Shown here: positions 1 through 64,000 of the stretch, one piece after another | Position numbering within the stretch: position 1 is the stretch's first letter | How the letters are laid out: each line of letters begins with the position of its first letter | From: Xiphydria camelus | Lineage: Eukaryota > Arthropoda > Insecta > Hymenoptera > Xiphydriidae | Assembly: GCA_963678675.1 (NCBI GenBank) | Contig: OY783193.1 | Span: forward strand, 35,130,430 to 35,194,429 | Length of the DNA: 64,000 nt | Reading direction: 5' to 3' | Notes under the pieces: model-generated | What the model was told of the DNA's origin: nothing | Seen by the model: the letters and a program-made list of their open reading frames with translations, nothing else | Databases searched by the model: none | Translations under genes and position numbers: made by a program

Positions 1-270
1 CTATGAAATCTTTTCAATAGGGACTGGCAGTCTCTCCCATGCAAAGCAGTACAGAGCACGTGAGAGTATTTTTCTCGTGACTGAAAAATATTTACGGCGC
101 GCGAGGGAGGCGCGATGTAACGTTGCCATCCCGATCGTTGACGTCAAACATGATTAGACTTTTTCGCAATTAACGATAAGCCCCCTATCCGAGCGCGTTC
201 AACCGTACCGACGAGCTATTTCGATCAGACGCGTTGTCTCACGCTATTGTTTTTCTTTGTGTTGTTCTAG

Positions 271-3200
271 GTGCATTCGGTTATTTTGAGGTGACTCACG
301 ACATCACCAAGTACACGAAGGCCAAGGTATTTTCTAGTATTGGCAAGAGGACGCCGCTCGTTGTGCGTTGCTCCACTGTCGGGGGCGAAAGTGGCTCGGC
401 CGATACCGTTAGGTGAGGATTCTTTGAGTTTACAGTGATTTCGACTGGACTGCACCATACACAGTGAGTGCAGTTTCCCTAGTTTATCAGTATCATCACT
501 GGTTGAAATCTAGGGGAAATTCACTTAATCTAAAACCTGATTGGTTACTAGATAATCGAAATTGAATGGCACTCTGAATAAGTCACCCGTCAAATTAACG
601 GTGTTCCGTAAATCTAGTGTTAAAGGGAACCCTGATATATGATAAAAAGTGCAGCACTCTGCTAATGTTCAAGTTCGAGGAATTGATCAGCAAGTTGTTT
701 TTAATCCAAGCGAGATCCTGTGTGATCAAGGGAGGTATCACTTGCAAGAGTTTCATGTGCAAAATCGACTCGTTGGTGTAGTAGGTTGCATGTCGCTAGG
801 CGCGCCCCTTCCCCAGACCTTCCCATACATGTTTTCGTTGTAATACCGAAAGCCAAGAGGATCAGGATCGAGTGGAACGATCGAGCTAAACACTTTGACG
901 GTCAAAATAGTCGAGGTATTGGGCTCGATCGTTCTATTGGATTTTGATTTTGACTTTCGGTATTGCCATCTCACAATCAGTGAGAAATGGATCGTCGATC
1001 GACGTAAAAATCCCAGTGAGGAGAATCATGTGAAATCGACGTCGAATCGTCGTCAACACCATCGATATCTCGTCATCTCGAATTCCCAACGAAATTATAG
1101 ACATTTCGATCAAGAGCGGTTTTGTTCGCGCATATCGTTCCTCTTTTAAATCATCCAGTAAAAAATAGTTAAATTTATCGAAAACTTAAATTCTTCACTA
1201 TCATTTAATGTTCAATCCAGTCTACCACTAATAGCGGAGATAATTTTTGTATGCGTACAGATCCTCCGATGGCTGGAAACAAAATTTGTATAATAAAAAA
1301 GACATCACGCTTCGCTCAACAGTAAGTTCGGAAAGTGTCAAATTCATTTCAATGTCAAAATTCTATCGACATTTAAGTCAAAATTACGCTGATATCGTTG
1401 AATCTAACGTTATGACGTCATATGCTTTTCGATATCGATTCGACGTTAATTCTCACTGAAACGACGTCATATTGACATCGATCGACATTGGAACGACGTC
1501 ATATTGACGTCAATGGACTACCATTTCTCACTCTGACGGAATTATATAATAGAAATATAACCGGCGGAGGGGTGCGCCTACCGATATGAAACTCGTTATA
1601 CTGACGAGTAAATTTTGCAATAGATTGAATTTATGTCATTATGCATTGCCCCATGCATTTCAAATTTATCGTTTTATATCCAATATCGAACACGTCTATC
1701 CCACCTGTCATATATTTTTCATAACGCTGTGTTTAATTAAACATGTCTACGGATTCGTAGGCGGGCTGTACAGATTTACGATTGAATACTATTTATAGTG
1801 TCATTTAATGAGAAAACTACGAGTATTTTCGACGTATATTCTCTTTGTTTATTTACTTATAACATTGGCAAAACAGACGTACCAAATTTCAAATCAACTC
1901 GACATATCGACTTAGACGATATAAATGCAAATGAAAATTAAAAAGATATTTTTTATCGTAAAAACATAAGTCACATATCGATAACCTCATGAGAAAACCT
2001 CGTAAATCCAATTCAATCTTGAAATAAGGACGAATACTTCGTATATTCGCAATTAATTGGAAAAAAGTCATAAAACAGTAAATTTTCTTAAATATCACTG
2101 ACTACTTCTTTATTTACAATATACCACTGATATTAGAATTATTTCTGTGAAAATAACCGAAAAAAAAACAGTTTTTTGTTGGCTCTCCTGAAAACTTTCT
2201 CATTTTGGAGTTACGAGGTTTTCTCATGAGGGTATCGATATGTTCTGCGTGAAAAGAAACCTTCATTTAAAAAAAAAAAGAGGAAACCAGGTGGCCTTCA
2301 TTGATCGTCCCCCGTTCGGCGATAACGACCACCTGCTAGAAATTCTTTGTATTATCAGCTCCAACGTGTACTCCTATGACTGATGTGTTGCGTGTCGCTT
2401 TTTTCGTTTCCATAGATATACGAATAAATTGCACTTGAGATATACGATAGAAAGCCACCATTCCGATCAGTTTTAACTACTATTACTTCGTTGCCTATTC
2501 AATTTAATTCAATTCAAAATTTAAGCTAAATGAATATACTCTTTTCGAAAGATCACACTTCGATCTACGAAAAAATATTATATCAATATGAGCCACAGAT
2601 AACGAGATAGCACCACTACTCCGTCATCCCTGTAGCAAAAAACCGACAGATCCATATAAAATCCTTTAGAAATCTCATACAATTCCTTACGGAAGTATGA
2701 TGTGTGTTTGTAGCAGCAATTCCAGCTATCCGCCCATTAAAATCTCAGAAGGACAAATCGAAAATTGGATTCTATGCGCGTATATAGAAATAAATAAAAT
2801 CCCATAAAAATAAATGCCGCTCTATTAGTAATTACCAATCGAATGGCGTTTAAATTTACCAATTAGTTATTACCTACAGAACGGCGTTCATCTTTATAGG
2901 ATTTTACTTGTTCTTAAGCATGCGCATAGAATTTCATAAATTCCGATTTATCCTTCTCGGATTTTAATAGGCAGGTATCTGGAATTGTTGTTTCAAATAC
3001 ACGTCATATTTCCATAAGGAATCGTGTGGGATTTCCGTAGGATTTTATAAGGATCTATTGGTCTTTTTAAACAGGGATGTAATGGTTTTTTAAACAGGGA
3101 TGCAATCTAAGGATCTTTTGGTTTTTTTAAACAGGGATGGTTTTTTTTAAACAGGCCTTAAGCCACATCGATCTCTCGATCAATTTCGTCGTTGCACCGC

Positions 3201-6200
3201 GTGCGCAGAGTTGTTGTAGGACGCGAAAAAGAAAACTCGAGCTCGATCGTTTTCTACGGCACGATCGACCTTCACCCGGTTCCCTCCCATCAATCGCCTT
3301 CGTCAGAGACGGTTGGTACGCTCGAGGTTCCATTCCGGGAGGATAGGAACGATTCCCCTGCTCTTCTTGCCCTCCTGCCGCCGATAATTTGGTTTTTGAA
3401 AAAAAATATTCATATTTTTAAATTCAATTTGATATTTGCATGCATATTCAATATCACACGAAGCTGAGTAACGAGTGCGAGAGAGATAGATTTACTGTGC
3501 GTTGACGTAGCTGCATTTCTAAACGTCGTTTTTCAACTCGAGCTGGAAAATGATTATATGAATTATATTTCGTGTTTTTCCATTTTTCAGAAAGGCCAAA
3601 AATAGGAAATTAAAAAATACGGAGCAAATAGTTATGTCCGAATTTTTCGAATTTGCGATAAACGAAATTCGTCGAAAAACCGAATAGCACGTGCACTTTT
3701 GGCAGTAAGTTAATCCGCTTCGTTCTCTTTTTTTTTTTCATCAGGGATCCTCGCGGATTCGCCGTCAAGTTCTACACGGAAGAGGGCATCTGGGACCTCG
3801 TCGGCAACAACACGCCCATCTTCTTCGTCAAGGACCCGTTGATGTTCCCGAGCTTCATTCACACGCAGAAGAGGAATCCCAGGACTCACCTCAAGGTGCG
3901 TTTTCTCGAACGTTCCTCGGCGTCTCGTTGGAATTCGGTGGTTACTACATAAGGTCCGTCGGCTCTTGTTGGCCGACGAAAAAAGTATGTATTGCGCGAG
4001 CGCGATACGTTCTTTGCGACAAAGGCAGCGTGCGGCAAGAAGGCCTCGCATCGGCTTCTGGGAAACGATTGTTACGGTCGTGGGGAAAAACACCGGAGCT
4101 CCTTCGCGCTGTCTCTTTACGTTTCTTTTTCGTTCGCTCTTATTATTCCCTTTCTCGGGATCCAAAACTCGTCGTGTCCTAAATAAACTATCGAGAGTAC
4201 GAATGCCCCTTGGCGGTATTTGCTTTTTTCACGCTTCCATCTCGATTTTATTCTCGTTTTTCAATCTTTTATTCACATTAATGTACGTTCTTGCGTAGAT
4301 CCAAAAGTACGCGGAACAACAGGCACCAGTAAATTTTACTGTATTTACGATAAAAGAGATACACATGAGGGTTTTTTTTGAATGTTTTTACAGAGCGTTG
4401 CAGTAATTTTTCTTTCGAAACCATTAAATCGTTAATGGACATTATAATTTATTAGTTTTGAAGGAAAGATTGTTTTTCAAAACAGCAGAAACATCCGAAA
4501 ACCCTCATGCATACCTCGCTTATCGTAACTGCAGCAAAGTTTACTGATACCAGTCTTTTCGTATAATCTTCAGAGAATAGTTTGAACAGGGCGACTATCC
4601 CTATTGAACAAATATTATAGATTCTCATAGATTTTCACATAAAACTTGTAAAAATCCCATAGAATCCCCATGAGAATTTGATGTGCTTTCAGACACAGCG
4701 AATTCTGATACCCAGTAGTAAAAATCTGAGAGGGATGAATAGGAATGTATTGGATTCTATGTGTATCTATTGAAACAAACAACATTTTCTAAAGTTTTAT
4801 TAATTACAAATAGAATAGCGTCTACGGGTCTTTATTTTTTTACGGGATTTTACTCGGTTTTACGGATACACATGAAATTCGGCACAAATCCCTATCCATC
4901 ATCTCAGATATGCATAGAATCTAATTAATTCCTATTCGTCCTTCTCAAACTTTACCAGTGAATATCTGGAACTGCTGTATCTGAAGTACATCAGATTTCC
5001 ATAAAAATTGTCTAAATTGTCAGAATCTGTGGAATATTTCAATAGGGACAGACTTGAAAAGCCGGTAAAACTGGGATATATCGGGGAATTTAATTCGTCA
5101 GGAAAAACTCAAGGAAATGTCAGGAAATTTTGAATTTTTTCTTGGAAATTATAAATAAGGTAGAGTTAATTGCTCGAAATTTCATCATTAATATATTTCA
5201 TAATGGAGCTTACGCTGCTGTTTTAGATATCTCCAGTAGTATACTGCACGTATGTCCCATCGATTAAAATTAAGATCTCTATCATCAACGTTACTTTCTT
5301 AGAGTGTAAACGTTTTTGCAACCCCGTGTTCCTGTATTACAATTATTTATAGCATTTTTGATTTGATTATACAAAACTCTTGATATTAACAAAAATATCA
5401 CAGAATACTTATAAAATTTGATCTGAAATAGTCAGGGAATTCTATAATCAAGTTTTCGTACTCGTAGCAACACCGTTAAAGGATTAAGTCAACGCACACT
5501 GAGAGAAGAGTTTATTTGTAATTAATAAATGTATACTCAATTATGGCGGAAGAAATATTACGTTAGACCAAGTAAATACAGATTAATTATTAAAATGTCT
5601 CTTTCATTTAAACAGAAATAAAGTAATAGCTAATGAATATTTACTTACATTAACTATAAATAAACTGAACGCAGATAAAAGATAATTGCGATTGAAATTG
5701 GAAGAAAAGTGAAATTCGACAATTTGATCCGAAGTAGTCAAGGATGAATCAGGGAAAAGTCAAGGAATTCTACAATCAAGTGTTTTTGTAGCTACCCTGT
5801 TAAAGGATTAGGAATCAACGCAGATAAAAGATAATTGCGATTGAAATTGGAAGAAAAGTGGAACTCGATAATTTGCATTCCCGGTAATTCACGTTATTTC
5901 CTCTCCTGATCGACGCTTTGCGTAACTGTCATTTACTCCGATTCATGTACGTGACCAGAAACGTCATGCATTTTCGCGCGTAGAAGATAATCTCCAACGA
6001 CTTCGACTACCGCAGAAACTCGAGAGACATCTCGAGCGTCTCGACGAGTTTTAACAGTTCGACGAAGTTTCCTTGAACTCCAACGCGCCTCCGTATTTCA
6101 TGTCCAAATGTCTACTCAACTAACGCTCATGCATAGTCAACCGGCGTCTATGTAGATTGCCTCTACGTACCCATTAGACCGCTACATAACGTCACTCTGC

Positions 6201-9200
6201 ACGTGTATACGAGTGTAAGAGCAATCCTCTTGACTCTTCCCAGGATGCCGACATGTTCTGGGACTTCTTCTCCTTACGGCCGGAGTCGACGCATCAGGTT
6301 CTCATCCTCTTCTCCGATCGTGGAATCCCCGACGGGTTCCGTCACATGAACGGCTACGGCTCGCACACATTCAAGCTCATCAACGCTCACGATGAGCTGA
6401 TCTACTGCAAGTTCCACTACAAGGTGAGTTCCACCTCGAATTCCCTCTTTTTCACCCCACTGTCCAGCAGCGGTTGGAGAACAGGGGATGGGTATAGCTT
6501 CTAATTGTCCCCTTTTACTGAATTTCCGCGAAACCAGACCGACCAAGGCATCAGGAACATCCCCGTCGACAGAGCTGCGCAGCTGAGCGCTTCGGATCCG
6601 GATTACAACATCCGAGATCTCTACAACGCCATCGCGACGGGTCGCCACCCTTCGTGGACCTTCTACATTCAAGTGATGACGATCCAGCAGGCCGACAAGT
6701 TCAAGTGGAACCCCTTCGACGTGACCAAGGTGATCCAAGCGTTCTCCGGATTCTTCGGTCCCGCTAAACGTCGATGATCCGAGCCGGAAGTAGGTCTGAT
6801 CGAGGAATATCGCCTCCGCAGGTGTGGCCGCAACGCGAATACCCGCTGATTCCCGTGGGGCGAATAGTGCTGGACAGGAACCCGGTGAATTACTTCGCCG
6901 AAGTGGAGCAGCTTGCTTTTAACCCGGCCGCGATGCCACCGGGAATCGAACCCAGCCAGGATAAATTGCTCCAGGGAAGGCTCTTCGCTTACGGCGACAC
7001 TCAGAGGCATCGTCTGGGGCCCAATTTTCTCCAGCTGCCCGTCAATTGTCCTTATAAGGTGATGAAACGTTTTTCGCGGTGGTCAACAAAAGTCTGACTG
7101 GAAGCCGATCTGTGCCTTATTTGTGCAATCCGTTGCAACACTTACTTGCCAGTATTGCAGGTTTCATGTCTGTAGGGACACCTCCTCGCCAGGTTTGTCC
7201 GTAATTTCGCGGTAAAATCGAGAGCTAGCAATTCCCCAGTAGTAAGAAATTCATAGATCCATATAAAATCCTTTAAAAATCCCATACAATTTCTTACAGA
7301 AATATGATTTGTATTTGAAACAGCAATTCCAGATTTCCGCCCATTAAAGTCCGAGAAGGAGATAAATCGGAATTTTAAAAACAAATGATATAAAATCCCG
7401 TAAAAATAAATGACGTTCTATTGGTAATTACCCAACCGGTGATTACCAATAGAATGGCGTTTATATTTACTAATTCGTTATTAGGTTACAAGCAATAGAA
7501 CAACGTTCATCTTTATTGGATTTTACTTCTTCTTACACAAGTGCATAGAATATCATAAATTTCGATTTATTCTTCTCAGATTTTTATGGGCGGGTATCTG
7601 AAGTTGCTGTTTCAAATACACATTATGTTTCCGTAAGGAATCGTGTGAGATTTCTGTAGAATTTTATATGGATCTATAGGTTTTTTTTTTCAACAGGGTC
7701 AGGATTAAATGAAACGACCAAGTCTCGATTACTTTGATCGTCCGAGTTTTTGACTCGATCGTTCAACTCTTGATTCTAAATTTAACTTTCGATATGTCTA
7801 CGAAAATACGGGCCGTGCTGACAAATTAGTGCGCCTGCTGACGTGAAACCTATTATATCGGGGAGTAAGTTTGTTATCAGGTTGCCTAAGAGGTTGGATT
7901 GATGTGTGGCCTAAAGCGACTAGTATTAGGATATTCCATTATTTTTTCCCTCCTTGATTAAATTTCTTATTATGATAAGAGCTGTTACACTCGTCATGAA
8001 GAGAAAAGATTCAAAAACAAAATAGAGTTAGAAATGCTATCGTTTCTTATAACACAGGCCCACAAAGGTACATTTTTTTTCTATATTTCGAATCGGACCA
8101 GGTGATTTTTATAAATTGATGTGCGCTAAAAACGAATCTAACTCACAATGCGTACCGCGTCAGGATTTCGAGATACTTGAGGTTAAATGAACGAAAACGG
8201 GCGATTTTGGCCATATTCATGGTTCCATTACAATGAAAGTAAAAATTTGTTCTTAATTGCACTTGCAGCATTTGAAAGTATTTTTTTTTAACTTTTCAAT
8301 ACATTACTTGATTGTTCCTAAACGATTTTATAAAGCCAAATTTCAGTACGACAAGTCTATTGTTCAGGTTCATTTAGACGCGTAGCGCGGTGGACCTACA
8401 CGATCGACTTGTCGCACTGAAACTTAGCTTTATACAATTGTTTAGAAACAATCAGACAATGGATTGGAAAATTAAAAAACTACACTTTCAAATGCTGTAA
8501 GTGCAATTAAGAACAATTTTTTAGTTTCATTGTAATAGAGCCGTGAATGTGGCCAAAATCGCCCGTTTTCGTATATTTAACATGAAGTATTTAAAAATCC
8601 TGACCTGTGATACGCAAATTTGAGAGTCAGATTCGTTTTTAGCGCACATAAATCTATAAGAATCACCTGGTCTGGTTCGAGATACAAAATCACCGTGGTC
8701 CTGTGTAATTTTCCCATTGAAAATATTATAAAAAGCAATAAGATCTGCATAAGATCTCTATAAGTTTCTACACTATTTGATATAAAAATTATAAGAAACG
8801 ATTGATATTTAGAAATTCGTAGCAGGGCAATGAAATGACTTCTCACGATCCCTGTTCGTCAAAATCCACTCGGCTGTGAATCCTTTGTCAAAGTGAAGGA
8901 AGGGATCGTAGAAAGTCATCCAATTGGTCAGTGTATAAACTTTGAACAGAATTGGGCTCGTCCTATTCAGCCCTCTTGGTCATTATTATACATTCTATAT
9001 AATATTCACTTTGGAATTCGCTCAAAGATAAGATTGCAAAGTCAATGCAAGTTTAATCGAGGAAACGCATATAATTATATCAAATGTTTACCGTTTCGTT
9101 ACTGACAATCATTTTACCAATATCGCTATCGAGCTTCATTAACACTAGAACTACCGCAACCGGTCAATTTGACCGGTGTCTTATTCAGAGTTCCATTCGA

Positions 9201-9808
9201 CCTCAATTATTTCGTAATCCGTGAGGTTTTTGTCAAAATAGGCACAATACTTTTTTGTAGAGCACATTTCGGTCTACAAAAAAGTTCTATAGCAGTGTGG
9301 ACGAAAAATCCACGGATAACGAGATAATCACCCGCCAAAACGACTGTCTTATAAAGCGCGACCATACGGTATATAGTTCTGGTGTTAAAATCCCACAAAT
9401 TTTCTTCCGCAGGTCATGACGGCGATGAACTATCAGCGCGATGGAACCGCCACCACGTACAACCAAGGCGACGCCCCCAATTATTTCCCCAACAGCTTCA
9501 GTGGGCCCGAAGAGTGTCCGGCCGCCCGTTCTCCAAGTTTCCCCACAGCCGGCGACGTGGACAGGTTCGACCCCAGAGGAATAGAGGATGACTTCGGGCA
9601 AGCCGGGACCTTCTACAGAGACGTTCTCGACAGCGGCGCCAAGGCGAGGCTCGCCAACAACCTGGTCTCCAGTTTGCAGGGTGCCTCGAACTTCATCGTC
9701 GAGCGAGCCGTGAAAAACTTCACGCAGGTCGACGTCGATCTTGGCAGGCGACTGACGGAGGGTCTGCGCAGAGTCGGAAAGGTGCTGAACGTGTCGGCGA
9801 ATCTCTGA
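271..9808 (+). CDS. Cat: Catalase, 3' six exons (5' partial gene)
   Basis: Haem catalase, breaking H2O2 to water and oxygen, normally peroxisomal. Exons by protein homology and GT-AG sites: 271-412, 3745-3895, 6244-6423, 6538-6729, 6822-7058, 9413-9808 (TGA). They join in frame to 431 full codons after a split Gly codon. Visible family blocks: [39 protein letters not shown] (distal Asn), [37 protein letters not shown] and [14 protein letters not shown], with the haem-ligand Tyr. About 75 N-terminal residues, including the catalytic His, must be encoded upstream of the window. Oddities: the usual RFSTV reads RCSTV, and the C-terminus is SANL, resembling the noncanonical PTS1 (KANL) of human catalase. 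Introns of 3332, 2348, 114, 92 and 2354 bp; the three long ones hold MITE-like repeats. No frame break seen, so probably functional. Confidence 0.96.
484..623 (-). repeat. Partial copy of TTAA-flanked MITE (CACTAGA family)
   Basis: Reverse-strand fragment beginning TTAACACTAGATTTACGG at 623, continuing with the same interior as the full copy at 56749-56984 (CCGTCAAWTTGACGGGTGACTTATTC-like block), and truncated near 484. It lies in a catalase intron. Confidence 0.6.
840..966. repeat. Palindromic MITE-like element (AATACCGAAAG TIR)
   Basis: Left arm AATACCGAAAGCCAAGAGGA pairs with the right arm ending ..GACTTTCGGTATT. A GATCGAGCTAAAC block lies inside. A related copy lies at 11727-11853 and a partial one at about 7715-7800. 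Confidence 0.6.
1974..2242. repeat. Inverted-repeat element
   Basis: Arms CATATCGATAACCTCATGAG.. and ..CTCATGAGGGTATCGATATG pair over about 35 bp with one or two mismatches. The AT-rich interior has no coding capacity. MITE-like foldback in a catalase intron. Confidence 0.65.
2644..3060. repeat. Palindromic MITE, family M1 copy a
   Basis: About 415-bp foldback: GATCCATATAAAATCC at the left pairs with GGATTTTATAAGGATC at the right, and pairing continues for about 90 bp. Copies b (4610-5047) and c (7250-7680) share the arms and interior, and all three are in catalase introns. No ORF, so a nonautonomous element. Confidence 0.75.
4321..4553. repeat. Inverted-repeat element
   Basis: Left arm ACCAGTAAATTTTACTGTAT and its GAGGGTTTT block pair imperfectly with the right arm ending ..AAAGTTTACTGATACCAG. 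A single arm of the same kind occurs at about 20157-20185. Confidence 0.55.
4610..5047. repeat. Palindromic MITE, family M1 copy b (diverged)
   Basis: Shares CCAGTAGTAA, GGATTCTATG and ACGGGATTTTACT blocks with copies a and c, in the same palindromic order, but its outer arms are more diverged. Confidence 0.55.
7250..7680. repeat. Palindromic MITE, family M1 copy c
   Basis: Outer arms ATAGATCCATATAAAATCC and GAATTTTATATGGATCTAT. The arms pair over roughly 90 bp as in copy a. Confidence 0.72.
8052..8706. repeat. Long foldback element, arms of about 310 bp
   Basis: From ACACAGG at 8052 to CCTGTGT at 8706 the sequence reads the same on both strands with scattered mismatches. Paired blocks include GTGCGCTAAAAACGAATCT, CGAAAACGGGCGATTTTGGC and TTCTTAATTGCACTT. 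The centre lies near 8380 (ACGCGTAGCGCGG). No ORF. Outside it, ATCGTTTCTTATA (about 8039) and its complement (about 8790) form a further, non-contiguous inverted pair. Confidence 0.85.
9143..9384. mobile_element. TTAA-flanked MITE (CACTAGA TIR), copy 1
   Basis: Bounded on both sides by TTAA (9139-9142 and 9385-9388), with terminal inverted repeats CACTAGAACTACCG and ..ATAGTTCTGGTG. TTAA duplication and a CNCTAGA-like terminus are features of piggyBac-type elements. No transposase inside. Confidence 0.72.
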
Positions 9809-10794
9809 CGAGAGATCCGTTATCGTTATCCGGGGCCTCTATATATTCGGCTCCAATCTGTGTTACTATTATCCGAGCGAAAATGCTCTCGTCGTTTTTA
9901 TTATTGTTATTATTTTTACGTACACGTTTATGTTTATACCTGATAAGACGCTCGAGCACCTCGTCACGGCTCGTGTATTACAACGTTTTAATGTGGCGAA
10001 ATACAATTATGTTTTTCCCCGTTATTTCAAGTCCGGCGTCTCTCGCGTCGGTCGACGCGAAATTGCAATTTTCCCTCCGATTGATTTGCATGCAGATAAG
10101 ACGGTTTTACATACATCTCTCTCGTCGCAAAAGCGATTCTAAACTCGTTAAATGAGGGATAGTAATACTAGAAAGAGGAGATAGGAATGTTTGCAAAATT
10201 GCGTTCACCGACGAAGCAATAATAACGCTCGTTTACAATTTCTCATTTGTATCAGCACGATCGATTCTCACGTATATCACTCACCGATAGCACGATACCT
10301 GGTGGATATGCGGAATTATTAAGGGGGGTCGCGTTCGCTGGCAGCTCTAGTCTGCTTTATTTAGCGTTTGATCGTTCGCCGATAAACGGTCGTATTGGGT
10401 TAACTCGTTGCGCGTATTCGCTGGACCAATAGAGCGTTATTTCATTTCGAATCTATCAGGAACGATCGTCGATGTTAAAGCGATACGGCGAAGCGGCTTC
10501 TCCCTCGCACTTCGCAAGATGTTTTACTCGATTCGAGCTATCTTGCATGTCTGTTTTCTCACGTTAAGACGGGAATTCTCAGAACTTGAGCAAGATTCAT
10601 CTATTATGACACGGTAAGTCTCTCGCCTCTTGCGCAATTCAAAGTACGTTGGAAATCCTCATCGTCGGACTTTGTTTTGGTGTAAACGAGTTTAACCTAG
10701 AGAAACGCAATAATTCTTTGATTATGATTTCTCATTTACTATCGCTGCTGTTTATAGAATCATTGTTGAAAAGTGACTGATGCAACCAGAGAAA
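9809..10794. other. Catalase 3' flank, no gene seen
   Basis: AT-rich DNA after the catalase stop, presumably including the 3' UTR. I found no clear AATAAA close to the stop and no conserved ORF. Confidence 0.6.
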
Positions 10795-11035
10795 AGGTCT
10801 AGTTGAATACGAACCTATAATAGAAAAATTGATTTGAGTTGAATAGGAATTTATTCACATCGACGAAAAGTCTATTTGAATGAAACAAATGTTCTACGAG
10901 TAACCGTATTCAATTAAAAATATATGCAAGACATCAAACAAATTCAAATAGACTTTTGTTCGATGTGAATAAATTCCTATGTATCTCAAATACATTTTTC
11001 TATTAGGTTCGTATTCAACTAAACCTTTTCCCTGA
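10795..11035. repeat. Palindromic MITE-like element
   Basis: Left GAAAAGGTCTAGTTGAATAC and right GTATTCAACTAAACCTTTTC pair, and pairing continues through AATAGGAATTTATTCACATC and AAAAGTCTATTTGAAT. The ends resemble the CACTGAGARAAA group (CCTGAGTGTG on the right). Confidence 0.75.
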
Positions 11036-11318
11036 GTGTGCAGTAAGATAATGTATAATCGATACTACATTTCGATACTACTTTGGTATGTATCACGGTG
11101 CATTGTCTTTGATCTACGACGGATGCCCTTATGCTTATCGCTCTTCTTCCCTAGTCCTGATAATTGTATAGTAGATTGAGAATACTAAATTTATACTTTT
11201 TACTAACGACTGCAACTGCCTTGCACGGATTACGGACAACTAGAGGCTTCCGTACAACTTGTTGCCATAATTATTCGCCATTATAACACCATCGATAAGT
11301 GCGCCTTCGCAAAGTTTC

Positions 11319-11571
11319 TGGGGAAAAATATTTTATATCTAATTTTTGACCTAATTTGACCTCTAGTCAGATCTAATTAGTTATAAATTTTGGAACAAAT
11401 TGATTTAACGAGATTTGCTTAAATCTCGTTAGATCTAACTCGAGATCAATCTGTTCGAAGATTTAGATTTAATCAGATCTAACCAGATCAATCTGTTCTA
11501 AAATTTAGATTTAACTAGATCTAACCAGATCAAATTACATCAAATCAAATCGAAAATATTTTTTCCCGGGG
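11319..11571. repeat. MITE-like element with internal AGATCTAACCAGATC repeats
   Basis: Ends CTGGGGAAAAATATTTT and AAAATATTTTTTCCCGGGG. The interior is built of direct and inverted AGATCTAAYCAGATC/TAATTTGACC units. A related element is nested at about 57975-58118. Confidence 0.6.
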
Positions 11572-11726
11572 ACTTGGCGAAGTGTGCCTTACCCATGTGA
11601 AACCTGTTATACTGGCGAAAAAATATTTTATATCTAATTTTTTTTGTGGTCTAATTAGATCTGGTTAGATCTAATTATATAATAGATGTAAAATATATTT
11701 TGCTTGGCATTTTTTGTATAATTTGG

Positions 11727-11853
11727 TATTAATACCGAAAGCCTAAATTAAAACCAAATGGAACAATCGAGCTAAACAATTCAACCATTTGAAAGATCGA
11801 GGTTTTTGACCCGATCGTTCCTCACTTGATTCTCATTTTGGTTTTCGATACCG
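11727..11853. repeat. Palindromic MITE-like element (ATACCGAAAG TIR)
   Basis: TAATACCGAAAGCC.. at the left and ..GGTTTTCGATACC at the right, with the same GATCGAGCTAAAC interior as 840-966. Confidence 0.55.
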
Positions 11854-13474
11854 ACGGAATTATAGAAAGAAAACTTGGCTGCAATCTCCATAACAAAATA
11901 TTACAATCTTCCAGCAATTTTTCAATAGCATTGCAAGGTGCAGTTGCAAGATCGCAATATCATTGCAATGTTGCTGCAATGTTCAGTGTCCCGTATATGT
12001 ACAGAGGTATCGATGGACATCCACGAATCCCATTCGAAAAAATAGGCTTCGACGAGGTAACACCCCGACCCTTCAAACTCCAATTAGAAAGTTCTTCAAG
12101 ACAGCATCCGTCGTTTGTTAGCCCTGCACTTCCGCTCTCGGATATCGATATCGATATCGGTATCATATTACAATACCGATACGGAACTATGACCGCTCGC
12201 GCGCGCACCTGCACAAGTCGTTGACGCGCGTGGAAACCGTTCGGTGTGTTCCGCTGTAGCGCGGCGAGCCAACACAGAGCCGGAAAACCAATATGCTTTG
12301 TACTCGGCGTGCGATTAAAAAGTCGAGGGTTTGCTTCCGATATTTTCCACTCGCAATTATTGGAGTCTTCTCCGCCGTCGCGCAGCCGAAGCCGTGAAGC
12401 TCTACGGTTATCCTATTTCGAGCCTGTTCTCTTTCGATTTTTTTTTTTTTTTTGGAGACGACCGCAGCGCGGGTTGTTATGAATATCGTTGCAGCGATGG
12501 TACTGCGTTTTATTGCGGGTTTTACAAAATTCAGAACGCATTTCTCTCCGTTATTGAGGGGCAGCGTTCAAAAGCGTTTCGTAATGTCCAACTCCTGGCT
12601 GTATTAATTAATTCGTAGAGCCGAGGTGTGCTTTTTCTTCCAGTTTCTTTCGCTCCTCCTATTCTCTTCTCGGAATGTGATGTCAAAGCTGAAGTATAGC
12701 ATATATACGGGCGAGCTTTGCTTCGCCGGATTTAGAGCGTTAATTAGCGTTCGACTTGCTCGCGAATGGGTGGCTGAAAAGCCTTCGACGCCTGGAGGGT
12801 GGACTGAAAGCAGTGAATTCGTCGGGGACCGACGGGTGAGAGAAAGGTTTCTGGTTGAAGGGGATGGTGGGATTTCATAAATTTTTTTCATTTTGCGTGG
12901 CATTAAAAGTTGAGGCCGTCTTGGAGTTATTGGTTGTATAATAATGATGATAATAATGATAAAAGTAGTATATTAATAACAATAATTAGCTGTAGAGAAG
13001 AAACAATAGGAGGAACGCGCGTTAGTTCATTATTCGATGTTCACGATACGATATTATTGTCAATTTCCATTTTCCCGTTTTGCAAAATCTACACGTTGAA
13101 CTCGAATTTTGTTTTTAACTTACGAAAGAGCATCGTTAAAGGGATTTGTACATTTTCTATACATTTTCTATACAAAAGTATTATAAAATTGCAAGTCAAG
13201 CGCAGTAATGTGAATCACTATGAATTATTTGTAATTGTCGAAAAGCGTTTTGAGTTTAATAATTTTGGCTGGAAAGATGCTTCGATTGTGACACATTTTT
13301 AGTGGTTTTGTTGTAAATTTAATCGTTTCAATCACGTGTAGTAATTTTAATGAACAAGCTTATATGACAAAAACTTCATAAAAGTAATATGAAGTTTACT
13401 ACAAAAATGTTTCACAGTGTGGAAAATGTAACCCTTGAAGTATCCTATTTGAATCTGAATGGGTCAATTGATGT
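11854..13474. other. No gene supported; mixed GC-rich and AT-rich DNA
   Basis: Around 12180-12480 the sequence is CpG-rich (CGCGCGC tracts). The short ORFs there lack conserved motifs and overlap on both strands. It could be an upstream region of an unseen gene, but nothing proves it. Confidence 0.4.
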
Positions 13475-13696
13475 ACACTGAGAGAAAAAATGGTATACTC
13501 AATTAAATCTGCGTTTACGTGTGGGGAAATGCAAAATTAGTTGCTGTGACTAGTAAATTTGGTTATAACGATTAACGACTATTTGAAGGAAATAGGCTTA
13601 GTCTATTCAAGTCAATTATAAGTCAAGTAACTAGATCTGCATTCCTCCACATACAACCGCTGATTTAGTCAAATTGACTACGTTTTTCTCTCAGTC
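13475..13696. repeat. Palindromic MITE, CACTGAGARAAA group
   Basis: CACTGAGAGAAAAA at the left, TTTTTCTCTCAGT at the right, with diverged pairing of the interior (GGGGAAATGCA / TGCATTCCTCC). Confidence 0.7.
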
Positions 13697-14541
13697 ATAA
13701 TATTGATAATAATGAAATTAATAGTGAAAGCAGTGAATACTTCAATTACGACTAAATGTAATTGAAAAATGTAATATGCGGATGACTCCAGGGATGAATG
13801 GAAATAATCAATTACCGAGCATTTCGTTAAATAAAAAGACTCAATTTTACGTCAATACGAATAGAGCTTCGGTGCATTTGGTTTAATCGGAATAAAAGCA
13901 ATAATAAATTTCACCGACAATTTATTTTATCGATTCATTTCGCTAGGTAGAACAAACTTTATCGTATCGTTGGTAGATGGTGCCCCCCGTAACTCGCAGA
14001 ACGCGCTATCGGGATCAATACCTCTCTAATCGTCATTCAAATTTAACCCAAAGTTATCTCGACTCGATGTTTCCCATTATTTTTGCAATCAGAAAGATAA
14101 TCGATTCTTCGTTGCATATTCAACTTCGATTATCGGGGAATGACTGATTTATAGTTCTCATAGGGGCTAAAACTAAAGCTGATTGTGGCTGCAAATTATC
14201 GTATAGATTAGAGCTGAGCTTTTTCTTCACTTATGTCATCCACTTAAACAATGATTGTCTGCTCATTTGCGAACTTTTGATAGATGTTGATATAGAACTA
14301 TTTGTAGACCGAAATGTAGTCTTTAAAAAAGTATGATGTCAGTTTGTGCCAAAGGGTATGGGAAACGATATATATGGGATCGAAGTGGACCGTTCTTGCG
14401 AACGTATAGTAAAAGCCAGCATATGAAGAATTACTCCGGATTACTAGGGTTGGGGATAACATAATTTGTTCCAATAATATCCTGATCCAATTAAGTCGCC
14501 TAAGTTAATACAAACATACCCCATATAAATAAATTTAGTTT

Positions 14542-14837
14542 AGCCCACACGACACACTTACGTATGATATACGTAATTATATGTAAAATTAATATACAAA
14601 AATAGAGCTAAATGACCGGCTAATATACGTATATTTTACATTTTTTATCTGTATACTTGAAATATATGTACATTATACGTATAATATACAATACATTTTA
14701 AATTTCCTGTAAGTATTGAAACGAAAAATGTACGTAAGTAATACGTATATTTTTCATAATCATGTACGTATACGTAATATAGCTGTATCTGCATAAAATT
14801 CACGTATTATTATACGTAGTGTGTCATGTGGGTGGCT
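14542..14837. repeat. Palindromic MITE-like element
   Basis: AGCCCACACGACACACTTACG pairs with CGTAGTGTGTCATGTGGGTGGCT. The interior is rich in TATACGTA motifs. Confidence 0.65.
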
Positions 14838-16174
14838 AATATACATATGTACTGACCAGCATGTGTAGCATTTAAAAATAGAATACACCTTCCTGCCCTA
14901 AATTTCTATTAAAATGGGTTAAAGCGAATAAAAATCGTATTCGAATTTATTAGATTTGAATATGTAGTATCTGCACGAAAAATTTGCGGATTCGGGTATA
15001 ATTTTGATCTACTTTCTATTCGTTTTTTATAAAAAGGGATAAAAATGCATAATAAGTGAATAAGTTTCTCCTTATCTGCTTTTGATAGATATTTTAGGCT
15101 CGGCTACTTTGAGCCTCGATAGGTTACCTATTGCGGAACAGTATATGTAGCCTAACAGCCCTATTAAATTACTAATGGAGAAAACTCTTTAAAAATTACA
15201 AGGGCTGTCTGATAGCACCTTATCTAGACCCCAATATAAAAACCTTTATAGCGAGATTATCCAGATAATGTGTGTGTCTTCATGGGGCCTTTACATCATC
15301 CGAGCTATCTCGGAGTAGGGAGTAGTAACAGTCGCGCTCGACACAGCCAACCTCTTGGCGTAGTCAACGAGTCACTTTCTGTTCGCTATAATTCGAGGAA
15401 TAATGATTTTCTAGATTACCCCTGCTTATACACCCCTTAGATGCTTCTTCCTTATTGCATTTTACAATACAGTTGCCCGGTTATATCAGTGTAAAAAAAG
15501 TACATATTTCATTTATTCCGTACAGTTCACAAGAGAATTACCAATCTTGCCATTTGCATGCATAATAAATGCAAATCTGTAATGCAATGTAGCGTCACCG
15601 TAATAGGGGAAAGTAGGGCAATATCGAATATGTAAGTTGGCCCCTGCTTTCCATTACAAATCACGGCGCCGAAGTGTCATCTAGAGAGTGTTCTGTTTTA
15701 TCTCACCTTCTCTCAAGGGTCATTCAACTATTATATTACGCTAAAATCGACGATTTTGGACCGTTTTCTTCCCCCCCTCCTTTATATCACATTTTGTTAC
15801 TCTTGACTGACTTCCTCTCGATTAATACGTCACAATTGTCAATTCCCCTTCCCCATACATCAACATTATGCAGGAAAATAAAAAATAGCAAAATGGGCAT
15901 TAAGTTAACCGACGAAATACCCCCCCCCCCCCCCCCCCCAATCGCTTTGACGTAATAGTTGAACGGCCCCGTATGTCATTACACGCCATTACAGTCGTTA
16001 GAAACGTCACACGTACTGTATCATTCAATCTTTATCTATACATAACAAAATTAAATACCTGGGAAACCCAGCGAGTTGACAAATTCATTAATCACCGAAT
16101 TATTTCGATGGACTTATCGACGAAAAAAATGTCATTTTATCGTTCCAATTTCAAACTCTTCTTTCGAACGTACA
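14838..16174. other. No gene supported; includes a 20-C homopolymer
   Basis: AT-rich DNA with short random ORFs. The homopolymer C run at 15920-15939 is a likely sequencing or assembly weak point. Confidence 0.55.
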
Positions 16175-16435
16175 CACCGAGAAAACAGTTTATTAATAGT
16201 TACCTAATAAATATAATTTCAAATATGGCGAAATAAATCTTTCGTCGGGACAAGAAAACACATGTTAATTATTAAAATCGTTATTTCATTCAAATAGGTT
16301 GCCTCAGAAGATGAAATTGTGCTAAATAAATATCGTAACAGTTAACGACTATTTACTTGATCCAGTAAAAGGTTTATATTATTTCGCCGTATTCGAACAA
16401 ACATTTATTAAATACAAATAAACTATTTTCTACCC
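16175..16435. repeat. Palindromic MITE, family M2 copy a
   Basis: ACACCGAGAAAACAGTTTAT at the left and ATAAACTATTTTCT at the right. Internal TATGGCGAAATAAA and TTATTTCGCC also pair. Related to 19010-19262. Confidence 0.68.
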
Positions 16436-17157
16436 CTTTTCCACGCGGAGTGCCGTCGCGGATGGATGGACTTTACGCCGCGAGGAAACGTGTACGTACC
16501 TAATGTGCTCCAGGGCTAATGCCAGAGTTAGCTTGGCACAGGTCAGGTCCTAATTCGATTTCGCAGGCGTTAATTCTCTCGTACCACCCGTGAAGCTCCC
16601 CTCACGGGCCACACATACCAGCGCGCCCAACTTGCGCGTACATATACACGCGTGCACGGATATATAATACATTCGCGCGGAAGTTTCCCACGAAAGGGCA
16701 CTCGACTTTCGCGGTCGCGACCTTTTCGAGCTCGCGCTGCGGAGGAGTCAAACGCGATTTATGGGCGTACCGTAAAGCTATAAAATACCGGCCCGATTTC
16801 TCCCGTGGCATCGGTAATATCGCCCGCTGGAGTGGACCAACGGCGATGGGCGTTCTGAATATTCACGGGGGGAGAGGAACCGGACAGAGCTATCGCCATT
16901 CACGCGTACTTTACGTTCTGGCTCGCGCTACTGCGGGGGGCTAATTTGCGAGTCGCGCGGTGAACATTTTGGCACGGGAATCTGCGGTGCTTTCACAAAT
17001 CGCGAGACGGGAGGACGAATTGAATGCGCATTATTATCGGTCGTATTTTTTGTAGACTTGTTTTTCGGGGTAACCGGTTTGCGTATTTCTTGCTTGGTTG
17101 AAAATGAAGAACTGGTAGATCTAGCTTTACCTTTCGGAATAATCGTCACTCGATTAT
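16436..17157. other. No gene supported
   Basis: Moderately GC-rich unique-looking sequence. The short ORFs carry no motif I recognise. Confidence 0.45.
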
Positions 17158-18072
17158 ACGGAGAAAAAGATTTGATTGAAAGGTTCAATCGGTGAAAATT
17201 GGTCGAAACGATCATATATTCACTTCAATTAAGGAAACTAAGGAAGTAGGTAAGGTAATTGGAGAACGTACACAGGCAAAAGATATGGAATGATTGTAGA
17301 TTATGCTTTATCTTTTGCATATAGAAGAAGAATTACTTGGATATACCTACTAAAAATTACTTGCGTGGTCGGAAGTACCTAATTATTTACATTTACATTA
17401 AAATCTTTTTTCATCTTGATTTGATATTTCTACGTTGCAATCACATACTATTTCACATGATCGTAAGGAAGAGATACTTAATTGATTTATTAAAAAATTT
17501 GATTGATATAAATAAATAATTACTGTCGACCCCGCAAGTAATTTTCAGTAGATCCAACTAATTCTTTTTCACTGTGTGCCTAAAGTCAATTTCTATCTTC
17601 GATTTTTAAACAAAAAATACAATGGTCATTGTAAATTAATAATTTGTCAAAAGCGGAGAATTTCATCTTTAAAATGGTATCTCATTTATCGTTTTTTTTT
17701 AGTTCGTATGAATTGAGAAAAAGGGTTTATCGTGAAAAATTACATTTTAGAAATAATATAGGTATATATAAGATTATGTTTAATTCGATACGCATTTATT
17801 CACAGCAAGTATAAGCATAATCGATGTGAGGTGATATTAATCATACTAAAAAATACTTAATTGTTTCAACCGCACAAAAATAGTCATATATGGCTAACTA
17901 AATATGTAAAATTGTAGCAACTGAATATCCCCTAAAAGTGATTAAGCATATATTAATTGCGAATGAACGGGTATTAGGTCGAATACAATATTATGTAAAT
18001 TAGAAAATATTTAATTGCTTGAAATAATTGAAACCGACTAAATCAATTCGACCAATTTTTTCCTCTGAGTGT
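17158..18072. repeat. Longer repeat with CGGAGAAAAA/CTCTGAGTG ends and nested foldback
   Basis: Left ACGGAGAAAAAGATTTGATTG and right CGACCAATTTTTTCCTCTGAGTG. The body resembles 57799-58557 (shared AGTCATATATGGC/AGTCGCATATGTGGC and AAAATTGTAGCAAC). Nested at about 17325-17573 is a foldback with TACTAAAAATTACTTGCG-type arms. Confidence 0.55.
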
Positions 18073-19009
18073 ACGTTCTCCAATTTCCTGGTAGTTATAG
18101 AAACTGATTAATTAACTTATATCAAACTAAGATTTTTTGCTAAGCTCGAAAAAAACAAGCGTCAAGAATTAGACAACGCGACCAAACTTCACCGTTTAAG
18201 CTACGCAAATCCCAGGAAGGGATCATTAGCGAAGGATCTGCCCAATCTCCCGACAGCGTCTCTTTTGATAAATCCGTCCTCCTCGAAACTCATATTCAAG
18301 CCGCGCACCTGACTACGGTTTACCGTGAGGATCCTCGCTTTAACCGGCGCCTGCTCAACGTCTACAAAGTCAAGTGAGACCGAGTGCTCGTATAAATGCC
18401 GTCACGTCGAGGGTTGCCAAGGGTTCACCCCCTGTATTATCGTCCCTAATTGTCGGAATGTCATTCTAAAATGTCCGTAGTTAGATTTTCCCAGCCGCTA
18501 ACGATCGACGCGGTGTATCCTCGCGAATCATGCGCAATGTAAAAGGCAAAAATACAAGCTGGATTCAGTTACTCATAGAGCAATGGCTTCGAAGACTAAA
18601 AAGAAAAGGAAGCTCGGGATGAAATTGGCAAAGTTTGGATGGTAATTATTGCTTCGAGTTTCGGACATTGCTGGGGGTGGATTCGAAATCCTGGGGAGGT
18701 TCAATTGATACGAGTGCGATGCGCTTCGATCAATGAAGGATTAAAATGTATTATCGAGCAAAGCCGTGCGTCAATTCCATGCGTCAAATGCTAATAAATT
18801 GCAATGGCGGATATTCCTGCTCGTCGCACATTTCCTATAGATTAAAGATATATTACCAAAAATTGTCACGTTAAGAGTTTAAATTTGAAATAAAAAATTG
18901 TCGGAAGCGCTGCAGCTCTAATTTGGAAAAGTCTCGTATCTATGTCATGTCGGCAGGAATTATTATTGGCACCCTTTTGTTGGTAAAATAATTATATTCG
19001 TACAAAATC
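18073..19009. other. No gene supported
   Basis: Mixed composition, no conserved ORF, no clear repeat structure noticed. Confidence 0.45.
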
Positions 19010-19262
19010 TCCGGGAGAACAGTTAATTAATAGTTATCAAATGTAATTTTAAATACGACGAAAAAATATTTCGTTAGAACAGGAAAATATATGTTAATTA
19101 TTAAAATGTTTATTCGATTCAAATGGTTGCCTCAAAGAATTTTATCGTCTCAAATAAATGTTGTAATAGTTAACGAATATTTATTTCATACAATAAAATG
19201 TTTATTTCGCCATATTTAAGTAAACAGTTATTAACTATAAATAAATTGCTTTCTCGGTGTGT
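19010..19262. repeat. Palindromic MITE, family M2 copy b
   Basis: CCGGGAGAACAGTTAATTAATAG at the left and TTAACTATAAATAAATTGCTTTCTCGG at the right. It shares the AAATACGACGAAAAAATATTTCGTT interior with the copy at 16175-16435. Confidence 0.68.
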
Positions 19263-20281
19263 CTGAAAAGGGTATGGGACTAAAAGTATCGCGGGGCAAA
19301 AAGTACCATTTGGCTATTCTTCAAAAATAAATTACTATTTGATAATTGCGATACGTAGAAATAGTCTCTGTACGCGACAGTTGCTGGATAACGTTGATTA
19401 TCGTTGATGAATCATCGAAATGGTTTATCTATGAAAATCTAGCGAATAGCATTTATTACCTCCGGCATTTTTAGCTCCACTTAGCCTATCTCACGCATTC
19501 GAGACCATGTTTATTAGTGATAACAGGATCAAGACCAGGGTGTGGGGTATGGGGAGGAAATTTAAAGGGAAAAGGAGTCTCAATACCCATTTTCCAATAT
19601 CCTCCACATTTTTCATTTTTCCACCGATTCCTCCACCTTCCGTTCCCAGTTCTAAGATCTTCTCCAATCCCCAGAATCATAATCCCTGTTCCATACCATT
19701 AACGTTTAACCACTCTTCCAATTCCTGAGCTTCCTCTACGTGTATAAGATTTCATTCCCTTACCATATTCCCCATTTAGTTCTAAGTGTCAATTCATATT
19801 TATTCCAAGTACCAAATTTCCTGGAATAGGAACCTTAATACTTAGGATATTGGAATGGAAATTTAGACCTAAGATATAGGTGTAGGGATGAAGTCTTATG
19901 TAGGAACGGAGAAGACTTAGGAAATAGAAGGACTGGATACTAATACTATAGAATAGGGAACTTAATTCTAAGGGGATGGGGAGAAGGTCTTACGTGGGTA
20001 CTGGAAGATGAGCAACCTGGAAGGAGGGATTAATACATTGAATGTGTGGAGGAATAGTAATTTCGACTTTGTAGAGAACTTGAACCTACGAGTTACTACC
20101 TGAGAATTGTCAAGTCGATTCCGCAGTGCCCTATGGCATTTACAGAAAAACTGATACCAGTAAATTTAACTGTATTTATAATATATGTATAATTTATAAT
20201 AAATTTATTTGCTTGCCCCTTCATTCATGCAACCATTAGTACATAGATGTATGCTAAGGTTCGCGCGATGTATACCTATAC
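19263..20281. other. No gene; purine/pyrimidine-skewed low-complexity stretch
   Basis: From about 19540 to 20050 one strand switches from pyrimidine-rich (TTCCTCCACCTTCC-like) to purine-rich (GGAATGGAAATTTAG-like), suggesting degenerate imperfect repeats. No coding signal. Confidence 0.45.
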
Positions 20282-20484
20282 GAGGAGCAGACTTTCAAAA
20301 AGCAGTTTATCCATATTAGCATTTTTTTCAGGAGAGGCCAAAAACTGTCCTTCTTTTTTATAAATATAATACATTTTTTCGCAATTTCTTGCATAAGTTT
20401 GAAAGCTTAATGTTATTTACTGAAAGGAGGGCGGTTTTTGGCCAAACTAATACGGACAAACTGCTTTTTGAAAGTCTGCTCCCC
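20282..20484. repeat. Palindromic MITE-like element
   Basis: GAGGAGCAGACTTTCAAAAAG pairs with CTTTTTGAAAGTCTGCTCC. AGGCCAAAAACTGTCC and GGCGGTTTTTGGCC also pair internally. Confidence 0.75.
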
Positions 20485-20487
20485 ACA

Positions 20488-20700
20488 CAGGGTGTTAGGT
20501 TACCTTGAGACCGGACACAGAATGACATGTGGTATAAAGAGATAGGCTATATATAATATACGGTTGGCTGCATACCGGAAAGTGTCGATCGAAGAACCCA
20601 ATCATACTAATTGTAAGGGTTCCGTATTACCGGTTCGTCGACCGACACTTTCGGGTATGTCAATTATCATCTTATGTCCAGTCTCAAGGATAACACCCTG
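20488..20700. repeat. MITE with CAGGGTGTTA TIR
   Basis: Ends CAGGGTGTTAGGTTACC and GGATAACACCCTG, extended by TTGAGACCGGACA / TGTCCAGTCTCAA. A second inverted pair (ACCGGAAAGTGTCG / CGACACTTTCGGG) lies inside. Mariner-type end sequence. Confidence 0.65.
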
Positions 20701-20764
20701 TATAGCCCAAGCGAGTGTGTGTTCCATGCATTTGTACTTCTCGCTATTGGCCTACAAGGTCTTT

Positions 20765-20972
20765 ACGTCTGATATTGACATAAAAATCATGAGAGTGCGA
20801 GTGAGAACGCGGATTAACCTTGGTGAAACCAAAGAGTTTCTCTGTCGCACACTCCAACTGGACAAATTCGAGAAGGACGGAGAATGTTTGACAAAGAGGC
20901 TCTTATATGTTCACCAGGATTAATCGATGTTCTGATTCGCACTCGCACGATTCCTATGTCAATATGAGACGC
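20765..20972. repeat. Palindromic repeat
   Basis: ATATTGACATAAAAATCATGAG.. pairs with ..CGATTCCTATGTCAATAT; GAGTGCGAGTGAGAAC pairs with GATTCGCACTCGC. Confidence 0.6.
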
Positions 20973-20996
20973 AAAGAGACTCCGTATGTAAATCCA

Positions 20997-21270
20997 GGGA
21001 ACAGGAATAAGGAACAGCGCTTCACATATGTTACACATACGCTAAAAGCGTACGTGTATGTAGTGTATGTGTTCCCATGTATGATTGCATGGGAAGCCTA
21101 TGTTCAAGTCGAGCAGATACTCTGTGTCCCTGGGTTTATAATACAATGAAGCAACAGGGAACAGGAATAAGGAACAGCGCTTCACGTGAGTCACACAAAC
21201 GCTAAAAGCATACGCATGTGTAGCGTATGTGAAGCGCTGTTCCTTATTTCTGTTCCCTGTTCCTTCATTG
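20997..21270. repeat. Direct and inverted copies of GGAACAGCGCTTCAC
   Basis: The block GAACAGGAATAAGGAACAGC followed by GCTTCAC occurs at about 20999 and 21157, and inverted at about 21229-21260. ACGCTAAAAGC(A/G)TACG blocks lie between. Confidence 0.6.
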
Positions 21271-22490
21271 TGCATACCCTGTCTATACTTTCAGTTTTTA
21301 TCAACATAAGAGTGTTGCCACTCCACCATGCTTTTACATCAGCTGCTAGACGAGCAGAATTGAGCAATTATCTCTTATCACTGGGTACCGTGAGTCGTTA
21401 GAATTAATCGCACAGTATCCTGAACTCAATAGGCAATAGCGTATAGCGTACAGTCTACCATGATAAATCGCCCTGCGATGCCCCATTCTTGAGAATACCT
21501 CGAATACCGATAATAAATCCGTCAAAAATTCATTACGTCTCCTACGAGAGAGGAAAGAGAGGGCTGGTGAGCATCCGCACCTACGGCCTGACACTCGCAG
21601 GCGCGTTATTGTTACACGCGCGAAACGCCAGGCGAGAAGGCAAGTAGGCACATATATCTCGGTCGGATTTTCTCGTAATATCAGATTTTTTTTTACGTAC
21701 AAGCGCCGAGCTGGGAGTTCGCAAGAGAAAAAAAAAACGATAACGAGACTGTGCGCACTGCCGGGCTCGCTGGAACCCGCCTGCTTATTGCGTCACGTTA
21801 TACGCAGTTACTAATTAGTTACATTCAAAGCCCCGCGCGTCGAGGGGGCGGCCACAGTCGACCCGGGTGGGTTCAGCCGCGCTCCGGGGAACAAAAATTT
21901 GTTTTCCGCCGGAGAGACGAGAGCGACGAGGTCGGCGGCGTCGTCGCGCTTATCGTGGGTAGAAATTCACGCGATATAACGTCCTCTCTCTCTCTCTTTC
22001 GCCCTGCCCTCCCTGCATCCTATCTAAAGCGTTACTCACTCGGGGGCTTTATTTCGCGACTCCGCTTTCGCCCGCGGATAAGGGAAACGCTGCGATTCGT
22101 CAGGGGGACGAGTAATTCTCTTGAGAAGCATTTGATATCGTTGGAACGCCATGGCGTATCGCGGAAGGGAAACGGATACGCCGATAGAAATAATTGCTAG
22201 TGCCAAGAAAATATTTCTTGAATAAAGAACATACGATCTTAATCCCCTGTGGTCACTGCGGGTTCACTTGAACCAGGCTTCAATTTTTAAGTTGACTGTT
22301 AACTTCCTTTTTTACAATTATAACAAGGTCTTCATCAGATCTCGGAAAAATAGCTTCTTAAAAGAAGAACGTTCGTACTGCGAACCTTCTTCGGATTTCG
22401 GAAAAAATCGTTTTTTAACACACTATAGAACTATTTATTGCTTCAATATCTCATGAGAATCATCAGCTGACTTTATCAAGAACTAGATCA
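21271..22490. other. No gene supported; partly GC-rich
   Basis: 21540-22190 is CpG-rich and has overlapping ORFs on both strands without recognisable motifs. It might be regulatory DNA of an unseen gene. Confidence 0.4.
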
Positions 22491-22677
22491 TTTACAAGCG
22501 CAAGCGCGCGCCTAAAACGTATTTCATAACATTTACATTTACTTCAACACTAATTTTATCAAATTGAATTTCCCCGCTTTAACTATCGAATACTACATCG
22601 ATATCGATTATCAACTAACCAATGGGGATAGGTGACCACGACTTTCGATTATATCGTGCTGGATTTTATTAGATAGG
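22491..22677 (+). repeat. 200-bp repeat R200, copy outside the 5S array
   Basis: CTAGATCATTTACAAGCGCAAGCGCGCG.. to ..GGATTTTATTAGATAGGA. The same sequence, slightly diverged, is inserted in three 5S spacers (24346-24545, 29671-29871, 39887-40086). No ORF; nature unknown. Confidence 0.7.
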
Positions 22678-23115
22678 AAACTCTAAAAAGAAAGAAGTTA
22701 TGGCACTTCAAGCGAAACAACTGATTTTACGCGCATCTACATTATTCACGATCGTTTTTGAATGCCATCATTTCATTTTTTTAAGCAGACACGGTGATTT
22801 GAAGTTTGATAATATTCAAAAAATGTTCCATAAATTGTGTCGGTTTAAATTCGACGGATGTTGTTCATGTGGCTATTATTTAAAAATCGGTTGGGTCCAT
22901 TTGACCCATGTGTTATCATTATGTAAGGACGTGTGATCACAGAGGGGGTTAAAAGTTCTTCAGAATACGGATTCTCGGGCAACGAATATATGTATATTCT
23001 TAATTCAAGAATACCTTCGTCGTGAGACGAGAAATTCTCTCTATGTAAAAGAAACAATTACTCGAGCCTATCAAATATGTTCCTGCACGAGGAAAACCGT
23101 GGTTTCATTCTGGAA
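22678..23115. other. Left flank of the 5S array, no gene seen
   Basis: AT-rich with no conserved ORF. The array begins abruptly at 23116. Confidence 0.5.
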
Positions 23116-23124
23116 TGTTGCCGT
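23116..23124 (+). pseudogene. Left-edge 5S remnant (last 9 nt)
   Basis: TGTTGCCGT followed by a T-run and the standard spacer (CTTCAGAATTAATAGGAAA..). It matches 5S nt 112-120 with one mismatch, marking the left boundary of the array. Confidence 0.6.
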
Positions 23125-23258
23125 CTTTTTTTTTCTTCAGAATTAATAGGAAATAATATTTCGATTTTACGCGGAAACAGCACCGAAACGATCAAGGAAT
23201 CGTATTTTATTTGAAATTTTAAAATATCCTACGTATTCTTTAGCCTCTATTTTATATT

Positions 23259-23263
23259 TATAT
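23259..23263 (+). promoter_or_regulatory. TATAT box at -29 of 5S copy 1
   Basis: TATAT occupies -29 to -25, within TTTATATTCTCGCA. The same spacing occurs before copies at 23570 (23541-23545), 23852, 24134, 24619, 34822, 39675, 40159 and 48742. The copy at 40446 reads TACAT. Arthropod 5S genes are known to use a TATA-like element near -30 together with the internal promoter. Confidence 0.7.
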
Positions 23264-23287
23264 TCTCGCATGCTTGTTAAAATTATA

Positions 23288-23407
23288 GGCAACGGCCATA
23301 CCATGCTGAACACACTGGTTCTCGTCTGATCACCAAAGTTAAGCAGCATTGGGCGCGGTTAGTACTTGGATGGGTGACCGCTTGGGAACACCGCGTGCTG
23401 TTGCCAT
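23288..23407 (+). rRNA. 5S ribosomal RNA, copy 1
   Basis: 120 nt from GGCAACGGCC to ..CTGTTGCCAT. The ends pair (GGCAAC/GTTGCC). GTTAAGCAGC, GGTTAGTACTTGGATGGG and CCGCTTGGGAACACCGCG are canonical 5S blocks, including the Pol III internal control region (box A about nt 50-64, box C about 80-97). A C(T)8 terminator follows. Spacer upstream differs slightly from the other units. Confidence 0.97.
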
Positions 23408-23569
23408 CTTTTTTTTCTTCAGTATTGATAGGAAATAATATTTTGATTTTACGTGGAAATAACACCGAAACGATGCAGGCATCGTATTTTATTTGAAATT
23501 TTAAAATGTCCTACGTATTCTTTGTCCACAATTTTACATTTATATTCTCGCACGCTTCCTAAATTTACA

Positions 23570-23689
23570 GGCAACGGCCATACCATGCTGAACACACTGG
23601 TTCTCGTCTGATCACCAAAGTTAAGCAGCATTGGGCGCGGTTAGTACTTGGATGGGTGACCGCTTGGGAACACCGCGTGCTGTTGCCAT
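23570..23689 (+). rRNA. 5S ribosomal RNA, copy 2
   Basis: Identical 120-nt gene, 282 bp after copy 1; T8 terminator after nt 121. Confidence 0.97.
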
Positions 23690-23851
23690 CTTTTTTTTCT
23701 TCAGTATTGATAGGAAATAATATTTTGATTTTACGTGGAAATAACACCGAAACGATGCAGGCATCGTATTTTATTTGAAATTTTAAAATGTCCTACGTAT
23801 TCTTTGTCCACAATTTTACATTTATATTCTCGCACGCTTCCTAAATTTACA

Positions 23852-23971
23852 GGCAACGGCCATACCATGCTGAACACACTGGTTCTCGTCTGATCACCAA
23901 AGTTAAGCAGCATTGGGCGCGGTTAGTACTTGGATGGGTGACCGCTTGGGAACACCGCGTGCTGTTGCCAT
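23852..23971 (+). rRNA. 5S ribosomal RNA, copy 3
   Basis: Same 120-nt sequence, again at 282-bp spacing. Gene and spacer look identical to copy 2, a sign of homogenisation. Confidence 0.97.
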
Positions 23972-24133
23972 CTTTTTTTTCTTCAGTATTGATAGGAAAT
24001 AATATTTTGATTTTACGTGGAAATAACACCGAAACGATGCAGGCATCGTATTTTATTTGAAATTTTAAAATGTCCTACGTATTCTTTGTCCACAATTTTA
24101 CATTTATATTCTCGCACGCTTCCTAAATTTACA

Positions 24134-24253
24134 GGCAACGGCCATACCATGCTGAACACACTGGTTCTCGTCTGATCACCAAAGTTAAGCAGCATTGGGC
24201 GCGGTTAGTACTTGGATGGGTGACCGCTTGGGAACACCGCGTGCTGTTGCCAT
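24134..24253 (+). rRNA. 5S ribosomal RNA, copy 4
   Basis: Same gene at 282-bp spacing; T-run of 9-10 after it. The following spacer carries an R200 insertion. Confidence 0.97.
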
Positions 24254-24345
24254 CTTTTTTTTTTCTTCAGAATTGATAGGAAATAATATTTTGATTTTAC
24301 ACGGAAATAACATCGAAACGATCCAGGCATCGTATTTTATTTGAA

Positions 24346-24545
24346 ACTAGACCATTTGCACGCGCAAGCGCGCGCCTAAAGCGTATTTCATAACTACACT
24401 TACATTTACTTCAACACTAATTTTATTAAATTGAATTTCACCGCTTTAACTATCGAATACTATATCGATGTCGATTATCAGCCAATCAGTGGCGGTAGGT
24501 GACCACGACTTTCGATTATATCGCGTTGGATTTTATTAGATAGGA
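24346..24545 (+). repeat. R200 repeat inserted in 5S spacer
   Basis: Interrupts the spacer between TTATTTGAAA and TTTTAAAATAT. Homologous to 22491-22677, and lengthens this unit to 485 bp. Confidence 0.75.
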
Positions 24546-24618
24546 TTTTAAAATATCCCACGCGTATTCTTTATCCACAATTTTACATTTATATTCTCGC
24601 ACGCTTCCTAAATTTACA

Positions 24619-24738
24619 GGCAACAGCCATACCATGCTGAACACACTGGTTCTCGTCCGATCACCAAAGTTAAGCAGCATTGGGCGCGGTTAGTACTTGG
24701 ATGGGTGACCGCTTGGGAACACCGCGTGCTGTTGCCAT
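24619..24738 (+). rRNA. 5S ribosomal RNA, copy 5 (variant)
   Basis: 120 nt with G7->A (GGCAACAGCC) and C at nt 40 (CGTCCG). The CGTCCG variant is the one present at the A2 insertion site. Confidence 0.95.
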
Positions 24739-24900
24739 CTTTTTTTTCTTCAGTATTGATAGGAAATAATATTTTGATTTTACGTGGAAATAACACCGAA
24801 ACGATGCAGGCATCGTATTTTATTTGAAATTTTAAAATGTCCTACGTATTCTTTGTCCACAATTTTACATTTATATTCTCGCACGCTTCCTAAATTTACA

Positions 24901-24948
24901 GGCAACGGCCATACCATGCTGAACACACTGGTTCTCGTCTGATCACCA
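24901..24948 (+). pseudogene. 5S rRNA 5' half (nt 1-48), split by element A1
   Basis: Runs GGCAACGGCC..GATCACCA and then passes into element A1. The TATAT box is still present at -29, but the internal promoter is about 4.6 kb downstream, so this half should be silent. Confidence 0.93.
24936..24948 (+). repeat. 5' target-site duplication of A1
   Basis: CGTCTGATCACCA (5S nt 36-48), repeated exactly at 29506-29518. Confidence 0.92.
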
Positions 24949-25168
24949 CAGTTCTCGTCTGATCGACCACGTGTCCACATCGCAAGATTTGAGAGAAAGC
25001 CCCAAACTATAATAGAACCTCTTAAGGTTAGTATAAACATTTGAAAAGAAGTGTGGATATCAAAATAAACTATTGGAAGCTTAAAAAAGCATAAAAACAA
25101 TTATAACTAATGTAAACCAGCAAGTTCCGCCGTTGGCGGCGGAACATAACCTCAATAACGTAACCTCA

Positions 25169-26512
25169 ATGACAACTACAAGTATTAATACTCCAAATAA
25201 TACAGTCACTATTAATGATTTAATAATAAAATCAAATAAAAGAAGGAAAATGGATAAAAGTACAGATAACAGTAAAAGCAATACAAAAACTCTGAAAAGA
25301 AAGCAAAGGGAAAGTGGCGGAATCCAATGTCAGAACAGATTCGAAGCATTATCATCCGATGAGGACACTGATATGGAAGTAGGGGAAGAAAAAGAGGAAA
25401 AAGAAAGAGCGCAACAACCTAAACCACAAAGTCAAACACATGCTAAGAAAGCCTCAACTAAAAAGATACCGGCTATCGTCATACATGGACGAATAGAAAC
25501 ACACACAAAGTTCCTCGGTACACTAAAAAATGTACTCGAAAGCAAATTCCACTTGAAATACCACAAAGAAAAAACAGAAATCTTCACAACAACAATGGAA
25601 GACTACAACAAAATCAAAACATTCTACACTACAAGAAAAGTTGAATTCCACACATATACTGGACCACAAGAACGCAGAAAAACCTTTGTAATTAGAGGGT
25701 TACATAGCGACACATCGAAGGAGGTTATAATTGAAGATCTACAAGAATATGGGTATGAAGCAACTAATGTTATTCAAATGAGGAACACGAACGTCACTAA
25801 ATTCATGGTATCAGTACCAGCGACGGTAACCCTAAATCAACTCAGACAGAAGGTACCATACATAAGCTACACCAGAATACAACGGGAAAATTATCACACA
25901 AAGAGAAGAATCACTCAGTGCCACAACTGTCAAGAATGGGGACATGCTACATCGAACTGCTATGCGGAGCCTGTGTGTCTCAAATGTGCTGAAAACCATC
26001 GAACACAAGACTGCACAAAATCCAAGGAATTACCAGCTAAATGTGCCAACTGTGATGGTGATCATCCAGCAAATGCTACGATCTGCAAAGTCTACATACA
26101 AAGAGTAGCTTGGCTGGATAGCCGTTCGAAAACGCAACGCCAAATCTGGAAGCCGGAGACCAACGGAAGAACGGAGCCCAACATACATGACGAAAGACAA
26201 TTTCCTGGGATTATTGAACGAAAGAAGACGTCAATGAATGCTTGGGGTGAGCAGAGCAGAACTCAACCAACCGATACAAGTAAAAGTTTCTCGCAGGTAA
26301 GAGAAAATACTAAAAAAGTACATTCCGGAGAAGTCAATGAATTAAATGACTTAGCAACTGAAATTAAGGAAATTAACAAATTATGTAACGTCAAAGAATT
26401 ATTAAACTTTGTTAGAGAATTAAGAAATCAACTAACTCAATGTAAGACTAAAGTAGAACAATTTCAAGTATTTGTGAATTTCTGTGATAACCTTGAAAAT
26501 GGCGAGTATTAA
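25169..26512 (+). CDS. A1 ORF1, gag-like nucleic-acid-binding protein
   Basis: First ATG at 25169 gives 447 aa; the frame is open back to 25133, but without an ATG there. The N-terminus is basic and acidic low-complexity (KRRK, EEKEEKER). A PRE_C2HC-like domain (TFVIRGLHSDT..) lies at about residues 173-238, then three zinc knuckles at about 251-264 (CHNCQEWGHATSNC), 270-282 and 292-306. Such proteins bind the element RNA and chaperone it to chromatin. The residue before ENYHTKRR is Arg here but Trp in A2, B and C, suggesting a damaging substitution in A1. ORF2 starts 14 nt before its stop. Confidence 0.92.
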   Translation: MTTTSINTPNNTVTINDLIIKSNKRRKMDKSTDNSKSNTKTLKRKQRESGGIQCQNRFEALSSDEDTDMEVGEEKEEKERAQQPKPQSQTHAKKASTKKIPAIVIHGRIETHTKFLGTLKNVLESKFHLKYHKEKTEIFTTTMEDYNKIKTFYTTRKVEFHTYTGPQERRKTFVIRGLHSDTSKEVIIEDLQEYGYEATNVIQMRNTNVTKFMVSVPATVTLNQLRQKVPYISYTRIQRENYHTKRRITQCHNCQEWGHATSNCYAEPVCLKCAENHRTQDCTKSKELPAKCANCDGDHPANATICKVYIQRVAWLDSRSKTQRQIWKPETNGRTEPNIHDERQFPGIIERKKTSMNAWGEQSRTQPTDTSKSFSQVRENTKKVHSGEVNELNDLATEIKEINKLCNVKELLNFVRELRNQLTQCKTKVEQFQVFVNFCDNLENGEY

Positions 26513-29185
26513 AACTTGCAGCTGGAATGCAAATAGTATAAAAAGTAGGATAGTAGAAGTTAAAGAGTTCCTAAATCGCGTAGATATAGATATATTCATA
26601 ATCGTAGATACAAGACTCAAAGAGGAAACCAAAGTTAAAATAAAAAATTTCACATGCATTAGAAAAGACATTAAAGATACAGCTTCTGGTGGAATCTTAG
26701 TATGTATTAAGAATGGCATCCCTTATAAGGAAATTAGTATTAGTAACGAAGTATCAATAGAATGTATAGGTATAAAGTTGGCTAGCAACACAAACATAAT
26801 AGCTGCTTATAATAAGCCTTCTAATCACTTTCAGACTAATGAATTAGATCTTATTACAAAAGTTGGTAGCAAGGTGATATTGGTGGGAGATCTCAACTCG
26901 CGGCATATGTCATGGAATAATCATGAACTCAACAGTAATGGTAGAAAAATCCACAATTATATCCTAAACAATAACTGCAGTGTACTTTTCCCAAATGAAC
27001 CAACACATTATCCAACGAACGGAAGCACACCAACGACAATAGACATAGCAATTATAAAAAATATCAGCGACATATCAGAGATGAGAGTACTGCATGAACT
27101 CAGCTCTGACCACATCCCAATAATGTTCACAATCGGCAGACAAGAGAAAAACTACCCAAGCAGGACAATCTACGACTATCAAAAAGCAGATTGGAGGTTA
27201 TTCAGAAATCAACTGAATAAGAACTTCACCATTAATGCAAAAATTAAAACGTCGGAGCAAATAGACATGGAAGTACAGAAATTAACCAGCAGCATACAAA
27301 ACTCAATCACAGAAGCAATCCCAACAAAAACAATTAACCACAGTCAAGAGAAGCTACCAGAGGACATACTACGATTAATCAAAGATAGAAATAAAATAAG
27401 AAAAATCTGGCAAAGGACAAGAATACAAAGTATAAAAAACATAATGTATCAAGAAACTGCTCAAATTAGAAAAGCTATTAGAGAATTTAGAAATGCTGAA
27501 TGGGAAAAGAAACTGAAAAAATTAAAGCCGCAAGACCAATCACTCTGGAGAATGACAAAAATCTTCAAATCAGAGCACAATCCAATACCTACTTTAATAA
27601 CAAATAATGATGAAGCTCTAACGGACAGGGAAAAAACCGAAATGCTGGCCAATCAGTTTGAAAAAGTTCACAAAATAGATACGCAAAACAACACTGAAGA
27701 GCAACAGAATATTATTGGATTCGTGAGGAATGTATTAGACAAAGAGGACGACAAAAATTGGTACAAATTTGCAACTACACCCAAAGAAATACAGGAAATA
27801 ATTAGGAAACTCCCATCCAAAAAAGCTGCAGGAGCAGATAACATACAGAACATAATACTGAAGTACCTACCGAAGAAAGTGATTGTACAAATTACATACA
27901 TATTTAACAAAGCTATCATGCTGTCATACTTTCCAGCTAGCTGGAAAACTGGACTGATAATTCCAATACATAAATCAGGTAAAAAATCTACTGAAGCAAG
28001 CAGTTATCGGCCAATTAGTCTGTTGCCAACGATGAGTAAAGTATTGGAAAAGGTCATACATAAAAGACTCAATGACTTTGAAAAGAAAAATCAAATAATA
28101 ATCAATGAGCAGTTTGGCTTCAGGGAAAAGCATAACACAGTGCAACAAGTAGTAAGGATCACAAACGATATCAGTCTCAATTTCAATGAAGAAAAGGTAA
28201 CAGTCATGTTGCTACTTGACATCGAAAAAGCCTTTGATAGAGTGTGGATAGATGGACTGCTCTACAAACTAATGAAGTATAAATATCCGATAATTTTAAT
28301 CAAACTAATAGCATCCTATCTAAATAACAGACACTTTAAAGTTTCACTCAATAACAGCAAATCAACCAAAAGGAAAATCAGAGCAGGTGTGCCTCAAGGA
28401 TCAGTGCTTGGGCCCAAGCTATTTAACGTATATTTAAATGACATACCAAAGTTCACCAAAACAACTCTGGCGCTGTTCGCAGATGACACTGCAATCTACG
28501 CCCACTCATTTAATGCAATTATAGCAGCAAAGCAAATACAAATCCATCTCAGAATACTAGAAAATTTCTACACACATTGGAAGATTAAACTGAACGAAAC
28601 GAAAACGGAAGTTATCGTTGTCACCAAGAAAAAAGAACGCAACAGTAAGATCATCCAACCTATTGCAGTTTATGGTCACAAGACTTCAACAGTAAAGACA
28701 GTAAAATATCTTGGAGTACATATAGATGCAGGACTCACCTACGAACATCACATCAAGCAAACGATCAGAAAGTTCATGCAGTACTGAGGAAACTATACCC
28801 CTTGATGGTATATGACTCACCCCTATCCATTCAAAACAAAAAATTAATCTATAAGATGATTATCAGACCCATAATGACATATGCCGCACCAGTCTGGTGT
28901 GGAGCAGCTCCATCCAATATCAAATTGCTCCAAATTATGCAAAACAAATGCCTAAGACTGATACTATCTGTCAATAGATACACTAGAATAGTAGACTTAC
29001 ATGAACAATCAGAAATAGAATACATTGAGGATTATATTACCCAACTAGCCGAAAACTTTTACCAAAATCAGTTAAGTCACAATCCTCTAATAGAGAATAT
29101 GCTAAATATTAATTTCCATAACCTACCCTATCATTATAAACATAGATTGCCATATCAAAAATTACCTATCTTCTATAGAAGATGA
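26499..29185 (+). pseudogene. A1 ORF2, endonuclease-reverse transcriptase, one frameshift
   Basis: ATG at 26499 (MASIK..) overlaps the ORF1 stop. N-terminal APE-type endonuclease: CSWNANS, DTRL (Asp where Glu is usual), GDLNSRH, TTIDIA and SSDHIP. Reverse transcriptase: SYRPISLLP, QFGFREKHNT, DIEKAFDRVW, GVPQGSVLGP and FADDTAIY. The C-terminal TYAAPVW / NKCLRLI blocks are Jockey-like. Compared with A2, one A is missing in the run at about 28769-28772, shifting the frame: the first frame stops at 28787 and the rest continues in another frame to 29185. Otherwise almost identical to A2, so the lesion is recent. Confidence 0.92.
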
Positions 29186-29366
29186 AGAGTCTAACGCCTC
29201 AAAGTTCAAAAAACAAACAGATACAACTAACATTGTATAAGTCATTTTAATAAATGGGTTTTTTATCTCCCTTTTCCCATAAACATATGTAAATTACCAA
29301 TAGCATAATACCGCAGATGAGTTGAATATAACAGTGCCTAAATACTTAGCAATAATAAAGATAACA

Positions 29367-29396
29367 GTAGGTTAAGCGCACGAGTGCAGGAACTAC
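29367..29396 (+). promoter_or_regulatory. Conserved 3' UTR motif of the 5S elements (A1)
   Basis: GTAGGTTAAGC followed by GCACGAGTGCAGGAACTAC. The same motif with small changes is in A2 (39289-39318) and in the otherwise divergent B (34437-34466). It can form a short GC-paired hairpin. Possible reverse-transcriptase recognition element (inference). Confidence 0.55.
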
Positions 29397-29505
29397 TTAA
29401 AATAAGCATGTATATTGATTATTATGTTTATATATATATTTTTATATATTGTAAATGTATATATGTTACGAAAATAAAAAGAACTTTAAAAACAAAAAAC
29501 AAAAA

Positions 29506-29518
29506 CGTCTGATCACCA
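29506..29518 (+). repeat. 3' target-site duplication of A1
   Basis: CGTCTGATCACCA, directly after the A-rich tail. Matches 24936-24948. Confidence 0.92.
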
Positions 29519-29577
29519 AAGTTAAGCAGCATTGGGCGCGATTAGTACTTGGATGGGTGACCGCGTGCTGTTGCCAT
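29506..29577 (+). pseudogene. 5S rRNA 3' part (nt 36-120) after A1, with 13-nt deletion
   Basis: Continues the gene split at 24948. It has a G->A change (GCGCGATTAG) and lacks the 13 nt between two CCGC repeats (GACCGC|GTGCTG), probably by slippage. Box A is intact. The deletion lies at about nt 91-104, within or just after the box C edge. Confidence 0.9.
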
Positions 29578-29670
29578 CTTTTTTTTTTCTTCAGAATTGA
29601 TAGGAAATAATATTTTGATTTTACACGGAAATAACATCGAAACGATCCAGGCATCGTATTTTATTTGAAA

Positions 29671-29871
29671 CTAGACCATTTGCACGCGCAAGCGCGCGCC
29701 TAAAGCGTATTTCATAACTACACTTACATTTACTTCAACACTAATTTTATTAAATTGAATTTCACCGCTTTAACTATCGAATACTATATCGATGTCGATT
29801 ATCAGCCAATCAGTGGCGGTAGGTGACCACGACTTTCGATTATATCGCGTTGGATTTTATTAGATAGGATT
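29671..29871 (+). repeat. R200 repeat in 5S spacer
   Basis: Near-identical to 24346-24545. Element B begins a few bases after its right end. Confidence 0.75.
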
Positions 29872-30176
29872 TTAAACCCAGTTCGACCGTCGTGACGACC
29901 GGACGTGTCTTATGCTCGCGCTCGTATACCTGCCAGTAAGGTGAACGGTGCTAGTGACTAGTGATTAGTGAACGGAAAATATTCGCCGTGGAAGACCACC
30001 AGATAAAAATTAAACTAAATACTCCTAATCAAAGGAAAATAACAACTCAAACGGATACCAGCGACAACTATTCAAATCCCTCCAACAATGGGGGTGAGAA
30101 CAACTCTGACTTAGTGAGTAACTTAGCCAATAATATAGTACTCGTGTCCCGCAAACGGAGAAGCAATAGCCCAACC

Positions 30177-31469
30177 ATGGCGCCAAATCGACGTACCAAA
30201 CAACCAAAGGACAATATCGCTGGGGAAATAGCATGTAGTAATCGCTTCGAATCCCTCTCAAGCGACGAAAATGACTCTGATATGGAAATGGAAACCATTC
30301 ACAATTCATACCAGCAACCCCAACAACAACAAAAGCTCAAACAACGAGCACAGGATAAAACGACGACGAATCCCGATAAACCAATAAAGCATAGGAAACC
30401 TCCACCACTTGTTATACATGGAAAAATAAAATCCCATCAAGACCTCTTGAAAACACTAAAGAAAACGCTAAAAGAGAAATTTGAAATAAAATATCACGCA
30501 GACCGGACAGAAATATTCACGGCAACGAAAGAAGAATTTCTTCGCCTTAAGGAGTACTGGGAGGACAATCATATCCAATTCCACACTTATACATTAAAGG
30601 AAGACAAACTGAAAACCTTTGTAATCAAGGGTCTACACAGTGGTATTGAAGCAGAGGACATAGCGAAAGAACTCCAGGAACTAGGGTTCGGAAAATCCCG
30701 GGTGACGCTAATGAAGGGTACGAGCATACCGCTATTTATGGTCTCCTTGGCGGCAAACATCCAACTTAATGAGCTAAGGGGCAAGGCACAATGCATCTAC
30801 TACACGAAAGTTACCTGGGAGAACTATAAAACGAAAAGACGTATCACTCAGTGTCATAGATGCCAGGAGTGGGGTCACGCCACGTCAAACTGTTTCGCAG
30901 ATCCTGCCTGCCTAAAATGCGCGGGAGAGCATTTAACAAAGGACTGCATCAAGCCCAAGGATACTCCGGCCAAATGCGCGAATTGCGGAGGAGACCATCC
31001 AGCAAACGCTAGTATATGCGAGGCATACGACAAGAGAATCGAACGTCTTACCGTTAGGACAAAGGTAAAGGCGGAGGCGAAGGCGAAGGAAATACGCTTG
31101 GAATCAAGCGTTCGACACCCGAACATAACGGAAACCAGGCAGTTCCCCCCTTTAAGGCAACCACCACCAGTACCTGAGGTCAACCCTTGGGCCGCCACCA
31201 GGAACAACGTGCCCGCTGCAGGTAGCAACGATCGAGGAACGGGAGCACCGTCGAGCGCATACCAGGGGCGGAGTGTCACAAGTGAGAGTAGTGGTGTTAC
31301 TGACCTGGCGTCACTGGCAGCAGAGTTGAGGGAAATAAACAATATATGCAACATAAAACAAATGCTAACTTTAGTAAGGCAATTAAAAACAAGACTGCAG
31401 GGGTGCTCAAATCAAATTGAACAGTTTGAGGTATTCATTGATTTCTCTGATAAACTAGGTAAGCCGTAA
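30177..31469 (+). CDS. B ORF1, gag-like protein
   Basis: The frame is open from 29961 without an early ATG. The first ATG, 30177 in good context (ACCATGG), gives 430 aa. Charged N-terminus, Pro-rich linker (KPPPLVIHGK), PRE_C2HC-like TFVIKGLHSG region, three zinc knuckles (CHRCQEWGHATSNC, then CLKCAGEHLTKDC, then CANCGGDHPANASIC), a Pro/Ser-rich linker and an amphipathic C-terminus (LRQPPP.., ..QMLTLVRQLK). A likely RNA-binding partner of the RT. The stop TAA overlaps the ORF2 start as TAATG. A start upstream of 30177 at a non-AUG codon cannot be excluded. Confidence 0.9.
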   Translation: MAPNRRTKQPKDNIAGEIACSNRFESLSSDENDSDMEMETIHNSYQQPQQQQKLKQRAQDKTTTNPDKPIKHRKPPPLVIHGKIKSHQDLLKTLKKTLKEKFEIKYHADRTEIFTATKEEFLRLKEYWEDNHIQFHTYTLKEDKLKTFVIKGLHSGIEAEDIAKELQELGFGKSRVTLMKGTSIPLFMVSLAANIQLNELRGKAQCIYYTKVTWENYKTKRRITQCHRCQEWGHATSNCFADPACLKCAGEHLTKDCIKPKDTPAKCANCGGDHPANASICEAYDKRIERLTVRTKVKAEAKAKEIRLESSVRHPNITETRQFPPLRQPPPVPEVNPWAATRNNVPAAGSNDRGTGAPSSAYQGRSVTSESSGVTDLASLAAELREINNICNIKQMLTLVRQLKTRLQGCSNQIEQFEVFIDFSDKLGKP

Positions 31470-34147
31470 TGGAGCTAAGAGTCTGTAGCTGGAACGCAAA
31501 TAGTATCATAAGTAAAATTGGCGAATTAATAGAATTTCTGCATAGACTGAATATAGATATAATGATGATTAATGAAACTAGACTTAACGAAATGGACAAA
31601 TTCAAAATAACAAATTACACAATAGTTAGAAAGGACAAAAGCAGAACAGCAGGCGGAGTTGCAATATTAATAAGAAATGGCATTCCCTTCAAGGAAATAA
31701 AAGTAAGAAAGAAAGTAACCATGGAATGCATCTGCATAAAACTAACCAGTCAAGTATATATAGTTGCGACATACAATAGTCCGGCAAATCTATTTACAGC
31801 GCTCGAGCTAGACGACATTTTCAATATAGCTGATAAAGTTCTCTTAGTGGGAGATCTCAATGCAAGGCATGTGGCTTGGAATTGTCATATCAATAATATT
31901 AGAGGTAGGGTCATATATAACTACGCATTGAAAAATAACTGCACTATTGTCTTCCCGGATGAGCCGACTCACTATCCTAATAATAGTACAACTGCCACCA
32001 CCATAGACATCTGCTTAAACAAGAATGTTAGAACAATGTCGCGCCTCCAGGTACTCCAAGAACTTAGCTCAGATCACCTCCCAATCTTATTTACATTAAA
32101 CTCGGAAATGAGAGAAGAACGGACAAAGACAGCTTACGACTACGCTACTGCCGACTGGACTAAATTCAGACAAATACTTAATACGAACATTGCAATAAAC
32201 TCCCACATCGACACCCCCCTAGAATTAGATAAAGAAGTACAGAAACTGACTGACAAAATAAAATATGCCATAGATAGATCTATTAAACTGATAACAGTAA
32301 AACAGTACAGAGACAAACTACCAAATACAATTCTGACAATGATAAAAGATAGAAATAGACTCCGCAAAAATTGGCAAAAGTCACGAACGCGCGAAAATAA
32401 AGAGCTAGTGAAAATACACACAAGCAGGATTAGAACAGCCATAAGGGAACATAGAAACAAAACTTGGAAGGATAAACTTAACAAATTAAACCCTAAGGAC
32501 AACTCTCTATGGCGAATGACAAAGGTACTCAAGTCCGAGTTTAATCCAATCCCCACACTAGTAGATAAAAATAACGATGAAGCAATAACAGACGTTAAAA
32601 AGGCTAACATACTTGCAGCACAATTCGAAAACGTACATAACATAGATTTAACTAATAATACCCCGGAACAAAAAGAAGTAATCCTGCGAGTTGAGGAGTA
32701 CCTGCAGGAGCAACAGACACACGAGTGGCATAAATTTCTAACGTCTCCTAGAGAAATATGTAACGTCATCAAGACACTACCTTCTAAAAAAGCACCAGGT
32801 ACGGACAATATTCAGAACATTGTACTTAAAAACTTAACAAGGAAGACAATAGTGCAACTTATGTATATCATCAATGCCATGCTTAAACTCTCATATTTCC
32901 CCCTACACTGGAAGACAGGTAACATAATACCAATTCATAAGCCCGGAAAGAAAACCACAGAACCCGCTAGTTATAGACCAATTAGTTTACTTCCCACTAT
33001 GAGTAAGATGACCGAAAGGATTATTCTAGCCAGACTAAACAAACATGAAACTGAAAATAAAATAATAGCCAACCATCAGTTTGGATTCCGGCAGAAACAT
33101 AACACAGTCCAACAAGTAGCACGAATAGTAACTGACATTAGCGTAAATTTCAATAAAAATAAAGTAACAACGATGTTACTACTAGATATAGAAAAAGCTT
33201 TCGATCGCGTCTGGGTAGATGGACTAATATACAAAATGATACGATACAAATTCCCACCTACCCTTATATGTTTAGTTAACTCCTATCTAATTGGAAGACA
33301 ATTCCAGGTCACAGTCAATGGTATTGCATCCACTAAGAGAAAGATCAAAGCGGGTGTACCTCAAGGATCGGTCCTAGGACCTAACCTATTCAATATATAT
33401 CTGAATGATCTCCCTACTTTTCCGAAAACTCAGACTGCATTATTCGCTGACGATACGGCTGTGTACTCTCACTCATTCAGTGCCATCGTCGCGGCCAAAC
33501 AAATACAAATTCATATGAGTTTTCTGGAACCATTTTACGCAATGTGGAAAATATCTCTAAATGCATCCAAAACTGAAGCAATAGTATTCGCAAAGAAAAC
33601 AAGCCAAATCAAAATAATGCAACCAATCAAAGTCTACGGACATAGCATAGAAACTACCAAATCTGTCAGATATCTAGGTGTGCATCTTGATCCGAAATTA
33701 ACTTTCAGAAATCACATTAAACAGTCACTTCGCAAAGCTTATGCCGTCCAGAGAAAGGTATATCCGCTATTGGTTAAGAACTCACCTTTGTCCATGCACA
33801 ATAAAAGACTAATATACAAAATGTTACTAAGACCGATAGTATTATATGCGGCACCAGTGTGGTGTAGTGCTGCAGCGACAAACATTAAACTACTCCAATT
33901 ATACCAAAATAAGTGCCTAAGACTAATTACCTCAGCCAATAGGTATACTAGAATCACAGATCTTCATGAGGCTGCTGACTTACAATATATATCAAACTAT
34001 ATCAGACAACTAGGTGATAAATTCTACGAGCACCAACTAAACGACAATCCATTACTTAAAGACCTAACTAGCGTGAGGGAACACAATTTACCTTTTCCTT
34101 TAAAGCATAAGCTCCCGTATCAAGCATTACAAATTTTCTCCAAATAA
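31469..34147 (+). CDS. B ORF2, endonuclease-reverse transcriptase
   Basis: 892 aa, open throughout, beginning in the TAATG overlap with ORF1, which suggests coupled reinitiation. APE endonuclease: CSWNANS, INETRLNE (catalytic Glu present, unlike A), GDLNARH, TTIDIC and SSDHLP. RT: SYRPISLLP, HQFGFRQKHNT, DIEKAFDRVW, GVPQGSVLGP and FADDTAVY. C-terminus LYAAPVW and NKCLRLI. All catalytic residues that I can check are present, so the protein may be functional. It would nick the 5S target and copy the element RNA there. Confidence 0.92.
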   Translation: MELRVCSWNANSIISKIGELIEFLHRLNIDIMMINETRLNEMDKFKITNYTIVRKDKSRTAGGVAILIRNGIPFKEIKVRKKVTMECICIKLTSQVYIVATYNSPANLFTALELDDIFNIADKVLLVGDLNARHVAWNCHINNIRGRVIYNYALKNNCTIVFPDEPTHYPNNSTTATTIDICLNKNVRTMSRLQVLQELSSDHLPILFTLNSEMREERTKTAYDYATADWTKFRQILNTNIAINSHIDTPLELDKEVQKLTDKIKYAIDRSIKLITVKQYRDKLPNTILTMIKDRNRLRKNWQKSRTRENKELVKIHTSRIRTAIREHRNKTWKDKLNKLNPKDNSLWRMTKVLKSEFNPIPTLVDKNNDEAITDVKKANILAAQFENVHNIDLTNNTPEQKEVILRVEEYLQEQQTHEWHKFLTSPREICNVIKTLPSKKAPGTDNIQNIVLKNLTRKTIVQLMYIINAMLKLSYFPLHWKTGNIIPIHKPGKKTTEPASYRPISLLPTMSKMTERIILARLNKHETENKIIANHQFGFRQKHNTVQQVARIVTDISVNFNKNKVTTMLLLDIEKAFDRVWVDGLIYKMIRYKFPPTLICLVNSYLIGRQFQVTVNGIASTKRKIKAGVPQGSVLGPNLFNIYLNDLPTFPKTQTALFADDTAVYSHSFSAIVAAKQIQIHMSFLEPFYAMWKISLNASKTEAIVFAKKTSQIKIMQPIKVYGHSIETTKSVRYLGVHLDPKLTFRNHIKQSLRKAYAVQRKVYPLLVKNSPLSMHNKRLIYKMLLRPIVLYAAPVWCSAAATNIKLLQLYQNKCLRLITSANRYTRITDLHEAADLQYISNYIRQLGDKFYEHQLNDNPLLKDLTSVREHNLPFPLKHKLPYQALQIFSK

Positions 34148-34436
34148 AACAAGGAAACGAGAAAAAAAAGAAACATACGAGAAAACAAGATCTCGTAAAC
34201 TTTCAATTTCTAAAAATAGGTTTTTGCCAAGCCGGCCTTTCCTATATAGCAATAATATTATATAAGATAAGTAGTACCAAATCCGTGATCCACACGTATC
34301 TAATTCACCAACCCAACCCTTAATCGGTACGGAGACCACGTACTGTGGGCACCGTGGCGGTTGGGGAAGGGGATGGATAGTTAGATATCGCATAACGTAT
34401 AAGTGTACATAGCGTATACATAAAAGGAACAAACGT

Positions 34437-34466
34437 GTAGGTTAAGCTCAAGAGTGCAGGAACTAC
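34437..34466 (+). promoter_or_regulatory. Conserved 3' UTR motif (B)
   Basis: GTAGGTTAAGCTCAAGAGTG then CAGGAACTAC. Same motif as in A, in otherwise unalignable 3' UTRs. Confidence 0.5.
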
Positions 34467-34568
34467 AAGTACGAAAATATTCGAAGATGCAATTTATGCG
34501 TTTATTATATATACATGCATACTTGTACATATGTTGTCACTGTAAATAAATGTTTTTTTATAAAAAAA

Positions 34569-34659
34569 GGTTCTCGTCTGATCACCAAAGTTAAGCAGCA
34601 TTGGGCGCGGTTAGTACTTGGATGGGTGACCGCTTGGGAACACCGCGTGCTGTTGCCAT
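34569..34659 (+). pseudogene. 5S rRNA nt 30-120 after element B
   Basis: Starts GGTTCTCGTC directly after the A-tail and is intact to the terminator. It retains the complete internal control region but lacks nt 1-29. Confidence 0.93.
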
Positions 34660-34821
34660 CTTTTTTTTCTTCAGTATTGATAGGAAATAATATTTTGATT
34701 TTACGCGGAAATAACACCGAAACGATGCAGGCATCGTATTTTATTTGAAATTTTAAAATGTCCTACGTATTCTTTGTCCACAATTTTACATTTATATTCT
34801 CGCACGCTTCCTAAATTTACA

Positions 34822-34869
34822 GGCAACGGCCATACCATGCTGAACACACTGGTTCTCGTCCGATCACCA
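34822..34869 (+). pseudogene. 5S rRNA 5' half (nt 1-48), split by A2
   Basis: GGCAACGGCC..CGTCCGATCACCA, the C-variant at nt 40. The TATAT box is present upstream. Confidence 0.93.
34857..34869 (+). repeat. 5' target-site duplication of A2
   Basis: CGTCCGATCACCA. Identical, including the C variant, to 39425-39437. Confidence 0.93.
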
Positions 34870-35089
34870 CAGTTCTCGTCTGATCGACCACGTGTCCACA
34901 TCGCAAGATTTGAGAGAAAGCCCCAAACTATAATAGAACCTCTTAAGGTTAGTATAAACATTTGAAAAGAAGTGTGGATATCAAAATAAACTATTGGAAG
35001 CTTAAAAAAGCATAAAAACAATTATAACTAATGTAAACCAGCAAGTTCCGCCGTTGGCGGCGGAACATAACCTCAATAACGTAACCTCA

Positions 35090-36433
35090 ATGACAACTAC
35101 AAGTATTAATACTCCAAATAATACAGTCACTATTAATGATTTAATAATAAAATCAAATAAAAGAAGGAAAATGGATAAAAGTACAGATAACAGTAAAAGC
35201 AATACAAAAACTCTGAAAAGAAAGCAAAGGGAAAGTGGCGGAATCCAATGTCAGAACAGATTCGAAGCATTATCATCCGATGAGGACACTGATATGGAAG
35301 TAGGGGAAGAAAAAGAGGAAAAAGAAAGAGCGCAACAACCTAAACCACAAAGTCAAACACATGCTAAGAAAGCCTCAACTAAAAAGATACCGGCTATCGT
35401 CATACATGGACGAATAGAAACACACACAAAGTTCCTCGGTACACTAAAAAATGTACTCGAAAGCAAATTCCACTTGAAATACCACAAAGAAAAAACAGAA
35501 ATCTTCACAACAACAATGGAAGACTACAATAAAATCAAAACATTCTACACTACAAGAAAAGTTGAATTCCACACATATACTGGACCACAAGAACGCAGAA
35601 AAACCTTTGTAATTAGAGGGTTACATAGCGACACATCGAAGGAGGTTATAATTGAAGATCTACAAGAATATGGGTATGAAGCAACTAATGTTATTCAAAT
35701 GAGGAACACGAACGTCACTAAATTTATGGTATCAGTACCAGCAACGGTAACCCTAAATCAACTCAGACAGAAGGTACCGTACATAAGCTACACCAGAATA
35801 CAATGGGAAAATTATCACACAAAGAGAAGAATCACTCAGTGCCACAACTGTCAAGAATGGGGACATGCTACATCGAACTGCTATGCGGAGCCTGTGTGTC
35901 TCAAATGTGCTGAAAACCATCGAACACAAGACTGCACAAAATCCAAGGAATTACCAGCTAAATGTGCCAACTGTGATGGTGATCATCCAGCAAATGCTAC
36001 GATCTGCAAAGTCTACATACAAAGAGTAGCTTGGCTGGATAGCCGTTCGAAAACGCAACGCCAAATCTGGAAGCCGGAGACCAACGGAAGAACGGAGCCC
36101 AACATACATGACGAAAGACAATTTCCTGGGATTATTGAACGAAAGAAGACGTCAATGAATGCTTGGGGTGAGCAGAGCAGAACTCAACCAACCGATACAA
36201 GTAAAAGTTTCTCGCAGGTAAGAGAAAATACTAAAAAAGTACATTCCGGAGAAGTCAATGAATTAAATGACTTAGCAACTGAAATTAAGGAAATTAACAA
36301 ATTATGTAACGTCAAAGAATTATTAAACTCTGTTAGAGAATTAAGAAATCAACTAACTCAATGTAAGACTAAAGTAGAACAATTTCAAGTATTTGTGAAT
36401 TTCTGTGATAACCTTGAAAATGGCGAGTATTAA
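35090..36433 (+). CDS. A2 ORF1, gag-like protein
   Basis: 447 aa from the first ATG at 35090 (frame open from 35054). PRE_C2HC-like region followed by CHNCQEWGHATSNC, CLKCAENHRTQDC and CANCDGDHPANATIC knuckles. It keeps the Trp of TRIQWENY, conserved in B and C, that A1 has lost. The C-terminus has heptad-like leucines (LCNVKELLNSVRELRNQL) that could mediate self-association. The last 14 nt overlap the ORF2 start. Confidence 0.93.
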   Translation: MTTTSINTPNNTVTINDLIIKSNKRRKMDKSTDNSKSNTKTLKRKQRESGGIQCQNRFEALSSDEDTDMEVGEEKEEKERAQQPKPQSQTHAKKASTKKIPAIVIHGRIETHTKFLGTLKNVLESKFHLKYHKEKTEIFTTTMEDYNKIKTFYTTRKVEFHTYTGPQERRKTFVIRGLHSDTSKEVIIEDLQEYGYEATNVIQMRNTNVTKFMVSVPATVTLNQLRQKVPYISYTRIQWENYHTKRRITQCHNCQEWGHATSNCYAEPVCLKCAENHRTQDCTKSKELPAKCANCDGDHPANATICKVYIQRVAWLDSRSKTQRQIWKPETNGRTEPNIHDERQFPGIIERKKTSMNAWGEQSRTQPTDTSKSFSQVRENTKKVHSGEVNELNDLATEIKEINKLCNVKELLNSVRELRNQLTQCKTKVEQFQVFVNFCDNLENGEY

Positions 36434-39107
36434 AATTTGCAGCTGGAATGCAAATAGTATAAAAAGTAGGATAGTAGAAGTTAAAGAGTTCCTAAATCGC
36501 GTAGATATAGATATATTCATAATCGTAGATACAAGACTCAAAGAGGAAACCAAAGTTAAAATAAAAAATTTCACATGCATTAGAAAAGACATTAAAGATA
36601 CAGCTTCTGGTGGAATCTTAGTATGTATTAAGAATGGCATCCCTTATAAGGAAATTAGTATTAGTAACGAAGTATCAATAGAATGTATAGGTATAAAGTT
36701 GGCTAGCAACACAAACATAATAGCTGCTTATAATAAGCCTTCTAATCACTTTCAGACTAATGAATTAGATCTTATTACAAAAGTTGGTAGCAAGGTGATA
36801 TTGGTGGGAGATCTCAACTCGCGGCATATGTCATGGAATAATCATGAACTCAACAGTAATGGTAGAAAAATCCACAATTATATCCTAAACAATAACTGCA
36901 GTGTACTTTTCCCAAATGAACCAACACATTATCCAACGAACGGAAGCACACCAACGACAATAGACATAGCAATTATAAAAAATATCAGCGACATATCAGA
37001 GATGAGAGTACTGCATGAACTCAGCTCTGACCACATCCCAATAATGTTCACAATCGGCAGACAAGAGAAAAACTACCCAAGCAGGACAATCTACGACTAT
37101 CAAAAAGCAGATTGGAGGTTATTCAGAAATCAACTGAATAAGAACTTCACCATTAATGCAAAAATTAAAACGTCGGAGCAAATAGACATGGAAGTACAGA
37201 AATTAACCAGCAGCATACAAAACTCAATCACAGAAGCAATCCCAACAAAAACAATTAACCACAGTCAAGAGAAGCTACCAGAGGACATACTACGATTAAT
37301 CAAAGATAGAAATAAAATAAGAAAAATCTGGCAAAGGACAAGAATACAAAGTATAAAAAACATAATGTATCAAGAAACTGCTCAAATTAGAAAAGCTATT
37401 AGAGAATTTAGAAATGCTGAATGGGAAAAGAAACTGAAAAAATTAAAGCCGCAAGACCAATCACTCTGGAGAATGACAAAAATCTTCAAATCAGAGCACA
37501 ATCCAATACCTACTTTAATAACAAATAATGATGAAGCTCTAACGGACAGGGAAAAAACCGAAATGCTGGCCAATCAGTTTGAAAAAGTTCACAAAATAGA
37601 TACGCAAAACAACACTGAAGAGCAACAGAATATTATTGGATTCGTGAGGAATGTATTAGACAAAGAGGACGACAAAAATTGGTACAAATTTGCAACTACA
37701 CCCAAAGAAATACAGGAAATAATTAGGAAACTCCCATCCAAAAAAGCTGCAGGAGCAGATAACATACAGAACATAATACTGAAGTACCTACCGAAGAAAG
37801 TGATTGTACAAATTACATACATATTTAACAAAGCTATCATGCTGTCATACTTTCCAGCTAGCTGGAAAACTGGACTGATAATTCCAATACATAAATCAGG
37901 TAAAAAATCTACTGAAGCAAGCAGTTATCGGCCAATTAGTCTGTTGCCAACGATGAGTAAAGTATTGGAAAAGGTCATACATAAAAGACTCAATGACTTT
38001 GAAAAGAAAAATCAAATAATAATCAATGAGCAGTTTGGCTTCAGGGAAAAGCATAACACAGTGCAACAAGTAGTAAGGATCACAAACGATATCAGTCTCA
38101 ATTTCAATGAAGAAAAGGTAACAGTCATGTTGCTACTTGACATCGAAAAAGCCTTTGATAGAGTGTGGATAGATGGACTGCTCTACAAACTAATGAAGTA
38201 TAAATATCCGATAATTTTAATCAAACTAATAGCATCCTATCTAAATAACAGACACTTTAAAGTTTCACTCAATAACAGCAAATCAACCAAAAGGAAAATC
38301 AGAGCAGGTGTGCCTCAAGGATCAGTGCTTGGGCCCAAGCTATTTAACGTATATTTAAATGACATACCAAAGTTCACCAAAACAACTCTGGCGCTGTTCG
38401 CAGATGACACTGCAATCTACGCCCACTCATTTAATGCAATTATAGCAGCAAAGCAAATACAAATCCATCTCAGAATACTAGAAAATTTCTACACACATTG
38501 GAAGATTAAACTGAACGAAACGAAAACGGAAGTTATCGTTGTCACCAAGAAAAAAGAACGCAACAGTAAGATCATCCAACCTATTGCAGTTTATGGTCAC
38601 AAGACTTCAACAGTAAAGACAGTAAAATATCTTGGAGTACATATAGATGCAGGACTCACCTACGAACATCACATCAAGCAAACGATCAGAAAAGTTCATG
38701 CAGTACTGAGGAAACTATACCCCCTGATGGTATATGACTCACCCCTATCCATTCAAAACAAAAAATTAATCTATAAGATGATTATCAGACCCATAATGAC
38801 ATATGCCGCACCAGTCTGGTGTGGAGCAGCTCCATCCAATATCAAATTGCTCCAAATTATGCAAAACAAATGCCTAAGACTGATACTATCTGTCAATAGA
38901 TACACTAGAATAGTAGACTTACATGAACAATCAGAAATAGAATACATTGAGGATTATATTACCCAACTAGCCGAAAACTTTTACCAAAATCAGTTAAGTC
39001 ACAATCCTCTAATAGAGAATATGCTAAATATTAATTTCCATAACCTACCCTATCATTATAAACATAGATTGCCATATCAAAAATTACCTATCTTCTATAG
39101 AAGATGA
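36420..39107 (+). CDS. A2 ORF2, endonuclease-reverse transcriptase (intact)
   Basis: 895 aa from ATG 36420 (frame open from 36405). Endonuclease residues: Asn10 in SWNANS, Asp37 in VDTRL (Glu in most APE-type ENs), Asp131/Asn133 in GDLN, Asp182 in TTID, Asp204-His205 in SSDH. RT: SYRPISLLP about 502-510, Asp574 in LLLDIEKAFD, GVPQGSVLGP about 630-639, FADD 660-663, KYLGVHID. C-terminal TYAAPVWCG and NKCLRLI. It should nick the 5S bottom strand between nt 35 and 36 and prime reverse transcription there (inferred from junctions). Confidence 0.94.
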   Translation: MASIKICSWNANSIKSRIVEVKEFLNRVDIDIFIIVDTRLKEETKVKIKNFTCIRKDIKDTASGGILVCIKNGIPYKEISISNEVSIECIGIKLASNTNIIAAYNKPSNHFQTNELDLITKVGSKVILVGDLNSRHMSWNNHELNSNGRKIHNYILNNNCSVLFPNEPTHYPTNGSTPTTIDIAIIKNISDISEMRVLHELSSDHIPIMFTIGRQEKNYPSRTIYDYQKADWRLFRNQLNKNFTINAKIKTSEQIDMEVQKLTSSIQNSITEAIPTKTINHSQEKLPEDILRLIKDRNKIRKIWQRTRIQSIKNIMYQETAQIRKAIREFRNAEWEKKLKKLKPQDQSLWRMTKIFKSEHNPIPTLITNNDEALTDREKTEMLANQFEKVHKIDTQNNTEEQQNIIGFVRNVLDKEDDKNWYKFATTPKEIQEIIRKLPSKKAAGADNIQNIILKYLPKKVIVQITYIFNKAIMLSYFPASWKTGLIIPIHKSGKKSTEASSYRPISLLPTMSKVLEKVIHKRLNDFEKKNQIIINEQFGFREKHNTVQQVVRITNDISLNFNEEKVTVMLLLDIEKAFDRVWIDGLLYKLMKYKYPIILIKLIASYLNNRHFKVSLNNSKSTKRKIRAGVPQGSVLGPKLFNVYLNDIPKFTKTTLALFADDTAIYAHSFNAIIAAKQIQIHLRILENFYTHWKIKLNETKTEVIVVTKKKERNSKIIQPIAVYGHKTSTVKTVKYLGVHIDAGLTYEHHIKQTIRKVHAVLRKLYPLMVYDSPLSIQNKKLIYKMIIRPIMTYAAPVWCGAAPSNIKLLQIMQNKCLRLILSVNRYTRIVDLHEQSEIEYIEDYITQLAENFYQNQLSHNPLIENMLNINFHNLPYHYKHRLPYQKLPIFYRR

Positions 39108-39288
39108 AGAGTCTAACGCCTCAAAGTTCAAAAAACAAACAGATACAACTAACATTGTATAAGTCATTTTAATAAATGGGTTTTTTATCTCCCTTTTCCC
39201 ATAAACATATGTAAATTACCAATAGCATAATACCGCAGATGAGTTGAATATAACAGTGCCTAAATACTTAGCAATAATAAAGATAACA

Positions 39289-39318
39289 GTAGGTTAAGCG
39301 CACGAGTGCAGGAACTAC
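39289..39318 (+). promoter_or_regulatory. Conserved 3' UTR motif (A2)
   Basis: GTAGGTTAAGCGCACGAGTG then CAGGAACTAC; see A1 and B. Confidence 0.55.
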
Positions 39319-39424
39319 TTAAAATAAGCATGTATATTGATTATTATGTTTATATATATATTTTTATATATTGTAAATGTATATATGTTACGAAAATAAA
39401 AAGAACTTTAAAAACAAAAACAAA

Positions 39425-39437
39425 CGTCCGATCACCA
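39425..39437 (+). repeat. 3' target-site duplication of A2
   Basis: CGTCCGATCACCA, identical to the 5' copy. Confidence 0.93.
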
Positions 39438-39509
39438 AAGTTAAGCAGCATTGGGCGCGGTTAGTACTTGGATGGGTGACCGCTTGGGAACACCGCGTGT
39501 TGTTGCCAT
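39425..39509 (+). pseudogene. 5S rRNA nt 36-120 after A2
   Basis: Full-length remnant with a complete internal control region and T-run; one C->T near the end (GTGTTGTTGCC). Could still assemble the Pol III factors. Confidence 0.92.
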
Positions 39510-39674
39510 TTTTTTTTCTTCAGAATTGATGGGAAATAATATTTTGATTTTACGCGGAAATAACACCGAAATGATTCAGGCATCGTATTTTATTTGAAAT
39601 TTTAAAATATTCTACCTACGTATTCTTTATCCACAATTTTACATTTATATTCTCGCATGCTTGCTAAAATTACA

Positions 39675-39794
39675 GGCAACGGCCATACCATGCTGAACAC
39701 ACTGGTTCTCGTCTGATCACCAAAGTTAAGCAGCATTGGGCGCGGTTAGTACTTGGATGGGTGACCGCTTGGGAACACCGCGTGCTGTTGCCAT
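39675..39794 (+). rRNA. 5S ribosomal RNA, copy 6
   Basis: Complete 120 nt, identical to copies 1-4 as far as I can see. TATAT at -29 and a T-run after. The following spacer holds an R200 insertion. Confidence 0.96.
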
Positions 39795-39886
39795 CTTTTT
39801 TTTTCTTCAGAATTGATAGGAAATAATATTTTGATTTTACACGGAAATAACATCGAAACGATCCAGGCATCGTATTTTATTTGAAA

Positions 39887-40086
39887 CTAGACCATTTGCA
39901 CGCGCAAGCGCGCGCCTAAAGCGTATTTCATAACTACACTTACATTTACTTCAACACTAATTTTATTAAATTGAATATCACCGCTTTAACTATCGAATAC
40001 TATATCGATGTCGATTATCAGCCAATCAGTGGCGGTAGGTGACCACGACTTTCGATTATATCGCGTTGGATTTTATTAGATAGGAT
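39887..40086 (+). repeat. R200 repeat in 5S spacer
   Basis: Near-identical to the copies at 24346 and 29671. Confidence 0.75.
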
Positions 40087-40158
40087 TTTAAAATATCCTA
40101 CGCGTATTCTTTATCCACAATTTTACATTTATATTCTCGCACGCTTCCTAAATTTACA

Positions 40159-40278
40159 GGCAACGGCCATACCATGCTGAGCACACTGGTTCTTGTCCGA
40201 TCACCAAAGTTAAGCAGCATTGGGCGCGGTTAGTACTTGGATGGGTGACCGCTTGGGAACACCGCGTGCTGTTGCCAT
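40159..40278 (+). rRNA. 5S ribosomal RNA, copy 7 (variant)
   Basis: Complete 120 nt with changes at GAGCAC (A->G, nt 23) and CTTGTCCG (C->T at nt 36, exactly the insertion position). Function uncertain. Confidence 0.92.
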
Positions 40279-40445
40279 CTTTTTTTTTCTTCAGAATTGA
40301 TAGGAAATAATATTTTGATTTTACGCGGAAATAACACCGAAATGATTCAGGCATCGTATTTTATTTGAAATTTTAAAATATTCTACCTACGTATTCTTTA
40401 TCCATCATTTTACATTTACATTCTCGCATGCTTGCTGAAATTACA

Positions 40446-40489
40446 GGCAACGGCCATGCCATGCTGAATACACTGGTTCTCGTTTGATC
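40446..40489 (+). pseudogene. 5S rRNA nt 1-44, split by element A3
   Basis: GGCAACGGCCATGCC..CGTTTGATC, with several substitutions and a decayed TATA (TACAT). It ends where 5'-truncated A3 begins. Confidence 0.88.
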
Positions 40490-40499
40490 TATTCCAAAT

Positions 40500-41814
40500 A
40501 ATACGGTCACTATTAATGATTTAATAATAAAATCAAACAAGAGAAGGAAAATGGATAAAAGCACAGATAACAGTAAAAGCAATACAAAAACTCTGAAAAG
40601 AAAGCAAAGGGAAAGTGGCGGAATCCAATGTCAGAACAGATTCGAAGCATTATCATCCGATGAGGACACTGATATGGAAGTAGGTGAAGAAAAAGAGGAA
40701 AAAGAAAGAGCTCAACAATCTAAACCACAAAGTCAAACACATGCTAAGAAAGCCTGAACTAAAAAGATACCGGCCATCGTCATACATGGACGAATAGAAA
40801 CACACACAAAGTTCCTCGGTACACTGAAAAATGTACTCGAAAGCAAATTCCACTTGAAATATCACAAAGGAAAAACAGAAATCTTCACAACAACAATGGA
40901 AGATTACAACAAAATAAAAACATTCTATAGTACAAGAAAAGTTGAATTCCACACATATACTGGACCACAAGAACGCAGAAAAACCTTTGTAATTAGAGGA
41001 TTACATAGCGACACACGGAAGGAGGTTATAATTGAAGATCTACAAGAGTATGGGTATGAAGCAACTAATGTTATTCAAATGAGGAACACGAACGTCACTA
41101 AATTCATGGTATCAGTACCAGCGACGGTAACCCTAAATCAACTCAGACAGAAGGTAACTGTACATAAGCTACACCAGAATACAATGGGAAAATTATCACA
41201 CAAAGAGAAGAATCACTCAGTGCCACAACTGTCAAGAATGGGGACATGCTATATCGAACTGCTATGCGGAACCTGTGTGTCTCAAATGTGCTGAAAACCA
41301 TCGAACACAAGACTACACAAAATCCAAGGAATTACCAGCTAAATGGCCAAATGTGATGGTGCTCATTCAGCAAATGCTACGATTTGCAAAGTCTACATGG
41401 AAAGAGTAGCTTGGCTGGATAACCGTTCGAAAACGCAACGTCAAATCTGGAAGACGGAGATCAACAGAAGGACGGAGCCCAACATACATGATGAAAGAAG
41501 ATTTCCTGGGATTATCGAACGAAAAAAGACGCCAATGAATGCATAAGGGGAGCAGAGTAGAATTCATCCAGCCGATACAAGTAAAAGTTTCACACAGGTA
41601 AGAGAAAATATTAAAAAAACCACAATCCGGAGAAGTCAATGAATTAAATGACTTAGCAACTGGAATTAAGGAAATTAATAAATTGTGTAGCGTCAAAGAA
41701 TTATTAAACTCTGTGAGAGAATTAAGAAATCAACTAACTCAATGTAAGACTAAAGTAGAACGATTTCAAGTATTTGTGAATTTCTGTGATAGTCTCGAAA
41801 ATGACGAGTATTAA
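40500..41814 (+). pseudogene. A3 ORF1 remnant
   Basis: Homologous to A2 ORF1 from residue PNNTVTIND onward. Broken by a stop at 40755-40757 (S-to-stop-type change in KKA*), an inserted base near 41155 that shifts the frame over the zinc-knuckle region, further small indels near 41345 and 41615, and a stop at 41544. Confidence 0.88.
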
Positions 41815-43090
41815 AATTTGTAGCTGGAATGTAAATAGTATATATAAAAAGTAGGATAGTAGAAGTTAAAGAGTTCCTAAACCGCATAGATATAGATATA
41901 TTCATAATCGTTGATACAAGGCTCAAAGAGGAAACCAAAGTTAAAATTAAAAATTTCACATGCATTAAAAAATACATTAAAGATACAGCCACTGGTGGAA
42001 TCTTAGTATGTATTAAGAATGGCATTCCTTATAAGGAAATTAGTATTAGTAACGAAGTATCAATAGAATGTATAGGTATAAAGTTGGCTAGCAACACGAA
42101 CATAATAGCTGCATATAATAAACCTTCTAATAGTGATTAATGAATTAGATCTTATTATAAAAGTTGGTAGCAAGGTGATATTGGTGGGAGACCTCAATCC
42201 GCGGCATATGTCATGGAATAATCATGAACTCAACAGTAATGGTAGACAAATCCACAATTATATTCTAAACAATAACTGCAGTATACTTTTTCCAAATGAA
42301 CCGACACACTATCCAATGAACGGAAGCACACCAACGACAATAGACATAGCAATTATAAAAAATATCAGCGACATATCAGAGATGAGAGTACTGCATGAAC
42401 TCAGGTCTGACCACATCCCAATAATTTTCACAATCGGCAGACAAGAGAAAAACTACCCAAACAGGGCAACCTACAACTATCAAAAAGCAGATTGGAGGTT
42501 ATTTAGAAATCAACTAAATAAGAGCTTCACCATCAATGCAAAAATTAAAACGTCGGAGCAAATAGACAGGGAAGTACAGAAATTAACCAGCAGCATACAA
42601 AACTCAATCACAGAAGCAATCCCAACAAAAACAATAACCCTTGGTCAAAAGAAGCTACCAGAGGACATACTACGATCAATCAAAAATAGGAATAAAATAA
42701 GAAAAATCTGGCAAAGGACACGATTACAAAGTATAAAAAACATAATGTATCAAGAAACTGCTCAAATTAGAAAAGCTATTAGAGAATTTAGAAATGCTGA
42801 ATGGGAAAAGAAACTGAAAAAATTAAAGCCGCAAGACCAATCACTCTAGAGAATAACAAAAATCTTCAAATCAGAGCACAATCCAATACCTACTTTTTAA
42901 TAACCAATGATAATGAAGCTCTAACTGACAGGGAAAAAACTGAAATGCTGGCCAATCAGTTTGAAAAAGTTCACAAAATAGATACGCAAAACAACACTGA
43001 AGAGCAACAGAATATCATTGAATTCATGAGGAATGTATTAGACAAAGAAGACGATAAAAATTGGTACAAGTTTGCAACTACACCTCACTA
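41801..43090 (+). pseudogene. A3 ORF2 5' remnant
   Basis: Endonuclease and connector part of A ORF2. Recognisable: CSWNVNS, GDLNPRH, TTIDIAI and RSDHIP (the Ser before DH is changed to Arg). Contains a small insertion near 41840, a stop replacing Trp at 42847 (SL*RI) and other indels. It ends at TTTGCAACTACACC where family C starts. Confidence 0.88.
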
Positions 43091-43222
43091 ACCAAAACGG
43101 AACCCCGCCCGGGGACAATAAAGACTCTCTTTCCAAGATGCACTAAAACCGAGAAAAAGAAAACAAAATTCAGAAATGAATAATCACAAAACAAGATAAG
43201 TAAAACCACAGAAGGCACCTTA

Positions 43223-44349
43223 GTGTCAATTCAAAATCGATTCGATCCATTAAACGCTGTTATTGATGATGGAGAAATAGCTATGGAATATGACGGAAGT
43301 GACAACGAAGACCTTCTAAGAAACCCTAAAAATCCCGTTAGAATCAAAAAACCACCTCCACTAGTGATCCATGATGAAGTCCAATCACATGTCAAACCCA
43401 TCAAAGCTCTGAAAGAAATATTGAAAGAAAAATTCCATGTAAAATATCACAAAGAGTTCACAGAAGTTTTCACATCAAGCAAAAAAGAATATGACAAACT
43501 CATAAACAACTGGGAAAATAAAAAACTTCAGTTCCACACATACACAGACAAAAACATCAAGAAAAGAACATTTGTAATCAGAGGACTACACAAAGACACT
43601 GGAATTGAGAATATTAAACAGGACATCGAAACACAAGGGCACAAAGTGGATCAAGTGAACCTAATGAGAAATACCAGGGGCAACCAATGTTCATGGCAAC
43701 GGTGAGTAGCAATGTCAACCTAAAGCAGATCAAACAAAATGTACCATACATCAATCACACCAAGATCGAATGGGACAATTATATCAACAAAAGGAGAATC
43801 ACACAATGCCATCGATGTCAGGCATGGGGCCATGCCACAAGCAATTGTTATGCGAAACCGGCATGTTTAAAGTGTGCAGAGTAACATCTCACAAAGGAAT
43901 GCACAAAAGAAAAGTCCGTGGATGCGAAATGTGTCAATTGTAGCGGAAAACATCCAGCTAATGCCATTATTTGTCCAGCATACTTAGAGAGAGTAAAACG
44001 AATCGAGATGAGGAGCGACAAAAACCTAAAAAATTCCAAAGAAGTCATCAACACCTGGAGTCAAAAATCTGAACCCAAAACCAACCTCAAGTACCTCAGG
44101 CCTCAACACCCACAACCAAGGAAGAACAACACCTGGAAACGACTCAGCGGAGAACGCACAGAACCAAACCAGGGTATATACAAACCAAACTGTTATATTA
44201 ATCATAGTAGCAACGATAATAACCTTCTATCACTTACTAAAGAAATATCAAAACTCAACAACATGTTGAATATCAAGAAAACATTAGAAGCAGTTAAACA
44301 GTTAAACAAGCAATTAGAAATCTGTGGAACAGAGGGAGACAAATTTTAA
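43223..44349 (+). pseudogene. Family C ORF1 (gag-like), broken
   Basis: NRFDPLN start region, KPPPLVIHDE, TFVIRGLHKDT, then a frameshift near 43680, CHRCQAWGHATSNC, CLKCAE followed by a stop at about 43882-43884, then CVNCSGKHPANAIIC. The order matches A and B ORF1. The last knuckle has CSGKHP where A and B have CDGDHP/CGGDHP. Confidence 0.85.
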
Positions 44350-44380
44350 GTATTTTTACATTTCTGTGATAAATTAAATG

Positions 44381-45591
44381 ATGGATAAACTAGTAATCAG
44401 TAGTTGGAATGCAAATAGTTTAAATAACAAAATTTCTGAACTGATGGAATTCTTAAACAGGAATAATATAGAGATATCATGTTAATAAATGACACAAGGT
44501 AAAACGGCAAAGATATTAAAATTAAGAAATACATGAATTATAAATTAGATAGTAAATCAGCAGTCGGTGGAGTTGCAATACTGATTAGAGATACAATACC
44601 TCATAAGAGAAGATAGAGCTTAACAATAACTCAGTGATAGAAAGGCTATGCATAAAGTTATACACTAATATTCATATAATTAGTGCTTACTGTAGCCCTA
44701 ATGTAGATATAAAATTAGAAGAGATAGAAGCAATGATGAACACTGGAGAAAAAGTATTAATAGTAGGAGATTTAAACGCTCGCCACACACGGGACGTGGA
44801 ACTGTGATCCTAATAACAAAAAAGGTAGATTATTATTTAATTACATACAAAGCAGCAACTGTACGGTACTCTATCCCAATGAACCGACTCACTACCCCGA
44901 AAATGGAACAACTCCCTCGACAATAATCTAGTAATTAACAAAAATGTTAAAAATTTAACGGAAGTGGAGGTACTAAGCGAATTCTCTTCTGATCATAACC
45001 CAATCATCTTTAATTTAACCAACTGTAGTAAAAACGAGCATAACATATCACAATTCGACTATGATGAAGTCGATTGGATAAAATTTAGTACTAAACTAGA
45101 TGAAACTCTGAGTAAACATAGCAACACAATCATAAAAATGACTAAAGAAATAGATCAAAGTGCTCAAAAGCTAACTACAGCAATACAAAATGCAATCAAA
45201 GAAACTATCCCATTAAAAATGCTAAAACAAGTACAAGATAAACTACCTAAATTTATACTAGACTTGATTACTTCAAAAAATAAACTAAGACGTAAATGGC
45301 AAAAAACGCGCTTAACAAAGTACAAAGAAGAAATGAAACAAAAAATGAATCAAATCAACGCGGGAATTGCTAAATATAGAAACAACAGTTGGAGCAAAAA
45401 ACTCAAAAAACTCAATGTAAACGACAACTCACTCTGGCGAATGACTAAAATTTTTAAAAAAGAATATTATCCCATACCACTCTTAGCAGAGCATAATACT
45501 GAGGCAGTAACAGACGAAGAAAAGGCAAACATGCTTGCTTCACAATACGAAAAAGTCCACAGTATAGATTTAATAAATAATACTCACGAGC
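44381..45591 (+). pseudogene. Family C ORF2 5' part, broken
   Basis: MDKLVISSWNANS, LINDTR followed by an in-frame stop, VGDLNARH with a frameshift, TTID with a stop, FSSDHNPI, SLWRMTKIFKKEY. RT catalytic motifs are absent because the fragment ends before them. Like A, it has Asp (NDTR) at the usual catalytic Glu. Confidence 0.82.
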
Positions 45592-45749
45592 CAAACTACC
45601 CAACTAGCCGAACACTTTTACCAAAATCAGCTAAGTCACAATCCTCTAATAGAAAATATGCTAAATATTAACTTCCATAACCTACCTCTTCATTATAAAC
45701 ATAGATTGCCATATCAAAAATTACCTATTTTGTATAGAGAAGCTGAATA
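45592..45749 (+). pseudogene. A-family ORF2 C-terminal end in A3
   Basis: Matches the last about 50 codons of A2 ORF2 (AEHFYQNQLSHNPLIENMLN-type sequence). Here the 3' UTR of family A resumes. Confidence 0.82.
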
Positions 45750-46406
45750 GTCTAACACCACAGTTCAAAAAACAAACAGATACAACTAACAGTGTATAAG
45801 TGATTTTAATAAATGGGTTTTTTTATCTCTCTTTTCCCATAAACATATGTCAATTATCAATAGCATAATACCGAAGACGAGTCGAATATAACAGTGCCTA
45901 AATACTTAGCAATAATAAAGATAACAGTAGATTAAGCGCACAAGTGCAGGAGCTACTTAAAATAAGCATGTACATTGATTATTATGTTTATATACAGGGT
46001 GTCCCATTTTAATCTTACCAGCGGAATATCTCGAGAAATATACATCTTAGGAAAAAAGTATCTTTATAAAATTTGTTAAGTACAAAGGGGGCCACAAGTT
46101 GACTGTATCAGTTTCATTACAGATAGCGCTGCAATCGGTAAATTTGGAGAAATTTTTTTTTAAATGGGAACCCCCAGTTTTTATTGCATGCTAAGATTCT
46201 ATACTAAAAACGAAATAACTTCTGTCTGAAACTTTTTTAAATTACCTTCCTAGATGACGCTGAAATCGGTGAAAACTGGGTAAAACTATTCTTTCAATGA
46301 AAACTCGTACTTCTTATTGCACATTATGATTTTATGGTATAAACTAAACATAACTTTTGTTCGAAACAAAAAAAAAGAAAACTATTGAAATCTAGGTGTT
46401 TAATAA

Positions 46407-47207
46407 TTGTTCAAAGTTACTACCATTTTTTGTTGTCCCTCGATCGACAGCACAGCGCATCTTACATCGGTTCGGTATCATCCGTACCACATCATCTTGG
46501 TGCAATCTCTATCAGCCGATGACTTTGTGACAAGGCTGAGTTTTTGCAACTGGGCCCAACACAAAGTTCAAGAAGATCCCACTTTCTTCAACTGCGTTGT
46601 TTTCCGACGAGGCAACGTTTCATAATATTGGAATGGTAAATAGACACAACAGCCATTATTGGAGCGCTGACAATCCACATTGGATGCGATCGGTTAACAA
46701 TCAGAACCGTTGGAGTGTCAATGTTGGGCGCGGAATTGTGGATTCGAAGATTATAGGGCCGTATTTTTTTGACGGCAACGTAACTGGCGATCGATATCTT
46801 CATTTCTTATAACAAGATCTTCCTGCACTTTTAGAAGAGATAAACTATGCAGTAAGGTTGACACTGTGGTTCCAGCAAGATGGCGCACCTCCTCACCTCC
46901 TCATTACAAAAGAAATGTGCGAAACGAAAGGTTTCCAGGAAAATGGATTGGCCGCGGAGGACCAGTGAGGTGGCCACCTAGATCACCGGACTTAACGTCG
47001 CCGGACTTTTTTCTGTGGGGCTACGTTAAAAGTGCTGTGTTTCGTGAGCCTCCTACAACACGCGATGATATGAAAGATCGCATACAAAGAGCATGCGCCG
47101 CAATAACACCAACTACATTGCAAGCAACCTTGACGAACTTCCACAGAAGAATTGCACTTTGTCGTCAGCGAAACGGTGATAACTTTGAAAAGTTATTAAA
47201 CACCTAG
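46407..47207 (+). pseudogene. Tc1/mariner-superfamily transposase, decayed
   Basis: Fragments in two frames: SADDFVTRLSFCNWAQ, FSDEATF (catalytic Asp region), VNRHNSHYWSADNPHW, VDSKIIGPYFFDGN, QDGAPP, GRGGPVRWPPRSPDLTSPD (third catalytic region), FFLWGYVKSAVF. The N-terminal helix-turn-helix part is missing, at least two frameshifts occur, and a CCTCCTCAC duplication sits beside the second Asp. Not functional. Confidence 0.88.
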
Positions 47208-47275
47208 ATTTCAATTGTTTTCTTTTTTTTTGTTTCGGACAAAAATTATGTTTAGTTTATACCATAAAATCATAA

Positions 47276-48088
47276 TGTTCGGTCGCCGCGCGGTCTATTA
47301 AATCGAACCTCCTCGGGGTTGTAAGGCCCGAGGACACCTTGAGTGACGCGACTGATTTCCCGAAACTGCCGGAAGGTAACGTTCGAACCTATCGGCTAGT
47401 TTAGTAAGGATGAGCAGAATGTACTGTGGGTCGCGATTCCGACTCGGCGAACTTGACGACTGCGAGATCGTTAGAGTTACGAACACCACACGTTGCTTGT
47501 TTGTTGTACATTGCTTGCAAAAGCGGCTGGGTCCGGCTTATATTAGCTGGCCCTTGGAAGCGGGGGGGGGGGGGTAGCGTCGCCCGACGCTACGCACCCT
47601 TATTGTCGAAGGAGGAAAGTCGGGGGCGCAGTCGATGACGCTGGGAACCTTCTGGAATCGGTAACCAAGAAGCGAAGGTACCGTAGCTAACGGTATCCGC
47701 GTGACGCATCCAACGTCCGAGAGTGCCGGACGCTCCTTCTCGATCGCGAGGAAGCGTCCGGCTACCCCGAAATGGATAATCGTCGGGTCGGGATGCGCCA
47801 GGTATTAGGGGTCCCTCGTGGTCATCGACTGGGTTCGACGTTCCTACCTCCGAGGCTGCTTATTGTTAATTCTAAATATAGCGCGTACCGAAAGGAGCAA
47901 TGCGCCGAATACCGCTACGCACCTGTCCTCCAGGAAAGTGCGAATTCGCGTTAATAGCGATCGGTATCAATTGAAATAAGCCCTTTCCTTGAAGGCAGGA
48001 GTAACGGTAGACGGTTGAGTTTCCGATCGGTACGCTACTAAGCGTTCGGACGGAATATTCCAGGCTTACGGTATTCCGCGACGGAACA
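47276..48088 (+). mobile_element. Solo LTR 1 (813 bp) nested in the mariner-like TIR
   Basis: Starts TGTTCGGTCGCC and ends CGACGGAACA (TG..CA with short inverted ends), flanked by 5-bp duplications CATAA (47271-47275, 48089-48093). No internal coding region, so the element was reduced by LTR-LTR recombination. 5-bp duplications fit Gypsy or BEL/Pao type elements. Includes a 13-G run at 47562-47574. Confidence 0.87.
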
Positions 48089-48494
48089 CATAATGTGCAA
48101 TAAAAGAGCGCGAGTTTTCATTAAAAGGATAATTTTACCCTGTTTTTTTTCACCGATTTCAGCGTCATCTAGGAAGGTAATTAAAAAAGTTTCAGACAAA
48201 AGTTATTTCGTTTTTAGTATAGAATCCTAACATGCAATGAAAACTGTGGGGTTCCCATTTAAAAAAAATGTTCTCCAAATTTTCCAATTGCAGCGCCATC
48301 TGTGATGAAACTGATACAGTCAACTTGTGGCCCCTGTTGGACTTAACAAATTTTATAAAGACACTTTTTTCCTAGGATGTATATTTCTCGAGATATTCTG
48401 CTGGTAAGATTAAAATGGGACACCCTGTATATATATTGTAAATGTATATATGTTATCAAAATAAAAAGAACTTTAAAAACAAAAACAAAACTAA

Positions 48495-48579
48495 CGTCTG
48501 ATCACCAAAGTTAAGCAGCATTGGGCGCGGTTAGTACTTGGATGGGTGACCGCTTGGGAACACCGCGTGCTGTTGCCAT
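48495..48579 (+). pseudogene. 5S rRNA nt 36-120 after A3
   Basis: CGTCTGATCACC.. directly after the A-rich tail (..AAAACTAA), intact to the T-run. Same junction position as A1 and A2. Confidence 0.92.
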
Positions 48580-48741
48580 TTTTTTTTTCTTCAGAATTGA
48601 TGGGAAATAATATTTTGATTTTACGCGGAAACAGCACCGAAACGATCCAGGCATCGTATTTTATTTGAAATTTAAAAATATCCTACGTATTCTTTATCCT
48701 TCATTTTACATTTATATTTTCGCATGCTTGCAAAAATTATA

Positions 48742-48795
48742 GGCAACGGCCATATCATGCTGAATACACTGATTCTCGTCTGATCACCAAAGTTA
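48742..48795 (+). pseudogene. Right-edge 5S rRNA, nt 1-54
   Basis: GGCAACGGCCATATC..CACCAAAGTTA, then unrelated DNA. TATAT at -29 present. Marks the right end of the array in this window; the gene breaks just inside box A. Confidence 0.9.
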
Positions 48796-49039
48796 GAAAA
48801 CATATTTTTGGGCACCGGCAATTATTTCTCTCAGTTTAATTGCTGGAAATTTTGTAGATCAAAAGAAAATTTGCTACCGTCGAACTTTGCCCTTATATGG
48901 CACTGCAATTGCGTCTTGTACGTTAATCGAGGAGATTGAATCCATACTTTTTGAAATCATGCATGGAGGATACTCGGAGAAATATGAAAATTCAGCTCAT
49001 TGTCTCCTCTCAGAAAAGTAATTTACAGGTCTAAGTAAT
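48796..49039. other. Right flank of array, nothing recognised
   Basis: AT-rich single-copy-looking sequence between the last 5S fragment and LTR 2. Confidence 0.5.
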
Positions 49040-49417
49040 TGTTCGGTCGCCGCGCGGTATTAAATTAAACCTCCTTGGGGTTGTAAGGCCCGGGGACACT
49101 ACACGTGACGCGACTGATTGCCGAAACTACCGGAAGATATTGTTTTATCTATCGGCCAGTTTAAATGATCGTGAATGCACTGGTGATACTAAACGATAGT
49201 TATTTTCATTATGAGGGCGCGAACGCCCGAATGACGAATTCTATTTTTTGTCACTAAGTGTTAAAAACGAGGTTGACAGGGTTCGGGGCGTGTGGTTGGC
49301 GAGGGGATTGACGGGGGTTGGGGGGAGCCCCCCATATTACAAAAAAGTATTTTTTAAAGTAAAAAGAAATAAAGTATTTTTTAAAGTAAAAAGAAATAAA
49401 TAAACAAACAAAGAACT

Positions 49418-49655
49418 TTAACATATTCACTGCCGCTCTAATTTAGATACATTTTGCCCCATGCCAACTTCAAGTTAATAATTCTAACATTAACAAAATA
49501 TATAAAAATCGTCAAAATTCCGAACCACGTGCACGTATATGTCAAAGTACCTTTACTCAAGTGCCAGCCTACACATGCACATGTAACCGCAGTGCCCAGT
49601 TCAAGTCTAAATGGAATAGAACGCTTATAAGCGACAGCGGCAGTGAATGGGTTAA
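49418..49655. mobile_element. TTAA-flanked MITE (CATATTCACTGCCGC TIR)
   Basis: TTAACATATTCACTGCCGCT at the left, AGCGGCAGTGAATGGGTTAA at the right. TTAA at both ends suggests piggyBac-type mobilisation. Confidence 0.7.
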
Positions 49656-49924
49656 GTTGGGTTAGGTTGGCTTTGCGTCACCCCGATAGCAAAGTGGCAC
49701 CACAGTGACTGCACCCTGCTTTCACGCGGTGCATTCGAGTGCATGCACTGGGGTGTCCATCTGTCTGTGCACCGTGAAGCCACACTGCAGTCACACAGTG
49801 TAAGTACGATGGTAAAAGTAGAATTTTGCAAAAAGGGGGCGATAAAGTAGAATTTCCCGCCTGCCTTATCCGCCTACTAGAGAGAGAGAGAGAGAGAGAG
49901 TGTCGGTTTTTTTTTCTCAAACCC

Positions 49925-50003
49925 GACCCGGCCAGGACTCGAACCTGCGATCTTTAGAAGACTGGGAACGCTTCTCGCATTCTACCAATTGCGCCATCGA
50001 CTC
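49925..50003 (-). tRNA. tRNA-like sequence, probably pseudogene or SINE head
   Basis: Reverse strand has a good A box (TGGCGCAATTGG) and a perfect B box (GGTTCGAGTCC). T arm CAGG/CCTG pairs and AGAAG/CTTCT can form an anticodon-type arm, but with a 10-nt loop (..TTCCCA..). The acceptor stem pairs poorly, and the A-to-B spacing is about 7 nt too long. So it is not a convincing functional tRNA. Confidence 0.4.
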
Positions 50004-50480
50004 TTTGTGGTGGAAGTCGACTAAGTTATACATATAATATCGATACCTGAAAGCAACAGTACTGTGACTAGTGAGATAAAGCCGAAAGCCGATTTCGAGC
50101 TATGTCAAACGTAAACTAAATTTTAAATATTTTTGCCGAGATATCTCAGTGTTGCATTGTGTAAAGGCCGGTTTATATATATATATATATCTCATTAAAT
50201 TTTTAAAAATAATATGATACTTTCTTTTTCAAAACAGTAGCGATTATGATAATTAATTATTCATTATTTATGAAATAATTCAGTACAATTTGCACTGTTT
50301 GAAACATTATTATAATATCAATTTTGTTATTTTCTAAATTAAAAATTCTTCTATCGGGGTGTGAAATCAATTAATTGTAAACTTACAACCGCACACATCC
50401 GCAGATCAAAATTTGTAACTAGTCACAAATTGCTTTCTGGGAACAAACCTATTATTATATCAATTTTGTTATTTTCTAAT

Positions 50481-50644
50481 TTAACACATTCGCTGCCACT
50501 TTTAGATTGATTGCATCGCGCTCAGTGCCGGTAACAGACTGAATAATGTAATGTGCACGTCAATATGTCTCCGATCGGAGCCGGCGGCACAGGCGCGAAG
50601 TGTCGACTGGCTCCGATCGGAGCCGGCGGCAGCAAACGTGTTAA
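50481..50644. mobile_element. TTAA-flanked short MITE with CTCCGATCGGAG palindromes
   Basis: TTAACACATTCGCTGCC at the left, GGCAGCAAACGTGTTAA at the right. Related to 49418-49655. CTCCGATCGGAGCCGGCGGC occurs twice inside (50569 and 50611). Confidence 0.65.
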
Positions 50645-51985
50645 AAATTTTATGTGAAGACAATGAAGTTACCGACATTCATGGTCGGTAAATTTACGAA
50701 GTGTGCACGTCGAAAAGGCACCTTGACTGCACTGAGTGTAACTACTGTGTTTTTACGCTGTGAACCACTCAGTGTATTCACTGTGTAGCCACGGTGCTTT
50801 TAGTTTGTGTACACCACGCGATCACGCCACGGTGAGACCACAGTGGTGCCACTACGTGGCAGCACTGCGTGCGGCTAGCGTGTAAATCCACGCTTTGCTG
50901 TCGGGGTCAGCTGCGTAGGGTTGTGCTGCGAATGCGTGACGTTGGACACACTGACTGCCAACTTCAAGTAATAATCGCAGTGACATCATCTCGAGAGAGA
51001 GTGTGCCACTTTTATTTCACGCACTGTGAGGTTATTTCACGCACTCGGCAGGTTATTTCACGCACTGCGCAACCTTTCACACATTAGTGCGTAAAACGTC
51101 ATTTCACATGCGTCGAGGACGCCTGTAAAACCGAGTATTTGGCACTGAGTGACAAAAAATATATTTAAATAAGAAGTACAAAACACTTATATTTTAACAA
51201 TACGATAATTGACTTTACTGTGATATTGTTCACGATGGAATGATTTAGTTGAAATGATTGCTGCGAATGTACTATAGGATCCGCGATTTTGACTCGGCGA
51301 ATTTGACGACTGCGAGATCGGTTAGACACGGAACACTACACGTTGCTGATTTGTTGTACATTAAAATGCAAAGGCGGCTGGTTTCAGTTTATATTAGCCG
51401 TCCTTTGGTAGGCGGAAGGGGTAGCGTGGCTTGACGCTATGCACCCTTATTGGTCGAAGGAGAAATGTTGGGGGAGCAGTCGGTGACGCTGGGAACCTTC
51501 TAGAATCGGTATCAAAAGAAGCGAGGGTGCCATGGCTAACGGTACCCGCGTGACGTATCCGACGGCCAAGAGTGCCGGACGCTCGCTCTCGATCGCGAGG
51601 ATGCGTCCGGCTGCTATACCCTGAAATGGCTAATTGTCGGGTCGGAATACGCCAGGTGTTAGGGTTTCCCCGTGGTCATCGACTGGATCCGACATTCCTA
51701 CCTTTGAGGCTGCTTATTGTAAAGATTTTATGCGGTGCACACACACACACACACATTAAGCGTGTACCGAAGGGAACAACGCGTCGAGCACCGTTCCACA
51801 CCTACCTTCCAGGAAAGCGCGAACTCAGGTTGTTTGCCATCGGCGTATTTGACGAAATAAACCCTTTCCTCGAAGGCAGGATTAGCGATAGATGGTTGAG
51901 AGTTTTCGATCGGAATATTTGGGGTCCCGTCACTCGGTGCGACGGAACAGTAATCGTCGACATGAATATTGCCAAGAACATATTA

Positions 51986-52198
51986 ATAGGTGTGCAACTT
52001 TGCTTCCGCCGTTTTTCCGAAATTTGACTATCGTAAAGAACTGGTTATACATTTATGATTCAAAGTATTGTCCATCGCTGGCCACTACTTTCTCCCATCT
52101 TTCGGGCAGCGTACGAATCCCGCGTTAAAAAAAAACTGGTCATCTTTTGAAGCGGTTCGCGAATCGAAAACGTCGGAAGCAAAGTTGTACACCTAATA
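51986..52198 (-). mobile_element. Internally deleted mariner with transposase C-terminal remnant
   Basis: Inverted ends AGGTGTGCAACTTTGCTTCC and ..GGAAGCAAAGTTGTACACCT. On the minus strand ASKDDQFF, then after a frameshift GIRTLPERWEKVVASDGQYF, the typical C-terminus of insect mariner transposases. Everything upstream of this C-terminal piece is deleted. Confidence 0.82.
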
Positions 52199-53585
52199 TT
52201 TAAGACAAATGTATTTTCATTGAATAGAATGAATCTACACTTGACTTTTATTCGAGAAATACATACTTTATTCAACAACAATACGTTTGACTTAAATAAA
52301 TATGTTCCATATTCGTGCAAACGGTTACTTTGGATCGGCAAATTACCTTTCTCATTGTCAGTGTCGATCCTTACCCAGGGAAAGAATTAATTGCATCTGA
52401 AACGATATCAGGACAAATACAGGGATAAAGATATCTCTTATTTTTAAACGGAAACCGATTACCATCAAACAACCGGGAGTCGAGTATGATGACTACTCGT
52501 GATTTGTGCCCGACGACTTCTATTCATCGTAGCATCCAAGAGCCAGTAGAAGTAGTCACATACAGGAATACCGATACTCTCCTAATATAAATTAAACAGC
52601 ACACAATGGTAATCGAGGATATGGGATACTCGATCCGCGCGACGGCAAAATAATGTTTCGTGTTGCACGCAGCGCGAACCACGCGATACAGGCTTCGTCC
52701 TTGCCCCCCCTTTCATCCCCTCTTTATATCAACGAGTAAATGTATCGCCGTCGACGTTCGGGCGAATATAGACGAGAGAATTTCCGAGGAGGTACCGTAC
52801 AAAAGCGCGATAATATGGCGCACGGCCCGGTATCGGAGACGGGAATAACGAGAGATTTGTAGGGTGCGCGCGATCGTCGTAACGCCGAAGCTAATTAAAG
52901 CTCGACGTTAGACGCGCGCCGCATGTCGCGCGAGAACGTTCATCGGGGGCGGGTGGACTGGCCCCCGTCGGAGCGCACGAAAATAGTGTGGCCGGGGCGT
53001 GTAACTTTCTCGAGGATAATTGGTTTAGTAGGCGAGAGTGCTTTCGCGGGCGACGGTGGTAGCGGGGGAGAGAGAGAGAGAGAGGGAGAGAGAGAGAGGC
53101 GTACAGGGGCGCGCGAGAAAGGAGGGAGAGGTGAAGTGTGCGACGCGCGGCGACGAGGAGAGTTCTCTCTCTCTCTCTATCTCTCTCTCCCTCTGGCAGG
53201 ACGGGATGAAAGATGGATACGCGAGACGACACGATCGTTAAAAGCTCGCGGGCCGAATTTTCCCCGCGTCGAGACGGACCGAACTCTTCTCGGGCTGAAA
53301 TGTGCGATGGCTCGTCGATGGGAAGCTGGCGGAAAACCGTCGCGAAGGGTCGCTCCTTCGTCAGCCCTGCTGCGGCGACGATGATCGTTCATTTCGGCGC
53401 GAGATCGACCGTATTTCTCAAAAAAGCTCGACTATGACTTCGTCCAATGAACGATAATAATTTGCAATGGATAATAATATGGCCATCTGTACTGGACCAA
53501 CCGTGGATACTGATAATGGGCCAATCATGGCGACTTATATTGGCCCAACTGTGGATACTGACAATGGACCAATCATGGTGACTTA
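52199..53585. other. No gene supported; CpG-rich stretch with GA/CT tracts
   Basis: 52640-53400 is CpG-rich with (GA)n near 53070-53100 and (CT)n near 53163-53190. Long frames occur on both strands because of the composition. It may be promoter or 5' UTR DNA, but no start, splice pattern or conserved motif supports a gene. Confidence 0.4.
53470..53585 (+). repeat. Short tandem repeat, unit about 60 bp
   Basis: Two units of GGACCAACCGTGGATACTG / GCCCAACTGTGGATACTG followed by ATAATGGGCCAATCATGG. A third partial unit appears at about 53680. Confidence 0.6.
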
Positions 53586-53671
53586 TATCAGGTCAGTCCA
53601 AAAGTTCATGCGCATGACATTGTTTCAAAATTTCCCACAAATGCGTACGAACTTTTGGACTGACCTGATAT
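53586..53671. repeat. 86-bp palindromic MITE
   Basis: TATCAGGTCAGTCCAAAAGTTC pairs exactly with GAACTTTTGGACTGACCTGATA. Inserted within the tandem repeat. Confidence 0.75.
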
Positions 53672-53718
53672 TTTGGCCTAACCGTTGCTGCTGATAATGG
53701 GCCAGCAATGATAAATAA

Positions 53719-53825
53719 AGTAAGTGTACCCAGTGTGGCCTACCTAACTTGACACCTCGCTGTACCATAATTGGCAGTGGTAGTGAGGGACCAAGTGAGG
53801 TAGGCCATATTGGGCACACTTACCT
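53719..53825. repeat. 107-bp palindromic MITE
   Basis: TAAGTGTACCCAGTGTGGCC pairs with GGCCATATTGGGCACACTTA. Confidence 0.72.
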
Positions 53826-53947
53826 TAATTTTAATTTTAATCGTGATGTTAATTTTATTCTGGCTCGTTATTGACAGTCAATTATTAATGTATCAGTTTT
53901 CGAAATTTGCGATGTTTGCTTACACAATAACAAGTTGACGACATCTT

Positions 53948-54140
53948 CACTGAGAAAAAAAAAGATTAAAATTTATTCTGTTAGAAGGATAAACTGAGTA
54001 CGAAAGGTAAAACAGATAAAAAATTATCCTTCCAGGGTATACAATTTAACCTTCCTTAGGATAATTTTCGATCCACTTTACCTTTCGTACTCAGATTATC
54101 CTTCTAAGAGAATAATTTTTAATCTTTTTTTTTCTCAGTG
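53948..54140. repeat. Palindromic MITE, CACTGAGARAAA group
   Basis: CACTGAGAAAAAAAAAGATT.. and ..AATCTTTTTTTTTCTCAGTG. Interior AGAAGGATAA and GAGTACGAAAGGTAAA blocks also pair. Confidence 0.82.
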
Positions 54141-55510
54141 TGTTTATAATTATACCGACGCGAGACGGTAATACAGACGTTTTGATTACCGTAACACGAG
54201 CAGCGGTCCAGTAACGGCGTACAGTTGGAAGTCGGTAATTGAATCTGGCGAAATCAGTTTATGAAACTGTTGGCACACAAATATTAGTCCGGATATGGGC
54301 TATTACCGGCTGCCTTTATTCCATTAATAATAGCTGGCATCCTGAAATTTGCCATCCATGGCCCGATGATGGGCAACCTATACTCGGCCGATTACCGGAA
54401 ACCTGACATCGGCCAAGTGTTGGTCCTGCTGTCAACGCCGGGGATCCTACATGGGCAGGGACTTCCTAAGCCTTAATAATAAGGAAACTATTTATCAGAG
54501 AAACTCTCTCTAGTTCAGCCTTATCATGACCTCTACTCAACTTAAGGTCAACCCTAACTAATTTCTACACGAGATAAACCATACCACTCATTTTCTTCGA
54601 ATTGACTGAAGTATCTCGTAAGACCTAATTAAAAAGAAAAACAATTTCCTTAAATACAAATTTGCTCAATCTAGAATCTCGAACCAATTTCCTTCCGGAA
54701 TGAAGTTCCTCCCATCTCGAGCGAATGAAACGCGTTGACCGCCGCGCAGCGCGGTGTATTCACCCGTTCGCACCCCATCGCTATTCACGTATTCAGCAGC
54801 GAGGCGCGTACGCGCGTATAGCTACGTACACACGGCATTCATTCCACCCGGGAGGTGTCTCCCTCCCGACAATGTCTCGCTGATTAGGGACTCGCCTCGT
54901 CGTACGGTACGTACGCGTGCGATTCCTTTATCTTAATCGCGGCCTCCTTGGCTCCGCGCCCGCGGTGAACGAGGGTGCGGCGGGGCCTGCGAAGCGCGTC
55001 GAGGGAAAACGTGAGGAGGAGCGGCGGGGGGGGCATCGGCGTGTAAATTCGTTTACGCGAATCCTCGTCATCCGTCATATCCCTCGGCGATCGATCGCGC
55101 GCCGGGGTCGAGAGCAGTTGCGTCCTCCCCTCCCCCCCTTCAAAATTCCGCAGTCGACCAGATAGAAGAGAATTTCGTTCGCCGCCCACTCTCCCCGCGG
55201 CTTTTCCGCGTCCCTCGCGCCGTCTCTGTACCTGCAGGCAGCTTCCGTCGCGTCGGGCCGGATTCCGGCTCCGTGAATCGATGCGACGCATACCGCGCGC
55301 GCCACGGAAGAGTAACTCTACACTGAGAGGAAAATCTGGTTGAAGGAACTATAATTTAATTTAAAGTGACGGTCGATCGATTTTGACGCCACTCGTGATT
55401 CCATAATTTGTCTAAACTGTGGAGTTCTGGTTATGGTAAGGAGAGATTTGCAATTGCTGCAACCAGCTCAACCTGCAGTATAGACGATAAGTAATCTCGG
55501 TTTTTTATTA
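54141..55510. other. No gene supported; CpG-rich 54740-55310
   Basis: The CpG-rich block has composition-driven frames on both strands. A lone CACTGAGAGGAAAATCTGG end at 55321 resembles the CACTGAGARAAA group. Confidence 0.4.
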
Positions 55511-56040
55511 CGTTATTTGTCATTTTACGAAAAAAAAATCTTTAAAATAAAAGTTATTCGGTGTCGAATGGGATATAATATAACATATACCTAAGTGGTT
55601 TTTGATAACAAGCGTGATGTATGAGATTTAAAGATCATATCAATTTTTAAAAATAGAGCGATATTTTCGTTCTTATAAAAGTTGTAGAATTTGTCGATAT
55701 GAACAAAAAAAGGTATAAGGTGAAAGGCCCACTCGTGGCATTTGTTCGTGAGATATTGCCGCTCAAACTACAAGAGTATATTCCTATACTTTTTTTCAGC
55801 GGCAATATCTCACAAACGATCCAACGAATGGGCCTTTCACCGCATACCTTTATTGTTCATCTCCACGAGCTCTAAAACGTTTGCAAGAACGAAAATTTCG
55901 AGTTGCATACAAAAAATAAAGGTTACCTTCATATCTCGTAGATAACGCGTGTTATAAAAAAAATCACTTATAAGTATTTTACGCCCCCCTCGAAACTAAA
56001 TAATTTTATTCGAAAGATTTTTTCGAAAAATGACATAACG
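55511..56040. repeat. Long foldback element, about 530 bp
   Basis: CGTTATTTGTCATTTTACGA at the left pairs with ..CGAAAAATGACATAACG at the right. The inner arms GGTGAAAGGCCCACTCG / GAATGGGCCTTTCACC and GCGGCAATATCTCAC pair well. No ORF. Confidence 0.7.
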
Positions 56041-56078
56041 GAAATAAATGAATGTGGGCCCTTGGTAAATTTACACCC

Positions 56079-56606
56079 TGTACAGATTAGACAAGAAATG
56101 CTGTCCTTGAAATAGAATGAAATAAAGATAGGATGAAATCATTAGTCACGATTGGCACTTCTCAGAGAATTAGAGCAGGAATATGAGTTTTTGAGAAAGC
56201 ATCGATAGCAGCGATAAAAAATATGATTCAGCCCTTTCAGGTAGTAAGTTAGAGAAATGAGATCCGGCCTTATAGCTCCAATGTTCAATTCGAAGAAAAA
56301 GAAATTTAGAAATTCTATCTTTATCCCTCGAAAAAATGGTAAAAATTCTGAAACTCTTGGAGCCACTTCGATACAGATAATTTCTACTCACTCGGAATGT
56401 AACATTGGGGCTCCATAAGGCCTCCTCGTTTCTCAGACTTGTCACTTGGAGGAGTTGGATCAAATTTTTATTGCCGTTATTGATATTTGTTTAAAAACTT
56501 ACATCCATCCTCTAATTTTTTAGAAAGTCCCAATCGTACCTAATGATTCCTTCCTATTTTTATTTCAATCTACTTCAAGAACAGCATTTCTAGTCCAGTC
56601 TGTATA
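56079..56606. repeat. Inverted-repeat element, about 528 bp
   Basis: TGTACAGATTAGACAAGAAA and ..TTTCTAGTCCAGTCTGTA, with long paired AATGCTGTCCTTGAA / TTCAAGAACAGCATT blocks. The interior is not recognised. Confidence 0.68.
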
Positions 56607-56748
56607 GTTGACATTACCGTGCAGTAATATTATCGACTTACTTTTCAGGTTAATTTAACCATGGTGCATGGCTATCATAAACTACAATCTCATTGTTACT
56701 ATAACCATGTAACAAAAGTTATTTCAACTGTATTTATGGTCTGCTTAA

Positions 56749-56984
56749 CACTAGATTTACGGAAACCCGTCAATTTGACGGGTGACTTATTCGGAGTGCC
56801 ATTTAATTTCCATTATCTAGTAACCTATGAGTTTTTAGACTAAATTGGTGAAATACTTTTTTGTAGATTAGATTTCGCTGTACAAGATAGATATAGTAGC
56901 ATAGACTAAAATTTCGTAGTTATCGAGATAATTATCCACCAAAATGACCATTTTAGAACGTCGAAACCGTCCGTAAATCCAGTA
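56749..56984. mobile_element. TTAA-flanked MITE (CACTAGA TIR), copy 2
   Basis: TTAA at 56745-56748 and 56985-56988, ends CACTAGATTTACGG and CCGTAAATCCAGTA. Shares TACTTTTTTGTAGA and the ..CCGTCAATTTGACGG.. type palindrome with copy 1 (9143-9384). Confidence 0.75.
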
Positions 56985-56988
56985 TTAA

Positions 56989-57798
56989 TAGTAAATATTG
57001 TACTAGCAACCAGGAAAATTCAACCTTGCGATTATGGTTGATCTTACCACCCACTTTTCTCTCACAATCAGTGCAGTCGGCGCAGAGAAGCCAAACGCTG
57101 GGATAAAGATGACGTCGATCGAAAACATTTTTGACGCACCGGGAAATTCGAGGCGCGCCGGCGCTTGGAAATGTGATACGAGGGAGGAAAAAGGGGGGAG
57201 GAGCATTTTTCGTCACACGAAGGAATAGGCGCGTTTCCGCGAGTCTCAGCAGGACGGAGGGTTAAAAGTTTCCAAGGGTTGTCCGCGTTCTGTAAATATT
57301 TGTTGCTTCCGCGGTACGCGCGCGGTGCGGCGCGGGGTGTATTTAAGAGACGGGAAACGCGCGTGCAGTTTCTCCTAGCCTCAAGGAGGAAGTTTGCTGG
57401 CGTTGCTTCTTTCTCCGCATCTGTTATTCCCCGCGCATCCTTCCCTTCTTCTTTATACGGTTATACAAGGCGTGTTATTCGTACGGGTTACGTATACAGC
57501 GGTTCTTTACTTTTCTCCGGGGGTGGAGGAGGGTGGGGGTTAGCTTCAATAGCGATTATCTTCCTTTCCGTGAACTTTTCCGCGTTGTTGGTATAGAACT
57601 CTCTCTCTCTCTCTTGTAGGCTGGGATGTGACATGGAGGGAGGTATGTATGTATATTGTAGGTGACGCCGCGTAAAGGTCAGGAGTAATGAGTAAGGGAG
57701 GTTTTCTCACTCTTGTATCTAATTACGAAAGCAAAAGCTGCATCGAGATCCAGCGTCAAAGAATTATGAAGAAAGGGAAGGAAAGATACACTTGCATA
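56989..57798. other. No gene supported; partly GC-rich, (CT)n at 57600
   Basis: Short frames without recognisable motifs on either strand. Confidence 0.4.
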
Positions 57799-58557
57799 TG
57801 CATAGAAAAATTTGGTTGAAAGATTTAGTTGGTTTAAAGGAAGTCGAAACAACAATATATTCATTTGAGTTAAGGAACTTGTTTCATTCAATACTCGTTC
57901 ATTCAAAGCAAGCATAAACATAACTGTGAAGCGAGTAAATATTAATTTTACTAAAATAATAGTTACACAGAACAACTATTTTAGATCTAATTTGACCTGG
58001 TTAGATCCAATTAGATTTAACCAGAACAAATTAGGTAAAATTAGATCTATAATGTTTTTTAATTAAATCTAACCAGGTCAAATTAGGTCAAATTAGATCC
58101 AAAAAATATTTTCCCAGGTATTTGATCTGACTGCACATAAATAGTCGCATATGTGGCGAATTAAATATATAAAATTGTAGCAACGAAATATACACATAAG
58201 TGATAAAACATATCGTCGATTTAGATGTGATACCTCGTAACTGAAAAATTAGGAATTTTTTGTTTTTTTGGCATAAACGTAATGTCATAGATATTGTCAT
58301 AGGTATAACATACCTTACACCAACACACACTTACGCGTCCTCACTATTAGGTCCGCAATATCTATGACATTACTACATCTATACCAAAAACAAAAAATCC
58401 CTAATTTTTCAGTTACGAGGTATCACATCTAGACCGACGATATACTAGTTGTCAATGAACGTGCATCGAATTGAACACAATAACTCAAAGTAAGAAAACA
58501 TTCATTGGCTTCAAATAATTCAAACCGAATAAACCGATTTAACCAATTCTTTTTCTC
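57799..58557. repeat. Repeat related to 17158-18072 with two nested MITEs
   Basis: Left AGAAAAATTTGGTTGAAAGA, right ..TTAACCAATTCTTTTTCTCG. Shared ATATTCA, AGCATAAACATAA and AAAATTGTAGCAAC blocks with the 17-kb copy. Nested: 57975-58118 (AGATCTAATTTGACC repeats) and 58210-58441. Confidence 0.55.
58210..58441. repeat. Palindromic MITE nested in 57799-58557
   Basis: TTAGATGTGATACCTCGTAACT pairs with AGTTACGAGGTATCACATCTA. AAAAATTAGGGATTTTT-type blocks continue the pairing, and AATGTCATAGATATTG pairs internally. Confidence 0.75.
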
Positions 58558-59963
58558 GGTATACACTCGTCGCTTGCAAAGACACGAGAGATCGGTCGGT
58601 TTCGCAATTGAGAGAGCGGAAGGCCGGCTACTCGCCTACCATGTCGTCTTCGCGACTGCGTCTCTGTGGCAAGCGACCCGGAGTAATCCCAGCGGGATCG
58701 TTTCGACGATCGTGCTCGCTCAAAAACCGCCTTGGCAAGACGGATGAGGCCGCTCGGCTTTCGTCATCATTCCACGTCCCGGTGACGTCGTCGTCGTCTC
58801 CCTTCGTTTCTCATTTTTCATCTTTCGCCGTGGTGCATGCGTACAGACGACGGTCAAACGGCAGAAAGACATCGTCCGTCGTAACGTAACGGACTGGTCC
58901 ATGGGACGACGAGGCACTGACCGAAAAATAGACGGGGAAGTAGAGGAGCGGATGGATGGTAGGGGGAGGAAAAGGAATAGTGGAGGTAGAGAGGGATTTG
59001 GGGTCCTTTAAATTTGACGAGGGATCATCGAGAGATCTGCTGCAGCTTCGTAGATATTATTGTCGCGATGTGAAGTGCATTTGGATAGTTTAGTTTGGTA
59101 ATTGGGTGGAATAATGTCTGAAGAGACAATTACTGATATTAAGGTATTATTCTAGGAGTTGATAAGTTGTGATAGGGACTAAAATGTCATTGGACTATTA
59201 CAAAATAACTGGAATCATCGAATTTACCTTTTTTTTGAGTTTCTTCGAGGACTTAGGGGTGTTCGATCCTTCCAGATTCGTCGAATTAAAATACGAGTTC
59301 ATCTCATTGTCAGATCGATTGAATTAAAAAATTGGCAGTTGCCCGGGAACGCCATTCTGAAAACAAAAATAAATTCGACTCAATTTTTTCAAAATTCTCC
59401 TTGCACAACCTCGAATTTTCCAAAATTCTCTGACAGATAGGTGTCACAGTACTAATATTATTTTGAAAATTACGCACAATTCGAGCAGAATGATTAATAG
59501 TGAGGATAGTTGTACAAGAGAAACGAAGGATTTCCATAGAAATCGTATACAGCTTCCGTTTCTATGGAAACCCCGAGGCGATGCCTGCTTTCCTCGATCC
59601 CCGGGAAACCTTGACGCGATATTTTCACTCGCCACCGCGTCACGAGCCTCTGGCAAACGGGGATGATCAAAAGTGGTTTTATTCATATTTGTAAATCGTA
59701 TTCCGCGACAATTGCAGGGACGGTAAAGAGAGAGAGGGTCGGGATTACCATATCCAATTAAACTTTTATAACTGACTGGTAAAGTTCGATTCAACGGGGG
59801 TAATAAAGGTGTTCCCTGATTTTCTATGGAATTAAATATCGAGATTAGAAAAACAAACACGTCCAGCTCGAAAGAAAATGAGGGAGGAGCGTCATTCGTA
59901 AGCCTTATTATAGGCCAAGTATTATTTTCGAACGACCCCGATGTTTATCTCGCTATTAATATA
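58558..59963. other. No gene supported
   Basis: Mixed CpG-rich (58600-58920) and AT-rich DNA. An inverted pair TTTCCATAGAAATCG / CGTTTCTATGGAAA lies at about 59530-59570. Confidence 0.4.
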
Positions 59964-60359
59964 CAGGGTGATTCGAAATAGGCGCACTTCCTCTCGTAGA
60001 GAGATTCTTCGCAAACAACTGAACCGAAAGTTCCTGTACAAAATTGTTGTGCTCCGCCTAGTTTACAAGATAATCCAGTTCGAAAATATCCAATCCAAAG
60101 TCAGATTCAAGGGACAAGATTTTAGACGGCAGCGAAACTCGCAGTAGTTATTCCAGCGTGCCTCCTCTGCAGCCTAGAATTTTGAAATCAATCATCGGAG
60201 CGGCGGAAGGCACCCTAATATTCGAAAAGCACCACCTGAGTCGTAAAAAAATTCACCAAATTTGTGCGGAGCACAAAAATTTTGTACAGGAACTTTCGGT
60301 TCAGTTTTTTGCGAAGAATCTCTCTACGAGAGGAAGTGCGCCCATTTCGAATCACCCTG
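59964..60359. mobile_element. TA-flanked MITE with long TIRs (CAGGGTGATTCG)
   Basis: Starts CAGGGTGATTCGAAATAGGC after TA, ends GCCCATTTCGAATCACCCTG before TA. The arms pair for about 100 bp, including CTCTCGTAGAGAGATTCTTC and AAAGTTCCTGTACAAAAT. Mariner-type ends, no transposase. Confidence 0.8.
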
Positions 60360-61076
60360 TATGTATACAAAGACGCGCACCGGTATCTATTATACCTTTA
60401 TTAATCTTGCACGGCATGCACGATATAGTCGTTCACCTTGCCTTCCGCAGAAATATATTATGATAACATAAATCTCCATGCGTCATCCGAAACGATAAAC
60501 CCATCGAATCGCTGTTACCTTATCGAAATCGAAACACAATACAGGAAGTCAGACAAGAGGGAAGATCAAAATCGGGATATTTATCGCATGTGATTAAAAG
60601 CTTGTATTTATACGATAAGGTCGATATTCTTGAATGATACTCGGGAATATGAATCTTATCAAGAAACTAAATGAAATCATCGATCGTCTCTGAAACTGGA
60701 TCTTTCTTTCGTAGGCGGAAAAAAATAATCTACGATCAAATCGGCAATACTTGTATTAGGACCTCCATACAATTGGAAGAATAAGAATAGGAATAAGTAT
60801 AAGGATAAGGATAACCATTTTCCTGTAGAGTCATCTAATTGCTCAACTAATATTTACTATTTTTTCTATGCCCTATGATCTTTCCGACTATCATTACCGA
60901 ACCTTCGTTGCAGCATTACCAACACAGTAGCTTCAACTTACTTAAAAATTAAGAATATTAAAAGTTCCCGATTCACACTTTGTGGTGTTTAAATTTCTTT
61001 TAGTCATTTCCAGGTTTTTATTATATTGGAAATGATAGTAAAGAAGTTTGGGCCACTCTAGATCATTGAATCATTA
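60360..61076. other. No gene supported
   Basis: AT-rich, no conserved ORF. Confidence 0.45.
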
Positions 61077-61594
61077 CACGGAGAAAAATGGATTTGTAAT
61101 GAAGGGCATTGAGTGCACATATTCTGGCACTGAGTACCCAGATTTTGGCGTTATGTGATCGACTGCGTGGCACTGAACTGACAACACGAATTTTTTGCAA
61201 AACATTGCTGTACAGAATAGTATTTAATTCCCCTTGTGTAGCAAAAAGTAGTACGATATCGCATATTTAAAATAATTTGGTATTTTTTGAATTACAGCCA
61301 ACGGACATGTGGAGAAAAATAAGAAATAGGAATAAGAAAAACAATATATCACTTTCCTCTATACGCGTTAGCTGTATTACAAGAAATGCTAAATTATTCA
61401 AAAATATGCCATGTTGTACCAATTTTTGCCATACGAGGGGAATGGAATGCTATTTTGTATGACAATATTTTACAAAAATTCGAATTGTCACTTCAGTACT
61501 ATACAATCGATCATATAATGAGAGAATCTGGGCACTCAGAGTGCCAGAATTTGGGCACTCAATGCCTTTCATTTCAAATCCATTTTTCTCCGTG
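61077..61594. mobile_element. TA-flanked palindromic element, CACGGAGAAAAATGG ends
   Basis: CACGGAGAAAAATGGATTTG at the left, CAAATCCATTTTTCTCCGTG at the right, TA on both sides. The arms continue through GAAGGGCATTGAGTGCA / GGGCACTCAATGCCTTTC. Confidence 0.78.
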
Positions 61595-61691
61595 TAGATG
61601 GTGGATCATTAAATGGCTCCACGCGGGAAAACGCTTATTCTTATTCATATGCTTATTCCTATTTTTATTCTTTAAATTATGTGGAGGCCCT

Positions 61692-61890
61692 TATACCGTA
61701 TGTCCTACGGTAAAACAAATGGGAATATCTAAACTTTTTCTTTGAATTTGATTCCGGTAATGTTAGTTCATTGGCTCTACGAATCTTTCAAAATGCTTTC
61801 TCATACAGCCAATTGAAACCAACACCACCTGAATCAAATTCAGAGAAAACGTGTAGATAAACCCGTTCGGTTTACCGTAGGATATACGAT
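61692..61890. repeat. Palindromic MITE-like element
   Basis: TACCGTATGTCCTACGGTAAA at the left, TTTACCGTAGGATATACG at the right. GAATTTGATTCCGG and CTGAATCAAATTC also pair. Confidence 0.7.
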
Positions 61891-61920
61891 ACGCGTGGAA
61901 CATACGTAGATATGTGCTTA

Positions 61921-62141
61921 AAATAACTGTCCCAACAGCAGGACACGTTCTAGTAGCTGAGCATATTTGAGTATAATTTAAATTAGTGAAGAGAATAAAA
62001 GGGAGTAATTAGTGGACAAAAAATCTTCAATGAATTAAAGATGTATACAGGAAGTGTCACTGGTAAGAACCCCGAGTAAAATCTGCTGTATGAATGTCCG
62101 GATACTGGGCTTAGTCGTTCGGCTATCAGAGGACGGTTATC
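61921..62141. repeat. Dispersed repeat (AATAACTGTCC ends), copy 1
   Basis: ATAACTGTCCCAACAGCAGGAC to ..GGACGGTTAT, aligning along its length with 63239-63479. Confidence 0.65.
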
Positions 62142-63238
62142 TTACTTCTTATCGAGTGTACCTCTACGAGTGTGCTTCCTAAATGTATAATTCTTAAATC
62201 CGTCCATCTGATGATCCTCCCAATAATCCGTGTCCCTAATAATCCAACCTCCGAATAACCCATACCTCTCAACATTCCACTACCTTATCATGCCTATGAT
62301 CACTTACGATTACATATGATACCATAAAAGTCCAGACACGGTATCACTGATCCGATAAGACAAAAATAGCGCAAAGTCAATGGAGCGATGGTAGCTGGGC
62401 CCGACAATTTGGACTACTCTGGGGGTAATCAGTAGGTATATACTTTGCCTCTCTTTCTGCCAATTGCGTCACTGATTATTTTGTTTTCCATTGTTACTCT
62501 ACGGCAATAACTCAATAAATAACGAGGAATAATGAAAGCCACGAATTGGGACATATGTAAGTTTGACACCCCATCGTAATTGCTCTGTGATCGTTTAAAA
62601 TTCCTACCTATATAATCTGCGATCAGTTTCGCGAATCACGATCAAACCAGAGAAGCACTTTATTTATTATTCGACTATATATACAATCTACTCGTAATAA
62701 TTCCTCAGGGTCGAGCGTGCTCTCAAGAAACGTCTCCAAATCAGAGCTCCCCTTTGACGAAATAATTCACAAGCGCAGAAATACAACCCTCTTTTCTCGG
62801 TACCAATCTTATTTCGTAATAATCCAGCCCCGCCTAACTCGACTTCTGCAACGTATATCAAACCCGCGCGTAACAAAGACGGACGTTCCATAATTCAAAG
62901 CGCGGATCTGAAGGACTCAATTAGAGTTGGACGCTTCTGAGAGCTACTCGAGGACCTCTTTGCAAATTGGCTGAATAAAAAGGCTCGATAATTTCAAGAG
63001 AAAGAACGACCAATCGGATCAGCTGTACACGTACAGACGTTGCATCTACGTTGAAAGCGAGGGTCGAAGCTCTATTCACCTATGCGTATTGTCAACCACC
63101 CCTATTGCCACGATATTAAAAAATCAATTTACTCAGAACAGTATCTACTTAATACCCAACTGCTTCATTCGGAAGAATATTATAAATTTATCCAAACTCC
63201 TTCTCAAACCGAATTAATAATCAATCAATGAATGTAAT
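62142..63238. other. No gene supported
   Basis: AT-rich. A minus-strand frame near 62690-62890 has no recognised motif. Confidence 0.4.
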
Positions 63239-63479
63239 TGTAACTGTCCCAATAACAGGACTCATCCTAGTAGCCGAACATATTTGAATATAATTCTGAT
63301 CATTGAATGAGATAAAAATAAATGAGATAAAAAGAAAGAGAGAAAGATATTTTCAATAAATTAATGGCATACGTAGGAAGTTTCACTAGCAAGAACTCCA
63401 GAAGTGAAATCTGCTCTATGAATTTTTACAGCTAACCGAATATTGGACTTAGCTGTCTGGCTATTATAGGACAGTTATT
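63239..63479. repeat. Dispersed repeat (AATAACTGTCC ends), copy 2
   Basis: TGTAACTGTCCCAATAACAGGA to ..AGGACAGTTATT. Direct orientation relative to copy 1. Confidence 0.65.
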
Positions 63480-63493
63480 AAATACCACTTGAA

Positions 63494-63755
63494 CACTGAG
63501 AAAAATAACTTAGTCAATGAAACTAAAATTCTAGAGAAGATGACCAAACTGTTCCTTGGAATATGAATCCTGATCCTTTGTTTGGTTAAACTGACAAATT
63601 TTTCGATAGAACAACTAAACGTTTGAGTTGGAATAACGAAACATTTGCTTAGAATAACTTGATATCAGGTTCAACTGACCAGTATTTCGGTTAGAATAAT
63701 AAATACGCTTGACTACATGCGTTTTGTCATTTTAACCTAATTAATTTTCTCAGTG
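63494..63755. repeat. Palindromic MITE, CACTGAGARAAA group
   Basis: CACTGAGAAAAATAACTTAG at the left, ..TTAATTTTCTCAGTG at the right, weakly paired interior. Confidence 0.68.
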
Positions 63756-63841
63756 AAGTAGCAACGAAATATTTTACATCAACGTTTTCCGCAGCTCCCC
63801 CCAACCCCATCGCAACAACCCTTTCCTTTTTCCGTTAAGAC

Positions 63842-63847
63842 TTTATT
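63842..63847 (-). terminator. Possible polyadenylation signal of a minus-strand gene
   Basis: AATAAA on the minus strand, preceded (toward the window end) by a CpG-rich stretch that could be the 3' UTR of a gene lying beyond 64000. Weak evidence. Confidence 0.25.
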
Positions 63848-64000
63848 CAGAGAAATGTACAAAGGTGCGTTGCGTCGGTGCGCGTAGCGCCGCCAAAACG
63901 GCGACGAGAAGGAAAGACACACTCGACGGAGATTCGGTACGGACAACGCTCTGCGTCGTCGCGTGAAACGTCAGCCGGGGATGGGTCGGCTATCCGAGAT

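What the first reader, a model, noticed from the sequence alone, without database searches (positions are those of the whole stretch)
24949..39424. A Jockey-clade retrotransposon family that inserts at one exact position in 5S rRNA genes
A1 (24949-29505), A2 (34870-39424) and relic A3 (tail ends 48494) all join 5S at nt 36. A1 and A2 have 13-bp target duplications covering nt 36-48. From family knowledge, 5S-specific non-LTR elements are rare (Mutsu, an R1-clade element of fish, is one), and Jockey-clade elements are usually not site-specific apart from the telomeric HeT-A/TART group. A 5S-specific Jockey-clade family in an insect may be undescribed.
Basis: partly seen in the sequence, partly recalled or inferred. 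Interest (0 to 1): 0.95.

Follow-up and report, generated by a model that had tools for sequence, protein, structure and literature searches.

The report
Jockey-like retrotransposons aimed at 5S genes
In an insect's cluster of 5S ribosomal RNA genes, two distinct families of jumping genes from a lineage not known for precise targeting have inserted at points a few letters apart inside the 5S gene, which offers a way to study how such elements learn to aim.

Summary
A1 (24949-29505) and A2 (34870-39424) are full-length two-ORF non-LTR retrotransposons with 13-bp target duplications of 5S nt 36-48; a relic A copy also ends at nt 36. A1 carries CGTCTGATCACCA on both sides, A2 CGTCCGATCACCA on both sides, pointing to insertions into two different 5S variants. 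A and B share 58% of ORF2 residues, no more than each shares with an Odynerus element (58%, 61%). They share a 30-nt 3'UTR motif about 100 nt from the 3' end. The closest organism-named relatives are Hymenoptera, several labelled X-element (Jockey clade); an R1-like set is separate. Jockey membership is likely, but no named Jockey, I, CR1 or Mutsu reference was available. Closest precedent: Jockey-like elements regularly interrupt 5S arrays of Tribolium freemani, where 32 of 113 5S copies lack about the first 30 bp (PMC11202950); the sections read describe no exact target. Genome-wide specificity is untested: the genome server did not complete. Verdict: real, a new variant of a known kind.

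The parts
23116..48795 (+). 5S rRNA gene array: 7 intact 119-nt genes plus interrupted genes and fragments
   Evidence: Infernal, TRF and BLAST
24949..29505 (+). Element A1, full length; ORF1 open, ORF2 broken by one single-base frameshift relative to A2
24936..24948 (+). A1 5' target duplication, 5S nt 36-48, CGTCTGATCACCA
29506..29518 (+). A1 3' target duplication, 5S nt 36-48, CGTCTGATCACCA
34870..39424 (+). Element A2, full length, both ORFs open
34857..34869 (+). A2 5' target duplication, CGTCCGATCACCA
39425..39437 (+). A2 3' target duplication, CGTCCGATCACCA
35054..36433 (+). A2 ORF1 frame (first ATG at 35090): CCHC zinc knuckles, gag-like; overlaps ORF2 by 14 nt
36420..39107 (+). A2 ORF2, 895 aa: APE-type endonuclease and reverse transcriptase
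   Evidence: Pfam; model pLDDT 90.7; Foldseek
29879..34568 (+). Element B, starts CAGTTC; 3' end joins 5S nt 30; 5' flank is spacer with about 95 bp of target missing; no target duplication
29961..31469 (+). B ORF1 frame, opens with GTG; first ATG lies further in
31469..34147 (+). B ORF2, 892 aa; start overlaps ORF1 stop in TAATG
40490..43084 (+). Relic A copy, 5' part, 94% identical to A2, 5'-truncated, joined to 5S nt 44
43085..45596 (+). Relic of a third related family C (ORF1 and first part of ORF2), inside the relic A copy
   Evidence: tblastn and blastn
45597..48494 (+). Relic A copy, 3' part (45597-45994 and 48430-48494), split by a mariner-like insert, joined to 5S nt 36
39289..39318 (+). 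A2 3'UTR hairpin motif, 28 of 30 nt identical to B, 106 nt from the 3' junction (A1 copy 29367-29396, 109 nt from its junction)
34437..34466 (+). B 3'UTR hairpin motif, 102 nt from the 3' junction
34872..34885 (+). A2 5' end: 14 nt identical to 5S nt 31-44 (A1 copy 24951-24964); not in B

Best explanation
A and B are two families of a Jockey-type (X-element-like) non-LTR retrotransposon lineage that insert by target-primed reverse transcription at fixed points inside 5S rRNA genes. The ORF2 endonuclease would nick the bottom strand at the nt 35/36 step (A) or the nt 29/30 step (B). The freed end primes copying of the element RNA, perhaps recognised through the conserved 3'UTR motif. For A, a top-strand nick 13 nt downstream gives the nt 36-48 duplication. 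Shown: the junctions, the A duplications, open ORFs in A2 and B, the endonuclease/RT domains and the shared 3'UTR motif. Inferred: the order of nicks, the role of the motif, and that the endonuclease sets the site. The array is a tolerated multicopy target; seven intact genes remain in the window.
For: Three of 3 A 3' junctions at nt 36. Duplications vary together with the target allele in A1 and A2, and tails vary. No A or B copy outside the array in this window (blastn E<=1e-3; only chance-level tblastn hits outside). APE-type endonuclease and RT domains in A2 and B; confident A2 model most like L1 ORF2p, with the endonuclease part matching TRAS1 EN at target-normalised TM 0.78. 3'UTR motif 28 of 30 nt identical in A and B at 106 and 102 nt from the junction, the only stretch of the two 3'UTRs that blastn aligned. 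Hits named X-element include Anthophora, Formica and Trichonephila. A and B lie with Odynerus, Cotesia, Anthophora and Formica in a 16-row set of the quick tree (SH-aLRT 99), apart from the R1-like set.
Against: One locus only: the window is a 5S array, so copies elsewhere would not be seen. B has one 3' junction, no target duplication and a 95-bp target deletion, so its site rests on a single copy. The relic's 5' junction is at nt 44, not 48. The careful tree does not recover the 16-row set: P0011 leaves it and the 15-row set with Formica has only 81/63; the 13-, 12- and 8-row sets with A and B hold (97/93, 95/90, 96/92). By sequence alone the best retrotransposon endonuclease in the PDB for A is R1Bm, weakly (E 0.024). 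The A endonuclease has Asp where 60 of 63 closest relatives have the metal-binding Glu, which could mean altered cleavage, although the relic copy shares it. The motif's fold is not significantly stable in B (z -1.24, and 0.14 in the longer stretch).
Confidence: 0.8

Rival explanations
1. A single insertion was copied within the array by unequal crossing-over or gene conversion, so the shared junction is descent, not repeated targeting.
For: A1 and A2 differ at only 9 mismatches and 4 gap columns of 4558, and their 5' flanks match at 297 of 300 bases.
Against: The 5' flank match is ordinary for this array (other units match A2's flank at 99%). The 3' flanks differ more (154 matches, 8 mismatches, 17 gap columns). 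The duplication has T on both sides of A1 and C on both sides of A2. Tail sequences differ. The relic is 3-8% diverged by segment and has its own 5' truncation. B, a separate family, is 6 bp away.
Confidence: 0.1
2. The elements are not specific for 5S sequence but prefer tandem or open Pol III chromatin or a short motif, and the array merely collects them.
For: Jockey-clade elements are mostly considered non-specific (recalled). A and B use different nucleotides. B has a sloppy 5' end. C may have landed inside an A copy rather than in 5S.
Against: A uses one exact nucleotide in 3 of 3 3' ends. None of the four A and B 3' ends lies in a spacer, although spacer is more than half of each 282-bp unit.
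Confidence: 0.12
3. The lineage is R1 or Tx1 clade, like Mutsu, rather than Jockey.
For: Known target-specific APE-type families belong to these two clades (PMC4640811, passages). The endonuclease fold is close to TRAS1, and the best PDB retrotransposon endonuclease by sequence is R1Bm, weakly (E 0.024).
Against: A matches the seven R1-like proteins at 22-31% identity (105-160 bits) against 523 and 922 bits for P0033 and P0012, labelled X-element. The R1-like set is a separate clade with support 100 in the quick tree. The ORF1 profile matches two proteins with PRE_C2HC, across that domain in P0072. Tx1 was not represented, so it is argued against only indirectly.
Confidence: 0.08

Closest known systems
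Jockey-like elements in 5S arrays of Tribolium freemani (PMC11202950; Results and Discussion sections and passages read)
   Same: About 5-kb Jockey-like elements regularly interrupt 5S arrays of an insect; 32 of 113 5S copies lack 30 bp at the start and are found only in the organisation with the element, which fits a 3' junction near nt 30, as in B.
   Different: The paper treats it as array organisation and calls the short genes pseudogenes; the sections read give no target duplication, exact junction or second family. The sequences could not be compared here.
Mutsu (zebrafish 5S rRNA genes; PMC3706591 passage; original paper not held)
   Same: Non-LTR element in 5S rRNA genes.
   Different: Fish. 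I recall it as a Tx1-clade (L1-group) element, not the R1 clade. Sequence not compared.
X-element and Jockey clade of arthropods
   Same: Two ORFs, gag-like ORF1 with CCHC, APE endonuclease and RT, no RNase H found; several named relatives carry the X-element name.
   Different: Members are generally not site-specific, apart from telomeric HeT-A/TART (recalled).
R1, TRAS and SART (R1 clade)
   Same: APE-type endonuclease with exact targets; endonuclease fold of A resembles TRAS1 EN.
   Different: Separate from an R1-like set in the tree; different target.
Dada-5S DNA transposons (PMC8869645 passages)
   Same: Target 5S rRNA genes.
   Different: DNA transposons of fish with another mechanism.

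Membership tests
Site-specific non-LTR retrotransposon | Repeated insertion at one nucleotide of a repeated gene | tested here: met
   A: 3 of 3 3' ends at 5S nt 36. Only this array was examined; B has one 3' end.
Site-specific non-LTR retrotransposon | Most copies genome-wide lie at the target | not tested
Site-specific non-LTR retrotransposon | Independent insertions with target duplications | tested here: met
   13-bp duplications matched to two 5S alleles in A1 and A2; the relic has at most 9 nt with a mismatch and B has none.
Jockey clade | RT falls with named Jockey-clade elements | tested here: inconclusive
   Groups with proteins labelled X-element, apart from the R1-like set; labels come from the sources and no Drosophila Jockey-clade reference was available.
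Jockey clade | ORF1 with PRE_C2HC and CCHC knuckles | tested here: inconclusive
   CCHC present. PRE_C2HC not listed for A or B at E up to 10; the ORF1 profile matches P0072 (E 3.6e-36) and P0096 (E 1.2e-38), which carry it.
Jockey clade | APE endonuclease and RT, no RNase H | tested here: met
   Pfam scans of A2 and B ORF2 at E<=0.001.
R1 clade | RT and endonuclease group with R1/TRAS-like proteins | tested here: not met
   Separate from the 7-row R1-like set, support 100, quick tree; that set is anchored as R1-like by one member, P0154, matching the TRAS1 endonuclease at E 1.4e-6.
Mutsu | Sequence relationship to Mutsu and same 5S position | not testable with these tools
   No Mutsu sequence or site available; PMC5340908 not held.

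The most novel reading that the evidence does not exclude
A whole lineage of X-element-like Jockey retrotransposons of Hymenoptera, and perhaps beetles, is 5S-specific, and its members have shifted their cut site by a few nucleotides within one short stretch of the 5S gene. A and B are as far apart as each is from elements of wasps and bees. B's nt 30 site fits the truncated 5S genes beside Jockey-like elements in Tribolium freemani. This would be a further APE-type target-specific group beside R1 and Tx1, and a natural series for studying how an endonuclease changes its target.
Probability: 0.35. Interest if true: 0.8.

Novelty: new variant of a known kind. Interest (0 to 1): 0.62.

Why it matters
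Exact target choice by APE-type non-LTR elements has been reported mainly in the R1 and Tx1 clades (PMC4640811, passage). A Jockey-type lineage with two sites 6 bp apart in the same gene would show that specificity arose again and then shifted locally. Two copies with open frames (A2, B) make comparison of their endonucleases directly testable. It could also explain truncated 5S 'pseudogenes' in insect arrays as insertion flanks.

Tried and rejected
Genome-wide copy census: the same genome search was sent 13 times and never answered. DNA of relatives: four scans of viral contigs (the protein, an alignment, two junction patterns) gave no relative. The single genome-contig scan gave two distant loci from Bathymodiolus-symbiont records, 27 and 30% identical, not pursued. 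No tool at hand fetched the contigs behind the protein hits, so the key test, 5S flanks in Odynerus, Formica or Anthophora, was not possible.

The idea that the 14-nt 5S match at the start of A helps anneal the 5' end was set aside: both full copies keep the complete duplication and the complete 5' end, so no collapse by annealing is seen. Its origin stays open (0 of 20000 shuffles of the first 60 nt reached 14; the best stretch of B matches 8). A sister relation of A and B is neither supported nor rejected: the trees pair B with Cotesia (86; 89/92), and holding A and B together is not rejected (p-AU 0.27). Rfam listed no family for the A2 3'UTR at E up to 1. A third protein search, with an alignment, brought no named Drosophila Jockey-clade reference.
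Full report
What is there. The window holds a 5S rRNA array at 23116-48795 with seven intact 119-nt genes. Two near-identical 4.56-kb elements, A1 (24949-29505) and A2 (34870-39424), interrupt 5S genes. Their 3' ends join 5S nt 36, as does the 3' end of a decayed relic at 48494. A1 and A2 start with CAGTTC directly after 5S nt 48, so each is flanked by 13-bp copies of nt 36-48. The duplication reads CGTCTGATCACCA on both sides of A1 and CGTCCGATCACCA on both sides of A2; of the seven intact 5S genes five have T and two have C at that position. With the differing tails, this speaks for separate insertions into different genes rather than copying of one insertion.

Results against independence: A1 and A2 differ by only 9 mismatches and 4 gap columns of 4558, and their 5' flanks match at 297 of 300 bases. 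The flank match is no closer than between ordinary units of the array (99%), and the 3' flanks differ more (154 matches, 8 mismatches and 17 gap columns). Conversion within the array cannot be excluded from one haplotype.

The relic. A-derived sequence lies at 40490-43084 (94% identical to A2), 45597-45994 (92.5%) and 48430-48489 (97%), with the tail running to 48494. It is 5'-truncated and joined to 5S nt 44, so any duplication is 9 nt with one mismatch. Inside it lie part of a third related family, C (43085-45596; 38-44% identical to A and B in ORF1 segments and 37-62% in ORF2 segments), and a mariner-like insert with inverted ends CAGGGTGTCCC. C keeps only its 5' portion. It may have landed inside A and then suffered a deletion, so C is no evidence for 5S targeting.

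The missed family. B (29879-34568) has two open frames of 502 and 892 codons (the ORF1 frame opens with GTG), also begins with CAGTTC, and joins 5S at nt 30 on its 3' side. Its 5' flank is 5S spacer; about 95 bp, including 5S nt 1-29, is missing and there is no target duplication. So B's target rests on one junction. A and B ORF2 are 58% identical; A to Odynerus P0001 is 58% and B to it is 61%. They are thus separate families with 3' junctions six bases apart.

Clade. ORF2 of A and B has an APE-type endonuclease and an RT and no further Pfam domain at E up to 0.001. The search with A ORF2 returned 104 proteins, most without a name; named ones include Odynerus, Anthophora, Formica, Cotesia and Trichonephila, several labelled X-element. 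In a quick tree of 79 rows both lie in a 16-row set with four hymenopteran sequences (SH-aLRT 99), far from a 7-row R1-like set (100, on a long branch); the program warned of long branches and uneven composition. The R1-like set is identified by one member, P0154, matching the TRAS1 endonuclease at E 1.4e-6. A careful tree of 27 rows keeps A and B in 8-, 12- and 13-row sets (96/92, 95/90, 97/93) but not in the 16-row set, and neither unites A and B nor rejects their union (p-AU 0.27). By sequence alone the best retrotransposon endonuclease in the PDB for A is R1Bm at a weak E of 0.024. ORF1 has CCHC knuckles; PRE_C2HC is not found directly, but an ORF1 profile of A, B and P0001 matches P0096 (E 1.2e-38) and P0072 (E 3.6e-36), which carry it. 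I call the elements Jockey-type with fair but not full confidence, because no named Jockey, I, CR1, Tx1 or Mutsu sequence was in the tree.

Mechanism. The AlphaFold model of A2 ORF2 is confident (pLDDT 90.7). Its best matches are human L1 ORF2p, and its endonuclease part matches TRAS1 EN at TM 0.78 normalised by the target. The catalytic positions checked are conserved except that A has Asp at the metal-binding Glu; of the 63 closest proteins 60 have Glu, 1 Asp, 1 Ala and 1 a gap. The relic shares the Asp, so it probably predates the split of the relic from A1 and A2. The roles of these residues are recalled from APE-type enzymes. A and B share a 30-nt 3'UTR motif, 28 of 30 identical, at 106 and 102 nt from the junction in A2 and B; it is the only stretch of the two 3'UTRs that blastn aligned at E up to 1e-3. 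Both fold with a 5-bp outer stem and a small inner stem (4 bp in A, 2 bp in B); the stability is only modestly unusual in A (z about -2) and not unusual in B (-1.24 and 0.14). I infer that the motif is a recognition signal for the RT. The start of A matches 5S nt 31-44 over 14 nt (0 of 20000 shuffles) and B lacks this; it may be captured target sequence or chance, and its role is unknown. The junctions fit target-primed reverse transcription with a 13-nt stagger. The insertions leave 5S nt 36 onward (A) or nt 30 onward (B) downstream, so the internal Pol III promoter region (recalled as about nt 50-97) is kept in the A2, relic and B remnants; the remnant after A1 has an internal deletion.

Literature. 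Ten searches of the held library found one close precedent, PMC11202950, of which I read the Results and Discussion and passages. In Tribolium freemani, Jockey-like elements of about 5 kb regularly interrupt 5S arrays and are mostly associated with 5S genes; 32 of 113 5S copies lack 30 bp at the start, and these short genes occur only in the organisation with the element. That resembles the remnant left by B, which I infer reflects about the same target region. What I read does not describe a target duplication or an exact site. PMC3706591 (passage) names Mutsu for zebrafish 5S genes. [quoted passage not shown] Most subscription papers and Repbase were not searchable, so absence from print is not established.

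What is not shown. The genome server did not complete, so the proportion of copies in 5S genome-wide is unknown; within this 64-kb window blastn found no A or B copy outside the array.

Noticed in passing
45995-48429: Mariner-like transposon with inverted CAGGGTGTCCC ends inside the relic A copy, itself carrying an internal segment (47417-48030) that is 77% identical to 51265-51913.
   Followed up: partly
24346-24545, 29670-29869, 39886-40085, 22481-22678: A roughly 200-bp sequence sits in three 5S spacers and once just outside the array (about 90% identical), possibly a small non-autonomous transposon.
   Followed up: no
26499-28787 and 36420-39107: Family A has Asp in place of the near-universal catalytic Glu of the APE-type endonuclease, also in the relic copy; relic C reads Asp there too in one frame.
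   Followed up: partly
48742-48795: The array ends with 5S nt 1-54 joined to sequence not matching the 5S unit, perhaps another junction.
   Followed up: no
9416-9808: Open frame resembling an insect catalase exon (recalled resemblance, not searched).
   Followed up: no
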